This document shows, piece after piece, positions 1 to 64,000 of a DNA stretch of 64,000 nucleotides. The notes under the pieces were generated by a model. That model did not search any database. It was not told where the DNA came from and saw nothing but the letters and a program-made list of their open reading frames with translations. Positions within the stretch are counted from its first letter, which is position 1, and every line of letters starts with the position of its first letter. Made by a program: the position numbers and the translations under genes. The stretch comes from a bacterium (GTDB taxonomy: Bacteria > Bacillota > Clostridia > Lachnospirales > Lachnospiraceae), in NCBI GenBank assembly GCA_030535455.1, contig JAUNJY010000004.1:1-64000 (forward strand). The letters are read 5' to 3'.

Positions 1-191
1 ATCTTCATCAAGTAACTTTATCTTTATTTTATTCACACGTGCATCATGTAAGCAATATGGTAACCTCACAACATTCTCTCTAATCGTTCTTTTTATTTTA
101 ATCACATCCAAAATATTAATATATTTTCTTTATACACCTACACTCCCCATTACAAACATGATGTCAAAATAGATAATTAAGCTCTTTACAA

Positions 192-914
192 TTAATTAGA
201 AACTCCATCTAATTTTTCAATAACATCCTCCAGTGTATAAATTTCTCCTGGCTCTAGTTCTATAAAATCTTTTCTTGTTGGATACACCAGAAAATAATCT
301 TGATCACTTGATCTAATCCAAACAAATATGCTGTTCAATAATGATGAATTGCAAATAATATAGTCTTCGTATTGTAAACTTGATAAATCCGTTTCAATTT
401 GTTCTTGTGTAACATAACTATTAAGATCTCCAGTTGTTTCACCCAAGTATTCTAATTCCTCTTTATTTTCTTTATATACTTGAACGGATAAATCTTTCGT
501 ATCTATTAAATAGTATTTGTAATTTGATGTTACAGCTTGGCTAAAATCTTTCAAATCATCTGATTCAAACCAATTGCTGTTAATCATGTCATATTGTTTT
601 AGAAGAACTTTATTTTCTCCATCTAACTCCTCTTCTACTTTGGCTGGAATATTATTATTAAACTCCTCTCGATGTTTTTCTAAGAGATGAGTAGAATATT
701 CCTCTTTCAAACTTCCACCACTATTTTCATTTCCTTTAATTAAGCTACTTCTATTTATAATACCAATTACAGTAATAAGTATAGTAATGCTTGCAGCAAC
801 AGCTATGTATTTCTTCCAAACACTTTTCTTTCTTCTATGGGAAACTATTACTGTTTCTTCGATTATCCTATCATCAATATCATTTAATTGTCTCAATAGT
901 TCAAAACCATTCAT
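192..914 (-). CDS. Anti-sigma-factor-like single-pass membrane protein
   Basis: About 240 residues. The N-terminal ~35 residues are charged and cytoplasmic (segment SHRRKKSVWKKY), one membrane helix follows (AVAASITILITVIGIIN, about residues 37-56), and an acidic, probably extracytoplasmic domain completes it. This layout, directly downstream of an ECF-type sigma gene, fits an anti-sigma factor that holds the sigma at the membrane. No zinc-finger (HxxxCxxC) motif is visible, so it is not a classical ZAS protein. The start is set at the ATG that overlaps the sigma stop as ATGA, 9 bases after AGAGGG; an ATG 6 bases upstream is too close to that site. The signal it senses cannot be read from the sequence. 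Confidence 0.7.
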   Translation of the reverse strand: MNGFELLRQLNDIDDRIIEETVIVSHRRKKSVWKKYIAVAASITILITVIGIINRSSLIKGNENSGGSLKEEYSTHLLEKHREEFNNNIPAKVEEELDGENKVLLKQYDMINSNWFESDDLKDFSQAVTSNYKYYLIDTKDLSVQVYKENKEELEYLGETTGDLNSYVTQEQIETDLSSLQYEDYIICNSSLLNSIFVWIRSSDQDYFLVYPTRKDFIELEPGEIYTLEDVIEKLDGVSN

Positions 915-1468
915 AACCATATTCCCTCTTTCTCCAAATATTCCCTTAGTTTTTTTCGTATTCGAAATAATCTGGTTTTTACCTTGCTTTCGCTAATCAT
1001 CATCTCCTTAGCAATATAGCAAATTGACTGCATATACCAATAACGTCTCATAAACAGTTCTCTATCCTCTTGCTTTACAACTTTTAAAAATTGACTGATC
1101 ACTACTGCAATTTCTCCCTTCTCATGATCAATTGGTTCATCCTTAGGATTAACAATACACTCTTCCAATTCCTTTGTTAATTCAATTACTATCGCTTTAC
1201 GTCTTAATGCATTTCTATACTCGACTTTATTAAGTGATAATCTTCTTGTTATTTTTGCTATAAATGCAAAAAAGAACTCTGGTTTTGTTGGAGGTATCCT
1301 ATTCCATATCGCATAATAAGTATCATTAATACACTCTTCGACCTCTGGATATGTTCCAATGACTTGTTGTGCAATATACTTCAATCTGCTCTCATACTTT
1401 TTTGATGTCTCCTCAATAGCCCTCTCATTTCGTTGAAAAAAAAGTTCTACTATTTTCTCATCTTCCAT
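911..1468 (-). CDS. ECF-like sigma-70 family RNA polymerase sigma factor
   Basis: 185 residues, the usual ECF size. Region 2 lies at about residues 8-75 (ECINDTYYAIWNRIPP is the typical core-binding stretch). Region 4 is near residues 115-175, with a helix-turn-helix ending SESKVKTRLFRIRKKLREYL. No region 3 is present. AAAGGA lies 8 bases before the ATG. The gene overlaps the downstream membrane gene by 4 bases, so the two are translationally coupled as a sigma/anti-sigma pair. Similar pairs are common in Lachnospiraceae, but the regulon cannot be predicted here. I found no convincing ECF promoter (AAC with CGT) in front of it. Confidence 0.85.
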   Translation of the reverse strand: MEDEKIVELFFQRNERAIEETSKKYESRLKYIAQQVIGTYPEVEECINDTYYAIWNRIPPTKPEFFFAFIAKITRRLSLNKVEYRNALRRKAIVIELTKELEECIVNPKDEPIDHEKGEIAVVISQFLKVVKQEDRELFMRRYWYMQSICYIAKEMMISESKVKTRLFRIRKKLREYLEKEGIWL

Positions 1469-1662
1469 TCATAAATTCCTTTCACTGTCCTTTGTTTTTC
1501 ATTTTTTGACAATATCAATTTATCCTATTATTTATTACTTATATTCACTTCCTTATTATTTAAATTTTTGTCTATCTATAATATATAGTCATGAAATAAA
1601 TTATATGGTTACACTTTTTCGATTTTATTATGTAATTTTTCTCTTTTTTTCAATCTAGTATA

Positions 1663-1703
1663 AAATAAGAGCAAAACTGATTTTCTTAGTTTTGCTCTTA
1701 TTT
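1663..1703 (-). terminator. Intrinsic terminator after rlmH
   Basis: A perfect 16-bp inverted repeat (arm AAATAAGAGCAAAACT, 1663-1678 and 1688-1703) lies about 55 bases past the rlmH stop. On the minus strand the distal arm ends in TTATTTTAT. It also separates rlmH from the sigma gene. Confidence 0.7.
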
Positions 1704-1756
1704 CAAACTATTCTTTGCATTTTTCTTTTGTTGTTACACCATTTAACCGTACGACC

Positions 1757-2236
1757 TTACTTGTGATACGGTTCTCCATTCACAATCCTAAACCCACGAT
1801 ATACCTGCTCTAGCAATACCATTCTCATCATCTGATGTGGGAATGTCATCTTACTAAAGCTGATCTTCTCTTTTGCCAGACTAAGTACTCTCTCATCTAG
1901 TCCAAGGGATCCCCCAATAACAAATACAATATGGCTTTCTCCCATTACACCAAGCTTTTCAATACGCTCTCCAAATTCTACTGAATTATATTGCTTTCCA
2001 TCAATAGCAAGTGCAATCACATAAGAACCATCCTTGATTTTACTAAGGATTTTATCGCCTTCTTTTTTCTTAATCTGAAGCTCGATTGCTTCGCTAGCTC
2101 CATCTGGAGTCTTCTCATCCGGTACTTCTACGATTTCTAATTTACAATAGCGGCTTAAACGTTTCGAATACTCTTCAATTCCTTGTACAAAATATTTCTC
2201 TTTGATCTTTCCTACGCATAATACTGTAATCCTCAT
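1757..2236 (-). CDS. rlmH: 23S rRNA (pseudouridine1915-N3)-methyltransferase RlmH
   Basis: 159 residues, exactly the usual RlmH length. A SPOUT methyltransferase that uses SAM to methylate pseudouridine 1915 in helix 69 of 23S rRNA on assembled ribosomes. Visible marks are the N-terminal [16 protein letters not shown], the SAM-binding knot [13 protein letters not shown], and the C-terminal [16 protein letters not shown] followed by GEPYHK. The start chosen is the ATG 6 codons inside the longest frame, because AGGAG sits 6 bases upstream and family members begin at this MRI. The gene is transcribed alone, between terminators on both sides. Confidence 0.97.
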
Positions 2237-2397
2237 TCTTTTCTCCTGTTCCATTGCTTAATTTATTTCTATTTTATGAACATATTTGTTCACAAAATGT
2301 TATTTTCTTAGACATAATCTGCACATATTTCATGACTATAATAAGAGTCAGAAAGTGAAACATATCACTCTCTCCTCCCCACATATAATATAGATGT

Positions 2398-2430
2398 GAA
2401 AAAGAATGTGCCAGTTACACATTCTTTTTT
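2398..2430. terminator. Bidirectional terminator-like hairpin
   Basis: Arms AAAAAGAATGTG and CACATTCTTTTT around a 7-base loop, with runs of A on one side and T on the other, so it could stop transcripts from either side. It lies between mazF and rlmH, beyond the stronger mazF terminator. Confidence 0.55.
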
Positions 2431-2480
2431 TGTTGCCAAGGTCATGTTCACATGACTTCGAATCGTTGTTCACGTAAATA

Positions 2481-2527
2481 AAAAGAAGCCTGCTACATCA
2501 TTTATTGTGGATGTGACAGGCTTCTTA
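2481..2527 (-). terminator. Intrinsic terminator of the alr-mazF unit
   Basis: Stem AGAAGCCTGCTACATC pairing with GATGTGACAGGCTTCT (two mismatches). On the minus strand it is followed by TTCTTTTTATTT. It sits about 170 bases after the mazF stop. Confidence 0.7.
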
Positions 2528-2698
2528 CTATACCGAAATATTATATGTATTGTAATCAAGAACAATCTAGTTCATATTGCAATACTTATTGGGTCTTATG
2601 AGCTACTGATGTTCTCGATTAGTTCATTACAACCTATTTACTTTCAACTCTTAATAACTTCCTTTGTATCTAAGCTTTACCAAATACTCTCTGCCGTA

Positions 2699-3046
2699 TT
2701 ATGTATTAAGAGCTAAGCTTATTAATAATGCTTTATCAATTTTCTTTAATACATCATCATCTAAATGACAAACTTTCTCTTTCAAACGAGATTTGTCAAT
2801 CGTTCTTACTTGTTCTAAAAGAATAACAGAATCTTTAACAATTCCATATTTTTCAGCATCTAACTCTACGTGTGTAGGTAGTTTTGCTTTATTCATCTTT
2901 GAAGTAATCGCAGCACAAATAACCGTTGGACTGTGCTTGTTACCAGTATCATTCTGAACTATTAGTACAGGTCGTACGCCACCTTGTTCTGATCCTATTA
3001 CAGGGCGTAAGTCTGCATAAAAAATATCGCCTCTTTTTATAATCAC
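2699..3046 (-). CDS. ndoA: Type II toxin NdoA/MazF family endoribonuclease
   Basis: 115 residues. MazF/PemK fold: [22 protein letters not shown] at the N-terminus, then [24 protein letters not shown] and [14 protein letters not shown], all closely like Bacillus NdoA, a sequence-specific mRNA interferase. The likely start is the GTG encoding the M of MIIKRGD, 10 bases after GGAG; another GTG three codons earlier is almost on top of that site. It lies 187 bases after alr, as in Bacillus, but the ndoAI antitoxin gene that normally separates the two is absent and the gap is too short to hold one. The toxin is therefore unpaired locally. Confidence 0.93.
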
Positions 3047-3233
3047 TTTATTCACACTCCGTCTATTTTGGCTTTAGCTTTATTATTGCCAGATTTAACT
3101 TGTGTATTCCATAAAGTGCATCTAATTCTAAATTTTTTTAAAAGCCTAAAACAATTACATCTAAAAATCTTTATACTAATGCTTACCTTTACTTCTGTCT
3201 ACAATATCAAGTTCTTTTTCTGCAAAACATATA

Positions 3234-4418
3234 CTAAATCTGTAGAGAATTTAATTTACACTCTCCACGATATCTAATCTCCCCAATTTTTTTACCATTT
3301 TTATAGTAAACCCGAGGAACTCGTTTACTGATATCACAAACAAATTCGTAGTTGAATGTATAAGCCAGATCGGCTAATTCTTCTACCGTAATTGTTTCAT
3401 ATCCATCAGTACCGATTAATGTTACTTTATCTCCAACTTTCACTTCTGAAAGGTCAGTGACATCCACCATAAACTGGTCCATACATACTCGGCCAATAAT
3501 TGGAACCTTCTTTCCCTGAATAAGGACATACCCCTTGTTTGATAATGCACGTGGATAACCATCTGCATAACCAACAGGTACTGTTGCAACCTTAGTCATT
3601 CGATCTGCAACAAAAGTGCTGCCGTATCCAATTCCTGTACCGATTTCCACTTCTTTTACATAAACTACCCTTGTAATCAATTCAAGAGCTGGTTTTATTA
3701 CTAAGTCTTCTTTATTTACTTCTTCACTCGGATATAGTCCATACGTAGAAATTCCACTGCGAACCATATTCAAATAAGTACTTGGCAAGTCAATAATAGC
3801 TGCACTGTTTGCCGCATGTTTGACTGGGATGTTAATTCCCACATCTTCAAGCTTTGCCGCAAATGTCAGGTATCTTTCAAATTGCTTATTGGCAGATGTC
3901 TTGTCTGTCATATCTGCACAAGCAAAATGTGTAAACATGCCTGTTATCTTAATGTTAGGTAACTCTTCAATCGCCTTAATTATTCTCACACTATCATCGT
4001 TATCTTTAAATCCAATACGACTCATTCCAGTATCAAGCTTAATATGAACCATAGCCTCTTTCCCTAAGCGTCCTGCACATAAGGATAACTCTTGAGCCAT
4101 ATCATAACTATATACAGTCTGAGTGATTTCATTATTAATTAAGTCTTCATATTGCAAAGGAGATGTATACCCTAAAATCAAGATTGGCTTAGTAACATTG
4201 GCGCTACGAAGTTCTAGCGCTTCCTCAATGATTGCAACACCAAATGCATCCACAATACTGTCTGCTGCCCAAGCAATTGGCACAGCTCCATGACCGTATC
4301 CATCCGCTTTAATAATTGCCATTAGTTTTACACCATCTACAAGACGTTTTTTTGTTTCTCTTAAATTATGGCAAATAGCATCTAAGTCTATTTTTGCCTG
4401 AACACGATAATATTCCAT
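3234..4418 (-). CDS. alr: Alanine racemase
   Basis: 394 residues, usual length. A PLP enzyme that interconverts L- and D-alanine for peptidoglycan. The PLP lysine is in AIIKADGYGHGA near residue 38, and the catalytic tyrosine of the second half is in GTGIGYGSTF. GRVCMDQFMVDVT and the C-terminal DISKRVPRVY are typical. I chose the ATG of MEYYRVQAKIDLDAI rather than the TTG 16 codons upstream, because family members start here and no ribosome site precedes the TTG; the site before the chosen ATG (AAGAAG) is weak. A near-consensus promoter lies about 90 bases upstream. Followed by the ndoA toxin gene. Confidence 0.95.
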   Translation of the reverse strand: MEYYRVQAKIDLDAICHNLRETKKRLVDGVKLMAIIKADGYGHGAVPIAWAADSIVDAFGVAIIEEALELRSANVTKPILILGYTSPLQYEDLINNEITQTVYSYDMAQELSLCAGRLGKEAMVHIKLDTGMSRIGFKDNDDSVRIIKAIEELPNIKITGMFTHFACADMTDKTSANKQFERYLTFAAKLEDVGINIPVKHAANSAAIIDLPSTYLNMVRSGISTYGLYPSEEVNKEDLVIKPALELITRVVYVKEVEIGTGIGYGSTFVADRMTKVATVPVGYADGYPRALSNKGYVLIQGKKVPIIGRVCMDQFMVDVTDLSEVKVGDKVTLIGTDGYETITVEELADLAYTFNYEFVCDISKRVPRVYYKNGKKIGEIRYRGECKLNSLQI

Positions 4419-4507
4419 CAAACTATTCACTTCTTTCGTAAATTTAGTTTTAATTGGTGTACCCAAATAATAAGAAATTTTTATACCTAAATATCTATTT
4501 TTTTTAT

Positions 4508-4536
4508 ATTTTATTCTTTTGTAACAATCTTTTCAA
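4508..4536 (-). promoter_or_regulatory. Predicted sigma-A promoter of alr
   Basis: On the minus strand TTGAAA (4531-4536), a 17-base spacer, then TAAAAT (4508-4513). It lies about 90 bases before the alr ATG and downstream of the nnrDE stop, so alr-ndoA can be transcribed apart from the acpS-nnrDE genes. Confidence 0.55.
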
Positions 4537-4639
4537 TATTCTCAACGCAATTTTAGCGCTACCTAGCATTTTATATTTTTTTCTTCTAGATTACAAGTAC
4601 TTCAACTATTATTTTATCTTATATATTACCTATTTTTTC

Positions 4640-6133
4640 TTATACCAATGACGCAACGCTTAAATATTCAATAATATCCGTTGCCATAAGAGAATATTTT
4701 CCCAGCTTCTGTGCTGCTATATCACCGGCCATACCATGGATATATGTTCCCAAACATGCTGCCTGATATGGTCTCATTCCTTGTGCTAGTAATCCTGCAA
4801 TTACACCTGTCAAGACATCTCCAGACCCGCCCGTAGCCATACCATCATTTCCGCTTGTATTAATATATAGGCTTTCGTTGCCTGCAACCAGCGTTCTGGC
4901 ATCCTTTAGTACTAATGTGTAATTTTTCTCTTTTGAAATCTTCTGTGCAATTTCAATTGCATTTTCTCGAACCTCATTTAATTCAATATGCAAAAGTCGA
5001 GACATTTCCTTTATATGAGGTGTAAGGATCATATGCTCATTTAATGGAGCCTCCTCTAGCTTACCCAGTTCGGCAAGCAGATTCAAACCATCTGCATCAA
5101 TAATTGTGGGAACTTGTGCTTCCTTTAAAATAAGAGAAAGCAAAGTTCTAGAAGACGCACTGATCCCAATTCCGGGACCTAAAACGATTGTCGATGCCCA
5201 CCGAATATCCTCTTGTATCTTGCTAAGCTCATTTTCAATCCTTTCACTATGATAGGTTGAAATAATGGCTTCTGGAAGCATAGTCTGCATAATCGTGCGA
5301 TTTTCTTCCACTGTTAGTACTTTTACAAGTCCGGCGCCCATTCTATACGCTGCCTTTGCAGACATATAGCAAGCCCCGCTCATATTCTTTGAACCTGCTA
5401 TCACTAGAACCTTTCCAAAGCTTCCTTTGTTAGAATTACTTGGACGTGATGGTAACAACTTCAAATCTTCTTTTTGATAAATGAAACCTGTAGGTATCAG
5501 CTTTGCAAACTCAATTGTTGGAAATCCAATATCAGCCACACTCACCCTGCCTGCATACTCGCATCCAGGATACATAAGCATGCCCACTTTCTGATAACCA
5601 AACGTAACAGTGTAATCGGCCCTAATTGCATGTTCCATGACTTTTCCACAGCCCGAGTGAATTCCGCTTGGGATATCCACAGAAAAAACCTGATTATCAC
5701 AGTTATTCACACACTCAATTACTTCTGCCACATTTCCGCCAACTGATCTGCCTAGTCCAATCCCAAAGATTGCATCTATTACTACAGTATATTCACATAT
5801 CTTGGCATTGTTTATAAAATTGACCCCTAATTTTGCTGCTATGCTAATTTGTTCTTTCAATTGAATTGAAAACTGCTTAGTTTCTCCCATTATGTAGACT
5901 TCTACCTGATACCCTTTTAACTTTAGTAGTCTAGCTATAGCAACACCATCAGCTCCATTATTGCCTGGACCGGTCAATACAATTATACTATCTGTGGATT
6001 CAATTTTCTCTAGTAAAACGTTGGTAAATGCTAAAGCAGCCCTCTCCATAAGGACAAGGCTTGGTATTCCAATCTTATTTATTGTATAGTCATCCAGTTT
6101 TTTCATTGTTTTCCCATCAACGACAAATTCCAT
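4640..6133 (-). CDS. nnrDE: Bifunctional NAD(P)H-hydrate epimerase / ADP-dependent (S)-NAD(P)H-hydrate dehydratase
   Basis: 497 residues, the standard length for the fused repair enzyme. The N-terminal YjeF_N domain (about 1-215) epimerises damaged NAD(P)HX: VLTGPGNNGADGVAIARLL and VDAIFGIGLGR. The C-terminal carbohydrate-kinase-like domain (about 225-497) dehydrates the S form using ADP: KGSFGKVLVIAGS, VLGPGIG, DADGLN, LTPHIKEM and the GNDGMATGGSGDVLTG nucleotide/catalytic loop. AGAGG lies 9 bases before the ATG. It starts 6 bases after acpS stops, an arrangement common in Firmicutes. Confidence 0.95.
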   Translation of the reverse strand: MEFVVDGKTMKKLDDYTINKIGIPSLVLMERAALAFTNVLLEKIESTDSIIVLTGPGNNGADGVAIARLLKLKGYQVEVYIMGETKQFSIQLKEQISIAAKLGVNFINNAKICEYTVVIDAIFGIGLGRSVGGNVAEVIECVNNCDNQVFSVDIPSGIHSGCGKVMEHAIRADYTVTFGYQKVGMLMYPGCEYAGRVSVADIGFPTIEFAKLIPTGFIYQKEDLKLLPSRPSNSNKGSFGKVLVIAGSKNMSGACYMSAKAAYRMGAGLVKVLTVEENRTIMQTMLPEAIISTYHSERIENELSKIQEDIRWASTIVLGPGIGISASSRTLLSLILKEAQVPTIIDADGLNLLAELGKLEEAPLNEHMILTPHIKEMSRLLHIELNEVRENAIEIAQKISKEKNYTLVLKDARTLVAGNESLYINTSGNDGMATGGSGDVLTGVIAGLLAQGMRPYQAACLGTYIHGMAGDIAAQKLGKYSLMATDIIEYLSVASLV

Positions 6134-6139
6134 CCTACT

Positions 6140-6502
6140 CTACCTCTTTTCTGCAACTACAAAGGCACTTGTATTCTCCCTTGTATTGGTTATCGAAACA
6201 TGAATTACATCTATTCCAAGTTCATCTGCAATACGCTTTGCTTCTCCAAATAAATTTACATAAGGTTTCCCTAGTTCATCACGGAGCACTTCTATATCAC
6301 ATAAAGAAAAGTGACGAAAACCTGTTCCAAAAGATTTCGCCACTGACTCTTTGACTGCATAATTTCCTGCAGCCTTACCTTTATCATGTTGTATTAATTC
6401 TTGTTCTTTTGCAGAAAAATATCGTTCTATAAAATGTGGATTTTGAAGAGCTTTCAACACTCTCTCGTTTTCGATCATGTCCATGCCAATTCCAATAATC
6501 AC
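6140..6502 (-). CDS. acpS: Holo-[acyl-carrier-protein] synthase
   Basis: 120 residues. Transfers 4'-phosphopantetheine from CoA to apo-ACP for fatty acid synthesis. MIIGIGMDMIENERV carries the Mg-binding Asp of the N-terminus, and FSAKEQEL and AVKESVAKSFGTGFR carry the conserved Glu/Lys. SITNTRENTSAFVVAE closes the fold. It starts with GTG: AGAGGA lies 6 bases upstream and no better start exists. First gene of a pair with nnrDE. Confidence 0.95.
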   Translation of the reverse strand: MIIGIGMDMIENERVLKALQNPHFIERYFSAKEQELIQHDKGKAAGNYAVKESVAKSFGTGFRHFSLCDIEVLRDELGKPYVNLFGEAKRIADELGIDVIHVSITNTRENTSAFVVAEKR

Positions 6503-6536
6503 AATATTTCCTCTATTCTCAAGTTTTTATTACAAA

Positions 6537-7166
6537 TTATAGTTCTTTATGATCTTCGTCAAAGATTTCTATCACATCAGGTCCCAAGATATCATGCATA
6601 TAGGAATAGATTTCAGAATTTGTATCTTCCATCTCCTGTTTTTGAACGAGGGTCTCCTTAAGCTTTATCCTTGCTTTTTCAATCCACTCATTCATTGCAC
6701 TGATTTGTACCTTATTTTTATAAAGATCTCCATAGCAAATACGAACACTCTCAATCATAAGCTGTTGATTTACTTTGGTAATTTCTTTTGGTATACTCTC
6801 CAGCTCATCATCATAAACGGCTAGTTTTTCATTAATTTCTTTAATATATCTTTGACTGCTTTCAAGCTTTTTAATCCTAGCAGCTTCATCCTTTGTTTCA
6901 TTGGACTGCTGCATATTATTAACGATGCCAGCCATAAATGAATTCTTAAGCTTCTTCATTTCCTTAGCATCCTGGATTAACTTTCCCTGCTCTTTCAGCA
7001 AATCATTTAATCTTTTTTCCAATTTTTTAATCGCAGACGTCTTTTTTTCTTCCGGAAATAACAAATGCCATCTTTGATCTAACGTTAAAATAGGAAGATG
7101 TCTTACATGTGCTAGCTTCGCTAAGTCATTTTTCATTAGTGCAATATCATCTTTTCTCTTCGCCAT
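6537..7166 (-). CDS. Conserved coiled-coil protein of unknown function between rex and acpS
   Basis: 209 residues, no signal peptide or membrane helix, so cytoplasmic. The N-terminal 40 residues (LAHVRHLPILTLDQRWHLLF) look structured; residues 45-180 are mostly charged helix rich in K and E, typical of a long coiled coil; the tail is acidic (EIFDEDHKEL). AAGGATGG precedes the ATG. I do not recognise a family. It sits 61 bases after rex and 34 bases before acpS, all on one strand, so it may be part of a rex-acpS-nnrDE run. No function is assigned. Confidence 0.75.
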   Translation of the reverse strand: MAKRKDDIALMKNDLAKLAHVRHLPILTLDQRWHLLFPEEKKTSAIKKLEKRLNDLLKEQGKLIQDAKEMKKLKNSFMAGIVNNMQQSNETKDEAARIKKLESSQRYIKEINEKLAVYDDELESIPKEITKVNQQLMIESVRICYGDLYKNKVQISAMNEWIEKARIKLKETLVQKQEMEDTNSEIYSYMHDILGPDVIEIFDEDHKEL

Positions 7167-7227
7167 TGTTAAACCATCCTTCGTATATAAATCATTGCAT
7201 ACGATTTATATCGACATCTCACACGAT

Positions 7228-7890
7228 TTATTGGAGACCTGTTTCTTGATTTTCTTCATTTTCTTGCATTGTTTTTAAATCATAAGATAAACGCATTAAA
7301 CTTTCTGCTAAATGAACGTTTTCTACTTTTATCTCTTTTGGTAAATTCAAATCAACAGGAGCAAAATTCCAGATTGCCTTAATGCCCCAGCTCACTAAAT
7401 CTTGCGCAACTTTTGGTGCTTTCGTCTTTGGAATAGTCAGAACTGCAATGTGTACTTCTTCTTTCTTCACGTACTCTTCCAGTTCATCCATCATACGTAC
7501 TTCAATGCCACGAATGGATAAGCCGATTAACCTTGGATTAATATCAAAAATTGCTTTTATTTTAAAGCCTCGACGCTCAAAATCAGTATAATTTGCTAGT
7601 GCTTGACCTAAATTACCAGCACCAATTATAATGATATTGTATTTTCTATCTAAACCTAATATTTTACCTATTTCAGTATATAAATATTCAACATTATATC
7701 CGTAACCTTGTTGTCCAAAGCCTCCAAAATTGTTTAAATCCTGTCGTATCTGTGATGCAGTAACTTGCATTTTCTCACTTAATTCTTTTGATGATATTCT
7801 AACCACATCATTCTCAAGTAATTCTCCAAGATATCGATAGTATCTTGGCAAACGTTTTATAACTGCTAGTGATATCCCCTTATCTGTCAA
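7228..7890 (-). CDS. rex: Redox-sensing transcriptional repressor Rex
   Basis: 220 residues, normal length. The winged-helix DNA-binding domain is at about residues 8-80 (LPRYYRYL, ISSKELSEKMQVTASQIRQDLNNFGGFGQQGYGY). The Rossmann domain starts at NIIIIGAGNLGQAL, which binds NADH/NAD+. A high NADH/NAD+ ratio releases Rex from operators in front of fermentation genes. Translation starts at TTG: a perfect AAAGGAGG is 8 bases upstream and no ATG fits. It has its own consensus promoter. nifJ in this window is a plausible target. Confidence 0.96.
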   Translation of the reverse strand: MTDKGISLAVIKRLPRYYRYLGELLENDVVRISSKELSEKMQVTASQIRQDLNNFGGFGQQGYGYNVEYLYTEIGKILGLDRKYNIIIIGAGNLGQALANYTDFERRGFKIKAIFDINPRLIGLSIRGIEVRMMDELEEYVKKEEVHIAVLTIPKTKAPKVAQDLVSWGIKAIWNFAPVDLNLPKEIKVENVHLAESLMRLSYDLKTMQENEENQETGLQ

Positions 7891-7930
7891 GTCTATATCC
7901 TCCTTTACGACATTTTAACATACATATTTT

Positions 7931-7959
7931 ATTATAGTGGAATCTGCTATGCTTGTCAA
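7931..7959 (-). promoter_or_regulatory. Consensus sigma-A promoter of rex
   Basis: On the minus strand TTGACA (7954-7959), a spacer of exactly 17 bases, TATAAT (7931-7936). Both hexamers match the consensus perfectly, and the promoter ends about 40 bases before the rex TTG start. Confidence 0.85.
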
Positions 7960-8115
7960 ATTTCTTTCTTATTTATATTTACCTGTTCATTTTTTAACTT
8001 TTTCTTGCATTTTCTCGTAATAATAGCACTATTTTACTGTTCTATTTTTACTAATCATTCCCCTATTTATTCAGTATATCCAATGTCTTATAATATTTTA
8101 TAACTGAAAATATCT

Positions 8116-8133
8116 TTGTTATATTTTTAACAT
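8116..8133. promoter_or_regulatory. Candidate Rex operator
   Basis: TTGTTATATTTTTAACAT matches the Rex consensus TTGTTAA-N4-TTAACAA at 12 of 14 defined positions. It lies between rex and the ABC-F gene. Given the AT-richness a chance match is possible. Confidence 0.35.
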
Positions 8134-8279
8134 AATCATACCATATTTGGTGCTAAATAGGCAATGCTTAACTTTCTATTATATGGAATACCTTTTCGGT
8201 TTTATTGCACATACTAACAAAATGTGATAAGCTAAAAGCTAGAGTTTTATCGTTTACTATCGTGAAAGGACTACTAAAA

Positions 8280-10211
8280 ATGATATTAGCATGCAATTCA
8301 ATTAGCAAGTCATTTGGAACAGACCAAATTCTTTCCAATGTGACATTTCATATAAATGAAAGAGAAAAAGCTGCCATCGTTGGTATCAATGGAGCAGGAA
8401 AATCAACTCTTTTAAAAATCATTATGGGACAGTTATCTGCTGACCAAGGAGAGGTTACCTTAGCAAAAGGGGCAACTATTGGATACCTTCCACAGCATCA
8501 GGATTTATCCACAGAAAATACAATCTATGATGAACTCCTAGAAGTAAAACAAAACATCATAGACTTAGATAAAAAGATCCGTCAATTAGAAATCGACATG
8601 AAGAACGTAGAAGGTGCAGAATTAGAGCGTATGTTAAGCACCTACACTCGTCTCACTCATGAATTTGAAATTCAGAATGGATATGCTTATCAAAGCGAGA
8701 TCACAGGCGTATTAAAAGGACTTGGTTTTGCTGAAGAAGACTTCAAGAAAAAAACAAGCACACTTTCTGGTGGACAAAAGACACGTGTCGCACTAGGCAA
8801 GCTATTACTTACTGCTCCTGATGTGATCTTACTAGATGAGCCTACCAACCATCTTGACTTAGAATCCATTGCCTGGTTAGAAACCTATTTAACCAATTAT
8901 AATGGCGCTGTTATTATTGTTGCCCATGATCGTTACTTTTTAGACCGTGTCGTAACAAAAATTGTTGAAGTGGATCATTCCAAGGCAACCGTATTTCAAG
9001 GAAATTACACTGCATATGCTACTAAGAAGGCAATGCTTCGTGAAGCTGAATTAAAACAATACTTAAACCAGCAACGTGAAATCAAACATCAAGAAGAAGT
9101 AATCACTAAATTGAAATCATTTAATCGCGAAAAATCTATTAAGAGAGCCGAAAGCCGTGAAAAAATGCTTAATAAGATTGAACGTGTAGATAAGCCAATC
9201 ACCCATGAAGCCAACATGCATCTTCAGCTTGAACCAAATGTAACAAGTGGTAATGATGTACTTAAGGTAGAAAACCTTAGTAAGTCCTTTGGTAACCACC
9301 CATTATTCAGCGGGATTGACTTTGACATTAAGCGTGAAGAAAAAGTTGCAATTATCGGAAAGAACGGAACTGGCAAGACAACCATCCTCAAGATCATCAA
9401 TCAGATCATTGCTGCTGATCAGGGAGAGGTAAAGCTAGGAAGCAAAGTAAACATTGGTTACTACGACCAGGAGCATCATATTCTTCATCCTGAAAAGACA
9501 TTGTTTGATGAACTCCAAGACGCCTACCCAAACTTAGACAATACGAAAATCCGTAATGTCCTTGCAGCATTTCTTTTTACAAATGATGACGTATTCAAAC
9601 GAGTAAAAGAATTAAGCGGTGGTGAACGAGGCCGTGTTTCCCTTGCAAAGCTTATGCTAAGCGAAGCAAACTTCTTAATCCTAGATGAGCCTACCAACCA
9701 TCTTGATATTGTAAGCAAGGAAATCCTTGAAAATGCAATCAGCAACTATACGGGAACTGTCCTCTATGTTTCCCATGATCGTTATTTTATCAATAAGACT
9801 GCAACACGAATTCTTGATTTAACAAACAATCAGATGCTTAACTACATTGGTAACTATGACTACTATCTTGAGAAAAAAGAAGAAATAGAAAAAGCATACT
9901 TAAAACCTGCACAAGCAGTCGCAACTGCTGCTTCTTCTGCAAGCACTTCTGAAACTAACTCCTCCGGAGCATTGGATTGGAAACAGCAAAAAGAAGAACA
10001 AGCCAAGTTACGTAAGAAGCAAAATGAATTAAAGAAGATTGAAGAAGAAATCACTGCTTTAGAAACAAGAACTGAAGAAATCGATGAACTCTTAACGAAA
10101 GAGGAAATCTACACTAATGTTTCAGAGCTTGTAAAGCTAAATAAAGAAAAAGAACAAGCCGAGTCCCGCTTAGAAGAACTTTTAGAACGTTGGGAAGAGC
10201 TCTCAGAATAA
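8280..10211 (+). CDS. ABC-F family ATP-binding protein (YdiF/Uup-like)
   Basis: 643 residues, soluble, no membrane helices. Two tandem ABC domains. First: Walker A GINGAGKST, signature LSGGQKTRVALG, Walker B VILLDEPTNHLD. Second: GKNGTGKTT, LSGGERGRVSLAK, FLILDEPTNHLD. The inter-domain linker is basic and helical, and the last ~80 residues form a charged coiled coil, as in YdiF/Uup. ABC-F proteins act on the ribosome, in translation-stall rescue or antibiotic protection; this one looks like a housekeeping member, though resistance cannot be excluded from sequence. The start is the ATG of MILACNSISKSFG, with AAAGGA 9 bases upstream; the longer frame has no ribosome site. Confidence 0.92.
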   Translation: MILACNSISKSFGTDQILSNVTFHINEREKAAIVGINGAGKSTLLKIIMGQLSADQGEVTLAKGATIGYLPQHQDLSTENTIYDELLEVKQNIIDLDKKIRQLEIDMKNVEGAELERMLSTYTRLTHEFEIQNGYAYQSEITGVLKGLGFAEEDFKKKTSTLSGGQKTRVALGKLLLTAPDVILLDEPTNHLDLESIAWLETYLTNYNGAVIIVAHDRYFLDRVVTKIVEVDHSKATVFQGNYTAYATKKAMLREAELKQYLNQQREIKHQEEVITKLKSFNREKSIKRAESREKMLNKIERVDKPITHEANMHLQLEPNVTSGNDVLKVENLSKSFGNHPLFSGIDFDIKREEKVAIIGKNGTGKTTILKIINQIIAADQGEVKLGSKVNIGYYDQEHHILHPEKTLFDELQDAYPNLDNTKIRNVLAAFLFTNDDVFKRVKELSGGERGRVSLAKLMLSEANFLILDEPTNHLDIVSKEILENAISNYTGTVLYVSHDRYFINKTATRILDLTNNQMLNYIGNYDYYLEKKEEIEKAYLKPAQAVATAASSASTSETNSSGALDWKQQKEEQAKLRKKQNELKKIEEEITALETRTEEIDELLTKEEIYTNVSELVKLNKEKEQAESRLEELLERWEELSE

Positions 10212-10227
10212 CTCCTTGTTAAAAAAG

Positions 10228-10266
10228 AAAGCCGAAAGCAATAACACTGATTGCCTTCGGCTTTTT
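10228..10266. terminator. Bidirectional terminator between ABC-F and rhaM
   Basis: Arms AAAGCCGAAAGCAAT and ATTGCCTTCGGCTTT (one G/T mismatch) with T-runs on both strands. It serves the convergent ABC-F gene (+) and the rhamnogalacturonan operon ending in rhaM (-). Confidence 0.85.
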
Positions 10267-10268
10267 GT

Positions 10269-10580
10269 TTAATCTAAATGAAATACTAGGTTCAAATCCT
10301 TACTAACCGGACTGTTATCTGGATTAGTCTCCATGACATCTTTCATAAAGTCCCACCATTTACGGTTAATGGCTGTATCTGCAGACTCACTCCATTTTTG
10401 TTCGTCCACGATCTCAATAGTACCAAATAACGTTAATGTTTCTGGATCCAAGAAGATTGAATAATTAGATCCACCATACTCATGGATCATATCCTTCATT
10501 TCCTGCCATAATTCATTATGTCTCTTCTCATATTCCTGTTCCATTCCTGGATATAACTTCATCTTAAATGCTTTATACAT
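10269..10580 (-). CDS. rhaM: L-rhamnose mutarotase
   Basis: 103 residues, the family length. Interconverts alpha- and beta-L-rhamnopyranose, supplying the anomer used by rhamnose isomerase. Visible marks: MYKAFKMKLYPGMEQEYEKRHNELW with the conserved catalytic His/Tyr region, YSIFLDPETLTLFGTIE, and the WW pair in NRKWWDFM. The start is the ATG with AGGGGA 5 bases upstream; the longer frame runs back into the MATE gene and is not used. Last gene of the long minus-strand operon, 14 bases after the MATE gene. Its job fits the intracellular release of free rhamnose by GH112 and glycosidases. Confidence 0.93.
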   Translation of the reverse strand: MYKAFKMKLYPGMEQEYEKRHNELWQEMKDMIHEYGGSNYSIFLDPETLTLFGTIEIVDEQKWSESADTAINRKWWDFMKDVMETNPDNSPVSKDLNLVFHLD

Positions 10581-10594
10581 GATATTCCCCTTTT

Positions 10595-11932
10595 CTAACA
10601 ATATACTTTTGCCTTCCAAGCTCCTGAATAATAACGATAGATGCAGTATGCACATCCGCATCCCCATGATAATGGAGTTGCCATCCAAATCCCTGTTACT
10701 CCAAATGGTTTCACCAACAAATAGGCAAACACGATACGACCGGTTATTTCTGCAATTCCTGCTAAAAACGATGCATTGACATCACCTGCTCCACGGATTA
10801 AGTTAAGGTAGCTGTTCATAATTCCTGCAATGATATATGCAATTCCGATAATCGTCATATATACACATCCAATGTCAATAGAAGCAGCTGCTTTTACAGG
10901 ATCTAAGAATATGGATAACAACTGTTCCTTAAAGACCAATACCACCAATGCAAGTCCACTACAGAATGCCAGCATAAGTCCGATTGTTTTCCTTAATGCA
11001 TCCTTAATTCGTACTAAATTCCTATTTCCAATATTCTGTCCTGTAAATACTGATAATGCACTTCCCAATGCCACAACTACCTGTATGGTAATTAAATCAA
11101 TCTTCTGAACTGCTGCATAAGCAGACATTGTTACACTGCCATATGTATTTACCAGACCTTGAACACTCATTCCTCCCAAAGAAATCAGAGAACTTTGTAT
11201 TGCCGTTGGCACACCTGCTTTTACGATAGTACGAATCATCTCTCTTTGAGGCTTCCACTTCAGACCTTCTATTCCAATCTCTTTTCGAACCCTTATAAGA
11301 TGGGTAATTCCAATGAACGCGGATACCGTCTGTGCAATTACAGTTCCATATGCAACCCCTGCAACTCCTAAATGAAATCGAACTACAAAAAGTAAATTGC
11401 AAGTTACATTAACAATGCAGGAAATGACCATGGCAAGTAGCGGAGTCCTAGAATCACCAATACTTCTTATAATTGCTGCTGTTGCATTATACAGCGTCAT
11501 CCCAAGCATTCCAAGAATACATATCTGCATGTACGTCATTGCATCCCCTATAATTTCTTCTGGTACTTGTAAAAGCTTTAATATATAGGAGGTTCCAAAA
11601 TATCCTCCAATAGAAATCAAAACTGTAAAAACTACTACCAATTCCATAATGGCAACCACTGCTTGTCGAAGTTTTTCCTGGTTATGGGCTCCATAATACT
11701 GGGCAATTACAATTCCTGCACCTACGCTTAGTCCCATCATAAGAGAATTCATAACCCCAATTGCATTTCCTGTAGTTCCAACAGCGGCCAAGGCGTCTGC
11801 TCCTATAAAACGACCAACGATTACAGTATCTATAAAATTATAAAACTGTTGAAACACGTTTCCAATCATTAAAGGGACTGCAAAACCTAGTAACAGGTGA
11901 AGCGGTTTGCCCTTTGTCATATCCGTCGTCAC
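10595..11932 (-). CDS. MATE family efflux transporter
   Basis: 445 residues, about 12 membrane helices in two similar halves, as usual for MATE proteins. N-terminal PLMIGNVFQQFYNFIDTVIVGRFIGADALAAVG is the family hallmark, and AVGTTGNAIGVMNSLMMGLSVGAGIVIAQYYG follows. It starts at GTG with GGGGAGG 8 bases upstream. Members export cations, drugs or metabolites by Na+ or H+ antiport; the substrate is unknown. It lies inside the rhamnogalacturonan operon between an aldo/keto reductase and rhaM, so export of a by-product of this pathway is possible but unproven. Confidence 0.93.
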   Translation of the reverse strand: MTTDMTKGKPLHLLLGFAVPLMIGNVFQQFYNFIDTVIVGRFIGADALAAVGTTGNAIGVMNSLMMGLSVGAGIVIAQYYGAHNQEKLRQAVVAIMELVVVFTVLISIGGYFGTSYILKLLQVPEEIIGDAMTYMQICILGMLGMTLYNATAAIIRSIGDSRTPLLAMVISCIVNVTCNLLFVVRFHLGVAGVAYGTVIAQTVSAFIGITHLIRVRKEIGIEGLKWKPQREMIRTIVKAGVPTAIQSSLISLGGMSVQGLVNTYGSVTMSAYAAVQKIDLITIQVVVALGSALSVFTGQNIGNRNLVRIKDALRKTIGLMLAFCSGLALVVLVFKEQLLSIFLDPVKAAASIDIGCVYMTIIGIAYIIAGIMNSYLNLIRGAGDVNASFLAGIAEITGRIVFAYLLVKPFGVTGIWMATPLSWGCGCAYCIYRYYSGAWKAKVYC

Positions 11933-11962
11933 CTTAGTGGCCTCCCCTCTTGCAATCGTCCT

Positions 11963-12964
11963 CTATTTTAATTCTCTTCCACAAGCTTTTTCTATTAGTT
12001 CAAGTTCTTCCCTTGTGAAATCCATATGTCCTACAATTTTAACATTTTCTTTGATCTGACTAGCTTTTGATGCACCAATTAATACACTTGTCACATCCTG
12101 GTCTTTCAAAATCCATGATAAAGACATCTGTGCAAGAGACTGTCCTCTTGAAGAGGCAATCTCATTTAATGTACGAATAGATTCTAATTTTTCTTCACTT
12201 AAGTCCGATTGTTTTAAGAACCTTCCGTCAGTACGGATACGGCTGTCCTCCGGAATCCCGTTAAGATATTTATCTGTCAGAAGCCCCTGTGCAAGCGGAC
12301 AGAATGCTATGATGCCAATCCCATTGTCTGCTGCAAATGACTTCAAACCATCCTCTTCAATGTTTCGCTCAAATAAAGAATACTTTCGTTGATTTATAAT
12401 AAAAGGTGTCTTCAACTCTTTAAGGATTTTCATTGCCCTCTCAGTCTGCTCTTTATTATAATTTGATATTCCAACATACAGTGCCTTTCCGCTTTTCACA
12501 ATACCGTCAAGAGCCAGCATAGTCTCTTCTAACGGTGTTTCGGGATCAGGTCTGTGATGATAAAAGATATCCACGTAATCAAGGCCCAGCCTCTTAAGAC
12601 TTTGATCAAGACTTGCCACCAGATACTTTTTGGAACCCCAGTTTCCATAAGGCCCTGGCCACATATCGTAACCCGCCTTTGTAGAAATAAGCATCTCATC
12701 TCGATATGCGAACATTTCCTTATTTAATATGCGTCCAAAGTTTTCTTCAGCAGCCCCATACACTGGTCCATAATTATTTGCCAGATCAAAATGGGTAATG
12801 CCATGGTCAAATGCTGTAAAACACATATCCTTCATATTGTCATAACTTCCATTGCTTCCAAAGTTATGCCATAATCCAAGAGATAATGCTGGAAGCTTTA
12901 TTCCACTTGCCCCACAACGATTATACTGCATGTTCTCATATCGTTTTTCCTCTGCCTGATACAT
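11963..12964 (-). CDS. Aldo/keto reductase, YghZ-like (candidate L-lactaldehyde reductase)
   Basis: 333 residues. TIM-barrel NADPH-dependent reductase of the KCNAB/YghZ group. The tetrad is visible: Asp and Tyr in HFDLANNYG, Lys in LISTKAGYDMWPGPYG, His in FYHHRPDP. YVGISNYN and VLIGASKASQIKENV bind the cofactor. Enzymes of this group reduce small aldehydes such as L-glyceraldehyde 3-phosphate. In a rhamnose operon the obvious substrate is L-lactaldehyde made by RhaD, giving 1,2-propanediol; that is inference from context. AGGAGG lies 7 bases before the ATG. It follows the GH42 gene by 15 bases. Confidence 0.88.
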   Translation of the reverse strand: MYQAEEKRYENMQYNRCGASGIKLPALSLGLWHNFGSNGSYDNMKDMCFTAFDHGITHFDLANNYGPVYGAAEENFGRILNKEMFAYRDEMLISTKAGYDMWPGPYGNWGSKKYLVASLDQSLKRLGLDYVDIFYHHRPDPETPLEETMLALDGIVKSGKALYVGISNYNKEQTERAMKILKELKTPFIINQRKYSLFERNIEEDGLKSFAADNGIGIIAFCPLAQGLLTDKYLNGIPEDSRIRTDGRFLKQSDLSEEKLESIRTLNEIASSRGQSLAQMSLSWILKDQDVTSVLIGASKASQIKENVKIVGHMDFTREELELIEKACGRELK

Positions 12965-12979
12965 TGCCTTCCTCCTACA

Positions 12980-14953
12980 TTACTTTGTCGTAATAATTTT
13001 ATATTCGTAGCAACCTAATACATATTGCTGGTGTTCCACTTCAATCACTCTTTGTTCAGTGCTAAAATTCATTAAAAATGTATATTTAATGCCTTTTTTT
13101 TCTCTTTGTTTAACCATAATATCTGAGATATATGGTGTGTCACAAATCCGCTCAATCCCCACTTCCTGTATCATGTCATGAAGAAATTCATACAGAAATT
13201 CTTCATTCATCCTGCTTCCTATGTAAACAGCAGTACCTTTTCCCCATGTATGTTTTGTAACTACTGGCATTCCCTTATAAAAATCTTGTCCATATTCTGC
13301 TACTACAGTTGCATCCTGATTTCTTATAAGGTCACAGTAATCTGTAGCATGATATGTCCTATCCTTATAAGTTACTTCGTTAAACTCATCCTCACATAAT
13401 GCATCCGTTTCCTCTACACACAGGCCAAATACGTCTTGTAGTCCATATGGTGGAAAACATTCAAATGCAAGATCATTTTCATTTACAATGCCACTAAATA
13501 CACCAAGTACAAAATTACCACCGTTTTCTATGTATGCCTTAATCCTTTTATCTGTATCCTTCTCAAATAAATAAAGCATTGGAGCTACAATAAGCTGATA
13601 CTCTGAAAAATCATCTCTCTGGCTGATTATATCTACGTTTACATAGTTCTTAATCAATGCCTCATAATACTCCTGTAATGCTTCAACAAAGTCTTTTTTA
13701 TTATTCTTAAGGCCTTTTATCCCCTTTAATGCTCTAAGATTAGGCCAGTCAAAAATAATTGCAACCTTGCTTATGGTGCCTGCTCCCTTAATCTCAGCAA
13801 TCTTCTTTAACTCGTCACCAACTTGGCAGACATCACGAAATACTCTTGTATCTTCGCTTCCACTATGTCCAACCACTGCTCCATGAAACTTCTCATAACC
13901 GCCTTTTCCTTGTCTCCACTGAAAATACAGTACTGAATCAGATCCTGATGCAATAGCCTGCATAGAGCTAAGCAAATGCATTCCCGGTCTCTTTAGCTTA
14001 CAGACAGCAGCCCAGTTCGTATTGCTCGGCGTACTTTCCATAAGATAAAATGGCTGTTTCTTTAAGGACCTGCAATAGTCGTAATGAAAAGATGCTTTGA
14101 CTGCTTCTTTCCACTCACTTGTCTTGTCTTTTCCGCAATGCCACAATGGATAGCTATCCCAGCTTGTCACATCTAGAATTTTACCAAGATCCGAGTAGTC
14201 AATACCACAGTCAAGGCTAAGCATGTTGGTCGTAATTGGAGTATGCTTGCAATACTTACGAATTTCCTTCTTTTCCATTTCTAGAAAATCAATATTTAAT
14301 TCCGAATAGAAACGGCTAAAGTCCAGTGCAAGTCCATGAACCGCCTGATCACCTATGGAAGATGGGCTTTCAATTTCATCCCATGAATAAAACGTATGAC
14401 TCCAAAATGCACTATTATATTGTTCGTTAAGGTTTTCTAATGTCTTATATTTTTTCTTTAACCATTCTCTAAATTTATTCTGGCATTTTTCACAATGGCA
14501 TTCCCCATACATTTCATTACTCAGATGCCACATAATAAGGGCAGGATGCTTTGCATAGCGAGAAGCAATCATTCCATCAATCTTCTTTACTTTCTCACGA
14601 TAAATTTCACTACTGCAACAATAGTTTTCCCTGTCTCCATATAATAAACGTTCCCGCTTTTCATTAACGCGCATGATTTCCGGATATTTTTTTACCATCC
14701 ATGCAGGCCTTGCGGCACTTGGAGTTGCAAGAATTACCTTAATTCCATTTTCGTACATTGCATCCATAATTTTATCCATCCATGAAAACTGATAGACATC
14801 CTCTTCTGGTTCATACATCGCCCAAGAGAAGATCCCTAGAGATACTTCATTGACTCCTGCCTTCTTCATAAGCCTGATATCCTCTTCTAAAATCTCTGGA
14901 CGTTTTAACCATTGGTCCGGATTATAGTCACCACCATGTAAGAATTCGTTCAT
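12980..14953 (-). CDS. GH42 beta-galactosidase (YesZ-like)
   Basis: 657 residues, typical GH42 three-domain length. The TIM barrel (about 1-390) begins HGGDYNPDQWLKRPEI. The acid/base Glu is in WHLSNEMYG near residue 150, the nucleophile Glu in FYLMESTPS near 315. The cysteine cluster CHCEKC after the acid/base residue is the GH42 zinc site. A trimerisation/Rossmann-like domain and a short beta domain follow. No signal peptide, so intracellular. Bacillus YesZ is the same enzyme type in its rhamnogalacturonan cluster. Probable role: removing beta-galactosyl residues from RG-I side-chain oligosaccharides. GGGAGG precedes the ATG. Confidence 0.95.
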   Translation of the reverse strand: MNEFLHGGDYNPDQWLKRPEILEEDIRLMKKAGVNEVSLGIFSWAMYEPEEDVYQFSWMDKIMDAMYENGIKVILATPSAARPAWMVKKYPEIMRVNEKRERLLYGDRENYCCSSEIYREKVKKIDGMIASRYAKHPALIMWHLSNEMYGECHCEKCQNKFREWLKKKYKTLENLNEQYNSAFWSHTFYSWDEIESPSSIGDQAVHGLALDFSRFYSELNIDFLEMEKKEIRKYCKHTPITTNMLSLDCGIDYSDLGKILDVTSWDSYPLWHCGKDKTSEWKEAVKASFHYDYCRSLKKQPFYLMESTPSNTNWAAVCKLKRPGMHLLSSMQAIASGSDSVLYFQWRQGKGGYEKFHGAVVGHSGSEDTRVFRDVCQVGDELKKIAEIKGAGTISKVAIIFDWPNLRALKGIKGLKNNKKDFVEALQEYYEALIKNYVNVDIISQRDDFSEYQLIVAPMLYLFEKDTDKRIKAYIENGGNFVLGVFSGIVNENDLAFECFPPYGLQDVFGLCVEETDALCEDEFNEVTYKDRTYHATDYCDLIRNQDATVVAEYGQDFYKGMPVVTKHTWGKGTAVYIGSRMNEEFLYEFLHDMIQEVGIERICDTPYISDIMVKQREKKGIKYTFLMNFSTEQRVIEVEHQQYVLGCYEYKIITTK

Positions 14954-14964
14954 ACTTATCCTCC

Positions 14965-15582
14965 CTATGCTTCTTCCTGTGGAATATATCTTTTATATAC
15001 ACGTTCCGTTAATTGCTCAATTCCAAGCATGTATAATGCAGGAGCAATAACGATCAATACTGGCAATACATATACTACGTAAGCTGCGATAGCTAATGTG
15101 ATCAGCATAAGTATGGTTGGTAATAAATTACCAAGTCCAATAAAGATTACATTTTTAAAGATTGTCTTAATTCCATCTCTAAATCTGGAAATATACGAGA
15201 AAACATAGGTAAACACAATGGCCAGCAAAACAATTAGCACTAGAATAACGTAATATACATTTCCAACGCTATCGCCTGCCTTCTTCATATGATAGGTCAT
15301 ATATCCATCTACCCCTAAAAATCCTCCTACAAATGCCAAGAGTATCCAGGCAATGGTGGATTGTTTAAAATTAGAGAGGAAGCTGTTTTTGAAGTCCCGA
15401 AAGACATAGCCATTATCCTCACAAATTGATTTATGTACTGTATAATAAAGTGCTGTCGTTGATGCTCCAATGGTAACGATTGGGATACATCCAACAATCC
15501 ATAATAGGGATACAAAGACACAATCTACGGCTTTGCTTATTATGCGAAAAAAACCGTTATTCATATTAAATAGTTCTGACAT
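14965..15582 (-). CDS. DUF624 (YesL-like) membrane protein
   Basis: 205 residues with about five hydrophobic helices (near residues 17-45, 77-95, 106-132, 145-165, 168-190). The N-terminal FFRIISKAVDCVFVSLLWIVGCIPIVTIGASTTALYYTVHK is the DUF624 signature. YesL opens the rhamnogalacturonan cluster of Bacillus, and members recur beside YtcP/YteP-type sugar importers, so a part in transport is suspected but not known. AAGGAGG lies 7 bases before the ATG and overlaps the stop of the GH112 gene, which points to coupling. Confidence 0.88.
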   Translation of the reverse strand: MSELFNMNNGFFRIISKAVDCVFVSLLWIVGCIPIVTIGASTTALYYTVHKSICEDNGYVFRDFKNSFLSNFKQSTIAWILLAFVGGFLGVDGYMTYHMKKAGDSVGNVYYVILVLIVLLAIVFTYVFSYISRFRDGIKTIFKNVIFIGLGNLLPTILMLITLAIAAYVVYVLPVLIVIAPALYMLGIEQLTERVYKRYIPQEEA

Positions 15583-15597
15583 AGATAACCTCCTTGT

Positions 15598-17772
15598 CTA
15601 AATATCTATGATTTGTGTTTCATAAGGCTGTAATGTAAATTGTCGTTCTCCATCCTCCGTATTAATTGTGGTTCTTTGACTCTCTTCACTATTATTGATG
15701 ACTGCTAACTTCTTGCTGCATGGATAATATGCACATTCCGTTTCTGCATTGTCTGTAATATAGTTCTGTTTCAGATCCATTCCCTTTGCATATAACATAA
15801 GGTTTAATAACATCCTTGTATTTGCATTGCTTAACTGAAAACTTGATAAATAGATGCCCTTACCTTTTCCAAACTCATTAATCGTAAGTGCAGGTCCCTG
15901 CTCATCACTTACAAGTACTTTGGCTTTTCCATCTGTTAAGAATCTATTCTCTTTGGATTTTATCTGGCTGCCCTCAGGAAGTAATCCCTCTACTTCTGAC
16001 ACTTCATAACTGAAATGGCCATGGCAGACCTTTGCACCTGTATCTTCATCCACTCCAAGTACTTTAGCCATTCTAAAGTAATCTGAGAAGTCCTCAACTG
16101 CTGATGGCTCATTTACGCCGATAAATGTCCCTCCATCATATACAAACTGATACAAAGTACTTACCACTTTATCATCCTTCCAGTTATCTCCGCCACTCCA
16201 AGCGGTACCGGCTCTTCCTGCATTTATTACAATATCCACGTCCTTAAGCAACCCCTCTTTGACATCCTCAAAGCTAATAAAAGATACATCCACCGGGAGT
16301 CCTGCCAAGGCCTCATTTATGTGAATAAGATCATGCATATATGTTTCATGAAAATGTCCAGACAAGCTCCAAGAACGTAAGCTTCCCCAGCTGTGCAAGA
16401 TTGCAACTTTTATTGGAAGTGTATAAACACTGCCATCTGCACCTTTTTCTAACGCATGCATACTCTTGATCTTTCTAAATTCATTTGCTACTTCTTCTAT
16501 GTAATCACAAAAATCTGGATAATTCACCACTAGATGCAAATACCCTCCAAGCCCAATTCGATCAACCGGCTCACGTAACAAAGCCCTTCTAACACTTCTC
16601 CAGTATCTTTTTGCTTCCGTTGTCGGATCTCCATCTTCACAAAACGTTGGTGCTCCTCCAAGACCAATTGGGAATAAATATGGATGTAATCGCAACTCAT
16701 GAGTTTCAACATCTACACCTGCACAAAGTCGTGCCTCATATCCTGAGAAAACACATTTAATCAATCCATCAAATTTAAACTGTGGAAATAAGCTGCTATA
16801 AGGTTCTACCCCAATCCAGCTGTCATCATAAAACACATATGCCTTTTTATTATAACTATGTACTAAATCAACCAGCTTCTGGCCAAATTCAACAACAAAC
16901 TTATTTGTAAACTTCATATAATCCAACTGGCGTTTTCCTGCTGGCATATGAGTTACGTGAAGCTTTCCTTGATGAATAAAGTCCTCTGCCGTCAGACTAT
17001 ATCCATACTCTTCCTTGAACTCTTCCAAAGCTTTCGGACTTACTGAAAAATCATAAGATCCCCAATCGGAATATAGATTACGATTTCTATCACTACTGCC
17101 CCAAATCCAAGTAAAATTATAAAACATCGACGTAAATCTTACAACTGTCGTAGTAGGATGACTCTTGCACCAGCTGTCCAGCCACTGATATAAATAACTT
17201 TGTGTTTCCTTATATCTTGGATCCACTGGCATTAAATGCTCTTTATCCCAATGATTTGTAATATGATTATACATTGAGATTTCTTCCCACATTTGATATG
17301 CCATAAAGCTTACAGTATAGGTATGAAATAGAGTTATGTTCTGTATGATTACATTCCCCACCTCAGGAAGATACCTCCACTTTGATTTTGGAACCAGTTT
17401 ATCGGTTGTCCGATCATATACCTGCCAATATTTCATTGCTTCCTTGCTATCATTTATCTTAAATTGTTCTCCAAAATACCCGTCAAGAATATGGATTACA
17501 ACGATTTCTTCCTTCGCCATTACCTGATTGGAACACAAAAATGTCTGCTGCAATTTATCTAAATGTTTTTTTGCCCATGCATTATGGTCTCTAATTATGC
17601 ATATTGTGGAGTAAATTCCATAATCCGATTCTAATATTTTATCAGAAAGTTTTGTTCCATCGCTATCACGTATTACATCTGCGCCCCATTTTTCTGCCAT
17701 TTTTAAAGTTAATTCCTCATAACCGGCTTCTCCTGGTAACGTAAAGCTTCCTTTTTTTTCATTCTCCATCAT
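15598..17772 (-). CDS. GH112 phosphorylase, probably D-galactosyl-beta-1,4-L-rhamnose phosphorylase
   Basis: About 724 residues. The GH112 family contains galacto-N-biose/lacto-N-biose phosphorylases and the D-galactosyl-beta-1,4-L-rhamnose phosphorylase first described in C. phytofermentans. Family marks: GSFTLPGEAGYEELTLKMAE, KWGADVIRDSDGTKLSD near the N-terminus, VVRFTSMFYNFTWIWGS, and VFYDDSWIGVEPY with the catalytic acid Asp near residue 316. Cytoplasmic, no signal peptide. The reaction splits the disaccharide with phosphate into galactose-1-phosphate and the acceptor sugar. Rhamnose genes on both sides and no hexosamine genes favour rhamnose as acceptor; that is inference. Start: the ATG 6 bases after AGGAG; an ATG two codons earlier abuts that site. 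Confidence 0.9.
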   Translation of the reverse strand: MMENEKKGSFTLPGEAGYEELTLKMAEKWGADVIRDSDGTKLSDKILESDYGIYSTICIIRDHNAWAKKHLDKLQQTFLCSNQVMAKEEIVVIHILDGYFGEQFKINDSKEAMKYWQVYDRTTDKLVPKSKWRYLPEVGNVIIQNITLFHTYTVSFMAYQMWEEISMYNHITNHWDKEHLMPVDPRYKETQSYLYQWLDSWCKSHPTTTVVRFTSMFYNFTWIWGSSDRNRNLYSDWGSYDFSVSPKALEEFKEEYGYSLTAEDFIHQGKLHVTHMPAGKRQLDYMKFTNKFVVEFGQKLVDLVHSYNKKAYVFYDDSWIGVEPYSSLFPQFKFDGLIKCVFSGYEARLCAGVDVETHELRLHPYLFPIGLGGAPTFCEDGDPTTEAKRYWRSVRRALLREPVDRIGLGGYLHLVVNYPDFCDYIEEVANEFRKIKSMHALEKGADGSVYTLPIKVAILHSWGSLRSWSLSGHFHETYMHDLIHINEALAGLPVDVSFISFEDVKEGLLKDVDIVINAGRAGTAWSGGDNWKDDKVVSTLYQFVYDGGTFIGVNEPSAVEDFSDYFRMAKVLGVDEDTGAKVCHGHFSYEVSEVEGLLPEGSQIKSKENRFLTDGKAKVLVSDEQGPALTINEFGKGKGIYLSSFQLSNANTRMLLNLMLYAKGMDLKQNYITDNAETECAYYPCSKKLAVINNSEESQRTTINTEDGERQFTLQPYETQIIDI

Positions 17773-17845
17773 GTTCATCTCCTATCCCTATAAATTGCAT
17801 TACAAATGTAGTATAACTTCCCATATCTCTCATCGATATCCCCCT

Positions 17846-19492
17846 CTAAATATGGAGTTGGCTACATAACTTAGCTGCCGTTCTTCTGGTAATTGTCTGC
17901 TTATCTCTAACTTTCTTCATAAAATCATTAAGGTGTAACGTTCCTTTTCTGCTCTGATATCCCGTTGCAACAATCTCTAAAAACTCACTTCCAGATATTT
18001 TCTTTGCAGGAAAGATCTTTTTATCATCAATCATACTATCTGGTATTAAGCCATTCTGGTATGCACATTCCACCGTTCCGGCATATACCTCATGTCCAAT
18101 GACATCATCAAATGCATCATTATATACATTCGTTGGAAAGAAGTGCATTGCTGTAATGACAAACTCAAATGCTTCTACCCTTGTGAGAAGATCTTCTGGC
18201 CGCTCTACATGTTCAAACAATCGTTCAGTATTTGGATCTTCCATCTCTTTAAATTCCTTTGGTGGCACAATTTCAGGGAATACGTTAGGAGGCTGAAAAA
18301 CATTCTCTTCCACTTGTTCATTCATTTCAAATGAAGTTTTCTGAACAAGCTCTTTAAAAACGTATCCTGCAAAAAGAAATGCACCATAATCATTACTATG
18401 GGTGTAATCTGATGGGAAGAAATACTTCTTAACTTGTTCCTTGCCCAATTCAATTACTAATTTTTTACTTTCCTTATGTAAATCAATCAGAGTAATTCCA
18501 TACTCCTCTGCCAGCTCTTTACATACATCTGCGTATTCTTCCAGTAAATCATTATAAGTGCCATCATTGCCCCTCCATGAATTTCTTGCTAATGGGGTAA
18601 CAAGAATAGGAAATGCTCCTTTTTCATGAATTTCTTTGATATATTGTTTCATATTGTCCTTATATCCACCTTCTGCCATAAGATGAGGCAGCTTCTGATC
18701 ATTATGTCCAAATTGGATAAGACAATAATCTCCCTGTTGTATCTGATTTATTAGAATAGAATAATGCCCCTCACTGCGAAAACTTTCTGTTGTCAGCCCA
18801 GAGTGGGAATGGTTTGATATGGCTGCCTGATTACCAACATAATAGGAAAGCATCTGTCCCCAACCAGAATAACTATGATATGGGTAATAAGGGTAATCTG
18901 CACTTTGATCGGTAACCGTTGAATCACCTGCTATATAAATAGTTTTAGACTCTATTGGTACAACCTCTACCGATTTCAAATGCAGCCCTTTTCCAATTAT
19001 TGTTACGTCCAGTGTGGTATCTTCCATTGCCTTCTCATGGTTTCTAGGAATAATAGGGCAGATATTTGTAATAAATGTCCTTGTCCATTCCCTGTCAGCT
19101 TCTATTTTTCCAACATACGCAAGATGTCTTCTTCCCAGAAAGACATATGCCTCCTCCACCAGATCCTTAGTATATAAGGTAACGGTAACTTGATAATTTC
19201 CTGCACTTTGGACATCTGTTACAAACGTGCAAGGAATGCGTTCTGCCTCTTTACTACTAACAAAGCAACCATTCTCATCTGCTGCAAGTGTAGTAATTTC
19301 ACTTCCTCGATACCAGTAGACAGTATCAAATCCACTATTTAATTCCGGAAGCTGTAACCGTTCCTGCTTGTTACGATTTGCTTCCACTAAAAATCCATAA
19401 TCAATTTCTCCTGGCCTGCTTAATGCTAAATAATTTTTATCCGGTGTAACGGCTATGCCATCACCCCCTGCCAAACCAAACTGATATTTCAT
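17846..19492 (-). CDS. CE12-type rhamnogalacturonan acetylesterase with SLH-like C-terminal domain
   Basis: 548 residues in three parts. Residues 1-185 form a beta-rich accessory domain. Residues 190-400 are an SGNH hydrolase of the YesT/YesY/RGAE type: block I IYIAGDSTVTDQ (Ser), then LIQFGHNDQK and the Asp/His pair in SDYTHSNDYGA. Residues 430-548 resemble degenerate S-layer-homology repeats (LTRVEAFEFVITAM, AFDDVIGHEVYAGTVECAYQNGLI, ITRRTAAKLC). There is no signal peptide, so the enzyme should be cytoplasmic and remove acetyl groups from imported oligosaccharides. SLH modules normally anchor exported proteins to cell wall, so their presence here is odd. GAGGGG lies 6 bases before the ATG. 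Confidence 0.87.
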   Translation of the reverse strand: MKYQFGLAGGDGIAVTPDKNYLALSRPGEIDYGFLVEANRNKQERLQLPELNSGFDTVYWYRGSEITTLAADENGCFVSSKEAERIPCTFVTDVQSAGNYQVTVTLYTKDLVEEAYVFLGRRHLAYVGKIEADREWTRTFITNICPIIPRNHEKAMEDTTLDVTIIGKGLHLKSVEVVPIESKTIYIAGDSTVTDQSADYPYYPYHSYSGWGQMLSYYVGNQAAISNHSHSGLTTESFRSEGHYSILINQIQQGDYCLIQFGHNDQKLPHLMAEGGYKDNMKQYIKEIHEKGAFPILVTPLARNSWRGNDGTYNDLLEEYADVCKELAEEYGITLIDLHKESKKLVIELGKEQVKKYFFPSDYTHSNDYGAFLFAGYVFKELVQKTSFEMNEQVEENVFQPPNVFPEIVPPKEFKEMEDPNTERLFEHVERPEDLLTRVEAFEFVITAMHFFPTNVYNDAFDDVIGHEVYAGTVECAYQNGLIPDSMIDDKKIFPAKKISGSEFLEIVATGYQSRKGTLHLNDFMKKVRDKQTITRRTAAKLCSQLHI

Positions 19493-19539
19493 ATACTTCC
19501 CCTCTCAATTCCTTCATTACAATTTCTCTCAATTAGTAA

Positions 19540-20589
19540 CTATAAAGCCCCGTCACATCTTGTATTTCCATAATCCAAAACATCTGCCAAGAATGCTAAT
19601 GCCAGGCCTTGTCCCCAGCCTTGGGTCCATCTCTTAGAAATATTACGATATCCATCTCGATCCTTCATGACTGCTGTTCCACCAGAGACATCTAACACGC
19701 GTCCATCAGAACTAATATGTTCTAAAACACCCTTGATTGACTTATTGATATATTTAATATGTAATGGATTTCCTTTGGTCAACATAGCTGCTGCAATTCC
19801 ACAGCTTGCTGAGATTTCTTCATATGATTCAGGATCATCCAGTATGGTTCTCCAAAGACCATTCTCTGTCTGTAATAATTTTAGTGCTGCTAATTGCTCA
19901 TTTAAGGATCCTGCCACATCCATAAACTTTGGATACAGATAGCATTCAGGCAAGATAACGCCTACTCTTGACATTGTGTATGCAGCCCATGCATTGGCTC
20001 TTCCCCAGTAGAAACCTGACATATGGTTTCCTGCTATATTATCATACCCGTGATACCATAATCCTGTTTGAGGATCTTGCAAATAATTAATATGCCAATA
20101 GTATTGATTTAAGGCATCCTCAATAATTTCCTGATCATTTAGCTTTACTCCAACACGAAGCATAAAGTATGCTGCCATAAATAATGTATCAGCCCAAGCC
20201 TGTTCTGGAAAATCATTATTTACAGATACTGTATGCTGTAATACTGAGTCACCAAAACGGAGTGCATGATTTCTAAGATAATCTAACTTGCTAAGTACCA
20301 CATTCCAGTACTTTTCATCTCCGGTTGCTTCATAAAGGGTAATCATGCAATGTCCCATTGCGCATGTATTTACCGTCCATTCTGGAAGGCCAAGTTCCAT
20401 ATATTCATCAATTCTCTCTTTCATAAGAGTTAAATATTTTTCATTCTTTGTCACTTCATATGCCCTGCTGATTCCATAATATCCTACACCGCAAGACCAA
20501 TCCCATGTCATATCCATACGCATGGTTCTTTCTACAACTGCATCCATAAGTTCTTCAATTTTATTTTTATCAAATTCTAACTCTACCAT
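19540..20589 (-). CDS. GH105 unsaturated rhamnogalacturonyl hydrolase (YteR/YesR-like)
   Basis: 349 residues, usual length, cytoplasmic. An (alpha/alpha)6 barrel enzyme that removes the unsaturated galacturonyl unit left by rhamnogalacturonan lyases from deltaGalA-Rha oligosaccharides. Visible: MTWDWSCGVGYYGISRAYE, PEWTVNTCAMGH, the catalytic Asp in EQAWADTLFMAAYF, GLWYHGYDNI with SGFYWGRANAWAAYTMSRV, and RWTQGWGQGLALAFL. The ATG is chosen with GAGG 5 bases upstream rather than the GTG two codons before. It is separated from the upstream binding-protein gene by a strong stem-loop. Presence of GH105 implies that RG lyases exist elsewhere in the genome. Confidence 0.93.
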   Translation of the reverse strand: MVELEFDKNKIEELMDAVVERTMRMDMTWDWSCGVGYYGISRAYEVTKNEKYLTLMKERIDEYMELGLPEWTVNTCAMGHCMITLYEATGDEKYWNVVLSKLDYLRNHALRFGDSVLQHTVSVNNDFPEQAWADTLFMAAYFMLRVGVKLNDQEIIEDALNQYYWHINYLQDPQTGLWYHGYDNIAGNHMSGFYWGRANAWAAYTMSRVGVILPECYLYPKFMDVAGSLNEQLAALKLLQTENGLWRTILDDPESYEEISASCGIAAAMLTKGNPLHIKYINKSIKGVLEHISSDGRVLDVSGGTAVMKDRDGYRNISKRWTQGWGQGLALAFLADVLDYGNTRCDGAL

Positions 20590-20608
20590 ATTCACCTCAT
20601 ATATTCAG

Positions 20609-20648
20609 AATGCTGGACTGCAATAAACGTTTGTTGCAATCCAGCATT
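20609..20648 (-). other. Intercistronic stem-loop after the binding-protein gene
   Basis: 15-bp stem (AATGCTGGACTGCAA with TTGCAATCCAGCATT, one G/T pair) around a 10-base loop. No T-run follows on the minus strand, so it is unlikely to terminate fully. In sugar-importer operons such hairpins stabilise or punctuate the highly expressed binding-protein mRNA. Confidence 0.65.
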
Positions 20649-20672
20649 GTATTATCGTATTACTTTCAACGA

Positions 20673-22301
20673 TTATTGAGCAACGTATGCTCCCTCTTTA
20701 ATTAATGATTCTTTTTCATCTAAAATTGCTTGGTATCCACCATCAAGATAATCTTTGCAGTGTTTCTCATATTTTGCATCAAACTCTTCTGGCTTACATG
20801 TAATTAAGTCAACATAGAACTCTTTCCACATAGCTGCAAGATCAGCAGAATATTCTGAAATAGACTCAACAGTCTTACTAAAGATTGGTGTAAGGATACC
20901 GTATTTCTCGTTATCTTGTGCATATTTATATGCATCCTCGATTAACTTTTCATAACCAGCAGGAGCTAATGTCTTTAAGTTTGCCTTATAAGTCTTTTCT
21001 TCTGTGTCATATGTTTGAAGTTCATTTACTAAGCACCAGTAATCTTTGTTGTTATTGTTAGAAAGTTTGGATTCACCTGCGTAGTCTGCTACAGGAACTG
21101 CAATACCATCTTCTAAATTGTAGTTCTGACCTTCAACACCATTTTGTAAATAGAATAAGTTATCTGACTGGCTCATCCAATCAAGGAACATCCAGATTGC
21201 TGCACGTTGTTCATCAGATGTCTTTGCATTGATACCCATGATCATACCATAGTTTGGATATTGGTAGTAATAAGCATTTCCGTCTTTAGATAATGCAGCT
21301 GGATTAAGTGTTGCAACTTTAGCATTCTTATCATTAGCTAATAAAGAAGAAATAACATCTGTTGAGCTATTGATGTATAATCCATAAACACCTGTGTTAC
21401 CAGAAACGAAATCTGCTTTTGCATCAGCATCTGTTACATTCAAGTAGAATTCTGGATCTAATGTACCATTGTTAAATTGAGCATTTTGCTCTTTTAAGAA
21501 TTCTTTTGTTGGTTCCCAAGTAAATGGAGCAACATTTAAATCTAAGTATTTAGCTTTATCTTCTTTGGAAACATCGTTTGATAAGAAACCATACTCATAT
21601 GTAAAACTTCCTGTAATTAATTGAGCACCATTCTTTCCAAGACCAGCTTCTTTCCAAGCGTCTAATACTTTGTTGAATTCCTCTAAGTTTGTAGGCATTT
21701 CCATATTTACTTTGTCTAACCAATCCTGACGGATTAAAGTTACATAGTTATAGTAAATTGGATCACGTTTTGCAAAGAAGAATGCATTCTTTCCATCAAC
21801 TTTGCCATATTGTTCAATTGTATCTTTTACTGTTTTATAGTAGTTTGGTGCATAGTAAGCAATTTCATCATAATCTAACTCTTGCATTGCCTCATCACTA
21901 TAATAATTTAATGCTTGTGGCATATCATAGTGGAAGATAATGTCTGGAGCTGTTCCTGCTGCAAGCATCTGTTTGTAGTCAGCTACTTCTGTCTTACGAC
22001 CAATTGCAGTATACTCTACTTTGACATTATATTTGTCCCCAAATTCCTTTTGGATCCATTTTGTATAGTAATTGTTTGCTACATCCCAACCTTCAAATGC
22101 ACGGTCATAAACTGGGATCTTGATTGTTACTTGTTGTTCAAATCCTTTGGAATAATCCTTATAGTTTCCATTCTCCTTATTACCATCGGAGCTGCTGCTA
22201 GTACTTGTGGATTTTCCACCGCAGCCTGCTACAGTCATTGCTGTCATAGCTGTTACCAAAGCAATTGAAACTGCTTTTTTAAATAAACCTACTCTCTTCA
22301 T
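20673..22301 (-). CDS. Extracellular sugar-binding lipoprotein of an ABC importer (YtcQ/LplA-like)
   Basis: 542 residues. Signal peptide MKRVGLFKKAVSIALVTAMTAMTVAGC with lipobox VAGC; the mature protein begins at Cys and a Ser/Gly linker. The body is a family-1 solute-binding protein of the large YtcQ/YesO kind: QVTIKIPVYDRAFEGWDVANNYYTKW, AAGTAPDIIFHYDMP, WMFLDWMSQSDNLFYLQNG. It captures oligosaccharides, here most likely RG-I fragments judging from the downstream enzymes. The start is the ATG with AAAGGAGG 8 bases upstream; the frame continues 21 codons further without a ribosome site. Third gene of the operon after two permeases. Confidence 0.94.
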   Translation of the reverse strand: MKRVGLFKKAVSIALVTAMTAMTVAGCGGKSTSTSSSSDGNKENGNYKDYSKGFEQQVTIKIPVYDRAFEGWDVANNYYTKWIQKEFGDKYNVKVEYTAIGRKTEVADYKQMLAAGTAPDIIFHYDMPQALNYYSDEAMQELDYDEIAYYAPNYYKTVKDTIEQYGKVDGKNAFFFAKRDPIYYNYVTLIRQDWLDKVNMEMPTNLEEFNKVLDAWKEAGLGKNGAQLITGSFTYEYGFLSNDVSKEDKAKYLDLNVAPFTWEPTKEFLKEQNAQFNNGTLDPEFYLNVTDADAKADFVSGNTGVYGLYINSSTDVISSLLANDKNAKVATLNPAALSKDGNAYYYQYPNYGMIMGINAKTSDEQRAAIWMFLDWMSQSDNLFYLQNGVEGQNYNLEDGIAVPVADYAGESKLSNNNNKDYWCLVNELQTYDTEEKTYKANLKTLAPAGYEKLIEDAYKYAQDNEKYGILTPIFSKTVESISEYSADLAAMWKEFYVDLITCKPEEFDAKYEKHCKDYLDGGYQAILDEKESLIKEGAYVAQ

Positions 22302-22388
22302 TATAACTTCCTCCTTTTGATTATAATAACTTAGTTTATTAACTAATTTATTAACAATACTCACCCTTTGCTTTGTGTTCCCTGTATA

Positions 22389-23282
22389 TTAGCCCTTAAC
22401 GCCACCAACCATGGTACCTTGTACAAAATATTTCTGTACAAATGGATAAACAATAATGATTGGAACCGTTGCAAATATAACACAAGCGGCTTTTAAAACT
22501 TCTGGATTTGTCAACACACCGGTGTTTCCACCTTCTGCTTGAAATGATTCCTGTGCTGAAACAACCAGGTTGTATAACTTAAGCTGTAATGGTTTTAAGT
22601 CTGCACGTTGTTTGATATAGAATAATGCATCCTGATAGGAGTTCCAACGTCCAACTGCATAAAACAGTGCGATGGTTGCAATAATTGGTTTTGAAAGTGG
22701 AACAACGATGCTTCGAAGTATTCTAAAGTGTCCTGCTCCATCCATTAGGGCTGCTTCTACCAAACTATCTGGTATGCTGGCACTAAAGTTTGTCTTCATA
22801 ATCAATAAGTTGTATGGTGCAAAACATAGTGGAAGAATTAAACACCAAATAGTATCTAACATATGTAATTCATTCATTAATAAGTAATCTGGGATTGTTC
22901 CTGCTGCAAAATACATTGTGAACATAATTAAGAATGTCATTACTTTTCCGCCCTTAAGTTCTTTTCTACTAAGTGCATATGCTGCTGATATTGTAAGGAA
23001 CATACCGATTACGGTAAATGTTACTGTTATTACGATTGTAACAACCATAGATCTGATAATGGAACTATCTGCAAAAATCTTCTTGTATGCCGATAAGTTA
23101 AATCCTTCTGGCAAAAGAATTACCTTATTTGCTATTACATAAGCTTCATCACTAATGGAAACTGAAAATACATGGATAAAAGGAAATAAGCATGTAATAG
23201 AAACCAATATAAGTATGATCCAGAAAACTACATCGGCAACGCTAGTTTTCTTCTTGCCTTTCTTTGATGTATTTGTATTCAC
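22389..23282 (-). CDS. Carbohydrate ABC transporter permease (YtcP/LplC-like)
   Basis: 297 residues, six membrane helices. The EAA loop that docks the ATPase is EAALMDGAGHFRILRSIVVPLSKP. The C-terminus ending YPFVQKYFVQGTMVGGVKG is diagnostic of the LplC/YtcP type. The start is a GTG: GGGGGGAT lies 6-7 bases upstream and overlaps the stop of the preceding permease gene, so the two are translationally coupled. The longer frame to an upstream ATG would overlap the neighbour by 23 bases and has no ribosome site. Partner of the YteP-like permease and the binding lipoprotein. Confidence 0.93.
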   Translation of the reverse strand: MNTNTSKKGKKKTSVADVVFWIILILVSITCLFPFIHVFSVSISDEAYVIANKVILLPEGFNLSAYKKIFADSSIIRSMVVTIVITVTFTVIGMFLTISAAYALSRKELKGGKVMTFLIMFTMYFAAGTIPDYLLMNELHMLDTIWCLILPLCFAPYNLLIMKTNFSASIPDSLVEAALMDGAGHFRILRSIVVPLSKPIIATIALFYAVGRWNSYQDALFYIKQRADLKPLQLKLYNLVVSAQESFQAEGGNTGVLTNPEVLKAACVIFATVPIIIVYPFVQKYFVQGTMVGGVKG

Positions 23283-23295
23283 TATTTTATCCCCC

Positions 23296-24246
23296 CTATA
23301 GAAGTCCGTCTTCTCCAATTTTTTTAGCTACCTTATCGGCTGCCAATACTAAAATCAATCCAATGACTGATTGGAATAAGCCTAATGCAGTTGCTTCACT
23401 AAACTTACCATTTTCAATACCCCATCGATAAACCAACACTGGAATTGTTGTAACATATTCCGTTGCTTTTGCATTTGATAACGCCATAATTCTTTCGAAT
23501 GATCCCTGCATCATTCTACCAAGGTTCATAATAAGTAAGATAACGACCGTACTCTTAATACATGGCATTGTTACATGTAAACATCTCTTCCAACGGTTAG
23601 CTCCATCAATATGTGCTGCCTCATACAACTCTGGATTTACATTGGTGATTGCAGCTAGATAAATAATTGTTCCCCATCCCATTGACTGCCAAACACCGAT
23701 TAATATGTAAGTAATCAGCCACCATGTATCCTCTTGCAGGAATGGAATTGGGCTCGCCCCTATGTTTTTGATCAAGGTATTAACAACACCATTACTTACA
23801 CTAAATAACTGATATCCTAATGCTGCAATGATTACCCATGAAAGGAAATGAGGTAGATACATTAACGTTTGTGTAATTTTCTTAAACCACTTGCAACGAA
23901 TTTCATTTAAGATTAATGCTAAAATGATTGGCATTGGAAAACCAAAAATCAAATCCAGCACGTTAAGTAATAACGTATTCTTTACTGCTGGCCAAAAATC
24001 TCTTTTTGCAAAAATCTTAGCGAAGATATCAAGTCCAACCCAATCGCTGGCAGAAATTCCTTTTGCTACCTTGTAGTTTTTAAACGCAATGGTCAAACCG
24101 TAATATGGTAAAAATTTAAAAACGATTAAAAAGATCATTGGAAGTGCCATTAATGCATATAACTGCCATGTCTTCTTAAAATACCTTTTCCAATTAGTTT
24201 TCGGCGTTATTCCAACAGTTTTTCCCCTCTTACTTTTGTTTCTCAT
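23296..24246 (-). CDS. Carbohydrate ABC transporter permease (YteP/LplB-like)
   Basis: 316 residues. A basic N-terminus, then six helices beginning QLYALMALPMIFLIVFKFLPYYGLTIAFKNY, the LplB/YteP signature. EAA loop: YEAAHIDGANRWKRCLHVTMPCI. First gene of the long operon that runs to rhaM. No ATPase gene is found anywhere in the operon, so a shared MsmX/UgpC-type ATPase must energise the importer, as known for this permease family in Bacillus. A -10 box lies about 50 bases upstream. Confidence 0.93.
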   Translation of the reverse strand: MRNKSKRGKTVGITPKTNWKRYFKKTWQLYALMALPMIFLIVFKFLPYYGLTIAFKNYKVAKGISASDWVGLDIFAKIFAKRDFWPAVKNTLLLNVLDLIFGFPMPIILALILNEIRCKWFKKITQTLMYLPHFLSWVIIAALGYQLFSVSNGVVNTLIKNIGASPIPFLQEDTWWLITYILIGVWQSMGWGTIIYLAAITNVNPELYEAAHIDGANRWKRCLHVTMPCIKSTVVILLIMNLGRMMQGSFERIMALSNAKATEYVTTIPVLVYRWGIENGKFSEATALGLFQSVIGLILVLAADKVAKKIGEDGLL

Positions 24247-24295
24247 CCTCTTCTTTGACCCCCTTGCACAATTTTTACTTCCTTTATGTGATATT

Positions 24296-24301
24296 ATTAT
24301 A
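24296..24301 (-). promoter_or_regulatory. Candidate -10 box of the RG-I operon
   Basis: TATAAT on the minus strand about 50 bases before the first permease gene. No recognisable -35 hexamer stands 16-18 bases upstream, as expected for a promoter that needs an activator such as the divergently encoded AraC protein. Confidence 0.5.
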
Positions 24302-24365
24302 CAATATGACTAAGTAATCTTCATATCATTCACAATTCAATTCTATGCATTTTTGTCCATATTCC

Positions 24366-24394
24366 TTGTTTTTCCATTGGAAATATTTTATAAT
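24366..24394 (+). promoter_or_regulatory. Promoter with palindrome before the AraC gene
   Basis: TTGTTT (24366-24371), 17-base spacer, TATAAT (24389-24394), 40 bases before the araC-family ATG. The spacer holds TTTCCATTGGAAA (24371-24383), a palindrome that could be an operator for autoregulation. Confidence 0.6.
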
Positions 24395-24433
24395 ATGGAA
24401 ATAATGACCAATATGATGAAAGGAGCATTTTTT

Positions 24434-25381
24434 ATGGCAAACTCTAAGAAAAAAATCATTGAATTTCGTAATTATAATCTGCCGCCAAAATTTCCAGTAC
24501 TTCTGCTCTCTGGAGATGACTGGCATATCTCCGATGTTCCCGCAAAATGTCTACACTTCCACAACTGCCTGGAAATTGGCATATGTGAGTCTGACAGCGG
24601 TACCATTGAATTTATAAACAAGTCATTTACCTTCCATAAAGGTGATATCACCCTTATCCCAAGCAATATAGCCCATACTACATATTCCGCTCCTGGAACA
24701 TCCAGCAAATGGAGCTACCTCTTTATTGATACTGAAAAATTTATCTACCCATTATCCTCACTAGATTTTATCCCGCAAAGTACAGCCATTCAAAATATGC
24801 TTCACTCACAAAGTGCAATCTTTTCAAGGGACTTGCATCCTGAAATTTACGATCTTGTGATCTACATCATTCAGATCCTTGAAAAAAAAGCTCCCAACTA
24901 CGACTATATCTGTGGCAGCCTGTTTACTGCACTACTTATTAACATCCTGAATGTATATAATTCTTCTAATCCCACTGAGACAATTAATAAAGAAAAGCCC
25001 GATAACTCCTTTTCCATTGCCCCAGCCTTGGAATACATACGCAAAAACTATATGCTAGACTTTCCTATTAGTTCTCTTGCAGATATGTGCCATATGAGCT
25101 ATACCCATTTTCGACGCACATTTGCTTCTGTTATGGGTACTGGAACACTGGAATATCTCACAAAAGTCCGAATTGAAAAGGCCTCACAGCTTCTTCGAAC
25201 CACAGACATGCCAATTCTTAATATTTCAGAAATGGTTGGCTTTACATCTCTTTCAAGCTTTAACCGCCATTTCAATACAATCATTGGAGAAAGTCCTCGA
25301 AATTGGCGTAAAAAAATGTCCATCACTACTGAATTGCCTGTATTTAAAAATACTGGATGGATGACCCCACCCAAAGACTAG
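24434..25381 (+). CDS. AraC family transcriptional regulator (RG-I operon)
   Basis: 315 residues. N-terminal cupin-like sensor domain (about 20-165; HFHNCLEIGICESDSG and FHKGDITLIPSNIAHTTY). C-terminal AraC double helix-turn-helix (about 205-300; SSLADMCHMSYTHFRRTFASVMGTGTLEYLTKVRIEKASQLL and the second helix pair around ISEMVGFTSLSSFNRHF). The start is the ATG 8 bases after AAAGGAG. Divergent from the importer-enzyme operon, which points to control of that operon in response to an oligosaccharide or rhamnose-type ligand. Its own promoter contains a palindrome. Confidence 0.92.
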   Translation: MANSKKKIIEFRNYNLPPKFPVLLLSGDDWHISDVPAKCLHFHNCLEIGICESDSGTIEFINKSFTFHKGDITLIPSNIAHTTYSAPGTSSKWSYLFIDTEKFIYPLSSLDFIPQSTAIQNMLHSQSAIFSRDLHPEIYDLVIYIIQILEKKAPNYDYICGSLFTALLINILNVYNSSNPTETINKEKPDNSFSIAPALEYIRKNYMLDFPISSLADMCHMSYTHFRRTFASVMGTGTLEYLTKVRIEKASQLLRTTDMPILNISEMVGFTSLSSFNRHFNTIIGESPRNWRKKMSITTELPVFKNTGWMTPPKD

Positions 25382-25389
25382 TCATCAAA

Positions 25390-25638
25390 TCACCAATTTT
25401 TATATGGACATTTCTTTTTCTTCACTGCAGCCCTCACTTCTACAAAGCACCCACAGGCCCCGCAAGTGGCTTCTTCAAGCCACTTGCATTCCCTGCATAT
25501 AGAAAGTCTTTTCTGAAACTCCGCTTCCGGTGTTCTTTCCTTATTTGAAAGCCCATGAATATAGTTATATACGATTTCCTTTTCTTTTCCGGAATTACGA
25601 TCGGAAAGAAGGCATTTTTTGCAAACTCTCTGTTCCAT
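25390..25638 (-). CDS. Small cysteine-rich protein, DUF6171-like
   Basis: 82 residues with nine cysteines: CKKC near the start, then CRECKWLEEATCGACGC and a last C in KKKKCPYKNW, a pattern for binding zinc. Cytoplasmic. The ATG chosen lies 6 bases after GGAG; an ATG four codons earlier has only a weak site. It follows the GH51 gene by 14 bases as the last gene of the rhaBAD operon and converges with the AraC gene, 8 bases away with no terminator between. Function unknown. An 11-bp perfect inverted repeat lies inside the gene (25462-25487). Confidence 0.72.
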   Translation of the reverse strand: MEQRVCKKCLLSDRNSGKEKEIVYNYIHGLSNKERTPEAEFQKRLSICRECKWLEEATCGACGCFVEVRAAVKKKKCPYKNW

Positions 25639-25652
25639 TGTCTGCTCCATCT

Positions 25653-27170
25653 CTATTTACCAGCAATACGAAGCAATACAATACTGCATGGTGGAAGTGT
25701 AAGTGAAATCTCTTCTCCCTGGATTGAATAATCCATGAAATTTTGTTCCATAACTACATTTTCCTGGTCAAAAGTGTTATACGCATCCATAGCTCCAGCA
25801 AGTACTTTTGCTTCTATAATTTGGGCTCCCTTTGTTCCTTCCAGCATGACCTTTATATTTTCAGATGCATCTGTAGAAACATTACTCATCGTTACGTTAA
25901 TGGTTCCATCGCTGCTCTTTGATACGGTTTGAGTAATTTTCTCTACTTGCTCTTCTTTGACTGTTCCCACATTAGGATTTTCAGAAAGATAGGTATGCAG
26001 CAGTTCCGCATCTTGGTGATAGCGGTACATATGAAATGCATAATATGTTGGAGTTAATATCATTTGCTCGCCTTCTGTCAAAACAGATGATGCAAGAACG
26101 TTTACCATCTGAGCAATATTGGCCATACGGATTACCCTACAATTATGGTTAAAGATATCAAAGTTAATTGCAGCAACCATTGCATCACGCATTGTGTTCT
26201 GTTGATACAAGAAACCTGGATTTGTTCCTGGCTCTACATCATACCAGCAGCCCCATTCATCTATAACAAGACCTACTGTTTCCGGATCCGCGTATTTACT
26301 TATGATATTGGTATGCTTTTGAATTAATTCCTTCATATAATTTGTGTTGTACAATGTCTTGTAATATTCTGCAGTATCAAACTTTGTTGCACTGCCCTTT
26401 ACATCCCATTGTCCTGTTGGAATGGTGTAATAATGAAGAGAAATACCATCCATAAAGCAATGAAGATGCTCTGGTGCTTTATAACTGCAAGTCTTCATGA
26501 CTTCCTCTGTCCACTCATAATCATCCCCATTTGCACCACAGCAAATCTTTGCAATTGGAGCATCACTTTTATAATCTCTTACAAAAGTCTGATATCTTCG
26601 ATAAAGGTTTCCGTAATACTGAGGTGTCATATTGCCTCCACATCCCCAGCTCTCATTTCCAACACCAAAGAAATCAACTTTCCAGCTTTCCTCATGGCCA
26701 TTCTTTTTTCTTAAATTAGCCATTGGAGACTCTCCGTCAAATGTCATATATTCGATCCATTCATCCATTTCCTGAACTGTTCCAGATCCTACATTTCCAT
26801 TGACATATGTCTTACATCCTAATTGTTTACATAGCTCAAAAAACTCATGGGTTCCAAATGAATTATCTTCTACTGTCTTTCCCCAATTTATATTTACAAT
26901 CTTCTTTCTATTTTCTTTAGGACCAATTCCATCCTTCCAGTGATACGTGTCTGCAAAACAGCCGCCTGGCCAACGAAGGACTGGGACCTTCATTTCTTTT
27001 AATGCAGCAACCACGTCATTACGCATCCCATTGGTATTTGGTATCGTAGAATCTTCACCAACATAAATACCTTCATATATGCCTCTTCCAAGATGCTCTG
27101 CAAACTGTCCATAGAGCTCCGGGTTAATATGCCCCTCTGTCCTATTGCAATCAACAAATAATTTTGCCAT
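25653..27170 (-). CDS. abfA: GH51 alpha-L-arabinofuranosidase
   Basis: 505 residues, usual length, no signal peptide. TIM barrel followed by a C-terminal beta-sandwich. Marks: INPELYGQFAEHLGRGIYEGIYVG, VPVLRWPGGCFADTYHWKDGIGP, acid/base Glu in FGVGNESWGCGG (near 173), nucleophile Glu in LVIDEWGCWY (near 292). It removes terminal arabinofuranose from arabinan or arabinogalactan side-chain oligosaccharides inside the cell. AGGAGG stands 11 bases before the ATG. Co-transcribed with rhaBAD, which links arabinose side-chain removal to RG-I breakdown. Confidence 0.95.
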   Translation of the reverse strand: MAKLFVDCNRTEGHINPELYGQFAEHLGRGIYEGIYVGEDSTIPNTNGMRNDVVAALKEMKVPVLRWPGGCFADTYHWKDGIGPKENRKKIVNINWGKTVEDNSFGTHEFFELCKQLGCKTYVNGNVGSGTVQEMDEWIEYMTFDGESPMANLRKKNGHEESWKVDFFGVGNESWGCGGNMTPQYYGNLYRRYQTFVRDYKSDAPIAKICCGANGDDYEWTEEVMKTCSYKAPEHLHCFMDGISLHYYTIPTGQWDVKGSATKFDTAEYYKTLYNTNYMKELIQKHTNIISKYADPETVGLVIDEWGCWYDVEPGTNPGFLYQQNTMRDAMVAAINFDIFNHNCRVIRMANIAQMVNVLASSVLTEGEQMILTPTYYAFHMYRYHQDAELLHTYLSENPNVGTVKEEQVEKITQTVSKSSDGTINVTMSNVSTDASENIKVMLEGTKGAQIIEAKVLAGAMDAYNTFDQENVVMEQNFMDYSIQGEEISLTLPPCSIVLLRIAGK

Positions 27171-27228
27171 TGTATTTTTATCCTCCTATTATCTCCTAAC
27201 TACTCCTTAGAAGCACAATATTTTAGCT

Positions 27229-28053
27229 CTAATTTAAAAACTCTTCTGGCAACGTCACCTTGAAATCCTTTGCTAGATCACGGAAGTTATCTGATGTAAT
27301 AGTTTGTAATTTAACAGGACTCATAGAGAGTACTTTGACTAAAATCTCTGCTGATTTTTCTACAGTATGCGCTAAACCAAACGTTAAATCAAAATCCTTT
27401 CCTGAACAGAAGATGCCATGATGTGCCCAGATTGCCACATCATACTTTTTCATAAGTTTAGATGTAGCTACTGCAATGTCTCTTCCACCTGGAACCATCC
27501 AAGGCACTACACCAACACCATCTGGAAATACTACAGGACATTCTGTTGCCATTTCCCATAACTGTCTTGTAAATACTTCATCCTTTAATGGTAAAACAAA
27601 GGTAAGAGCAATTACATTGGTTGCATGACAGTGATAGATGACACGATGTTCACCGCCTGTAATTTCCTTTTTCACCTCATGGTTCATAAGGTGGCTTGGT
27701 AATTCACTTGTAGGTCTTGCACCATTTTCAAGCCCCCAGCAAATTTTATAATTTTCACCATTTTCATCTACCAGGACGATTCCTAGGCTATCTTTTGGGT
27801 TGGATAATACATTGCTAAAATATTTCCCTGATCCAGTTGCTACAAAATATTCTCCTGCTAGTCCTTTTACAGTTGTACCAATTGGATGCCATTCTCCTGT
27901 CAAATCAAGTTCTTCCTTGATTTCTTCTACTTCCTCTTCTTTTATGCGATATGTAAGGTTTCCACCGTTTCTCTCATGCCATCCCTGTAAAAAACCTTGA
28001 TCTGCCATATGGATAAAACCTTTCATAAAACCAGCTTCTAATACTTTCATCAT
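27229..28053 (-). CDS. rhaD: Rhamnulose-1-phosphate aldolase
   Basis: 274 residues, usual length. Class II aldolase that cleaves L-rhamnulose 1-phosphate into dihydroxyacetone phosphate and L-lactaldehyde. Zinc ligands are in YHCHATNVIAL and in AIWAHHGIFCSG; NGGNLTYRI and the phosphate-binding TGSGKYF are conserved. Two ATGs are adjacent; AGGAGG lies 5 or 8 bases upstream. It starts 11 bases after rhaA stops, in the order rhaB-rhaA-rhaD. Confidence 0.96.
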   Translation of the reverse strand: MMKVLEAGFMKGFIHMADQGFLQGWHERNGGNLTYRIKEEEVEEIKEELDLTGEWHPIGTTVKGLAGEYFVATGSGKYFSNVLSNPKDSLGIVLVDENGENYKICWGLENGARPTSELPSHLMNHEVKKEITGGEHRVIYHCHATNVIALTFVLPLKDEVFTRQLWEMATECPVVFPDGVGVVPWMVPGGRDIAVATSKLMKKYDVAIWAHHGIFCSGKDFDLTFGLAHTVEKSAEILVKVLSMSPVKLQTITSDNFRDLAKDFKVTLPEEFLN

Positions 28054-28064
28054 TCTGTCCTCCT

Positions 28065-29321
28065 CTATTTTCTCTTTGACAATACCTCTTGCTCGTATTT
28101 CTCAACCTCTTCATACCACTCTTCTCCGCAAGGGGCACCTGCATTTTTACAGAAGTAATCCCAAACATCGCCAAATGGATATGTCTTAACTTCTTCTTGC
28201 ATTACAAAAAGTTTTGTATTATTACCACTATCCTGTAACTCTTTTAAAGCTTCGTTTGGTGTTAATAAGGCATATAGCATTGCCTTTTGCATATTACGCA
28301 TTCCCAATGTCCATGCTGCAATACGATTGATTGATGCATCAAAGAAATCTAATGCTAACAATACTCTATCCATTGCATTATTTCTTACGATTTCTTTTGC
28401 AATTTCTCTTGTTTCATCATCAAATATTACAACATGGTCAGAGTCCCAGCGAACAGATCTGGTCACATGTAACGCAATCTTTTCATTAAATAACAGCATG
28501 GATGGAATTTTATCGGATACCACCTCGGTTGGATGATAATGTCCATTATCCATTAAGCTTAAAATGCCACTTTTTGATGCATAATTAATACAAAACTCTG
28601 CATTTCCAACTGTATAGGATTCTAAGCCAATTCCAAATACTTTTGATTCTAGCGCCACTAATACTTTTTCCTTGTCATATTCAATTCCAAGGATCTGGTC
28701 TAAGGAATCTTTAAATCTTGCTCTTGGTCCTAAACGGTCTGCAGGAATGTCTTTGTAACCATCTGGAATCCAGATATTCATGCAGCATGGAACCCCTGTT
28801 TCCTCTGCAAAATACTCTGCGATACGGATACATGCCTGTCCATGACGAATCCAAAATGCTCTGATTTCTTCATCTGGACTGGATAATGTAAACTTGCTTG
28901 CCTTAGGATGAGAAAAGAAAGTTGGATTGAAATCAATACCAAGACCTCTTTCCTTTGCATATTCTACCCATTTTTCAAAATGTTCTGGCTTTAATGCATC
29001 ACGGTCTGCCCATTCACCTTCTTTAAAAATTGCATAGGATGCATGAAGATTAATTTTATGTTTTCCTGGAACAAGGCTAAGTGCCTTGTCCATATCATTC
29101 ATCAGTTCTTCTGGATTTCTAGCCTTTCCTGGATAATTTCCTGTCGTCTGAATGCCTCCTGTTAAAGGTCCCTTCTGATCAAATCCAATAACATCATCTC
29201 CTTGCCAGCAATGCATGCTGATTGGGAATTTCATTAATTTTTCTATTGCCTGATCTGTATCCACGCCTAATTCCTGATATTTCTGTTTGGCATACTCATA
29301 TCTTTGTTCTACTGTTTCCAT
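28065..29321 (-). CDS. rhaA: L-rhamnose isomerase
   Basis: 418 residues, usual length. Converts L-rhamnose to L-rhamnulose with a divalent metal. FPISMHCWQGDDVIGFD, TTGNYPGKARNPEEL, INLHASYA, the metal-binding run LESKVFGIGLESYTVGNAEFCINYA, LMDNGHYHPTEVVSDKIPSML and VTRSVRWDSDHVV are all diagnostic. The ATG of METVEQRYE is chosen since GGGAGG lies 6 bases upstream; the frame extends 20 codons further without a site, running into rhaB. It lies 11 bases after rhaB. Confidence 0.97.
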   Translation of the reverse strand: METVEQRYEYAKQKYQELGVDTDQAIEKLMKFPISMHCWQGDDVIGFDQKGPLTGGIQTTGNYPGKARNPEELMNDMDKALSLVPGKHKINLHASYAIFKEGEWADRDALKPEHFEKWVEYAKERGLGIDFNPTFFSHPKASKFTLSSPDEEIRAFWIRHGQACIRIAEYFAEETGVPCCMNIWIPDGYKDIPADRLGPRARFKDSLDQILGIEYDKEKVLVALESKVFGIGLESYTVGNAEFCINYASKSGILSLMDNGHYHPTEVVSDKIPSMLLFNEKIALHVTRSVRWDSDHVVIFDDETREIAKEIVRNNAMDRVLLALDFFDASINRIAAWTLGMRNMQKAMLYALLTPNEALKELQDSGNNTKLFVMQEEVKTYPFGDVWDYFCKNAGAPCGEEWYEEVEKYEQEVLSKRK

Positions 29322-29332
29322 TGTAATCCTCC

Positions 29333-30736
29333 CTATTGTTCTGCTATGTATTCTTTTATATGAAAGGAATTTGCTATGCATCTTCTAAATTCCTCTACTG
29401 ACGACATTTCATTGCTATATAACATTTGTACCATGAGATTTCCAATTGCCGTTGCTTCCGAAGGTCCTGCATATACCCTTTTCTTTGTTGCATTTGCCGT
29501 TAATTGGTTAAGGTATGCTGCATTAGATCCGCCTCCAATTACATGGATTGCCTCATACTGTTTTTTCTGTACAGACTCCAGCTTCTCTGCCGCAACCTTA
29601 TAACATTGGGCAAGACTTTGATAAATGACTGCAGCCAGTTCTCCCACTGTTTCAGGTACCTGCTGATTGTTTTCCCGACAATACTCTTTTATCTCTGTAA
29701 TCATACTTTTTGGAGCAAAGAAGCGATTATCATTACAATCTACGATGGAAGTAATCTTTGCCTCTTTGGCATATTCACAAAGAGTTGCAAAATCGTATTG
29801 ATTATGAAGTTCTTTTCTAAGTGATTGAATCATCCATAATCCCATAATATTTCTTAAATAACGGAAACGATAAGCATAGCCTCCTTCGTTGGTAAAGTTG
29901 CTCTCTCTGCTAGCCTCACTACAGTCTGCCTGCTTTAATTCTGTACCAAATAAAGACCATGTTCCTGAACTTATGTAGATAAAGTCTTTCTTATCCGTTG
30001 GGACTGCCAATACTGCTGAAGCTGTATCATGGCTTGTACATTGCAGCACCTTGAGATCAAATCCAACTTCATTCTTTATTTCTTCTTTTAATTCTCCAAC
30101 TACGGTACCTGGCATGGTAACTTCACCAAATAACTCTCGTTTCAATCCCAGTGTCTCAATAATCTCCGTATCCCAATCTTTCGTGTCTGCATTTATAAGC
30201 TGGGTCGTAGAAGCATCAGTGTATTCCGTTTTCATTACTCCTGTCAGATAATAATTGAGGTAATCCGGCATCATAAGCAAATGTTTGGCTTTTTCCAGTA
30301 CTTCCTGATTTTGCTCCTTTTGTGCCACTAATTGATAAATCGTATTAAATGGTTGATACTGAATTCCTGTTCTTTTGTATAGATCCTCTTCTTTTATTTT
30401 CTCAACTACCTTCTGCTTTATATGTTCGGTTCGTTTGTCACGATATCCATATACTGGTTCAATCACATCGCCGTTTTCATCCAGTAGCACATAATCTACG
30501 CCCCAAGTGTCAATTCCCATAGAACAAGGAATTTTTCCAGCTTCACTGCATTTTTTCATTCCATTTATTATTTCTTTTCGAAGACTGACAATATCCCAAC
30601 ATAATGTACCGTCAATCTCCTTCATTCCATTTTCAAATCGATAGATTTCCTCTGTCTGCATCTTTCCTTGTTCCATCCAGCCAAGTATATGTCTCCCACT
30701 GGATGCTCCAATATCGACTGCTAGATAATACTGCAT
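29333..30736 (-). CDS. rhaB: Rhamnulokinase
   Basis: 467 residues. FGGY-family kinase that phosphorylates L-rhamnulose at O1. N-terminal phosphate loop LAVDIGASSGRHILG, MGIDTWGVDYVLLDENG, QYQPFNTIYQL, the ATP-binding IYISSGTWSLFGTEL and VIGGGSNAAYLNQLTANATKK. The start is the ATG with AGAGGG 7 bases upstream; the frame extends further but no site is there. First gene of the rhaBAD-abfA operon; a -10 box lies about 40 bases upstream. Confidence 0.96.
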   Translation of the reverse strand: MQYYLAVDIGASSGRHILGWMEQGKMQTEEIYRFENGMKEIDGTLCWDIVSLRKEIINGMKKCSEAGKIPCSMGIDTWGVDYVLLDENGDVIEPVYGYRDKRTEHIKQKVVEKIKEEDLYKRTGIQYQPFNTIYQLVAQKEQNQEVLEKAKHLLMMPDYLNYYLTGVMKTEYTDASTTQLINADTKDWDTEIIETLGLKRELFGEVTMPGTVVGELKEEIKNEVGFDLKVLQCTSHDTASAVLAVPTDKKDFIYISSGTWSLFGTELKQADCSEASRESNFTNEGGYAYRFRYLRNIMGLWMIQSLRKELHNQYDFATLCEYAKEAKITSIVDCNDNRFFAPKSMITEIKEYCRENNQQVPETVGELAAVIYQSLAQCYKVAAEKLESVQKKQYEAIHVIGGGSNAAYLNQLTANATKKRVYAGPSEATAIGNLMVQMLYSNEMSSVEEFRRCIANSFHIKEYIAEQ

Positions 30737-30773
30737 CTCACAACCCTCTTTCCACTTTTTTCTATCTATTGTC

Positions 30774-30779
30774 ATTATA
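30774..30779 (-). promoter_or_regulatory. Candidate -10 box of the rhaBAD operon
   Basis: TATAAT on the minus strand about 37 bases before the rhaB ATG, again without a recognisable -35, in the divergent region shared with the second AraC gene. This fits activator-dependent expression. Confidence 0.45.
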
Positions 30780-30887
30780 AAGTATTCTTTGTCATATTTT
30801 TATAACGTGGTTTGCATTTTTTAAGGACTTTATTTGCACACTTAAAAATGTTAAAATATGGTTAGTTTTAAAAATGGAGGTGTACGA

Positions 30888-31871
30888 ATGAATGAAGAAC
30901 TTCTAAATCACTTAATGCCAATTACGGCAGAAGAGCAAGAAATTCTATCTGGAAAAACACAGATAAAAAAAGAACGGTATACGACAGATAAGCAATTTAT
31001 CATTGATAGCAAGAAAATGTTACATAAAGGCGACCTTATTGATATCCGCCCACATACAAGATTTATTCACTTCCCAAAACACAAGCATAACTATGTAGAA
31101 ATAATTTATATGTGCCAAGGGTCTACTACACATATTATCAATGGAACAGAAACTATTTTATTAGAAGAAGGAAATCTATTATTTTTAAATCAAAATGCAA
31201 CGCAGGAAATTCTTCCGGCAAAAGAAAAGGACCTTGCCGTTAACTTCATTGTCCTGCCTGAATTTTTCGATCATCCATTCTCTATGATTGACGAGAACAC
31301 CATTCTTCATGATTTTTTAATTAGCACCTTGCAAAAAGAAATATCCCCGATTAGTTATCTGCATTTTGATGTAAAAGACATCCTTCCAATTCAAAATTTG
31401 GTTGAGAACTTAATCTGGTCAATTTTAAATAATGATTCCAATAAGCAAAGCATCCGTCAGACTACCATGGGACTTTTATTTATGAATTTAACCAATCATT
31501 TGGAAGCTCTTCAAAGCAGACCAACTGCAAATCATCTGCAGCTTCTTGTGATCGACGCCATGCGTTATATTGAGGAAAACTACCGAAATGGAAGTTTGGA
31601 AGAATTTGCGGCTCAAAAGCGGCTGCCTACCTATCAAATCAGTCGTTACCTAAAGAAACAAACCGGCCAGTCTTTTAAACAGCTTTTACAAAAGAAACGG
31701 CTAAATCAGGCAACCTACTTACTCACTCATTCCAATATGACATTGGAAAATATTATCTCGTCTATTGGTTACAATAACAGCAGCTACTTCTATAATCTTT
31801 TTCGAGACACTTATTACGTGACGCCGAAAGAATATCGGTGTAACCGTAACCTTGCAACGTCAGACAGGTAA
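30888..31871 (+). CDS. AraC family transcriptional regulator, candidate rhamnose activator
   Basis: 327 residues. N-terminal cupin sensor (about 55-150; FIHFPKHKHNYVEIIYMCQG with the paired His, GNLLFLNQNATQEI). C-terminal AraC domain (about 225-320; EEFAAQKRLPTYQISRYLKKQTGQSFKQLLQKKRLNQATYLL and IISSIGYNNSSYFYNLFRDTYYVTPKEYR). The start is the ATG 6 bases after GGAGGT. Divergent from rhaB by 151 bases, so it most likely activates rhaBAD-abfA in response to rhamnose; inferred from position. Confidence 0.92.
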   Translation: MNEELLNHLMPITAEEQEILSGKTQIKKERYTTDKQFIIDSKKMLHKGDLIDIRPHTRFIHFPKHKHNYVEIIYMCQGSTTHIINGTETILLEEGNLLFLNQNATQEILPAKEKDLAVNFIVLPEFFDHPFSMIDENTILHDFLISTLQKEISPISYLHFDVKDILPIQNLVENLIWSILNNDSNKQSIRQTTMGLLFMNLTNHLEALQSRPTANHLQLLVIDAMRYIEENYRNGSLEEFAAQKRLPTYQISRYLKKQTGQSFKQLLQKKRLNQATYLLTHSNMTLENIISSIGYNNSSYFYNLFRDTYYVTPKEYRCNRNLATSDR

Positions 31872-31873
31872 AC

Positions 31874-31919
31874 AAAAAGGCACTGAATTCTCTTATAACA
31901 GAGATTCAATGCCTTTTTT
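31874..31919. terminator. Bidirectional terminator between AraC and GntR genes
   Basis: Imperfect long stem (GGCACTGAATTCTC with GAGATTCAATGCC) with A/T runs on both sides. It overlaps the last codons of the GntR gene, whose stop lies in the loop side. Confidence 0.75.
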
Positions 31920-32573
31920 CGTTATATTATGAATTGTATTAAGAATATGCTGATGGCCAAGTTCCTCTGCCTTGTCTCCATCGCGCTTCCTGATTGCCTC
32001 TAAAATTGCATTATGTTCCACACTACAGCAAATTGCACGTTCATCACTGCTTAGTGTTTCCTTGCGAAGCCTTGCAACGTAATGATGAAAATCTACTAAC
32101 ACATGATTTAACATCCTGCTATTGCTTGCCGCATAAATTACATCATGAAACCGATCATCTAATTCAACTAACTGATCATAATGCTTCTTCTTTGCATGGA
32201 AATCAAATAGATATTGGATTTCCTCTAATGCCTCAATCTGGCTATCTGTTATATTCTCACATGCAAGTCGTGCGCATAATCCTTCAAGATAGGATCTAAT
32301 TATGTAAATATCTTTCATATCTTTTAATGATAAGCCGGTAACTACTGCACTCTTATTTGGTACAATCTTTACAAGCCCCTCTAACTCAAGCTGCCTAAGC
32401 GCTTCTCTTACGGGAGTCCTGCTTACCCCTAATTCAGTAGCAATCGCTTTTTCTTTTAACTCTTCATTTATTTTATATTTCCCGGATAAAATATCCTCAC
32501 GGATGCGATGAAACACACGTCCTCGCAGTGAATACTTATCAGTCGTCTCTTGATCTATCCCTAACCCGTTCAA
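31893..32573 (-). CDS. GntR family regulator, FadR/FCD subfamily
   Basis: 226 residues. N-terminal winged helix (about 18-80; LKEKAIATELGVSRTPVREALRQLELEGLVKIVPNKSAVVTGL). C-terminal all-helical FCD domain with the metal-binding Asp/His set: LDDRFHDVIYAASNS, SVEHNAILEAI, LGHQHIL. FCD regulators usually bind organic acids. It starts at TTG: AGGAGG stands 7 bases upstream and no ATG fits. Downstream of the citrate synthase and isocitrate dehydrogenase genes on the same strand, so control of those genes by a tri- or dicarboxylate is the simplest reading; a fitting palindrome lies in the citrate synthase promoter. Confidence 0.9.
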   Translation of the reverse strand: MNGLGIDQETTDKYSLRGRVFHRIREDILSGKYKINEELKEKAIATELGVSRTPVREALRQLELEGLVKIVPNKSAVVTGLSLKDMKDIYIIRSYLEGLCARLACENITDSQIEALEEIQYLFDFHAKKKHYDQLVELDDRFHDVIYAASNSRMLNHVLVDFHHYVARLRKETLSSDERAICCSVEHNAILEAIRKRDGDKAEELGHQHILNTIHNITKKGIESLL

Positions 32574-32604
32574 GGACTTTCCTCCTATCCATTATCGTTT
32601 ACCG

Positions 32605-32647
32605 CCGACAGTAAAGAAATCCGTAACTTTAATTTATTTACTGTCGG
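32605..32647 (-). promoter_or_regulatory. Inverted repeat in the GntR gene leader
   Basis: Perfect 11-bp inverted repeat CCGACAGTAAA / TTTACTGTCGG separated by 21 bases, 32 bases upstream of the GntR start. No T-run follows. It could be a leader stem-loop or a split binding site; not identified. Confidence 0.4.
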
Positions 32648-32762
32648 GATGAACGAAAGCGAAAAATAATCTAACATATTATTGGACTTACGTCCTGTTT
32701 CATTGTTGCATAAGTTTTGACGCTTGTCTAATAAGTTATTTTATAAGTTGTATTAGTCTATC

Positions 32763-33926
32763 TTATAGACCTGCAATTGTCTCCATAATGTAGTCAGCAA
32801 ATTCAGCACCTGTTGCACCAGTATCTCTGCCTGTCATTACAAGTTTTTTCTCAGTTACCGTACAGATATCTAGTGCTTGATATAGTTTATCTGCTTGTTC
32901 TTGATAACCAATATGGGATAATAACATTGCTCCTGCTCGAATTACAGAGCATGGATCTGCATAGATATCTCTTCCTTCTTTTACCATACGAGGTGCAGAA
33001 CCATGGATTGCTTCAAACATGGCATATTTCTTACCAAGGTTGGCAGAACCTGCAGTACCAACGCCACCTTGTAATTCTGCTGCTTCATCAGTAATGATAT
33101 CACCATATAAGTTAGGTAATACAACTACTTGGAAGTCTCTTCTTCTTGCTTCATCTAAAAGTTTTGCTGTCATAATATCAATATACCAGTCATCTGCTGC
33201 AATGCCTTCATACTCAGCTGCAATTCTGTAGAATGTATCAAGGAACTTACCGTCTGTCGTCTTTATGATATTCGCTTTTGTAACTGCAGTTACTCTAGTT
33301 TTTCCATTTGCTTTTGCATATTCAAAAGCCGCACGGATGATACGGTCACAGCCTTCACTTGTTGCAATTGTAAAGTCAATTCCAAGATCTTCTGAAACAT
33401 TTACGCCTTCTTTACCAGCAGCATATCCGCCTTCTGTATTTTCTCTGTAGAATGTCCAGTCAATGCCTTGCTCTGGAATTCGTACTGGACGAACATTTGC
33501 AAATAAATCAAGTTCTTTTCTCATTGCAACATTAGCAGATTCAACGTTTGGCCATTCATCCCCTTTTCTAGGAGTTGTTGTAGGTCCTTTTAAAATTACG
33601 TCACAAGCTTTTAATTCTGCTAATACATCATCAGGAATAGCTTTCATTTCAGCAGCACGACGCTCAATTGTAAGGCCATCAATCTTCTTAAATTCCACTT
33701 TTCCATTTTTCATTTCATCTGCTAAAAGGTATTCTAATACTCTTTGAGCCTGAGAAGTAATTGCTGGTCCAATACCATCACCGCCACAAACACCGATTAC
33801 AATCTTTTCAAGAGCTTTATAATCTACAAAACCACCTTGTGCCTTCATTTCTTCCACTCTCTTAAGTTGTTTTTCTAATAATGCACCAAAGTGTTCTTTG
33901 GCAGCTTCGATTTGTTGTTGATACAT
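32763..33926 (-). CDS. NAD-type isocitrate / isopropylmalate dehydrogenase family protein
   Basis: 387 residues. Beta-decarboxylating dehydrogenase: VIGVCGGDGIGPAITSQA, ILKGPTTTPRKGDEWPNVESANVAMRKELDLFANVRPVR, YRENTEGGYAAG, TKANIIKTTDGKFLDTF, the metal-binding Asp pair in VVVLPNLYGDIITDEAAEL and IHGSAPRMV. The N-terminal 40 residues are an extra helical segment. The context (citrate synthase just upstream, no leucine genes) favours isocitrate as substrate, yielding 2-oxoglutarate for glutamate. GGAGG lies 7 bases before the ATG. No aconitase gene is nearby. Confidence 0.9.
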   Translation of the reverse strand: MYQQQIEAAKEHFGALLEKQLKRVEEMKAQGGFVDYKALEKIVIGVCGGDGIGPAITSQAQRVLEYLLADEMKNGKVEFKKIDGLTIERRAAEMKAIPDDVLAELKACDVILKGPTTTPRKGDEWPNVESANVAMRKELDLFANVRPVRIPEQGIDWTFYRENTEGGYAAGKEGVNVSEDLGIDFTIATSEGCDRIIRAAFEYAKANGKTRVTAVTKANIIKTTDGKFLDTFYRIAAEYEGIAADDWYIDIMTAKLLDEARRRDFQVVVLPNLYGDIITDEAAELQGGVGTAGSANLGKKYAMFEAIHGSAPRMVKEGRDIYADPCSVIRAGAMLLSHIGYQEQADKLYQALDICTVTEKKLVMTGRDTGATGAEFADYIMETIAGL

Positions 33927-34015
33927 CTTGTTACCTCCATTATTTTCGTCTTATATATTTTCACTATGTACTGGCACTCATGCCTCACATAAGTGTAACA
34001 CAACTATCTCAATTA

Positions 34016-35407
34016 TTAAACTAAAGTAATACCTAATTCCTCACATGTAGAATCAATTACCTTTAATAACTCATCATCAGTGATTACAGTAACACGTCCA
34101 TCCTCATACTGCTCATCTACCCAAACCTTAACTTTTGATACTAACGGATCTGCCTTGCTTACTTTCTTATCTTCTCTTAATTTAAAATATGTATTGATCC
34201 AATGGGCAATTCCTGCTAAACCGGACGTATTCGACACCGCTACTAAAACTGGACGATTTAAGAATTTATCAGTATCAAAAATATTATAGATTTCTTCATT
34301 TTTTAGAAGTCCATCTGCATGAATGCCTGCTCTTGTAACATTAAAGTTACGTCCCACAAATGGTGTTCTTGATGGCACACGGTAACCAATTTCTTTCTCA
34401 TAATACTGTGCAAGTTCCGTAATCACTGTGGTATCCATTCCATCTAATGATCCTTTTAACTGCGCATACTCAAATACCATTGCTTCCAGTGGTGTATTGC
34501 CTGTACGCTCTCCAATTCCAAATAAGGAACAGTTTACACCACAAGCACCGTAGAGCCAAGCCGTCGTTGAATTGGTAACTGCCTTATAAAAATCGTTATG
34601 TCCATGCCACTCGATTTGTTCACTTGGTACACCTGCATGTTCCTTTAATCCGTAAATAATTCCTTGTACACTTCGTGGAATTACAGCACCAGCGAAGTTT
34701 ACACCATATCCCATGGTATCACAGGCTCTGATTTTAACAGGAATGTTATACTCTTCTCCAAGCTTCATAAGCTCTAAACAGAATGGAATGACAAATCCAT
34801 AAATATCTGATCTTGTAATATCCTCAAGGTGACATCTTGGTGCAATTCCTGTCTCAAGACATTCACGAACTACGCTTAAATAATGATTCATTGCTTCCCG
34901 ACGAGTCATCTTCATCTTATAGAAAATGTGGTAGTCGGAACAGCTTACTAAAATTCCTGTCTCTTTTAAACCAAGCTCTTTTACTAATTCAAAGTCTTTC
35001 TTGCTTGCGCGAATCCATGCTGTAACTTCTGGAAACTCATATCCTCTTTCCATACATTTATAAACAGCATTTCTGTCTTTTTTGCTGTATAAGAAAAACT
35101 CACTCTGTCTGATGATACCATTTGGTCCACCAAGTTTATGTAAATAATCGTACATCGTTACGATTTGTTCAGTCGTATAAGGCGCTCTTGATTGCTGGCC
35201 ATCTCGAAATGTGGTATCTGTAATCCAGATATTATCTGGCATGTTATGAGGTACAATTCGATCATTAAATGCAATCTTAGGCACTTCATCGTAAGGGAAT
35301 AAATTACGGAATACATTGGGTTTATCGGTATCAACTAATGGGTACATATGCTCTTCTAATTGAAGCAGATTGTTATGTGGATTTTTAAATACTCTACGGT
35401 TTTCCAT
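34016..35407 (-). CDS. Probable Re-citrate synthase (homocitrate/isopropylmalate synthase family)
   Basis: 463 residues. DRE-TIM barrel enzyme: metal site and RDGQQ motif in IWITDTTFRDGQQSRAPYT, HLEDITRSDIYGF, CDTMGYGVNFAG, the HGHND metal motif in IEWHGHNDFYKAVTN and GIGERTGNTPLEAMV. Anaerobes without the common Si-citrate synthase use such proteins (known from Clostridium kluyveri) to condense acetyl-CoA with oxaloacetate. Co-location with an isocitrate dehydrogenase gene supports this over homocitrate synthesis. The start is the ATG 7 bases after AAAGGAG; the open frame continues 60 codons upstream but crosses the promoter. Transcribed from a near-consensus promoter that carries palindromes. 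Confidence 0.88.
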   Translation of the reverse strand: MENRRVFKNPHNNLLQLEEHMYPLVDTDKPNVFRNLFPYDEVPKIAFNDRIVPHNMPDNIWITDTTFRDGQQSRAPYTTEQIVTMYDYLHKLGGPNGIIRQSEFFLYSKKDRNAVYKCMERGYEFPEVTAWIRASKKDFELVKELGLKETGILVSCSDYHIFYKMKMTRREAMNHYLSVVRECLETGIAPRCHLEDITRSDIYGFVIPFCLELMKLGEEYNIPVKIRACDTMGYGVNFAGAVIPRSVQGIIYGLKEHAGVPSEQIEWHGHNDFYKAVTNSTTAWLYGACGVNCSLFGIGERTGNTPLEAMVFEYAQLKGSLDGMDTTVITELAQYYEKEIGYRVPSRTPFVGRNFNVTRAGIHADGLLKNEEIYNIFDTDKFLNRPVLVAVSNTSGLAGIAHWINTYFKLREDKKVSKADPLVSKVKVWVDEQYEDGRVTVITDDELLKVIDSTCEELGITLV

Positions 35408-35444
35408 TTCGCTACTCCTTTTCCTGTTTTCCTTCTTTTGCACA

Positions 35445-35473
35445 ATTGTATACAATAATACATGTATTGTCAA
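35445..35473 (-). promoter_or_regulatory. Citrate synthase promoter overlapped by two palindromes
   Basis: On the minus strand TTGACA (35468-35473), 17-base spacer, TACAAT (35445-35450). Two perfect 12-base palindromes, AATACATGTATT (35457-35468) and ATTGTATACAAT (35445-35456), abut and cover the spacer and the -10. ATTGTATACAAT has the TGTATACA core seen in many FCD-type GntR operators. The ATG lies 38 bases downstream. Confidence 0.75.
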
Positions 35474-35734
35474 CGAAAACATCTCCATAATCTTCCATTG
35501 CATTTTTTTACAATTTTTCTTTATTGCCTTCGCCATTTTTTGTCTATAATTCAAATATATAAAGTCCAGATATCCCTTTAAATTCAATACTTATACAAGA
35601 TATTTCTTTCCATTTTTGTCGTCAAATCACCCTACCTACATGCCGGCTTCTTCCTCTTTTTCCCTTAATAAAATAAAGTCAAATTAAAAATCAGTTTATT
35701 TTCTTAAGGAAAAACAGAATAAAATAAAGTCAAA

Positions 35735-35776
35735 AAAGTGTAAAAAAGAGGAGTTTTGCTCTCTTTTTTACACTTT
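35735..35776 (-). terminator. Terminator of the kinase/surface-protein operon
   Basis: Perfect 16-bp stem AAAGTGTAAAAAAGAG / CTCTTTTTTACACTTT with a 10-base loop, ending 5 bases after the stop of the 1,780-residue protein gene. T-rich sequence follows on the minus strand. Confidence 0.85.
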
Positions 35777-35781
35777 CTTCT

Positions 35782-38700
35782 CTACTGTTGTTCTATTTTC
35801 TTTCTTTTCCTATACACAATAAATAAAACACTGCTTCCTAATGAGACAATAAGTACTCCTATAATTCCAACTGCCCAAAATGAACGATCATTTGCAATGC
35901 GAACAAGCAGATTCGTTGTAATAAATATCTTCTTGATCTCCTTAGTTGCTTCATTCCCTGCCTGATCCATTGCCACTACCTTAATGCTTTGAGCCGAGTT
36001 ACTGCTGCCCACTTGAACTATGTACTGATTTTGTTCTAATGAGTAAGGAACTTCTTGTTCATTAACATAAATCTTAGCATGATCCAGGACCAAGTTATCT
36101 TCTACATTGATTTTAACTTTTCTTGTTGTCTCATTGTAGGTTGAACCTGCTGCAACATTAATTGGTACAATCCTTGGTGGTGTACGATCTATTCCGAACC
36201 AAATCTCTGCCTTTTTATCTTCATCGGTATTCTCATTAATATTGCCAGCTTCGTCTTTTGAGTAAATTGCAAGGCTGTACTTTCCATCCTCTTGAATTAA
36301 GTTTGATGAAATATGATATATGTACTCATACCAAGTACCCTCTCCCCCGTCTTCTGTAACCGAATAGTCTTGATCCTTTACCAAATCCTTAACATTATCA
36401 TTGCAGACTAATCGTACAACCGTATTCTCTGTAGAAAGCTTGTTTACATTGATTTCGGTAACGACTAAATCAAACTCATCCTTAACATATTTTCCTGCAA
36501 CATTTAATAATGCATCACTAAAACTATAAGTGGAACCAAAACGATTAATTGAAAAATGTACCTCTTTTGTCGTTACATTTGACGCCTTATCTGTACAACT
36601 TACGACAAGCTTATATATTTTGTCATACTCCTTCTTTTTTGGGAAACAATCTAAGCGATAAGTAATGCCTTTTTCCACCTTTACTCTCTGAGGTGTAAAC
36701 TTCACCTCATTTTCCATGGCATCATATAATTTAACCTCTGTCTGAGTACTCGTAAAATTATTATCTGTACACATGATTTCAGGTATCAAATCACCATTAT
36801 AACACATTTGGTCTTTTACTCCTGTAATCTTGACCTCAGGTGATACTTTATCAATAACTAACTTTATTGTTTCCTGTTTTTCAAGCGTATTTCCTGCTTC
36901 ATCTGCATAGCTAATTGTAAACGTGTAACTTCCTTGATTAACAAATTCTAATTCTAAATTATACTGCTGCCTGGATGATGATGTAATTCCCAGCTCCGGA
37001 AATGCTATTTTCTTTCCTTCGTTAATTGCCGTTCCTTCTACCTTGACATTGGAAAATTCAAAATTATTTTCTGAAATATTTAATTGTACTTTTGTAGTTG
37101 AATTATAATAACTGATCCCTCCCTCTTTATAAGAAGGGGTTGGCAACAGCACATCTAGTACAGGTTCTGTTTGATCAATGGTAAATGTTTCTGTCTGACT
37201 AGGCCGCCCCTCATTTCCCACCTTATCCTTTACCAATGCTTTCAAGGAGTAAATACCATCTTTGTCAAATTCTATTGTTGCAATATTCACTGTCTGATCT
37301 GGATTTTCACTATCCTCTTGCTTACTCCATGCACTTAACTTTGGCACTTCACCAGCCGCATTATATAACTCCAGTTTTACCTGTTCAGCATCAAAATTTC
37401 GTTCTCTTACTTTAATTGTGGCAATACGTGGCTGATTATAATAAACACTGGAATTCTTCTTATCAAAGGTCAACTCTAGTATAGGTGCCGTCTTATCTAT
37501 GCTAAGATACATTTCCTTTTCATATTCCGTTCCTGTACGATCTGTGACTACGACATGTATTCTAATATTATTACTGTTATTAGAAATAACAAGCTTCCCC
37601 TTAAGCCGGGTCACCAAGTTTTGATCGCTCTCTTCTAAATTAAAATAGGACGTATCTCCTTCTAATTTACCAGTTGACGAAACCGTCAGCTTTCCTGACT
37701 GATTACTGGCACTATCCTGCTTACTATCTACTTCCCATTCAATAGAACGAATACCGGAATAATAATTTGCAACATCTAGGTTAACATCCACATTTTCTTT
37801 GTACAACTGATTACCCTTGTTATCTTTGCACTCTGTATCTGGAGTGCTAAACGCAATCTGTGAATTACTAATTCCTCCGGCACTGCTGTCAATAATAATT
37901 CCATATGGTCTAGAAAATTTACTTGCCGTATGCTCAACATAATCTACTGCCCTTGCAAAAATCTGTCCTTTAAAGTTCTCACGTATTGTAAAAAAGACTG
38001 TATTGTCTTGACCTACTTCCTTTACTGTTTTCTTCGAAGCGACTCCATCCTTATTAGAACTATAGTCAACCGTATAGTATTCAATGGCACGAATACCTGA
38101 AGAAGGAGTCCCATCTGATGCTTTAATCTGCACCTTGGTTGGCTCATTAAAGTAGTAACCATATTCCTGCTTTTCAATTAGCCTCTCATCCCGGTCTTTG
38201 ATACCATTTGCAGTAAAGCTAAACTGCTCAATTACAGGGGTTACACGGTCAATATAAATAGTTTTGCTTTTTTCTTGGATATTTCCTGCATTATCCACTG
38301 CCGACAACACTACATTATACTTTCCATCTTCACTCTCACCGATCTGTTGCGTATCAATTTTAAATGTAGTCTGACAAACTTTTTCATTAGTCGCCTGTAT
38401 CTGAATGTTATTTCCTGATAGATCATTTGTAATAGTTTGTCCATTCACTTTTACTTGAAGCTGCTTTAGTCCCGCTTCCTCATCACTACAATCAAAAGTA
38501 AGTATCTGATCCTCAGCATACCATTCCCTTTTCTCCGCATCAGTATATACAGGACTGTCACTGGTAATCTTTAACTTCGGACTTGTAGCCTCAATGCAAA
38601 TATAGTCATTATAAACGGAATTAACTGCACTTATAGAGACCGGTGTAGATTGATTTCCCACCTGATCACATGTCATAAGGCTTAAGTTTCCTTTAAAACC

Positions 38701-41124
38701 AGCTGGAATCTGAAATACCACTTTAAATTCATCTTTATAATTCTCTTTCTCGCAAGTCTTTGATGCTATCTGTTCTCCATCACAAAGCAACATAATAGAT
38801 TTTATGCCACTTGCCTTTGTCATCGCACCACTGCTTAATTGATAAAGATCGGTTGCTGTAACCTCTACTAAAAGCGGCTCATTAAGATATGTCCCATGCT
38901 TCAGACTTTGTACATTTTCAGTAGTGTCTCCTACCTTCTTTGAAAGCATCACTTCAGTTATCTTTGCAGGATTTGTATCGATATTTACCTCAACTTTTAA
39001 TGGCAAAGATATATTTCCTGCCTTATCCTCAGCATAAATATAGTAACTGTCTTCCATATCTATTGCATTTTTATCCTCATCCACTGGTGACTGTATTACA
39101 TAACTATCATTTTCATCTTTATTAACTGATAACTCTGTCATATCATTCTGATTGTCGCCAATACTATAATATACCTTCTCTATTCCAGAACATCCAGCCT
39201 GATCATAATCCCTTGCTGAGAAAGCAATTGTTACAATATCATTATGCCATTTTTGATTTGGCTTCTTGCTTACCAGCTTCATTACTGGCTTCTTAACATC
39301 AAACATGGCCACATAGCTATACAGCTGTTCTGATTTATTTCCCATCGTATCATATGCCCAGATATAATAGGTTGTCTTACCTGACTGTTTCGCATCAACT
39401 TGAAAACTATATTCCCCTGTCTCTTTATTTAGTGTAGCTTTCTTTATACTCTTTGTTTCCTGGTTTTGAGCCATATGGTTTTCTGCTTCACTTTTGTCTA
39501 CGGAATAGTAAACATGTTCCACATTGCTTCCCTTATCCTTTGCAACACCCCTTACTGTAATGTCTTGATTAAACCATTTTGACTCTGTATCAACTGTTAA
39601 AGTAGGACCTGCTACATCTACTTTCATTGGTTCAGAACGGTTTGTAGCATTATCTGTTGCCCAAATATAATACTCCTCATCTTTTAAAGATGTTTTTTTC
39701 ACTGAAAATATGTAATTGTTGTTATTGTTTTCAAGTTTGTAGTCATAATTCTTTTGAGTTACATCTGTTGATACCGATTTATCATACTCCTCTTTTGTAC
39801 CAAACTGAACCGTATCAATTTCAGAATCACCTTGATCCGTTATTTTTGTGGAAATTGTCAGGGTAGAGTCTGATGTTGAAGGAGCAGAGTGAGTTACTTT
39901 GTAGGATGATGCTGTTGGAGCTATTGTGTCAAAAATAAATTGGATAGGGTATTGGTAGACACCATTCATAGACCCTTGTGTATTTCTTAAGTAAATGCAA
40001 TCAAATAGACATGAATTCTCTATAAATATTGTACCATTTAGAGAAATCTTACTTGGCTTAATAAGCCAATCTTTTTTTGTTGTAAGCTTCAACTTTTTCT
40101 GCTTATTAAAAATAAGTATTACGTGCCCATCTGATTTAATAATTTTTTTAATATCAGCATTTAATCCATCTTCTAATAACACATCAAATACTGTTTCGAA
40201 ATCACAATCAATATCATCATATAAAGTACTTTTCAAAGAAATACTTACATTTTCATTAACATTATTTATAACATATTCTAAAGATCGACTATTTTCATCG
40301 GCCCAATATTTCTTTTCGCTATTACAATATAGTCCGTCTATTACTTGATTTTTACTTTTAGCTTCTATTTTTATTCTACATTCTTGATTCGCTTCCACTT
40401 CAATCTTTCTGGTTTGCTTATTATTCATCCATATATTAAAGTCATTATCCAATACTTCAATCAAAAAAAATTGCTTGTTAAATTCAACTTCAACCCAAAT
40501 ATCCTTCTTTACTTCATCAATTTTATAAATATATTCTTTCTTTTCTACATTACTAATAGTTAAATTTACATTATTAACTTCAATTTTATTTATCTCGCTA
40601 TACTCTTCGGGTAAAAATGAAAGTGAAATACTTTCATTTTCAAATATGTAAGTATTTTCTGTTTCTACTATTTGTTCTTGGTTAATTTTACACTTACCAC
40701 TTCCTCGCCCTGTATATTTACAACGAATTGTATACATTTTTTTAATTTCTAAATCAATTGTAGTATCCTTTTCAATAGTATATTTATAAACAAACTCATG
40801 TGGTTGACTTACTTCTAAGTTTTCATCATTTAATGCTATACTATAAATTCCATAATTTTCATCTGGTACTACTTTAATTTCTATTTCAGTTCCTACTTCA
40901 ATTACACAACTATTCCTTTCATCTAATTTAAACTCCTCATTATCGCTTAATATCTGAATATTGGATTTTTTTTGTTCTGTTACTATAAGTACAACGCTCT
41001 CTCCTTCATTCGCAGTAGGATTATAACTCTTATATACTAAAACACCCAGTTGTACTAATGCAGCAAATAAAACAAGAACGCTGATCGTTACCAATATCTT
41101 ATCTTTTTTTTCTACCCCTTTCAT
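35782..41124 (-). CDS. Giant membrane-anchored Ig-like repeat surface protein
   Basis: 1,780 residues. An N-terminal uncleaved-looking signal/anchor (ILVTISVLVLFAALVQLGVLVY, about 10-31) is followed by about 370 residues of beta-rich InlB-like or bacterial-repeat modules. About a dozen Ig-like domains follow from about 398 to 1,720, each opened by a boundary such as FDTIAPT, IDRVTP, IDKTAP, IDQTEP, IDKVSP or IDRTPP and often closed by an AxDxAGN-type turn. A C-terminal membrane helix (SFWAVGIIGVLIVSLGSSVLFIVY, about 1,740-1,765) and a basic tail RKRKKIEQQ end it. No LPxTG or SLH motif. It looks like a long extracellular stalk or adhesin tied to the membrane. Last gene of the PP2C-kinase operon, 28 bases after the LRR protein. 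Confidence 0.85.
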   Translation of the reverse strand: MKGVEKKDKILVTISVLVLFAALVQLGVLVYKSYNPTANEGESVVLIVTEQKKSNIQILSDNEEFKLDERNSCVIEVGTEIEIKVVPDENYGIYSIALNDENLEVSQPHEFVYKYTIEKDTTIDLEIKKMYTIRCKYTGRGSGKCKINQEQIVETENTYIFENESISLSFLPEEYSEINKIEVNNVNLTISNVEKKEYIYKIDEVKKDIWVEVEFNKQFFLIEVLDNDFNIWMNNKQTRKIEVEANQECRIKIEAKSKNQVIDGLYCNSEKKYWADENSRSLEYVINNVNENVSISLKSTLYDDIDCDFETVFDVLLEDGLNADIKKIIKSDGHVILIFNKQKKLKLTTKKDWLIKPSKISLNGTIFIENSCLFDCIYLRNTQGSMNGVYQYPIQFIFDTIAPTASSYKVTHSAPSTSDSTLTISTKITDQGDSEIDTVQFGTKEEYDKSVSTDVTQKNYDYKLENNNNNYIFSVKKTSLKDEEYYIWATDNATNRSEPMKVDVAGPTLTVDTESKWFNQDITVRGVAKDKGSNVEHVYYSVDKSEAENHMAQNQETKSIKKATLNKETGEYSFQVDAKQSGKTTYYIWAYDTMGNKSEQLYSYVAMFDVKKPVMKLVSKKPNQKWHNDIVTIAFSARDYDQAGCSGIEKVYYSIGDNQNDMTELSVNKDENDSYVIQSPVDEDKNAIDMEDSYYIYAEDKAGNISLPLKVEVNIDTNPAKITEVMLSKKVGDTTENVQSLKHGTYLNEPLLVEVTATDLYQLSSGAMTKASGIKSIMLLCDGEQIASKTCEKENYKDEFKVVFQIPAGFKGNLSLMTCDQVGNQSTPVSISAVNSVYNDYICIEATSPKLKITSDSPVYTDAEKREWYAEDQILTFDCSDEEAGLKQLQVKVNGQTITNDLSGNNIQIQATNEKVCQTTFKIDTQQIGESEDGKYNVVLSAVDNAGNIQEKSKTIYIDRVTPVIEQFSFTANGIKDRDERLIEKQEYGYYFNEPTKVQIKASDGTPSSGIRAIEYYTVDYSSNKDGVASKKTVKEVGQDNTVFFTIRENFKGQIFARAVDYVEHTASKFSRPYGIIIDSSAGGISNSQIAFSTPDTECKDNKGNQLYKENVDVNLDVANYYSGIRSIEWEVDSKQDSASNQSGKLTVSSTGKLEGDTSYFNLEESDQNLVTRLKGKLVISNNSNNIRIHVVVTDRTGTEYEKEMYLSIDKTAPILELTFDKKNSSVYYNQPRIATIKVRERNFDAEQVKLELYNAAGEVPKLSAWSKQEDSENPDQTVNIATIEFDKDGIYSLKALVKDKVGNEGRPSQTETFTIDQTEPVLDVLLPTPSYKEGGISYYNSTTKVQLNISENNFEFSNVKVEGTAINEGKKIAFPELGITSSSRQQYNLELEFVNQGSYTFTISYADEAGNTLEKQETIKLVIDKVSPEVKITGVKDQMCYNGDLIPEIMCTDNNFTSTQTEVKLYDAMENEVKFTPQRVKVEKGITYRLDCFPKKKEYDKIYKLVVSCTDKASNVTTKEVHFSINRFGSTYSFSDALLNVAGKYVKDEFDLVVTEINVNKLSTENTVVRLVCNDNVKDLVKDQDYSVTEDGGEGTWYEYIYHISSNLIQEDGKYSLAIYSKDEAGNINENTDEDKKAEIWFGIDRTPPRIVPINVAAGSTYNETTRKVKINVEDNLVLDHAKIYVNEQEVPYSLEQNQYIVQVGSSNSAQSIKVVAMDQAGNEATKEIKKIFITTNLLVRIANDRSFWAVGIIGVLIVSLGSSVLFIVYRKRKKIEQQ

Positions 41125-41152
41125 TTTTCCCCTCTTTTCTCCTATAATAACT

Positions 41153-43114
41153 CTATTTTTTTACGAAGACTATTGTTGAATAACCTGACTTAATTATTGA
41201 TTTATTTACTCTTTTAAATGTTCGTACTTTAAAATAATATCCCTTCTTCGCAGATATACCATATTTAATGTATTGTGTTTTATTCTTCCCCTCTAAAGTA
41301 GCAATACATTTATATCCTGATTTTTTTTTATTAGACATATAAATCATGTATCCTGATGCATTATTTATTTTTTTCCAGGTAAGTCTAATACCATTCTTTT
41401 TATTTTTCCTTATCTGTTTTATAGTAATAATCTTTGTTTTAGAAGGACATGTAGCTGTCTTTATCTCAGTCTCTCCTCCATAATTCTTCTTTCCATTAAT
41501 TTCTTTGTAGGAAACAACTTTAAATGAATAAGCTGTTGCACTCTGCAGCCTCTTTCCTGTTTTTCCATTTTCCTTACTAACGGTGTATGATGTTGACTTT
41601 GTATCTACTATTTTTCTATATTTTTTACATCTCGTATCATAGCGATAAATACTGTATCCAGTTGCACCATTAACCTTTGTCCAACCTAGTGTAAGAGTAC
41701 TAGTTGTTTGTTTTGATGCTTTAAGAGATTTTATTGCAGGAGGTGTGACTACCACTTCACAACTAGCCGACATTCCATCTGCTGAGACTATTATTCTTGC
41801 TGTTCCAACCTTTTTTGCAGTTATTCTTCCTTTGTTATCTACGCTTACCACTTTTGTATTTGACGACTTCCAGTTTAACTTATTATTTACTGCATTACTT
41901 GGTAATACCTTTACCGATAATTGTGTTGATTTATTTTTTTCAATATTTAAACTCACTTTTGTCTTATTTAATTTCAATGATGTAATAGCTGCTCTCACTG
42001 ATACCTTACATGTCTTTATTAAATTACTGCCATCCACACTTCTTGCTGTTATAATTGCCTGTCCCACAGATATCCCTGTAGTATTCCCTTGTTGGTCTAC
42101 CTTTACAATTTTTTCATTAGATGAACTCCAGTAAATTTGACTAACTGTACAGTTACTTGGCTTTGTGGTTATTGTTATTTTTTTTGTTTTATTTTTATTA
42201 ATAATAAGCTCAACATTATTACTATCTAAATTTATTCCTTCCATAGGAATAAACTCAGTAAAACTTTTATTAAACTGATTACAATATTGATATAATGTAG
42301 ATAATTTTTTATTTCCTACAGAATATTTGAAACCATAAAGATTTGCTGTCGTTATTGAGTTTACAATCCAACAATCACTATTTAAAAAAACTAAATTTTT
42401 AATATTTGAGCACTCATAGAATGCATTTTTCCCAATACTCTCGATAGAGTTTGGTATAAACGTAAACTGACCACCTGTATAAAAAATCTTTTCATCCTGT
42501 ATAATATTGAGTTTTTCGCAGTATGCAAATGCACCATATCCTATCTTCTTTATATTTTTTGATATATATACACTTTTTAGGTTATCACAACCAAAAAATA
42601 AGAAATCGCTAATTTCCTGCAAGTTTTGGGGCATTCTTACCGCGCCTATTCTAGCATTACACGAAAATGCGCTTTCATCTATGTTACTAACTGAATTTGG
42701 TATTTTGATTTCTAGCAAATCACATGTATCGAATGCAGATGCACCTATTTTCTCTAATCCTTCACAAATTGAAATATAATTTAGTTTTTTACAACAGTAA
42801 AAAGCACCCTTATTAATAATTCTTAAATACTTAGGTAAGTACACTCTACTTATGCTTAAATTATCTGCAAACGCTTCTTCCCCAACCTCCGTAACTCTCT
42901 TTCCTTCAACTGTTTCTGGTATATGCACTTCACTTGCTTTTCCTTTGTACTTTGTGATCGATACTGTTCCGTCATTAAGTATCTTATAAGTATAGTCGCC
43001 ATATAGCTTATCTGTATTTTCTGCTGACACAGATACTCCTTTACCACTTATTCCAGCCATACAAGCGAATAATAATATCACAACACAAAGAATTTTAATT
43101 TTACTCCCTCTCAT
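41153..43114 (-). CDS. Secreted BspA-like LRR / Big_2 Ig / fibronectin-III protein
   Basis: 653 residues. Signal peptide (MRGSKIKILCVVILLFACMAGISG, cleavage probably near SVSAEN). Then BspA/TpLRR-type leucine-rich repeats (about 70-260; repeats such as VTEVGEEAFADNLSISRVYLP, IGASAFDTCDLLEIKIP). Two Big_2-like domains follow (about 300-460; SSNEKIVKVDQQGNTTGISVG, SSNTKVVSVDNKGRITAKKVG), then two fibronectin-III-like domains (about 465-653; LTLGWTKVNGATGYSIYRYD, IRLTWKKINNASGYMIYMS). No anchor is seen, so secreted or non-covalently held. The start is the ATG with AGGAGG 7 bases upstream. It sits between a small membrane protein and the giant Ig protein. Confidence 0.88.
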   Translation of the reverse strand: MRGSKIKILCVVILLFACMAGISGKGVSVSAENTDKLYGDYTYKILNDGTVSITKYKGKASEVHIPETVEGKRVTEVGEEAFADNLSISRVYLPKYLRIINKGAFYCCKKLNYISICEGLEKIGASAFDTCDLLEIKIPNSVSNIDESAFSCNARIGAVRMPQNLQEISDFLFFGCDNLKSVYISKNIKKIGYGAFAYCEKLNIIQDEKIFYTGGQFTFIPNSIESIGKNAFYECSNIKNLVFLNSDCWIVNSITTANLYGFKYSVGNKKLSTLYQYCNQFNKSFTEFIPMEGINLDSNNVELIINKNKTKKITITTKPSNCTVSQIYWSSSNEKIVKVDQQGNTTGISVGQAIITARSVDGSNLIKTCKVSVRAAITSLKLNKTKVSLNIEKNKSTQLSVKVLPSNAVNNKLNWKSSNTKVVSVDNKGRITAKKVGTARIIVSADGMSASCEVVVTPPAIKSLKASKQTTSTLTLGWTKVNGATGYSIYRYDTRCKKYRKIVDTKSTSYTVSKENGKTGKRLQSATAYSFKVVSYKEINGKKNYGGETEIKTATCPSKTKIITIKQIRKNKKNGIRLTWKKINNASGYMIYMSNKKKSGYKCIATLEGKNKTQYIKYGISAKKGYYFKVRTFKRVNKSIIKSGYSTIVFVKK

Positions 43115-43134
43115 ACTTCTCCTCCTTCTTGCCT

Positions 43135-43605
43135 CTATCCCCTTGCTACCTTGCAATTGTCTATTCTGATTTCTAGCTTTGCTAGTACATCTGTTCCCGC
43201 AAGCTCAACATTATATTTTTTTTCGTCACCTAAACCTTGCGGAGCATTTAACTCCATATCATAGGTTGGAATAATAATCTTAGTTTCTTCAATAATCTCA
43301 CCTCTGGCGATGCGAGCATTCCTTTGCATCTCTTCAATTTGTTTCTCCTGCTGCTTCAATATTCTAAAATAAGATGCAAGTAAGTCATTGTAACCCTCTA
43401 TATTAGGGAGATCATCCTGAATTTGTGGGTTCAGCAATACACTGTTTTTTAGTAATACCTTAATATCCTCTTGCTCATGTGAATTCTTTAGCTCTTTGAT
43501 TACGGCACAGATATGTAATGAAAAAAACAAGATTATTGCGGCCACTATTAAGACAATTGCTAAGACAATCGATACAATGTAGATCCACTTGTAAATGGTG
43601 ATCAT
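43135..43605 (-). CDS. Small single-pass membrane protein of the kinase operon
   Basis: 156 residues. One long N-terminal hydrophobic segment (about 5-33, IYIVSIVLAIVLIVAAIILFFSLHI), then a mostly helical charged stretch (LLASYFRILKQQEKQIEEMQRNARIARGEI) and a short beta-rich C-terminus ending DNCKVARG. No family recognised. Strong ribosome site GGGAGG. It lies 15 bases after the kinase gene and 20 bases before the LRR gene, so it is probably a partner of one of them in the membrane. No function assigned. Confidence 0.7.
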   Translation of the reverse strand: MITIYKWIYIVSIVLAIVLIVAAIILFFSLHICAVIKELKNSHEQEDIKVLLKNSVLLNPQIQDDLPNIEGYNDLLASYFRILKQQEKQIEEMQRNARIARGEIIEETKIIIPTYDMELNAPQGLGDEKKYNVELAGTDVLAKLEIRIDNCKVARG

Positions 43606-43620
43606 CTCTTCTCCTCCCTT

Positions 43621-45303
43621 CTATTTTGTTGCATAAGTGCTTTCTAATATCATACGAACATCTTTCTCACGGCCCAAGATATAGTTTTTAATTTGCTCTG
43701 TCTTCTCTGTCATTGCCTCTGTCTGTTTGGCCTTTTCTAAGATAGAATTATACATTTGGTATACTTCATCTTTTGAAACACCATCAATCTTAAATTTCCT
43801 TGCATATACCTCAATGGAGGATGTAATGATACTATATAGCTCCAGTCTTACGATTTCACTTTCTTCATTACTTGTCTGCACTAAGGAAATCAGCTCATTT
43901 AAATCTTGAAAATAAGGTTCGTAACTTCCTTGGTCATTTGCTTCCTCTATATTAAGGGTAATATCACGATTGAATTTACCGATACTCTGGTAAACTGCTG
44001 CCATATTATATTGGTCAAATGATTTGTCTGAATAGGCAAGAACCTCCTCAAACCAACGAATCGAGCTCTTCATTCTGGTAATCTTATTATCATTTTCAGG
44101 AGTCTGACCATAATCATAGTAATACCAATACATCTTTCCAATTTGGAATGCCAGGACGTTATAATCCTTTTGCTTCTTCAATGAGTCCATATTATCGCTC
44201 AATAATGTAAGTAGCTGTTCTTCTTCCTCTTGTGAAAATATTGTATCTTCTTTAAATAAGTCAACCAGTCGTAAATAGGCTTCCGTGTTATTTGGACAGA
44301 TCTCAATTGCAGATAAAAGCAGCTTTTTTGCAGTCCCTTGGTCAGAAGTAGACTCTTCCTGTAGCAGAATATTATCGTAATTTCTATTCTCTTCATTCTT
44401 CATTAATAAATAAGAGCCCAGCCCTGCAAGCCCTAGTGTAATGCTTATTGCAAGAACTGCCACAAATGTCTTTACTTTTCTTTTCTGTCGCTTAATATGA
44501 TCCATATCAATTTTAGTGTAATTGCCTAGTGCATAGTAAAGTTCCATGCAATTCTGATATCTCTCTTTTGGATTTGCCTGGGTGCATTTTGATATAATCT
44601 GTTCCAATCCACCTGATAAATTTGGATTCCAATGTCGAATCGGATAGATTTCATATGGTGGTTCACTTGGGCTCTTTCCTGTTACCAGATGATATAATGT
44701 GACACCAAGACAATAAATATCTGTTCTAGGATCTGTCTGACCATGCCCTCCAAACTGTTCAGGCGCTGCATACCCCTTGGTCCCAAGGCTTACCGTATCA
44801 GAACTATGCTTTTCTTTGTATTCCCTTGCTATTCCAAAATCAATTAGTTTTAGGTTGCCATCAGGCTTAAGCATAATATTATCCGGCTTCATGTCACGAT
44901 AAATAATTGCAGGATTTCTTGTATGTAAATAATGCAGTACGCCACATAACTGTTTGGCCCATTCTATTACAAGTGTCTGTGGCTGTGGCCCGAAGTGATT
45001 AATAATCTTACTTAGTGGCTCTCCCTCCACATAATCCATAACAACATATAATAGGTCCTCTTTTTCAATGACCTCAATAATTCTTGGCAATGCCGGATGA
45101 TCCAGCTTCTTTAATAGTTTTACTTCCTCCGCTAAGCTGCTTAATAAGAAATCTTTGTCCTCCACACGATCATTGATTTCTTTAATCGCCCACTGCTTAT
45201 TCAGCCTGATGTCCATTACCAAATAAACTTTGGACATGCCTCCCTGCCCAATTAACTTTAAAACCTCATATTTATTTTCAATAATTGATCCGATTGTTGC
45301 CAT
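43621..45303 (-). CDS. Membrane Ser/Thr protein kinase with extracytoplasmic helical-repeat domain
   Basis: 560 residues. Hanks-type kinase domain (about 10-270): glycine loop LIGQGGMSKVYLV, Lys in WAIKEI, catalytic loop IIYRDMKPDN, metal-binding LIDFGIAREY, activation segment TVSLGTKGYAAPEQFGG, and DIYCLGVTLYHLVTGKSP. A membrane helix (TFVAVLAISITLGLAGLGSYLLM) lies near 280-302. The remaining ~255 residues are TPR-like helical (NNTEAYLRLVDLFK, NVLAFQIGKMYWYYYDYG) instead of the PASTA repeats of PrkC, so the signal differs from muropeptide sensing. It begins 15 bases after the PP2C gene, its likely antagonist. Start ATG with GGGGGAG upstream. Confidence 0.92.
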   Translation of the reverse strand: MATIGSIIENKYEVLKLIGQGGMSKVYLVMDIRLNKQWAIKEINDRVEDKDFLLSSLAEEVKLLKKLDHPALPRIIEVIEKEDLLYVVMDYVEGEPLSKIINHFGPQPQTLVIEWAKQLCGVLHYLHTRNPAIIYRDMKPDNIMLKPDGNLKLIDFGIAREYKEKHSSDTVSLGTKGYAAPEQFGGHGQTDPRTDIYCLGVTLYHLVTGKSPSEPPYEIYPIRHWNPNLSGGLEQIISKCTQANPKERYQNCMELYYALGNYTKIDMDHIKRQKRKVKTFVAVLAISITLGLAGLGSYLLMKNEENRNYDNILLQEESTSDQGTAKKLLLSAIEICPNNTEAYLRLVDLFKEDTIFSQEEEEQLLTLLSDNMDSLKKQKDYNVLAFQIGKMYWYYYDYGQTPENDNKITRMKSSIRWFEEVLAYSDKSFDQYNMAAVYQSIGKFNRDITLNIEEANDQGSYEPYFQDLNELISLVQTSNEESEIVRLELYSIITSSIEVYARKFKIDGVSKDEVYQMYNSILEKAKQTEAMTEKTEQIKNYILGREKDVRMILESTYATK

Positions 45304-45318
45304 AACGCTCCCCCAGCT

Positions 45319-46092
45319 TTATAACGTCCGTATTACAATTACGCTTATATTATCTTGTTCTTTTCTTTCTTTACATAATTCTACTAAGTCCTTTATATTC
45401 TTATCGATGCTATCCTGCGTCGACAGTTCTAATGGACGCAGATATGTATACATTTCCTCTTCTGATATTTTATGACGGAATCCATCAGAGCAAAGTACAT
45501 ATGTACAATCCCTCTTAACAGGATATAGTTTCATATCTAAATTGATCTGCTTGGTATCACCAACACATTGTAAAATGATGTTCTGTCTTGGGTCATCTTT
45601 TGCTTGTTCTCTTGTTATTAATCCCTTTTTTACCTGTAATTCTACAAATGTCTGGTCCTCTGTCATCTGTCTGATATACTGCTTCAGTTCATACAGTCTG
45701 CAGTCTCCTACATGAAGTACAAACATACCATATATATCTGAAATAAATACAGCTGTTACTGTTGTCCCAAGCTTCTTTCCTTGTTGCCTTCCATACTCGA
45801 TTAATAATTCATTTGTTTGTAATACAAGCTCTTCCCACTCTTCTTTTACCTTATTGAATGATAGTCCCGCTTCACAAAGTTGAGGAAGCCTTTGATCAAA
45901 CCACTGCTTAAATTCATGAATTAGTGTTCCGCTTGCTATTTCTCCTTGCTCTAATCCACCCATTCCATCACAGACAACGGCCATAGTAATGGTATACCCT
46001 TCGTTCTCTACCATCTGAAGACAAATACTGTCTTGGTTCATTTTCTTACGTATTCCGACATCTGTATTATAGCCTGCAACTACTTCCAACAT
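45319..46092 (-). CDS. PP2C-family Ser/Thr protein phosphatase (PrpC/Stp-like)
   Basis: 257 residues, the bacterial single-domain size. Metal-binding motifs: VGIRKKMNQDSI (motif 1), VVCDGMGGLEQGEIAS (motif 2), LGTTVTAVFIS and LHVGDCRLYEL, VLCSDGFRHKISEEE, and C-terminal QDNISVIVI. Cytoplasmic; dephosphorylates targets of the adjacent kinase. The start is the ATG with GAGGGGG 4 bases upstream; an earlier start 7 codons up has no site. First gene of the five-gene operon. Confidence 0.94.
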   Translation of the reverse strand: MLEVVAGYNTDVGIRKKMNQDSICLQMVENEGYTITMAVVCDGMGGLEQGEIASGTLIHEFKQWFDQRLPQLCEAGLSFNKVKEEWEELVLQTNELLIEYGRQQGKKLGTTVTAVFISDIYGMFVLHVGDCRLYELKQYIRQMTEDQTFVELQVKKGLITREQAKDDPRQNIILQCVGDTKQINLDMKLYPVKRDCTYVLCSDGFRHKISEEEMYTYLRPLELSTQDSIDKNIKDLVELCKERKEQDNISVIVIRTL

Positions 46093-46195
46093 TCTTCCCC
46101 CTCTCACTATCATATTTTCACGATTACAGTTAATAAAACCTTAACATATCTAACATACACAAACTACAATTCTTACAAATTTCGAATTCTATTGT

Positions 46196-46243
46196 AATAT
46201 TTAAGAGGCTGCCCCGCTTAAAGCGATTCAGCCTCTTAAATAT
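46196..46243 (-). terminator. Terminator of the DUF2812 gene
   Basis: Stem AATATTTAAGAGGCTG / CAGCCTCTTAAATATA, 17-base spacer containing a small inner hairpin, starting 16 bases after the DUF2812 stop. T-run is weak. Confidence 0.6.
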
Positions 46244-46259
46244 AGTCAGCTCTATTATT

Positions 46260-47627
46260 TTAGTATTGAAAATCTCCGACTTTCTCTAACTGTTTTTCCG
46301 TTAATTTTGAATTGATATTTACCTCAACAATTACATTGTCATACAAAAAGATATATTCGTAAAATTTGTCATCAATTTTCTTAACATATACCTTTTTCGC
46401 TTTTAGATTGTTATTTTCAATAATATCATAGGTATAATCTTCTGCACCATTATAACACTCTTCTTGCAATACACGATTATACAGATATTCACTTTTTGTC
46501 TTATATACAATGTAGTAAAGACATGGTTCGCTACTTTTCGTATCATCAACTGTAATTAGAGCAGGTTCCTCACAATAATAATCCTTTTTGATAATAAATT
46601 CTCCATCTACTTGATGATATTTAGAATACTTAGTTTCCGAATTGATCTTAATTCCGAAGTCTTCTAGATCAAATGGAATTTCATCTTCAAATCTAGTAAT
46701 TGTTCCAGTCTTCCCATTTACCTCATACGCACATTCACTTGTATTGTGTACCTCTGTAAATATTGTAGAGCAGTTATAGGCCATTAGGTAGATTACTGCT
46801 GCAATTGCTCCAATTCCTATGCTTCCTAAAATATGTATCTGCAATCTCTTCTTTTGCGTTCTAACTAGCTGATTAAATAACAGTAATGCGGTCAGTACAA
46901 ATAAAATCAGGCATCTTGTAAATGCCCCTTCTGAGTGGAATGTTCTGCTTTCTACAAAAAATCCAATAATACTAATTCCCAGCATTCCTAATATGGTAAT
47001 TAGGGCAACATATCCCATCCTTCCCCTTGGATGTTCCGGGATCTCCTTCTTTAATTTTGCTGCTATTCTCGCTTTGCTATGCCATTTTCTATTTACAAAA
47101 ATATAGGCTAGTAAATATAGGGCAAATGCAATCCATGCAATAACATAAATAAACTGGCTAAAACTTGTCAGAATATGTACAATTCCCATAAACTCAGTAA
47201 ATACATTGCAGCAAGCCATAAAGATCAAACATACTAAAAGATAAAAATACTCTTTATAATAGCTTTTAAATATGCTTTCTACTACTGCCTCTGCCTTTAC
47301 CTTTGGCCTCTTACTGTTAATCCGTTCTGTAGACAACACCTGAAACTTGGAATTGGCATAGACAACTGTCCAGCCTTCTTTTTTACATTTTTCTATAAAT
47401 TCTAAATTCTTTTCATTTTCAGAAGTATTGTTCCACTTTTCCTTTTCAAATACCTCTGCATAGTATTTTATCTCTTTTGGGGTCCCTTTCTTAAAATAAA
47501 AAAGACTGCCTATGTACTTATATAGAAACCAGCCTTTAAGGGCCATCTCATTCAAATATTGTTCGACTCGGTCTAAGTGCTGTAAATTTACACTGTAATA
47601 AGCTATTTTTTTATTCTTCTCCCTCAT
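46260..47627 (-). CDS. DUF2812 domain-containing membrane protein
   Basis: 455 residues. The N-terminal DUF2812 segment (about 8-110; YYSVNLQHLDRVEQYLNEMALKGWFLYKYIGSLFYFKKG, then EGWTVVYANSKFQVLS) is cytoplasmic. Five or six hydrophobic helices follow between about 125 and 290. The C-terminal ~160 residues are an extracytoplasmic beta-rich domain. Many DUF2812 genes follow a PadR regulator gene; none is present here and the gene stands alone between two terminators. The role of the family is unknown. Ribosome site AGAGGA 6 bases before the ATG. Confidence 0.85.
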   Translation of the reverse strand: MREKNKKIAYYSVNLQHLDRVEQYLNEMALKGWFLYKYIGSLFYFKKGTPKEIKYYAEVFEKEKWNNTSENEKNLEFIEKCKKEGWTVVYANSKFQVLSTERINSKRPKVKAEAVVESIFKSYYKEYFYLLVCLIFMACCNVFTEFMGIVHILTSFSQFIYVIAWIAFALYLLAYIFVNRKWHSKARIAAKLKKEIPEHPRGRMGYVALITILGMLGISIIGFFVESRTFHSEGAFTRCLILFVLTALLLFNQLVRTQKKRLQIHILGSIGIGAIAAVIYLMAYNCSTIFTEVHNTSECAYEVNGKTGTITRFEDEIPFDLEDFGIKINSETKYSKYHQVDGEFIIKKDYYCEEPALITVDDTKSSEPCLYYIVYKTKSEYLYNRVLQEECYNGAEDYTYDIIENNNLKAKKVYVKKIDDKFYEYIFLYDNVIVEVNINSKLTEKQLEKVGDFQY

Positions 47628-47707
47628 ACCTTATCCTCTCACTGTTATAAAATACATTTTTTTCCTTTTTATTACATTATATCATTTTCCAATTTATTAT
47701 CAACAAA

Positions 47708-47750
47708 AATAAAACGCCGCCAATGCCCAGTTGATTGACGACGTTTTATT
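47708..47750 (-). terminator. Terminator of the HExxH lipoprotein gene
   Basis: 17-bp stem AATAAAACGCCGCCAAT / ATTGACGACGTTTTATT. The two mismatches become G-U pairs only in minus-strand RNA, and TTTTATTTTTG follows on that strand, so it acts on the minus-strand gene ending just upstream. Confidence 0.85.
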
Positions 47751-47754
47751 CCTC

Positions 47755-49824
47755 TTATTTCTTACTTGATTTTAAATATTTTTCCCAATACATTACTTCA
47801 TCATCTGGTATTGATGGCATTGCCACACGAATCATTTCACATAGAAGCTCTGCTTTTTTCTTCAAATGCTTGCTGTTAAATTCGTAAGATAACTCATTAT
47901 CAGCCGTCATTAAATATTCAAAGATACGAGCGCGGTCTTCTACTGGAAATGTATTTGCATAATAATCGATAAAATAAATATTATTTACATCATCCAGACT
48001 CTTTTCATCAGTAGGCGTATACAATGCATTATTAAATGCGTTGTACTCCACACCCTCTTTGTCAACATAGCTATATTTATAATCGTATTTCTTAGGATTT
48101 AATGTAAGCCACTTGGTATAAATACCATTGCCTACCTTTCCTTGATCCACCATATATTCTAACTTGCTGTCGACTGCATGCATGATCTCATGGGAAATCG
48201 ACTGAACCAAACCTTGCGGATATGTGGCATCCATAACGATCATCTGTTTACCTTTATACTGCAACGCAAATCCTCCAGGACTTTGTATCCCGTTATCACT
48301 GCCTTGTACCAATGCCCCACATAAATATATTTCTAACCCTTTTATCGATCCATATTTTAAATCTTTAAAAAATCCAGTTGGAAACCTACTTAATAGTTTT
48401 TCTACTTCCTTTAAGGCTGCATTTGTGGTTTCCTCATTATAAAGCGCATTTACTGCAAAATCCGGGAAAAACTTAACTACATTATTTCGAATATAGATTG
48501 TAACTCCGTATTTTTTATTTAGCTCCTCCACATACTTATCATTATCTTCCTCTGAAATATCCGTATCGGTATAAAAGGCAGTACCTGATTGAGTCATGGC
48601 AAGCTCATTCTCTTTTGTCATGTCCCAAAGCATGACTCTTGTCTTATTATTAATAAAATACGTGAAATACGCAATTTTATGGTTTGGACTAAATCCATAA
48701 TAGCTTGGAGAATAGAAGAACCAATCATTTACCGGGTCGGCATTCTCTTCTTCATATCCAACATAGGAGAATAATTCTTTTCGTCCAATGGATGTACTAC
48801 GTGTCAGCAATCCCTTATTTAAATCATACAGCTGAAACATCAGAAGTGTTGGTTCTTCACTATTATCAATATTGTTTTTTATTGATAATAAGTTACCATC
48901 TTCTCCATCAATATAAAAGTTCATTCCCTCAGCTTTATTATCAAAATAAAATTTATGGAGAACTCTAGGATTATCAATTGAAAAATACTCTACATATCCA
49001 TCACTTGTTTTTTCTGAGTCCATCAGATAAATATTATCCTGTCCTGTCACAATATTACTTCCCACGCCATCCATTGCAGTAATTGTCTTATTATTGGGGT
49101 TAATCAGACATGTTTCTAGATTTCCCTTACTGTCTGAATATGACCCTACAATATACTTATTATTTGCAGTCACTTGCTGGATTGATATATTTTCATAAGA
49201 CTTATCTAGTTTCATTATCAGATTGGACTGATGTGTCTCAAGGGTATATTGATATAAGTCCTTATCTTTAGAATCTAAATAATAAAAATAGGTTCCATCT
49301 TTACTGCCAGCCATTGAAGAATATCCTTCCTTAAGCTCACTTGACTCAAAGACTAAGTTTAATTCCTCATCTAAATAATAAAATGTATTTGCAACTGATG
49401 TCCCTAATAAAATCTGTCCATTGTCACAAAAAAGGGCCTGATCCATATATGCCTCATGGTCAATCTTTGTCCCTCCAGTCAGTACGCCAGCTTCAATATC
49501 ATAATAATATACATAGGATTTACTCTTTACATCTTTCAAAACAACGAGTAATGTCTGATCATCGTAAAAATATAAGGTATCTACCGTATATCCTTTTTTA
49601 TCAATCCACTCGTCTATTGCATAAACACTTTTATTCTCATTAAGTGGTGTTCCCTTAATTTCCACCTTCTGCTCTATTTCAGTCGCATCTAAATTAGGAG
49701 CTGATGTGCTCTCCTCTTCACTCTGTTGTTCGTTTGACTGTTTTTTATTTGTAGAACATCCTGTCAAAAGAAATACAAACACCAATAGCATTGAAACAAT
49801 GCGATACAAGCGCTTTTTCATCAT
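47755..49824 (-). CDS. Lipoprotein with propeller-like N-terminal region and HExxH metallopeptidase-like domain
   Basis: About 689 residues. Lipoprotein signal MMKKRLYRIVSMLLVFVFLLTGC with lipobox LTGC and an acidic Ser/Glu linker. Residues 70-430 are repetitive beta-strand modules (YYYDIEAGVLTGGTKID, FYYLDSKDKDLYQYTLE) that look like a beta-propeller. The C-terminal part carries SHEIMHAVDSKLEY, an HExxH zinc motif near residue 543, with a possible third ligand about 80 residues on in YYANTFPVEDRARIFEYLM. This reads as an exported gluzincin-like peptidase; I do not recognise a named family. The start is an ATG 11 bases after AAGGAA; an ATG seven codons earlier lacks a site. Alone between terminators. 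Confidence 0.8.
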   Translation of the reverse strand: MMKKRLYRIVSMLLVFVFLLTGCSTNKKQSNEQQSEEESTSAPNLDATEIEQKVEIKGTPLNENKSVYAIDEWIDKKGYTVDTLYFYDDQTLLVVLKDVKSKSYVYYYDIEAGVLTGGTKIDHEAYMDQALFCDNGQILLGTSVANTFYYLDEELNLVFESSELKEGYSSMAGSKDGTYFYYLDSKDKDLYQYTLETHQSNLIMKLDKSYENISIQQVTANNKYIVGSYSDSKGNLETCLINPNNKTITAMDGVGSNIVTGQDNIYLMDSEKTSDGYVEYFSIDNPRVLHKFYFDNKAEGMNFYIDGEDGNLLSIKNNIDNSEEPTLLMFQLYDLNKGLLTRSTSIGRKELFSYVGYEEENADPVNDWFFYSPSYYGFSPNHKIAYFTYFINNKTRVMLWDMTKENELAMTQSGTAFYTDTDISEEDNDKYVEELNKKYGVTIYIRNNVVKFFPDFAVNALYNEETTNAALKEVEKLLSRFPTGFFKDLKYGSIKGLEIYLCGALVQGSDNGIQSPGGFALQYKGKQMIVMDATYPQGLVQSISHEIMHAVDSKLEYMVDQGKVGNGIYTKWLTLNPKKYDYKYSYVDKEGVEYNAFNNALYTPTDEKSLDDVNNIYFIDYYANTFPVEDRARIFEYLMTADNELSYEFNSKHLKKKAELLCEMIRVAMPSIPDDEVMYWEKYLKSSKK

Positions 49825-49961
49825 TCTTGTTTTATTTCCTTCCATTCGAGATTATTTTACAATTCTTTTGTATCTAATAATATTACCATTTTTTTGTTTA
49901 TGAAGCAATTTCCATCTAAACATAGAAATAAAAAGTCGTAATGCAGGTGAGTGTGCAATCT

Positions 49962-49990
49962 GGCTTTCTGTTTTTCGAAAGCCTTTTTTA
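49962..49990 (+). terminator. Terminator-like hairpin on the plus strand
   Basis: GGCTTTC, 8-base loop, GAAAGCC, then TTTTTTA on the plus strand. No plus-strand gene lies upstream, so what it stops is unknown. It abuts a larger palindrome. Confidence 0.45.
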
Positions 49991-50036
49991 CTCTATAGGG
50001 AAGGACTCGGAGAGAATTTTCCTATAGAGTAAAAAA
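49984..50036. repeat. Long perfect palindrome between two minus-strand genes
   Basis: 16-bp perfect arms TTTTTTACTCTATAGG (49984-49999) and CCTATAGAGTAAAAAA (50021-50036), with further pairing into the 21-base centre. Not seen elsewhere in the window. Confidence 0.6.
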
Positions 50037-50040
50037 AAGA

Positions 50041-50066
50041 GAAGCTGCAATTTATGCAGCCTCTCC
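50041..50066 (-). terminator. Terminator of the TtcA-like gene
   Basis: GAGAAGCTGCA / TGCAGCCTCTC hairpin; the one mismatch becomes G-U in minus-strand RNA, which then runs into eight Ts. It starts a few bases after the stop of the TtcA-like gene. Confidence 0.8.
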
Positions 50067-50073
50067 TATTAAT

Positions 50074-50727
50074 TTAAACTCTTTCGTAAATAGAAAATTC
50101 ATATTTGGCATTCTGACCCTTTTGTGCATATACAACATCCTCTTCCACAAAAGCAAGTCTTGATAATAATGTTAACTCTTCAATAACCTCAACATCAATG
50201 CTTTTTAACCATTTGATCATTGAAGCATCCTCAATAATGCAAAGTGGTCGAATAAACTGAAGCTGCGTAACATGATTCGAACTACGCTTTGGCTGAATTT
50301 GTGCCGCTTCTTTTCTTTGCATTAATGTCATAAATGTAGAGTTGATGATATCGTTATAGTTATTTGGTAACGCAATCTTTGTACAGCCTTGTTCTTGCAT
50401 TGTTACGTAAACCATATCTTCGTTTTCTTGATCTAAGACCACATACTCTTTAATCTCAAATGTATTGATAATGTCTTGTACTTGTTTAGAAATTCCCTCT
50501 GCATTTTTTACTAAAAAATATTTTAATTCAAATGCATGATTATTCTCTTTACAAAATTCATATAGACAAGAAAGTAGTACTAAACTATTCTTATCTGCCG
50601 ATATTTCAACTGCGACAACATCTTTCTCCACAATTAACTGATACTTTTCTACCATCTTTTTAAAGTCTTTGTATATGTTCAACTTACTTTTCCCTAATAA
50701 GCTTTGTTGTATTTTTTGATAATCCAT
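50074..50727 (-). CDS. Degenerate TtcA/TilS-like PP-loop protein (pseudoenzyme)
   Basis: 217 residues, much shorter than TtcA (about 300). It aligns by eye with TtcA along its length: VVAVEISADKNSLVLLSCLYEFC stands where the SGGKDS PP-loop belongs, GCTKIALPNNYNDIINSTFMTLM where GHHxDD belongs, and LQFIRPLCIIEDASMIKWL matches the IRPL segment. SGGKDS has become SADKNS, GHHxDD has become PNNYND, and the CxxC pairs needed for the iron-sulfur cluster and thiolation are missing. The frame is intact with its own TTGACA promoter and a terminator, so it is expressed but probably non-catalytic. Role unknown. Confidence 0.75.
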   Translation of the reverse strand: MDYQKIQQSLLGKSKLNIYKDFKKMVEKYQLIVEKDVVAVEISADKNSLVLLSCLYEFCKENNHAFELKYFLVKNAEGISKQVQDIINTFEIKEYVVLDQENEDMVYVTMQEQGCTKIALPNNYNDIINSTFMTLMQRKEAAQIQPKRSSNHVTQLQFIRPLCIIEDASMIKWLKSIDVEVIEELTLLSRLAFVEEDVVYAQKGQNAKYEFSIYERV

Positions 50728-50824
50728 ATTACCCTCCCTAGAACCTTTCTATAATCAGAATTTATATCTATGTATAAATTTCATAGTTTTTCACTACGTT
50801 TTTTAGGATTTCAACCCCTTATTA

Positions 50825-50853
50825 GTTATATATTAAAGGAAAGTCATTGTCAA
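50825..50853 (-). promoter_or_regulatory. Promoter of the TtcA-like gene
   Basis: Minus-strand TTGACA (50848-50853), 17-base spacer, TATAAC (50825-50830), about 97 bases before the ATG. Shows that the degenerate gene is likely transcribed. Confidence 0.7.
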
Positions 50854-50941
50854 TAAAACAAAACCACTATAAAAATATATAATACTTATATAATATTACG
50901 ACATGATTTTTCTTCTTTCGATTATCTGATTTTTGTTTTTC

Positions 50942-50969
50942 TTGACTTGTCTCTTTTGTATACTATAAT
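50942..50969 (+). promoter_or_regulatory. Promoter of the carbamate kinase gene
   Basis: TTGACT (50942-50947), 16-base spacer, TATAAT (50964-50969), 32 bases before the ATG. Confidence 0.75.
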
Positions 50970-51001
50970 TGAAGTAATACTAAAATAAGCGAGGTATTTA
51001 T

Positions 51002-51931
51002 ATGGAAAATAAAACGATTGTTGTCGCACTTGGACATAGTGCATTCGGTACTACATTCCCTGAGCAACAAGCCAATGTAAAAGTAGCTGCGAAAGCAATT
51101 GCTGATCTTGTAGAAGAGAAATATAGAATTGTAATTACACATAGTAATGCTCCGCAAGTTGGAATGATACATACCGCAATGACCGAGTTTTCTAGACTAG
51201 ATGACAGCTATACAGTTGCCCCAATGTCATTATGCAGTGCAATGAGTCAAGGATACATAGGTTTTGATTTACAAAATGCAATTCGTACTGAATTGCTAAA
51301 CCGTGGCATTTATAAGCAAGTTTCTACAATCATTACCCAGGTTCGTGTAGAACCTTTTGATGAAGCCTTCCATAAGCCAACAAAGGTAATTGGCCGCTAT
51401 ATGACAGAAGAAGAAGCCAAAGAGGAAGAAAAGAAAGGCAACTATGTTGTAAAAGAAGAAAAAGGATATCGCAGAGTCATTGCTTCTCCAAAGCCAATTG
51501 ATATCTATGAACTAGATGCAATCAAGGCACTTCTTGATGCCAACCAGATTGTAATTGCTTGCGGTGGTGGTGGAATTCCAGTTTTACAGCAAGGTGCCAA
51601 ATTAAAAGGTGCCAGCGCTATTATTGAAAAAGACTTAGCAAGTGAAAAATTAGCTGAATTGCTTGATGCTGATACATTACTCTTCCTTACTGGAGTAGAC
51701 AAAGTCTGCAAAAACTTTAATACTTCAAATGAGGAGCCACTTGATGCACTTACACTTGATGAAACTCAAGTCTTAATTAATGAAGGACACTTTACTTCTG
51801 GCTCTATGCTTCCAAAAGTACAGGCTGCTGCAAGCTTTGTTTCTGTAGATCCAAAGCACAATGCAATCATTGCAGCTCTTTCTCAGGCAAAAGCTGCTGT
51901 TCGTGGAAAGACTGGAACGCATTTTAAATAA
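51002..51931 (+). CDS. arcC: Carbamate kinase family protein
   Basis: 309 residues, usual length. Amino-acid-kinase fold: VVALGHSAFGTTFPEQQANV, VITHSNAPQVGMI, IACGGGGIPV, KDLASEKLAELLDADTLLFLTGVDKVC, GHFTSGSMLPKVQAA. Standard carbamate kinases read ALGGNAL and HGNGPQVG at the first two sites; here GGN is GHS and GNG is SNA, changes in the phosphate/carbamate-binding loops. No arginine deiminase or ornithine carbamoyltransferase gene is nearby. It may make ATP from carbamoyl phosphate or act on a related acyl phosphate. Single gene with its own promoter and terminator. Confidence 0.87.
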   Translation: MENKTIVVALGHSAFGTTFPEQQANVKVAAKAIADLVEEKYRIVITHSNAPQVGMIHTAMTEFSRLDDSYTVAPMSLCSAMSQGYIGFDLQNAIRTELLNRGIYKQVSTIITQVRVEPFDEAFHKPTKVIGRYMTEEEAKEEEKKGNYVVKEEKGYRRVIASPKPIDIYELDAIKALLDANQIVIACGGGGIPVLQQGAKLKGASAIIEKDLASEKLAELLDADTLLFLTGVDKVCKNFNTSNEEPLDALTLDETQVLINEGHFTSGSMLPKVQAAASFVSVDPKHNAIIAALSQAKAAVRGKTGTHFK

Positions 51932-51971
51932 TCAAATCAGGACTATGCATACACTTGTCTGAGACAATGAA

Positions 51972-52009
51972 AAAAAGGACTATCGAAACTTACTTCGATA
52001 GTCCTTTTT
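51972..52009. terminator. Bidirectional terminator arcC / NlpC gene
   Basis: Perfect 16-bp stem AAAAAGGACTATCGAA / TTCGATAGTCCTTTTT with a 6-base loop and T-runs on both strands, between two convergent genes. Confidence 0.92.
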
Positions 52010-52015
52010 ATGCTC

Positions 52016-53023
52016 TTATAAAATTCTTCTTACTGTATATACTGAACGGTAGGTATAATTTGATATTCTTATTCCAGTAGAAGGACTGCTCGCATGTACG
52101 ATTTGTCCGCCTCCAATATAAATACCACAGTGATTTACCGTTCCATTGTTTGCGTAGAATATAATATCCCCTGGCTGTAAATTACTTGTACTAACTTTTA
52201 CACCAGATGTAGCTTGACTTCTTGATGTTCTTGGAAGAGAAATTCCAAAATTCTTGTACACAGATTGTACAAATCCAGAACAGTCTGCACCTTTTGTTAA
52301 GCTTGTTCCACCATACACATATGGATTTCCAACAAATCGTTTTGCATATGCTGCAACTTTTGCTCCTGTCGCAGATGAACTAGTCGTTGAGCTACTTGGC
52401 TTTTGAGTCGGCGTTGGTGTAGCTGTTGGTTTCGTCGTAGGACTTGGAGTAGCTGTAGAAGTTCCAACTTTCGTCGCATAGCTAAACTTATACGTTACTT
52501 TAACATAATCCATGGATACCCAGCCAGTCTTTCCATTTGCCTTAATCTTGGCCCAATCTTTTTTTGTGCTAAGTACTTTGAACGATTGTCCTCTTTTAAC
52601 ATTTGTTAAAATCGAGGATTTCGTACTGTTACTCTTTCTGACACGTAATGTTGTCGTCGTTACTTTTACGTATTCTGTAGCATATTTGTCATAGTAGGAA
52701 TATCCTGCTTTTCCAATTGCTAAATAATCAGTGCATACATAACCACTTACATTACCAGATGTAACTTTTGCCCAATTTCCGCTTTTTGACTTAATTACTA
52801 CGGCATTTCCTTTGACTAACTTACCGACAATCTTACTACTCGTATTAGGCGATTGTCTGACATTTAGCTTATCAACCTTTGTAATTCCGACTTTTGCATA
52901 ATCGGAGGCATCAATTTTAGTAGTGTCTACAGCTGCTTCTACTGTTGGCGTATAAACGCTAATACACATTAAAAATGGGACCATAAGGCATAAAATGCTC
53001 TTTTGTAAAACTTTCTTTAACAT
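52016..53023 (-). CDS. Secreted SH3b-NlpC/P60 peptidoglycan endopeptidase
   Basis: 335 residues. Signal peptide MLKKVLQKSILCLMVPFLMCISVYTPTVEA. Two SH3b wall-binding domains (about 45-100, LNVRQSPNTSSKIVGKLVKGN; about 118-175, LRVRKSNSTKSSILTNVKRGQ). A Thr/Pro/Ser linker (TPSPTTKPTATPTPTQKP) leads to a C-terminal NlpC/P60 domain (about 215-335) with catalytic Cys in GADCSGFVQS, His in VNHCGIYIG and a third His in QIVHASSP. It cleaves peptide stems of peptidoglycan outside the cell. The start is the ATG 7 bases after GGAG; the longer frame has no site. Confidence 0.94.
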   Translation of the reverse strand: MLKKVLQKSILCLMVPFLMCISVYTPTVEAAVDTTKIDASDYAKVGITKVDKLNVRQSPNTSSKIVGKLVKGNAVVIKSKSGNWAKVTSGNVSGYVCTDYLAIGKAGYSYYDKYATEYVKVTTTTLRVRKSNSTKSSILTNVKRGQSFKVLSTKKDWAKIKANGKTGWVSMDYVKVTYKFSYATKVGTSTATPSPTTKPTATPTPTQKPSSSTTSSSATGAKVAAYAKRFVGNPYVYGGTSLTKGADCSGFVQSVYKNFGISLPRTSRSQATSGVKVSTSNLQPGDIIFYANNGTVNHCGIYIGGGQIVHASSPSTGIRISNYTYRSVYTVRRIL

Positions 53024-53072
53024 ACTTATTCTCCATCTTTTCTGTTTTTTGCTTACATATCGCTTCTCATGC

Positions 53073-53107
53073 AATTAGCAAGCTTTTTTAGTGACACATT
53101 GCTAATT
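53073..53107 (-). promoter_or_regulatory. Inverted repeat upstream of the NlpC gene
   Basis: AATTAGCAA (53073-53081) and TTGCTAATT (53099-53107), perfect 9-bp arms 17 bases apart, overlapping a minus-strand TATAAT. It may be an operator or leader stem for the NlpC/P60 gene. Confidence 0.35.
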
Positions 53108-53308
53108 ATAGCAGAATTTTTCCAGTTTATATTATGCAATACATGGTAAGTATAAATTGGGTAAATTTTACTATAATGTTTGCTTTATTCAAAATTACTA
53201 TTATAATAAAAAGTAAGAAATCAGGACACTAAACGTTCTTCTATATTACCTCGATTAGAAAAAATGCTATGTTAAGATACACATTATTATTTCATTAGGA
53301 GGTTGTAT

Positions 53309-53878
53309 ATGAATGAGGCTAAGCTATTTAGTCATTTTCCTGAAATTCAATCGGATGAGTTAGTATTAAGTAAAATTACTGCTTTAGATCTTAATGATAT
53401 GTATGATTTATGTAGCAATGAAACCCTATACAAATATAGTTCCTCAAGCGCTAAAAAGAATAAAGCTGTCGTCTATAATATGATTACACAATTTGACCGG
53501 GATTTCAACCATAAAAAGGCTATTTATTGGGGAATTTATCAGAAAAATGCACATCAAAAAATGATTGGCTTAATCGAGCTTTTTGACTTTAACAAATCCG
53601 TTGACATGGTTACCATTGGATACATGCTAAATGAGTCCTATTGGGGAAAAGGATATGCTACACGTGCAGTTCATCTAGCACTGGATTTTCTATTTTGTAC
53701 TGCAGATATTAATCGCGTACAAGCTCTAATTGTTTCTGAAAACATAAAATCAAAGCGCGTTCTTCTGCGCAACCGTTTCACATATGAGGGAACCGTACGC
53801 CAAGGCATGTATTGGGATGGCATCGGCATTGTAAATATCGATATCTTTTCTATTTTAAAAAAAGAGTATGTTGTATAG
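53309..53878 (+). CDS. GNAT family N-acetyltransferase (RimJ/RimL type)
   Basis: 189 residues. The RimJ/L-type GNAT fold: LSKITALDLNDMYDLCSNETLYKY, YWGIYQKNAHQKMIGLIELFDF, acetyl-CoA loop ESYWGKGYATRAVHLALDFLF, and VSENIKSKRVLLRNRFTYEGTVRQGMYWDG with the usual N-xxS-xRVL turn. It transfers acetyl groups to a protein N-terminus or small amine; target unknown. The start is the ATG 6 bases after AGGAGG; an in-frame TTG two codons earlier overlaps that spacing. It lies 35 bases before the two ABC exporter genes, so probably one operon. Confidence 0.9.
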   Translation: MNEAKLFSHFPEIQSDELVLSKITALDLNDMYDLCSNETLYKYSSSSAKKNKAVVYNMITQFDRDFNHKKAIYWGIYQKNAHQKMIGLIELFDFNKSVDMVTIGYMLNESYWGKGYATRAVHLALDFLFCTADINRVQALIVSENIKSKRVLLRNRFTYEGTVRQGMYWDGIGIVNIDIFSILKKEYVV

Positions 53879-53913
53879 ATAAACTATACTAGCAGATTAA
53901 TAAGGAGGAACTC

Positions 53914-55758
53914 ATGTCAACAAAGCCAAAACCAAAAGTACCTACGCTGCATAACGTAAAGTACATGATGGGTCTAATCTGGGATGCCGACAAAGGACTT
54001 GTCAGTTATATGATGTATAAAAATATTTCTGAGCAGCTTTTTGATGCATTCTTTTCCGTCTATTTAACAAAGTATATCTATGAATGTATTGAACAACGAA
54101 CTTCCTTTACTAAACTAAGTACGCTGGTCATTGCCTTCTGTCTTCTGCAGCTGATTGTTCATTTCACTTCAGCCGGATTAGCCTACTACCAGAAACTACA
54201 TAACCCAATAATCTATAAATCCATATTTGATAAGATCATCAATCGAAGCAGGCAGCTAGACTTGGTAGAATTTGAACGTCCTGATTTTTATGACAAATTC
54301 ACAAGAGCCTTTGATGAAACTTATACAAGAGCATTAGATACTTTAGAGGACCTTACTTATTCCATTGCATATCTGGTTCAGGCAATTGCTATCCTAGGAA
54401 TTATTGCAAGCGTGGATCCAATCCTTATCCTCTTTATTATTCCAGGAATATTAGGAAATCTTTTTATTGGAAAGCGAAAAATGGATCGTATTTATGAATT
54501 AGATAAAGTCACTACTAGAAATAAACGTGTTACGGAATATTGTAAACGTGTCTTTTATGAAAAGAAATATGCAAGTGAAATCCGTCTGTATCCAATCCGG
54601 TCCATTTTACTAAAGCATCATAAAGATGGTTTCACCGCACGTTATAAAACCGGGAAGCAATATAATAAATCCATCGTTTTTTTTGAAGCTATCGAATGCT
54701 TTTTATACTTTGCATTTGTCTTTACTGGCTGCTTTTGCTATATGGCCTTTCGAGTAAAAAGCCATACTGGGGCAAGTATTGCCTCTTATGTTGCCATGGC
54801 TACTGCAATTGCCGAAGCATCCTATGTTATATATGAGGGTATTCAGCGTGCACTGCTTTTAAAGAAACATGATCTTTATATTCAAAACTTAAGAGATTTT
54901 CTGGACGGTTCCTCCACACAAACTGTACTTTACATCCAATCAAATACTGGAAAAAAAGCACCTATCACCAATATGGATACCATTGAATTTCGTAATGTAA
55001 CCTTTACCTATGAGGGAGCAAGCGCTCCTACCATTAAGAATTTATCATTGACCATACATAAAGGACAACGTATCGCTTTAGTGGGTCATAATGGTGCTGG
55101 TAAAACAACTTTAGTCAAGCTGCTTATGCGTTTATATAAAGTAACTGATGGGGAAATTTTAGTAGGTGGCAGAAACATTAATGATTATGACGAAAAAGAA
55201 TACTTAAACTTATTTGGTACAGTATTTCAAGACTTGCAGATTTTCGCCCTGCCTTTATGTGAAAATGTACTGTTACGTTCGCCAAAAAACAAAGAAGAAC
55301 GTGCTCTTGTCGTTGAGGCTTTGGAAAAAGCACAATTTGGCGATACACTGGCAACTCTTTCAAATGGAATAGATACCATCGTAACTAAAGAATTTGATGA
55401 AAACGGCATTGTATTTTCCGGCGGACAGACACAAAAGATTGCCATTGCCAGAGTATTTGCTAAAAACCCTGACGTAGTCATCCTTGATGAGCCTTCTAGC
55501 GCCCTTGATCCTATTGCCGAATACAATATGTATAAAAATATGCTGGCTGTATCCGAAGATAAGACTGTCGTATTTATTTCCCATCGTCTTTCTTCTGCGC
55601 GTGTTGCTGATAAGATCTACCTTCTTGAACATGGTACCATTTCAGAAGCAGGTACTCATGAAGAGCTTATGGCGCTTCATGGGACATATGAGCAAATGTT
55701 TACCCTGCAGGCAAAAAATTATCAGGATACCACTTTATTAGAAAAGGAGGCAGAATAA
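53914..55758 (+). CDS. ABC exporter half-transporter 1 (fused membrane and ATPase domains)
   Basis: 614 residues. N-terminal membrane domain with about six helices (residues 20-330) and a C-terminal ATPase (about 360-600): Walker A VGHNGAGKTTLVKLL, Q-loop VFQDLQ, signature FSGGQTQKIAIAR, Walker B VVILDEPSSALDP, His switch FISHRLSS. Both this and the next gene keep Walker B Glu and the His switch. The last codon is followed directly by the ATG of the second half, which strongly suggests a heterodimer. Substrate unknown; a lipid, peptide or drug are all possible. AAGGAGG lies 6 bases before the ATG. Confidence 0.92.
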   Translation: MSTKPKPKVPTLHNVKYMMGLIWDADKGLVSYMMYKNISEQLFDAFFSVYLTKYIYECIEQRTSFTKLSTLVIAFCLLQLIVHFTSAGLAYYQKLHNPIIYKSIFDKIINRSRQLDLVEFERPDFYDKFTRAFDETYTRALDTLEDLTYSIAYLVQAIAILGIIASVDPILILFIIPGILGNLFIGKRKMDRIYELDKVTTRNKRVTEYCKRVFYEKKYASEIRLYPIRSILLKHHKDGFTARYKTGKQYNKSIVFFEAIECFLYFAFVFTGCFCYMAFRVKSHTGASIASYVAMATAIAEASYVIYEGIQRALLLKKHDLYIQNLRDFLDGSSTQTVLYIQSNTGKKAPITNMDTIEFRNVTFTYEGASAPTIKNLSLTIHKGQRIALVGHNGAGKTTLVKLLMRLYKVTDGEILVGGRNINDYDEKEYLNLFGTVFQDLQIFALPLCENVLLRSPKNKEERALVVEALEKAQFGDTLATLSNGIDTIVTKEFDENGIVFSGGQTQKIAIARVFAKNPDVVILDEPSSALDPIAEYNMYKNMLAVSEDKTVVFISHRLSSARVADKIYLLEHGTISEAGTHEELMALHGTYEQMFTLQAKNYQDTTLLEKEAE

Positions 55759-57591
55759 ATGTCTAAATCAATAAAAAAAGAAGAGAAGCTTCCATTACGG
55801 CAGATTATTAACAATACATTCTTTATGATTCGCTATGCCGTCCGTCTGGATAGATTTTTTATGCTTTGTTATTTTTTAATTGTCTGTGTCGGATTTGTGA
55901 TGAACACATTATTTGATACAGTCATTTTAAAAGGAATTATTGATCGCCTCTACAATAATACACCAATAAAAGATCTGATCATTTATATCATTATCGGAAC
56001 CATGCTTGCAACTCTGGCAGAACTTCTTACGCAGTGCCTGACTCACGTAAATAACATTCGTCTAATTGACTTTACTGGACGGGTTCAGCAGGAACTGCTT
56101 GAGAAGACCTCTAAGATTGATTTAATTTGCTATGACCATAAGGAATATTTTGACGATTTTGTAATTGCCACCTCACAGTGTGAACAAATGCTGCAACAAG
56201 CAATTGGATGTGTCACCTACCTAATTGGCAATGCACTTTCTATCGTAACTGCCAGCGTATTTATCAGCACAATCAATCCAATGGTGGCGATCTTTCCCGT
56301 ACTTGGGTTTATTGTAAATATCATTACCCGCTTTACAATTACCAAACTAGAGTATGAATTTGAAATTCAGCAAAAGAAAATTAGAAGAAAGTCCGATTAC
56401 TCTAGACGTGTCTTTTATCAGCCGGAGTATGCAAAGGAAATCAAACTCACCGATATCTATATTCCACTACATAAACAATTTGAAGATGCAATTAAGGAAG
56501 AACAGGCTGCTGCAAGAAAATACGGTATAAAGATTGCTATTTTTTCATTAATCAACTGGATTGTTGTATTTACTTTCTTATCTTATTTTTGTCTGCCTAT
56601 GTATCTTGGTTACTTGGCTTTGGTAAAGCTGTCCATTGCCCTTGGTGATGTTGCCTCCTTAAATAACGCTGCCAATACCATTCGTAACCATCTGGATGGT
56701 ACTAACTATGCCCTTGTATATTTTCAGCGAGTTGGACTCTATGCAGATCGTTTCCGAAAATTTGTAGACTATAAGGTTAACATTGAAGAAGCCCAGGGAA
56801 CTGCTGACATCCCCGGTACATTACAGCCTTTAGAAATTAATCATCTGACTTATCGTTATGATGGTTCTGACCATGACAGCCTCCATGACATCTCTCTTTC
56901 TATTAAGCCTGGTGAAAAAATTGCTATTGTAGGGGAAAATGGTGCCGGAAAGACAACCTTCGTTAAGCTTCTTATGCACCTTTATAATCCTACTTCTGGC
57001 GAGATTTTGTATGGCCGTCATAACATTAATGACTTTAATACGGCCCAATATCGAGATAAAATTGGAGCAGTCTTTCAAGATTATCAAATCTATGCTGCCA
57101 CCCTTGCTGAAAATGTATTAATGAGAGAATACAAAAAAGAAGATGAGGAGACGGTACTAAAAGCATTAGAATTAGCAGACTTTTCTAGTAAGCTAAAGAA
57201 ATTAGATCATGGCATACATACAGAACTCACAAGAGAGTTTAGTGAAAATGGTTCCTTATTATCAGGTGGGGAATCACAAAAGGTCGCCATAGCAAGGTTA
57301 TTTGCTAAGACGACCAATTTATCGCTGGCAATATTAGATGAGCCAAGCAGTGCTCTCGATCCTATTGCAGAATATACTCTAAATACCAATATAATGGAAC
57401 TTTGCAAACATTCCTCTATTATATTTATCTCCCATCGCCTTTCCACTACAAGAGATGCCGACCGCATCTATATGTTTGAACATGGACAAATTATCGAACA
57501 GGGTACTCATGCAGAACTAATGGCTCTCAATGGCCAGTATGCTAAAATGTTTGAAAAACAGGCAAAGAACTATAAGCTTAAAAGTATGTAA
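55759..57591 (+). CDS. ABC exporter half-transporter 2 (fused membrane and ATPase domains)
   Basis: 610 residues with the same architecture as its neighbour. Membrane domain about residues 20-325, ATPase about 350-600: VGENGAGKTTFVKLL, AVFQDYQIYAATLAENVL, LSGGESQKVAIARLFAK, LAILDEPSSALDP, FISHRLSTTRDADRIY. It starts immediately after the stop of the first half (AAGGAGG sits in the end of that gene), giving equal dosage. Its 3' end lies 7 bases from the convergent dehydrogenase gene with no terminator in between. Confidence 0.92.
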   Translation: MSKSIKKEEKLPLRQIINNTFFMIRYAVRLDRFFMLCYFLIVCVGFVMNTLFDTVILKGIIDRLYNNTPIKDLIIYIIIGTMLATLAELLTQCLTHVNNIRLIDFTGRVQQELLEKTSKIDLICYDHKEYFDDFVIATSQCEQMLQQAIGCVTYLIGNALSIVTASVFISTINPMVAIFPVLGFIVNIITRFTITKLEYEFEIQQKKIRRKSDYSRRVFYQPEYAKEIKLTDIYIPLHKQFEDAIKEEQAAARKYGIKIAIFSLINWIVVFTFLSYFCLPMYLGYLALVKLSIALGDVASLNNAANTIRNHLDGTNYALVYFQRVGLYADRFRKFVDYKVNIEEAQGTADIPGTLQPLEINHLTYRYDGSDHDSLHDISLSIKPGEKIAIVGENGAGKTTFVKLLMHLYNPTSGEILYGRHNINDFNTAQYRDKIGAVFQDYQIYAATLAENVLMREYKKEDEETVLKALELADFSSKLKKLDHGIHTELTREFSENGSLLSGGESQKVAIARLFAKTTNLSLAILDEPSSALDPIAEYTLNTNIMELCKHSSIIFISHRLSTTRDADRIYMFEHGQIIEQGTHAELMALNGQYAKMFEKQAKNYKLKSM

Positions 57592-57598
57592 CTACTCA

Positions 57599-58561
57599 CT
57601 ATTCCCAAATAATATTTCGGGCACCACCTGCTTGGAATGCTATAATATTTTCACCCATTTCATCGATTACTAATTGTCGCGCCTCTCTTGCCGCCCATGC
57701 AATATGAGGCGTGATCACTAATCGATCCGAGTCTTTTATCTTCAACAATGGACTGTCTGCCTTCATTGGTTCATCACATAATACATCTATCGCAGCTCCG
57801 CGAATTTGTTTTGTTTCTAATGCCTTTGCCAATGCCTCTTCGTTTACGATGGCTCCTCTCCCTGTATTCACAAGGATTGCTGTAGCTTTCATAGTTTTAA
57901 ATGCTTCTTCATCAAAAATGCCTCTTGAACGCTCAGTTAATGGTGCATGAATACTAACAATATCAGAACGTGTGAGCAGCTGTTCAAAACTTACCTGTTC
58001 ATACTCACTACAGTTATTTTTTCCACTAGTAGAATAGTAGATTACATGAGCACCAAATGCAGTTGCTACTGCAGCCACCTGTCTTCCAATTGCGCCAAGT
58101 CCGCAAATTCCATAAGTCTTTCCTGCAAGCTGGGTAAACTGTCTGCTCGCTTGATAATCCTGTAATCTCCCTTGTACATAGTTTTCCTGTTTTACATAAT
58201 CATCAAAGAAACGAAGGTGCTCTAATACATAGAATAATATTGCAAATGTGTGCTGGGTAACTGAATATGTAGAATAATTGCGTACATTGGCAACTAAGAT
58301 ATTACGTGACTTCATATATTCCTGGTCTACCATATCCACTCCCGTTCCCATGATACAAACTAACTTTAAGTTCTTACAATTCTTTAATGTCGCTTCCTCC
58401 ATCCTGCAACGATTAATCAATGCAATCTCTGCATCTTTTAATCGTTCACTAATATCTTCATATTTCGTTGCACCATAACTTGTTACTTCCCCAAGTTGTT
58501 CTAATGCAGTAAAATCGACATCAATTCCTAAACAATCCTTTTCTAAATTTACAATTTTCAT
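57599..58561 (-). CDS. D-isomer-specific 2-hydroxyacid dehydrogenase (hydroxypyruvate/glycerate dehydrogenase-like)
   Basis: 320 residues, usual length. Substrate domain at both ends around an NAD-binding Rossmann domain: YGICGLGAIGRQVAAVATAFG. Catalytic residues: Arg in LVNTGRGAIVNEEAL, Glu in DVLCDEPM, His in LVITPHIAWAA. Reduces a 2-keto acid to its D-2-hydroxy acid with NADH, or the reverse. Substrate cannot be fixed by sequence; glyoxylate or hydroxypyruvate are most likely. AGAGGAG lies 8 bases before the ATG. Monocistronic. Confidence 0.9.
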   Translation of the reverse strand: MKIVNLEKDCLGIDVDFTALEQLGEVTSYGATKYEDISERLKDAEIALINRCRMEEATLKNCKNLKLVCIMGTGVDMVDQEYMKSRNILVANVRNYSTYSVTQHTFAILFYVLEHLRFFDDYVKQENYVQGRLQDYQASRQFTQLAGKTYGICGLGAIGRQVAAVATAFGAHVIYYSTSGKNNCSEYEQVSFEQLLTRSDIVSIHAPLTERSRGIFDEEAFKTMKATAILVNTGRGAIVNEEALAKALETKQIRGAAIDVLCDEPMKADSPLLKIKDSDRLVITPHIAWAAREARQLVIDEMGENIIAFQAGGARNIIWE

Positions 58562-58600
58562 CTAAATTCTCCTCTAGGTTCATTGTACCAACATTATAGC

Positions 58601-58644
58601 AAAAAGCAGCTAAGATTGCGATACTGCTTTCTTAGCTGCTTTTA
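58601..58644 (-). terminator. Terminator of nifJ
   Basis: Stem AAAAGCAGCTAAGA / TCTTAGCTGCTTTT with a 14-base loop, starting 9 bases past the nifJ stop and followed on the minus strand by TTTTTGC. Confidence 0.85.
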
Positions 58645-58652
58645 TTCTTAAT

Positions 58653-61600
58653 TTATTCTTGTCCAAACTTCATATCATTAAGGATTTGGTACGTCTCATA
58701 ACGTTCTTGTGCTTGAATTTCTGCACGTGCAAACAACTCTTCTGCCTGTTCTGGGAATTGTTTCTGTAGTGCGCTGTAACGAACCTGTTTCATGATGAAG
58801 TCTCTGAAACTTTCTGTTGGAGCTTTAGAATCTAACTTAAATGGATTTTTTCCTTCTTTACGAAGCTCTGGATTGTAGCGATATAGATGCCAATAACCAC
58901 ATTTTACTGCCTGCTTAATGGTATCCATGCTTCGTCCCATACCCTCTTTCATACCATGGCTGATACAAGGAGCATATGCAATGATAATGGATGGTCCATG
59001 ATAGCTTTCTGCCTCTTCAACTGCTTTTAGTAACTGGTTATTATCGGCATTAATACCAACCTGTGCAACATAGACATTTCCATAAGTCATCATCATACGT
59101 CCAAGGTCTTTCTTACCACATCTCTTACCGGATGCAGCGAATTTTGCAATGGCTGCAGTTGGAGTAGATTTTGATGCCTGGCCGCCTGTATTGGAATAAA
59201 TTTCAGTATCAAATACTAAGATATTGACATCTTCGCCAGATGACATAACTTGGTCAAGTCCACCAAATCCAATATCGTATGCCCATCCATCGCCACCAAG
59301 GATCCATTGAGAACGTTTTACAAAGTAATCTTTGTATTCAAATAGTTCTTGGATTTTTGCTTTGATTGCTTCATCCTGACATTGATATTCATTCAGATAA
59401 TTCATTACTTTTTCACTGACTTCTTTGGATACTTTTCCATCTTCTTTATATTGAATCCAATCTAATAATAACTCTTTCAGATTTTCATCAATATGCATAG
59501 AGATTAATTCTTCCATTAACTGCTTAATCTTATTTCTCATATGCTTAACTGCAAGATACATACCAAAACCATACTCTGCATTGTCTTCGAATAAAGAGTT
59601 TGCCCAAGCTGGACCTTTTCCTTCATGGTTAATGGTATAAGCTGTACTTGGTGCACTGGCTGCCCAGATAGAGGAACATCCTGTTGCATTGGCAATCATC
59701 ATTCGATCACCAAATAATTGAGTGACTAACTTGATATATGGTGTCTCGCCACATCCTGCACAAGCTCCTGAGAACTCGATTAATGGCTGTTTGAATTGAC
59801 TGTCTTTTACAGTATGAGCAGTTGCCTTGTCTGGTTTTGCTTTTACTTTTTCTACACCATATGCCCAGTTTTGAACTTCTGGTGGAACCTGAGTGTGTAG
59901 CTTCTTCATGACAAGTGCCTTTTCTTTTGCAGGACAGATGTCTGCACAGTTACCACATCCAGTACAATCCATTGGACTGACTTGCATTCTATATTGTAAG
60001 CCTTCTAAGCCTTTTCCTACTGCTTTCTTTGTTACAAATGTTTCAGGTTTTGATGCTTGTTCTTCTTCATCTAATAAGAATGGACGGATACAAGCATGAG
60101 GACAAATCAATGCACACTGGTTACATTGGATACAGTTATCTACGATCCATTCTGGAATGTTAACACCAATACCGCGCTTCTCATATGCAGAAATACCATT
60201 AGGGAATGTACCATCTTCTCTTCCATTAAAGGCACTGACTGGTAAAGAATCTCCTTTCATGTGTTCCATTACACGAACTACATTTTGAATGAATTCTGGC
60301 TCTTTTACATCTTTATGGCAATCACAAGCTTGGTTTTCTGCCTGTGACCATGATGCAGGAATCTCTACTTGTTCGATTAAGGACATACCTTTATCAACAG
60401 CTTCCTGGTTCATGGAAACAACTTTTTCACCCTTTTTGCCATACATTTTTGCAATCGTAGTCTTTAAGCTGTTTACAAAAATTTCTTCTGGAAGGACATC
60501 AATTAATTTAAAGAATGCACTTTGCATAATCATATTGATACGATTACCAAGGCCAATTTCTTCAGCTATCTTAACCGCATTTATAATATAGAATTTCGCA
60601 TTTTTCTCTGCTAATTCTCGTTTCATTCTACCTGGAAGTTTTTGATCTAATTCTTCTTTTGACCACTGACAGTTCAGTACAAAGATACCATTCTGTTTTA
60701 AGTCACCTACCATATTATAATTATGAACATATGACTGGTTGTGACAAGCAATATAATCCGCATCCTGAACTAAATAAGTGGAACGAATTTTTCCTTTTCC
60801 AAATCGCAAATGGGAAATTGTAATACCACCGGATTTCTTAGAGTCATATTCAAAGTAAGCTTGTACCTTAAGGTCTGATTCATTACCGATAATCTTAATT
60901 GCCTGTTTATTTGCACCAACGGTACCATCGGAACCAAGTCCCCAGATCTTACATGACTTGATGTCATTTGTCTGTTCAAAGCATGAATTTTTATCGTTTA
61001 ATGATGTATTTGTTACATCATCATTGATACCGACTGTGAAATGATTTTTAGGCTGTGCCTGTTTTAGATTTTCATATACTTTAATAATCTCATTAGGATC
61101 TGTATCTTTAGATCCTAAACCATATCGTCCGCCAACGATTAATGGACTCATTTGCTGACTTTCAAATGCTGTACATACATCAACATATAATGGTTCTCCA
61201 ATGGCACCTGGCTCTTTTGTTCTATCTAAAACTGCGATTCTCTTAACAGTCTTAGGCATACATGCCATAAAATGAGATACTGAAAATGGACGATATAGAT
61301 GTACTTTTACAAGTCCGACTTTTTCACCTTTTCCATTGAGATAATCAATTGCTTCTTCAATCGTCTCATTTACAGAACCCATTGCAATAATAACGTTTTC
61401 TGCATCTTCTGCACCATAGTAATCAAATAATCCGTATTTACGTCCTGTTAAATTACCTACCTTTTGAAGATATTCTTCTACTACTGGAACAATATTATCA
61501 TAAAATGGATTACAGCACTCTCTTGTCTGGAAGTAAATATCCGGATTTTGTGCTGTACCACGTGTTACAGGATGATTAGGTGATAATGCATTTTCTCTAA

Positions 61601-62207
61601 ATTTCTCTAATGCTTCCTTATCAATCAATGACGCATAATCGCTATACTCTAACGCTTCTACTTTTTGAATTTCATGAGAAGTTCTAAATCCATCGAAGAA
61701 ATGAACAAATGGAAGTCTTCCTTTAATTGCTGCTAAATGTGCTACTGGAGCAAAATCCATTACTTCTTGTACAGAGTCAGAAGCAAGCATAACACAACCT
61801 GTCTGTCTTGCTGCCATAACATCCTGATGATCACCAAAGATATTTAATGCATTGGCTGCTAATGAACGTGCACTGACATGGAATACACCAGGTAATAATT
61901 CACCAGCACATTTATACATATTAGGAATCATCAAAAGTAATCCTTGAGATGCTGTAAATGTTGTTGTTAATGCACCGCCTTGCAACGAACCATGAAATGC
62001 ACCTGCTGCACCTGCTTCAGATTGCATTTCTACAACATCAACTACTTCACCGAATACGTTTTTCTGTCCATGTGCTGCCCACTCATCAACGGTCTCTGCC
62101 ATTGGTGATGATGGAGTAATTGGAAATATTGCTGCAACTTCTGTATACGCATATGCGACATAAGCTGCAGCAGTGTTTCCATCTACTGTCATTGTAACTT
62201 TTCCCAT
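58653..62207 (-). CDS. nifJ: Pyruvate:ferredoxin (flavodoxin) oxidoreductase
   Basis: 1,184 residues, the standard single-chain PFOR length. Oxidises pyruvate with CoA to acetyl-CoA and CO2, reducing ferredoxin. N-terminal domain I MTVDGNTAAAYVAYAYTEVAAIFPITPSSPMAE; two [4Fe-4S] ferredoxin-type sites CIQCNQCALICPHAC and CTGCGNCADICP (about residues 680-760); the proximal cluster CAGCGETPY; the TPP site GGDGWAYDIGFGGLDQV; and C-terminal EVYSNTGGQ-like DTEIYSNTGGQASKSTP. The start is the ATG of MGKVTMTVDG with GGGAGG 8 bases upstream. It follows the DUF3787 gene by 13 bases. Central to fermentation, and a plausible Rex target. Confidence 0.97.
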   Translation of the reverse strand: MGKVTMTVDGNTAAAYVAYAYTEVAAIFPITPSSPMAETVDEWAAHGQKNVFGEVVDVVEMQSEAGAAGAFHGSLQGGALTTTFTASQGLLLMIPNMYKCAGELLPGVFHVSARSLAANALNIFGDHQDVMAARQTGCVMLASDSVQEVMDFAPVAHLAAIKGRLPFVHFFDGFRTSHEIQKVEALEYSDYASLIDKEALEKFRENALSPNHPVTRGTAQNPDIYFQTRECCNPFYDNIVPVVEEYLQKVGNLTGRKYGLFDYYGAEDAENVIIAMGSVNETIEEAIDYLNGKGEKVGLVKVHLYRPFSVSHFMACMPKTVKRIAVLDRTKEPGAIGEPLYVDVCTAFESQQMSPLIVGGRYGLGSKDTDPNEIIKVYENLKQAQPKNHFTVGINDDVTNTSLNDKNSCFEQTNDIKSCKIWGLGSDGTVGANKQAIKIIGNESDLKVQAYFEYDSKKSGGITISHLRFGKGKIRSTYLVQDADYIACHNQSYVHNYNMVGDLKQNGIFVLNCQWSKEELDQKLPGRMKRELAEKNAKFYIINAVKIAEEIGLGNRINMIMQSAFFKLIDVLPEEIFVNSLKTTIAKMYGKKGEKVVSMNQEAVDKGMSLIEQVEIPASWSQAENQACDCHKDVKEPEFIQNVVRVMEHMKGDSLPVSAFNGREDGTFPNGISAYEKRGIGVNIPEWIVDNCIQCNQCALICPHACIRPFLLDEEEQASKPETFVTKKAVGKGLEGLQYRMQVSPMDCTGCGNCADICPAKEKALVMKKLHTQVPPEVQNWAYGVEKVKAKPDKATAHTVKDSQFKQPLIEFSGACAGCGETPYIKLVTQLFGDRMMIANATGCSSIWAASAPSTAYTINHEGKGPAWANSLFEDNAEYGFGMYLAVKHMRNKIKQLMEELISMHIDENLKELLLDWIQYKEDGKVSKEVSEKVMNYLNEYQCQDEAIKAKIQELFEYKDYFVKRSQWILGGDGWAYDIGFGGLDQVMSSGEDVNILVFDTEIYSNTGGQASKSTPTAAIAKFAASGKRCGKKDLGRMMMTYGNVYVAQVGINADNNQLLKAVEEAESYHGPSIIIAYAPCISHGMKEGMGRSMDTIKQAVKCGYWHLYRYNPELRKEGKNPFKLDSKAPTESFRDFIMKQVRYSALQKQFPEQAEELFARAEIQAQERYETYQILNDMKFGQE

Positions 62208-62220
62208 TCTTTCTGCCTCC

Positions 62221-62415
62221 CTATAATCTGCTACCGTTATCAACCCAGTCTTTTGCTTCTTCTACACAAGAAGTGGCTGGTATCTTAACTTGACTGTTCT
62301 CAATTTCTCTTGCTTCATCTGTCCAAGCAGCTGTTCGCTCATTATTGGTTGGTGTGGAAGAATGTAATCGTTTGTTATTTTTTCCTGATAATGCTGTCTG
62401 ATTAAAAAATTGCAT
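62221..62415 (-). CDS. DUF3787 family small protein upstream of PFOR
   Basis: 64 residues. The C-terminal half NERTAAWTDEAREIENSQVKIPATSCVEEAKDWVDNG matches the DUF3787 pattern (TAAWxD ... VPIPSxxxVExAKxWVD). No signal peptide or membrane helix. GAGGA lies 7 bases before the ATG. Immediately in front of nifJ and presumably co-transcribed. Function unknown; its linkage to PFOR suggests a role in the same conditions, but this is only position. Confidence 0.8.
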   Translation of the reverse strand: MQFFNQTALSGKNNKRLHSSTPTNNERTAAWTDEAREIENSQVKIPATSCVEEAKDWVDNGSRL

Positions 62416-62480
62416 TGGTCTTTCCTCGCTTTCTAATTTTTATAATTAAACTGCTAGAAATATAAAATTAACATACTTAG

Positions 62481-62498
62481 TTGTTTGCAATTCAACAG
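62481..62498. promoter_or_regulatory. Candidate Rex operator of the nifJ operon
   Basis: TTGTTTGCAATTCAACAG matches TTGTTAA-N4-TTAACAA at 10 of 14 positions. It lies just downstream of a minus-strand TATAAT (62502-62507) and 65 bases before the DUF3787 start, the place where a repressor would block transcription. Weak on its own. Confidence 0.35.
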
Positions 62499-62520
62499 GC
62501 TATTATACATAATTTAGGAA

Positions 62521-62571
62521 AAAAAAGAAGCTATCATCTACATAATAAAATTGTAGATAATAGCTTCTTTT
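62521..62571 (-). terminator. Terminator upstream of the DUF3787-nifJ operon
   Basis: 20-bp stem (62523-62542 with 62552-62571). The single mismatch becomes a G-U pair in minus-strand RNA, followed by TTCTTTTTTTTCC on that strand. It stops something transcribed from the right, beyond dapL's own terminator, or acts as an attenuator for nifJ. Confidence 0.75.
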
Positions 62572-63199
62572 CAGCACACCCTTTTTCTAAAACGCAATGC
62601 CTATTATGATATGTTTTTTGAATGATTAGCAAAGATTTATTTCCTATTGTAACAGAACTGAAATTATAATAATAAGCTGTCAAAATTCTTTCTATTCCCA
62701 GCTCCTTTTGAAACAGAAATTCTAAACTCCAAACAAAAACTCCATTCTCTAATGACTAACGTCATATTTGTGCGATGATTTTTTATACCCTTGTAATCCT
62801 TATAGAAAACACTTAAAGTATTCTAGCTGCTTTTTGTCACTCCGTCATCGTGACCTATGTTTATAAATGTGTGATTTCATTAAAGCATACTATTTACACC
62901 AAATTTATCAGTTTAAAATGACAAATTCAAGCTTTAATTTCACGTTTGTTGAATTCTTTGACTATTTCTGTGAAGTTACATAAGTATAAATACAAAAAAG
63001 TCTTTTATATTTACCTAATTATTCATTCTATATTTGTACATTTTTTAGCTTTACCTTTGTTTCCTCTGTGTTCTTAGGAAATCATGCATATGTTTTTGAA
63101 CAATTTTCTTCTTTTCTATGTCACTTTTCACGTTTCTGAATAATTACCTGAGAGAAAAGCCCCTGACTGATTGGTAAGTACAGCATAATTCCTATAAAT

Positions 63200-63272
63200 A
63201 AACAAAAACTCCTATGTCATAAATCAAAGTACAAGGTTACATGCCTTACTTCAATCTATAACGTAGGAGTCA
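63200..63272 (-). terminator. Probable terminator of dapL
   Basis: ACTCCTATGT (63208-63217) pairs with ACGTAGGAGT (63261-63270) around a 43-base loop that contains a smaller AAGG/CCTT stem. TTTTTGTTTATTT follows on the minus strand. It starts 7 bases after the dapL stop. Confidence 0.6.
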
Positions 63273-63277
63273 TTTAT

Positions 63278-64000
63278 TTAGAATAGTTCATCAAATCTCT
63301 TCATTGCTTCAATTGTATTTTCACGGTTACCAAATCCAGTTAAACGGAAATAGTTCTTTCCATTATTACCGAAACCAGCACCTGGAGTACCAACAACGTA
63401 AGCATTATTTAACAGATAATCAAAGAACGCCCAAGATTCCATCTCATTTGGACACTCAAACCAGATATATGGTGAGTTAATTCCGCCGAAATAACGAATT
63501 CCTTTCTTCGCTAAGCAGTCTGCAATAATTTTTGCATTTTCTTGGTAGTAACGAATATTCTCTTTACATTCCTTCATACCTTCTTCAGAGAATGCTGCTG
63601 CTGCACCTTCTTGAACAATGTAAGAAACGCCGTTGAATTTTGTAGTCTGTCTACGAGTCCACATAGCATTTAAGGACATCTCTGCTCCTGTACTTGCTGT
63701 AAACTTAAGATCCTTTGGCACAATTGTGTATCCACAGCGAGTTCCTGTAAATCCTGCTGTCTTAGAAAGAGAGCAGAACTCAATTGCACATTCCTTTGCA
63801 CCTTCAATGGCAAAGATACTACGTGGTAATGTAGGATCTGTAATAAAGCATTCATATGCAGAATCATAAAGGATTACTGCATCATTTGCTAATGCATACT
63901 CAACCCATACTTTTAGCTGCTCATGGTTATAAGCTGCTCCAGTTGGATTATTAGGAGAACACATATAGATTACATCTACATGTTGGTTAGGGTCTGGCAT
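63278..64000 (-). CDS. dapL: LL-diaminopimelate aminotransferase, 5' part beyond the window
   Basis: 241 codons (240 residues plus stop) of the C-terminal part; the frame is open to the window edge, so roughly the first 160 residues of an expected ~400 are outside. The in-frame Met at the edge is not a start. Class I/II PLP aminotransferase: IYMCSPNNPTGAAYNHEQL, YDSAYECFI, PLP-lysine site FCSLSKTAGFTGTRCGYTIVP, VSYIVQEGAAAAF, and GTPGAGFGNNGKNYFRLTGFGNRENT with the carboxylate-binding Arg. The GFTGTRCGYT run is typical of DapL, which converts tetrahydrodipicolinate directly to LL-diaminopimelate for lysine and peptidoglycan. Confidence 0.93.
   Translation of the reverse strand: MPDPNQHVDVIYMCSPNNPTGAAYNHEQLKVWVEYALANDAVILYDSAYECFITDPTLPRSIFAIEGAKECAIEFCSLSKTAGFTGTRCGYTIVPKDLKFTASTGAEMSLNAMWTRRQTTKFNGVSYIVQEGAAAAFSEEGMKECKENIRYYQENAKIIADCLAKKGIRYFGGINSPYIWFECPNEMESWAFFDYLLNNAYVVGTPGAGFGNNGKNYFRLTGFGNRENTIEAMKRFDELF

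Follow-up and report, generated by a model that had tools for sequence, protein, structure and literature searches.

The window analysed here, a stretch of 64,000 nucleotides, carries an operon best read as a signalling and fibre module that derives from T7SSe, a subtype of type VII secretion, and lacks the secretion engine. Its gene order is tseF-tseD-tseH-LRR-tseI, in which four genes match parts of T7SSe and the LRR gene is an accessory (Table 1); homology, synteny, motif enrichment and the failure to find engine genes are all read from sequence. In the available part of the description by Garrett, Higginson & Palmer 2024 (PMC11217815), TseF is a PP2C phosphatase and TseD a Ser/Thr kinase, and TseH and TseI are further components. 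The earlier note had assigned the five genes to no described system, a view that is untenable because kinase, phosphatase, transmembrane protein and fibre, four parts of the five, are already described there for T7SSe/T7SSd. Its interpretation is partly supported: the operon itself was confirmed, with all five ORFs intact and a terminator hairpin closing the run, and the kinase type and the link between switch and fibre also stood, while the novelty of the system and the LRR protein as a common member did not. As a whole explanation we favour, with a probability of roughly 0.65, a phospho-switch and fibre module derived from T7SSe that works without a T7SS engine and is served by FHA readers in trans.

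Table 1. Features of the operon, with positions in the window
Feature	Coordinates	Strand	Basis
PP2C/PPM phosphatase, TseF homologue, 257 aa	45319..46092	-	Pfam PP2C_2 above cut-off; ORF start possibly 46113
Membrane Ser/Thr kinase, TseD homologue, 560 aa	43621..45303	-	Pkinase 2.3e-51
Single kinase transmembrane helix, residues 277-295	44419..44475	-	Hydropathy scan
TPR-like all-helical kinase outer domain, residues 298-560	43624..44412	-	AlphaFold2 pLDDT 90.8; modest TPR matches
156-aa single-TM protein, TseH family	43135..43605	-	One BLAST cluster, 74 members
Degenerate putative docking motif E-T108-K-I-I	43273..43287	-	Aligned column T in 94% of 71 rows
Putative docking motif G-T138-D-V-L	43183..43197	-	T column 96% of 68 rows; +3 column L in 93% of 67
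Secreted LRR_5 + Big_2 + fn3 protein, 653 aa, accessory	41153..43114	-	Pfam domains
Ig fibre, TseI homologue, 1,780 aa	35782..41124	-	Big_13/Big_3_3; N-terminal hydrophobic segment, C-terminal TM
Intrinsic terminator hairpin	35734..35777	-	Operon end; strong

The phosphatase retains its PP2C catalytic motifs and matches the NCBIfam Stp1/IreP model at 8.3e-51, with a score (172.7) below the cut-off of 230. It is 39% identical over 256 residues to the PP2C of a Neobacillus T7SSe locus (L002), and the kinases of the two loci share 56% identity over 526 residues. The active-site motifs of the window kinase are intact and the closest solved structures to its kinase domain are PrkC/StkP/PknB-type kinases. 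The earlier claim that this kinase lacks PASTA domains and has a TPR-like external domain was borne out: Pfam profiles detected no PASTA repeats in it, its score against the PASTA kinase (PrkC/Stk1) model is 208.9 where the cut-off is 450, and the outer domain is modelled as all-helical. A PrkC-like PASTA system was accordingly rejected, PASTA being absent and the neighbours different. Since the matches listed for the whole kinase in a structure search were kinase domains, the outer domain was predicted on its own, and no EssB appeared among the matches listed for this model. Homology to EssB was rejected as well, for the topology is similar but the YukC profile is unmatched, also in a search of the window's genome (G000); the YukC family rises above its cut-off in two of 50 genomes carrying this kinase. 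In a quick tree without bootstrap the window kinase falls among T7SSe-linked kinases, the no-ATPase label of this tree taking in a Bifidobacterium locus (L057) whose ATPase match (163.5 bits) is ambiguous.

The 156-residue membrane protein, first proposed as a generic linker, is better read as TseH, a putative phospho-docking scaffold with a short outer part and a cytoplasmic tail of ~128 residues. We infer TseH rather than TseK because its cluster holds the kinase neighbour of L057, from the genus of a T7SSd described with H and without K in the available part of PMC11217815. The motif T-x-[VIL]-L occurs 258 times in the tails of 74 TseH proteins, against a mean of 46.5 and a maximum of 66 in 500 shuffles (shared ancestry kept), and a strict form occurs 116 times where shuffles give 2.7. 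Neither the Ser version (25 versus 36.9 expected) nor the reversed motif taken as control (46 versus 46) is enriched in 100 shuffles, and the +3 position, which also permits Ile and Val, is Leu in 249 of the 258. At least two motifs within 60 aa are found in 44 of 73 TseH proteins, versus two of 677 other ORFs, one of which (L031_4) looks like an FHA protein overlooked by clustering; PP2C (0/83), kinase (0/80), second TPR kinase (0/18) and fibre (0/48) have no such pair. A held-out check drew on 29 extra loci, in 11 of which the gene following the kinase was used: nine carried at least one motif, including two near-copies of training rows, and the other two had none. The repeats resemble sites at which partner proteins would dock.

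The same motif stands ahead of the FHA domain in neighbouring DUF6382-FHA and trypsin-TM-FHA proteins; 23 of the 32 members of the first cluster and 23 of the 28 of the second have at least two motifs within 60 aa. We aligned 57 of these readers (55 of the 60 clustered plus two from G000, without three that are 129-276 aa long and two encoded on the other strand); an FHA domain with invariant Gly, Ser-Arg-x-His and Asn was detected in 57 of 57 scanned, DUF6382 in 25 and Trypsin_2 in 25. Across 43 pairs from the same locus, the motifs of TseH and reader agree at +2 Val (r 0.53) and -1 Glu (r 0.49); for +1 Thr the agreement is weak, with r 0.11, as it is for +2 Leu, with r 0.26 and a permutation value of 0.05. 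FHA domains show a +3 preference. The repeats might instead be no FHA ligands but something else, for instance a short linear motif that favours Thr by chance and binds a membrane or a partner, and their lineage-specific expansion would suit this; we nevertheless find it quite improbable, given that the enrichment is confined to Thr, that Leu prevails at +3 and that the motif is common almost only to FHA proteins, just ahead of the FHA domain. The repeat arrays of TseH tails, and their sharing with FHA proteins, appear to be new here: the available part of PMC11217815, the one paper in which our literature search found DUF6382 or T7SSe named, describes the TseH/TsdH tail merely as short and unstructured.

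The window TseH itself has just two motifs, both off-consensus (shuffling P of at least two, 0.018), and lacks the post-TM Gly present in 93% of the family; in the sister genome (L001) one motif reads E-P-K-I-I, with the Thr gone. In G249, a same-genus genome that is closed, the divergent module-B TseH carries TTKLDL repeats, which retain Thr and +3 Leu and miss the enriched pattern at +2. No FHA gene was found in the operon or its neighbouring ORFs, whereby a reader adjacent to the operon was rejected and the DUF6382-FHA protein TseJ is absent from the operon. G000 does encode a TseJ homologue of 346 aa on contig 109, whose motif is a degenerate E-T-I-V-H and not T-x-x-L, and a contig-62 protein that carries QTTLL. 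Most likely the contig-109 protein acts in trans as the reader in G000, and the DUF6382-FHA protein of the Tad locus is perhaps another. With Thr lost in the sister and both window motifs off-consensus, decay fits as well as use, and the operon could be a remnant whose T7SS is lost and whose kinase, scaffold and fibre genes are transient or a plain adhesin operon without a working docking switch. The missing Gly, the lack of an adjoining FHA gene and a lone FHA reader at the site where G249 has a full FHA-kinase-TseH-LRR-fibre module would agree with this. We consider such decay unlikely, however, as all five ORFs and the catalytic motifs are intact, the terminator is strong, kinase and PP2C are 92% and 87% identical in the sister, and a second species retains the module in a closed genome without detectable T7SS ATPase.

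Engine genes were sought in 50 genomes, namely G000 and 49 of the 80 relatives examined (the best 80 of 311 by kinase). The genome of L001 goes under two labels, G200 and G250, which share one 44,668-base contig. A T7SS ATPase (at least 636 bits) is present in 32 of the 50, and all of these also match WXG100 at E ≤0.001, G202 below the cut-off; 17 genomes score at most 99 bits, 16 of them without a WXG100 match, and one is ambiguous. The Neobacillus genome (G201, contig 8) has ATPase, WXG100 and DUF6382 matches within 10 kb. In G000 the WXG100 search gave no match and the ATPase profile only FtsK-type or FHA partial matches of up to 79 bits, on which a complete T7SSe in this genome was rejected. 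Absence from G000 alone is weak because the assembly is 93.6% complete with 7.7% contamination; G249, however, has neither T7SS ATPase nor WXG100 detected and yet contains two such modules, of which one runs without a break into a Tad-pilus locus, and together these point to an engine-less module. That G000 has a T7SS which went unassembled, so that its module is no orphan, is very improbable: the incomplete assembly in 126 contigs would allow it, and the sister holds one WXG100-like gene adjoining an 881-aa FtsK-like ATPase of a different kind, possibly another T7SS-like system, but the operon's own contig of 137,978 bases has no ATPase or WXG100 match and neither the sister nor G249 shows a full-length T7SSe-type ATPase.

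The lasting link between switch and fibre proposed earlier was well founded. Among 53 relatives whose sequence extends 5 kb or more downstream of the kinase, 35 have a fibre gene among the next five genes downstream and six more have one upstream only, in counts by cluster that overlook divergent fibres; four of the 12 remaining loci (L040, L054, L059 and L076) have a BLAST match to the window fibre. The latter aligns with the Neobacillus T7SSe fibre at 29% over 1,829 columns, and its residues from ~1,100 onward have matches in 33-35 of the 35 other fibres, its first 400 in one. The LRR gene, in turn, proved not to be part of the common set: it directly follows the membrane-protein gene in one (L022) of 62 loci having at least 1 kb beyond, besides L001, where the contig ends within the gene, and both modules of G249, which carry it at the same position. 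The variable fibre tip above a conserved membrane-proximal part, and a kinase whose outer domain is TPR-like, would also suit a contact-sensing or adhesion-control device, in which fibre and LRR protein bind a ligand, the kinase reports occupancy, and secretion and pili are uninvolved. This we regard as rather unlikely, since the LRR gene is so rarely in place and 24 of the 80 loci adjoin T7SS genes and nine Tad-type genes, the latter being four ORF clusters of which one includes a Pfam prepilin peptidase (L058; also G249) and three, one of them Pfam-blank, are assigned by position and similarity only, with L017 depending on these.

In the engine-less module that we favour, phosphorylation, docking, sensing and output are the steps that we infer. 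TseI would be anchored via its conserved C-terminal part, cross the wall and show a variable tip, and the outer domain of TseD may read the state of TseI or of the LRR protein. TseD would then write, and TseF erase, phosphothreonines in the T-x-x-L motifs of the TseH tail, to which FHA proteins would bind. As this motif also directly precedes the FHA domain of the readers themselves, self-closure is conceivable, such that phosphorylation of the reader could fold the FHA domain onto itself in the manner of GarA/OdhI. Readers would be exchangeable, coupling the module in relatives to T7SS, a Tad pilus or a membrane-spanning trypsin-like protease, and in G000 they would work in trans. At even odds, kinase, phosphatase, TseH and fibre form a portable input module that does not as such belong to a secretion system. 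Swapped FHA readers would then choose the output, be it the ATPase of a T7SS, a Tad pilus, a protease in the membrane or readers acting in trans, and T7SSe would be one of several machines served. This detaches one half of a recently described secretion subtype, its signalling and fibre parts, from the engine, finds that half again at Tad-pilus loci, and proposes a phospho-code of T-x-x-L arrays on TseH with the same motif ahead of each reader's FHA domain. If true, it would explain the role of the kinases, phosphatases and FHA proteins of T7SSd/T7SSe, which the available part of PMC11217815 left as a possibility.

Compared with T7SSe/T7SSd as presented in the available text of PMC11217815, the module has homologues of TseF, TseD, TseH and TseI in the same cluster type, with kinase and fibre alike in topology; it differs in that the TseC ATPase and the WXG100 proteins TseA/TseA2 were not found in the genome, and in that the locus has no TseJ and an additional LRR gene. 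Engine-less modules fell outside the search of that paper, as far as its available part tells, because it starts from EssC. T7SSb offers a similar plan, EssB (YukC) combining a kinase fold, TM and outer helical domain, and EsaA being a wall-spanning membrane protein perhaps analogous to the fibre, but the window kinase has what appear to be active rather than pseudo-kinase motifs. PrkC/StkP/PknB with Stp share the nearest solved kinase domains and the kinase-phosphatase pair, whereas here a TPR-like outer domain replaces PASTA and the neighbours are others. In T6SS, a kinase-phosphatase-FHA switch controls the secretion machine through threonine phosphorylation and FHA docking. An Agrobacterium example of such a switch is mentioned in the available part of PMC11217815. 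The T6SS proteins are different, and the window shows no secretion engine. The GarA/OdhI switch of Actinobacteria, as the accessible part of its description goes, also has a Thr motif in a flexible stretch ahead of the FHA domain and binds itself under kinase control (PMC5448819). The motif here differs in being mostly [E/G]-T-T-[VIL]-L; its readers have DUF6382, or else trypsin with a TM, and an array of that motif sits on a distinct scaffold in the membrane.

The operon consists of known parts in a new arrangement, namely an engine-less T7SSe module (T7SS ATPase TseC and WXG100 genes not found), of a kind that is in part the partner of a Tad pilus. The five minus-strand genes were all found as claimed in the earlier note, with gaps of 15, 15, 20 and 28 bases, ribosome sites and a closing terminator. 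Pfam families above cut-off among the operon proteins are PP2C_2; Pkinase; LRR_5, Big_2 and fn3; and Big_13/Big_3_3, and the Pfam search of the 156-aa protein gave no family above its cut-off. A hairpin seen by eye behind the upstream gene would plausibly place the operon start at the PP2C gene. For the kinase, the TPR-like outer domain was borne out as an all-helical TPR-like superhelix, predicted with high confidence and with modest structural matches.

A kinase search of a species-level genome collection returned 311 relatives, the best 80 of which were taken as loci, and the 1,039 ORFs called in them were clustered. Among these best 80 of 311, PP2C adjoins the kinase in 74. Where there is room, the kinase also has a homologue of the 156-aa protein next to it (71 of 77 loci), and 35 of 53 loci carry a fibre homologue no more than five genes downstream; in 6 more it lies solely upstream. 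Of the 73 loci offering room, 46 have an FHA-cluster gene one or two genes before PP2C (22 from the DUF6382-FHA and 24 from the trypsin-FHA cluster). Among the 80 loci, 24 contain T7SS-cluster ORFs (EssC-type ATPase, YukD, WXG100) and another 9 contain Tad-type ORFs; no locus has both. The earlier claim that no such system had been described did not stand, because Garrett, Higginson and Palmer gave this gene set the names T7SSe (in Bacillota) and T7SSd (in Actinomycetota); the passages of that paper concerned with its parts (PMC11217815) list the kinase TseD, PPM phosphatase TseF, single-TM TseH, Ig protein TseI, DUF6382-FHA protein TseJ, ATPase TseC, WXG100 proteins TseA/A2 and ubiquitin-like TseB. 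The LRR gene is accessory. The proposed contact-sensing role survives as something we still infer.

In the window's genome (93.6% complete) there was no WXG100 match, and an ATPase profile built from six TseC proteins gave no match above 79 bits, and those it gave were partial ones of the FtsK or FHA type. Over 50 kinase-bearing genomes the ATPase score is bimodal: 32 reach 636 bits or more, each with a WXG100 match, and 17 score 99 bits or less, 16 of them without one; a single Bifidobacterium genome (163.5 bits) falls between both groups. The exception among the 17 is the sister genome, where a WXG100-like gene sits next to a different kind of FtsK-like ATPase (881 aa), in a gene row that resembles a separate small T7SS-like system. 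The classical EssB/YukC family passed the cut-off in 2 of the 50. The window kinase, 92% identical to that of the same-genus locus L001, belongs to a clade of 17 rows (support 93). In this clade 9 kinases come from genomes that have the ATPase, 5 from genomes that do not, and 3 carry no label; the tree requires the engine label to have been gained or lost at least 6 times. This tree was built without the kinases of G249, a same-genus genome closed in one contig; they are 42-43% identical to the window's, against 56% for the Neobacillus kinase.

G249 is the strongest case for a module without engine: it carries two modules, and the whole closed genome has neither a TseC-type nor a WXG100 match. 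Its module A runs from TadZ and TadA through TadC-like and prepilin peptidase genes, with further genes interspersed, to DUF6382-FHA, PP2C, kinase, TseH, LRR and fibre (Pfam: TadZ-like, T2SSE, T2SSF, peptidase A24, DUF6382 and FHA). Module B (FHA, kinase, TseH, LRR, fibre) has genes for LysR and a DNA polymerase as neighbours; at the counterpart site in the window's genome (both neighbours 82% identical) the sole module gene kept is the FHA protein, and the two sites compared appear as a clean loss or gain of the whole module.

Coordinates of features in the window, its genome and related loci
Feature	Location	Positions	Description
Hairpin	window	about 46198-46240	3' of upstream gene
Upstream gene	window	46260-47627	
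LysR to FHA gene	L111, window's genome	7891-8147	only 257 bases; kinase, TseH, LRR and fibre here in G249
DUF6382-FHA reader	contig 109, window's genome		346 aa; at LysR/polymerase site
Tad-locus DUF6382-FHA protein	contig 122, window's genome		
Three-FHA-domain protein	contig 62, window's genome		654 aa; TM-like stretch; QTTLL before last FHA domain; in L116
Second kinase cluster	L116, contig 62, window's genome	2953-7391	758-aa kinase akin to TPR kinases elsewhere
T7SS-like row	L115, contig 140, sister genome G200	6745-13999	vWA-like, WXG100-like (89 aa), 881-aa FtsK-like ATPase, second vWA-like, PP2C-like, kinase-like; vWA and PP2C labels by eye
Four-TM protein, cluster 8	e.g. L049	12363-12851	about 160 aa; 19 members
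Two-kinase row	L006; also L004, L024	2357-11800	kinase, TseH, DnaJ-like (by eye), second kinase, 724-aa protein, FHA-like, second PP2C

Of the 35 other long fibres clustered with the window fibre, 33-35 match it beyond about residue 1,100 and one matches its first 400 residues. Complete fibres have hydrophobic segments at the N-terminus (33/35) and C-terminus (32/35), and LPxTG near the end in 0 of 35. The conserved later part, variable beginning and terminal hydrophobic segments suggest a fibre that is anchored in the membrane and whose tip is exchangeable. In many loci the cluster 8 protein, without a Pfam match in the one member scanned, lies between TseH and fibre; such loci often also have a trypsin-FHA protein upstream and, behind the fibre, a TPR kinase.

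In an alignment of 74 TseH proteins, a single TM follows a short outer end and leads through a positively charged stretch into a low-complexity tail, a tail described as short and unstructured in the portion of PMC11217815 on TseH/TsdH; "ETT" was not found in the main text of that paper. These tails carry repeats such as ETTLL, ETTVL and ATEVL. There are 258 copies of T-x-[VLIM]-[LIV], 249 of them with Leu at +3, where 46.5 would be expected from 500 tail shuffles (maximum 66); the strict form [ED]T-x-[VLI]-L is seen 116 times against 2.7; neither the Ser-for-Thr form (25 against 36.9) nor the reversed motif (46 against 46) is enriched. Among the 1,039 ORFs, clustered motifs are found in 44 of 73 TseH, 23 of 32 DUF6382-FHA and 23 of 28 trypsin-FHA proteins. 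Of 677 other ORFs, 2 have them as well, and one of these appears to be an FHA protein missed by clustering. In the divergent TseH of module B in G249 there are six TTKLDL-like repeats, in which Thr and +3 Leu are kept and the hydrophobic +2 is lacking. We regard the enriched motif as a newly seen, testable docking code, in which putative TseH phosphothreonines are predicted to be bound by reader FHA domains.

The window's TseH retains T108 (ETKII) and T138 (GTDVL), both aligned with the family's conserved threonines, and the sister protein has lost the first motif. As the window's genome encodes three FHA proteins (table), only the first two with counterparts in the sister genome, candidate readers in trans are available to a reduced docking array, for which use and decay are both possible.

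FHA was detected in all 57 readers scanned, with invariant Gly, Ser-Arg-x-His and Asn, which we take to be the phosphothreonine-site residues. Across 43 scaffold-reader pairs, the motif composition of the two proteins correlates for +2 Val (r 0.53, permutation 0.0005) and for -1 Glu (r 0.49, permutation 0.0015), values still including shared ancestry; agreement is weak at +2 Leu (r 0.26) and absent at +1 Thr (r 0.11). The reader motif lies directly before the FHA domain, a placement shared with GarA, whose ETTS likewise precedes its FHA domain according to the part of PMC5448819 that treats it.
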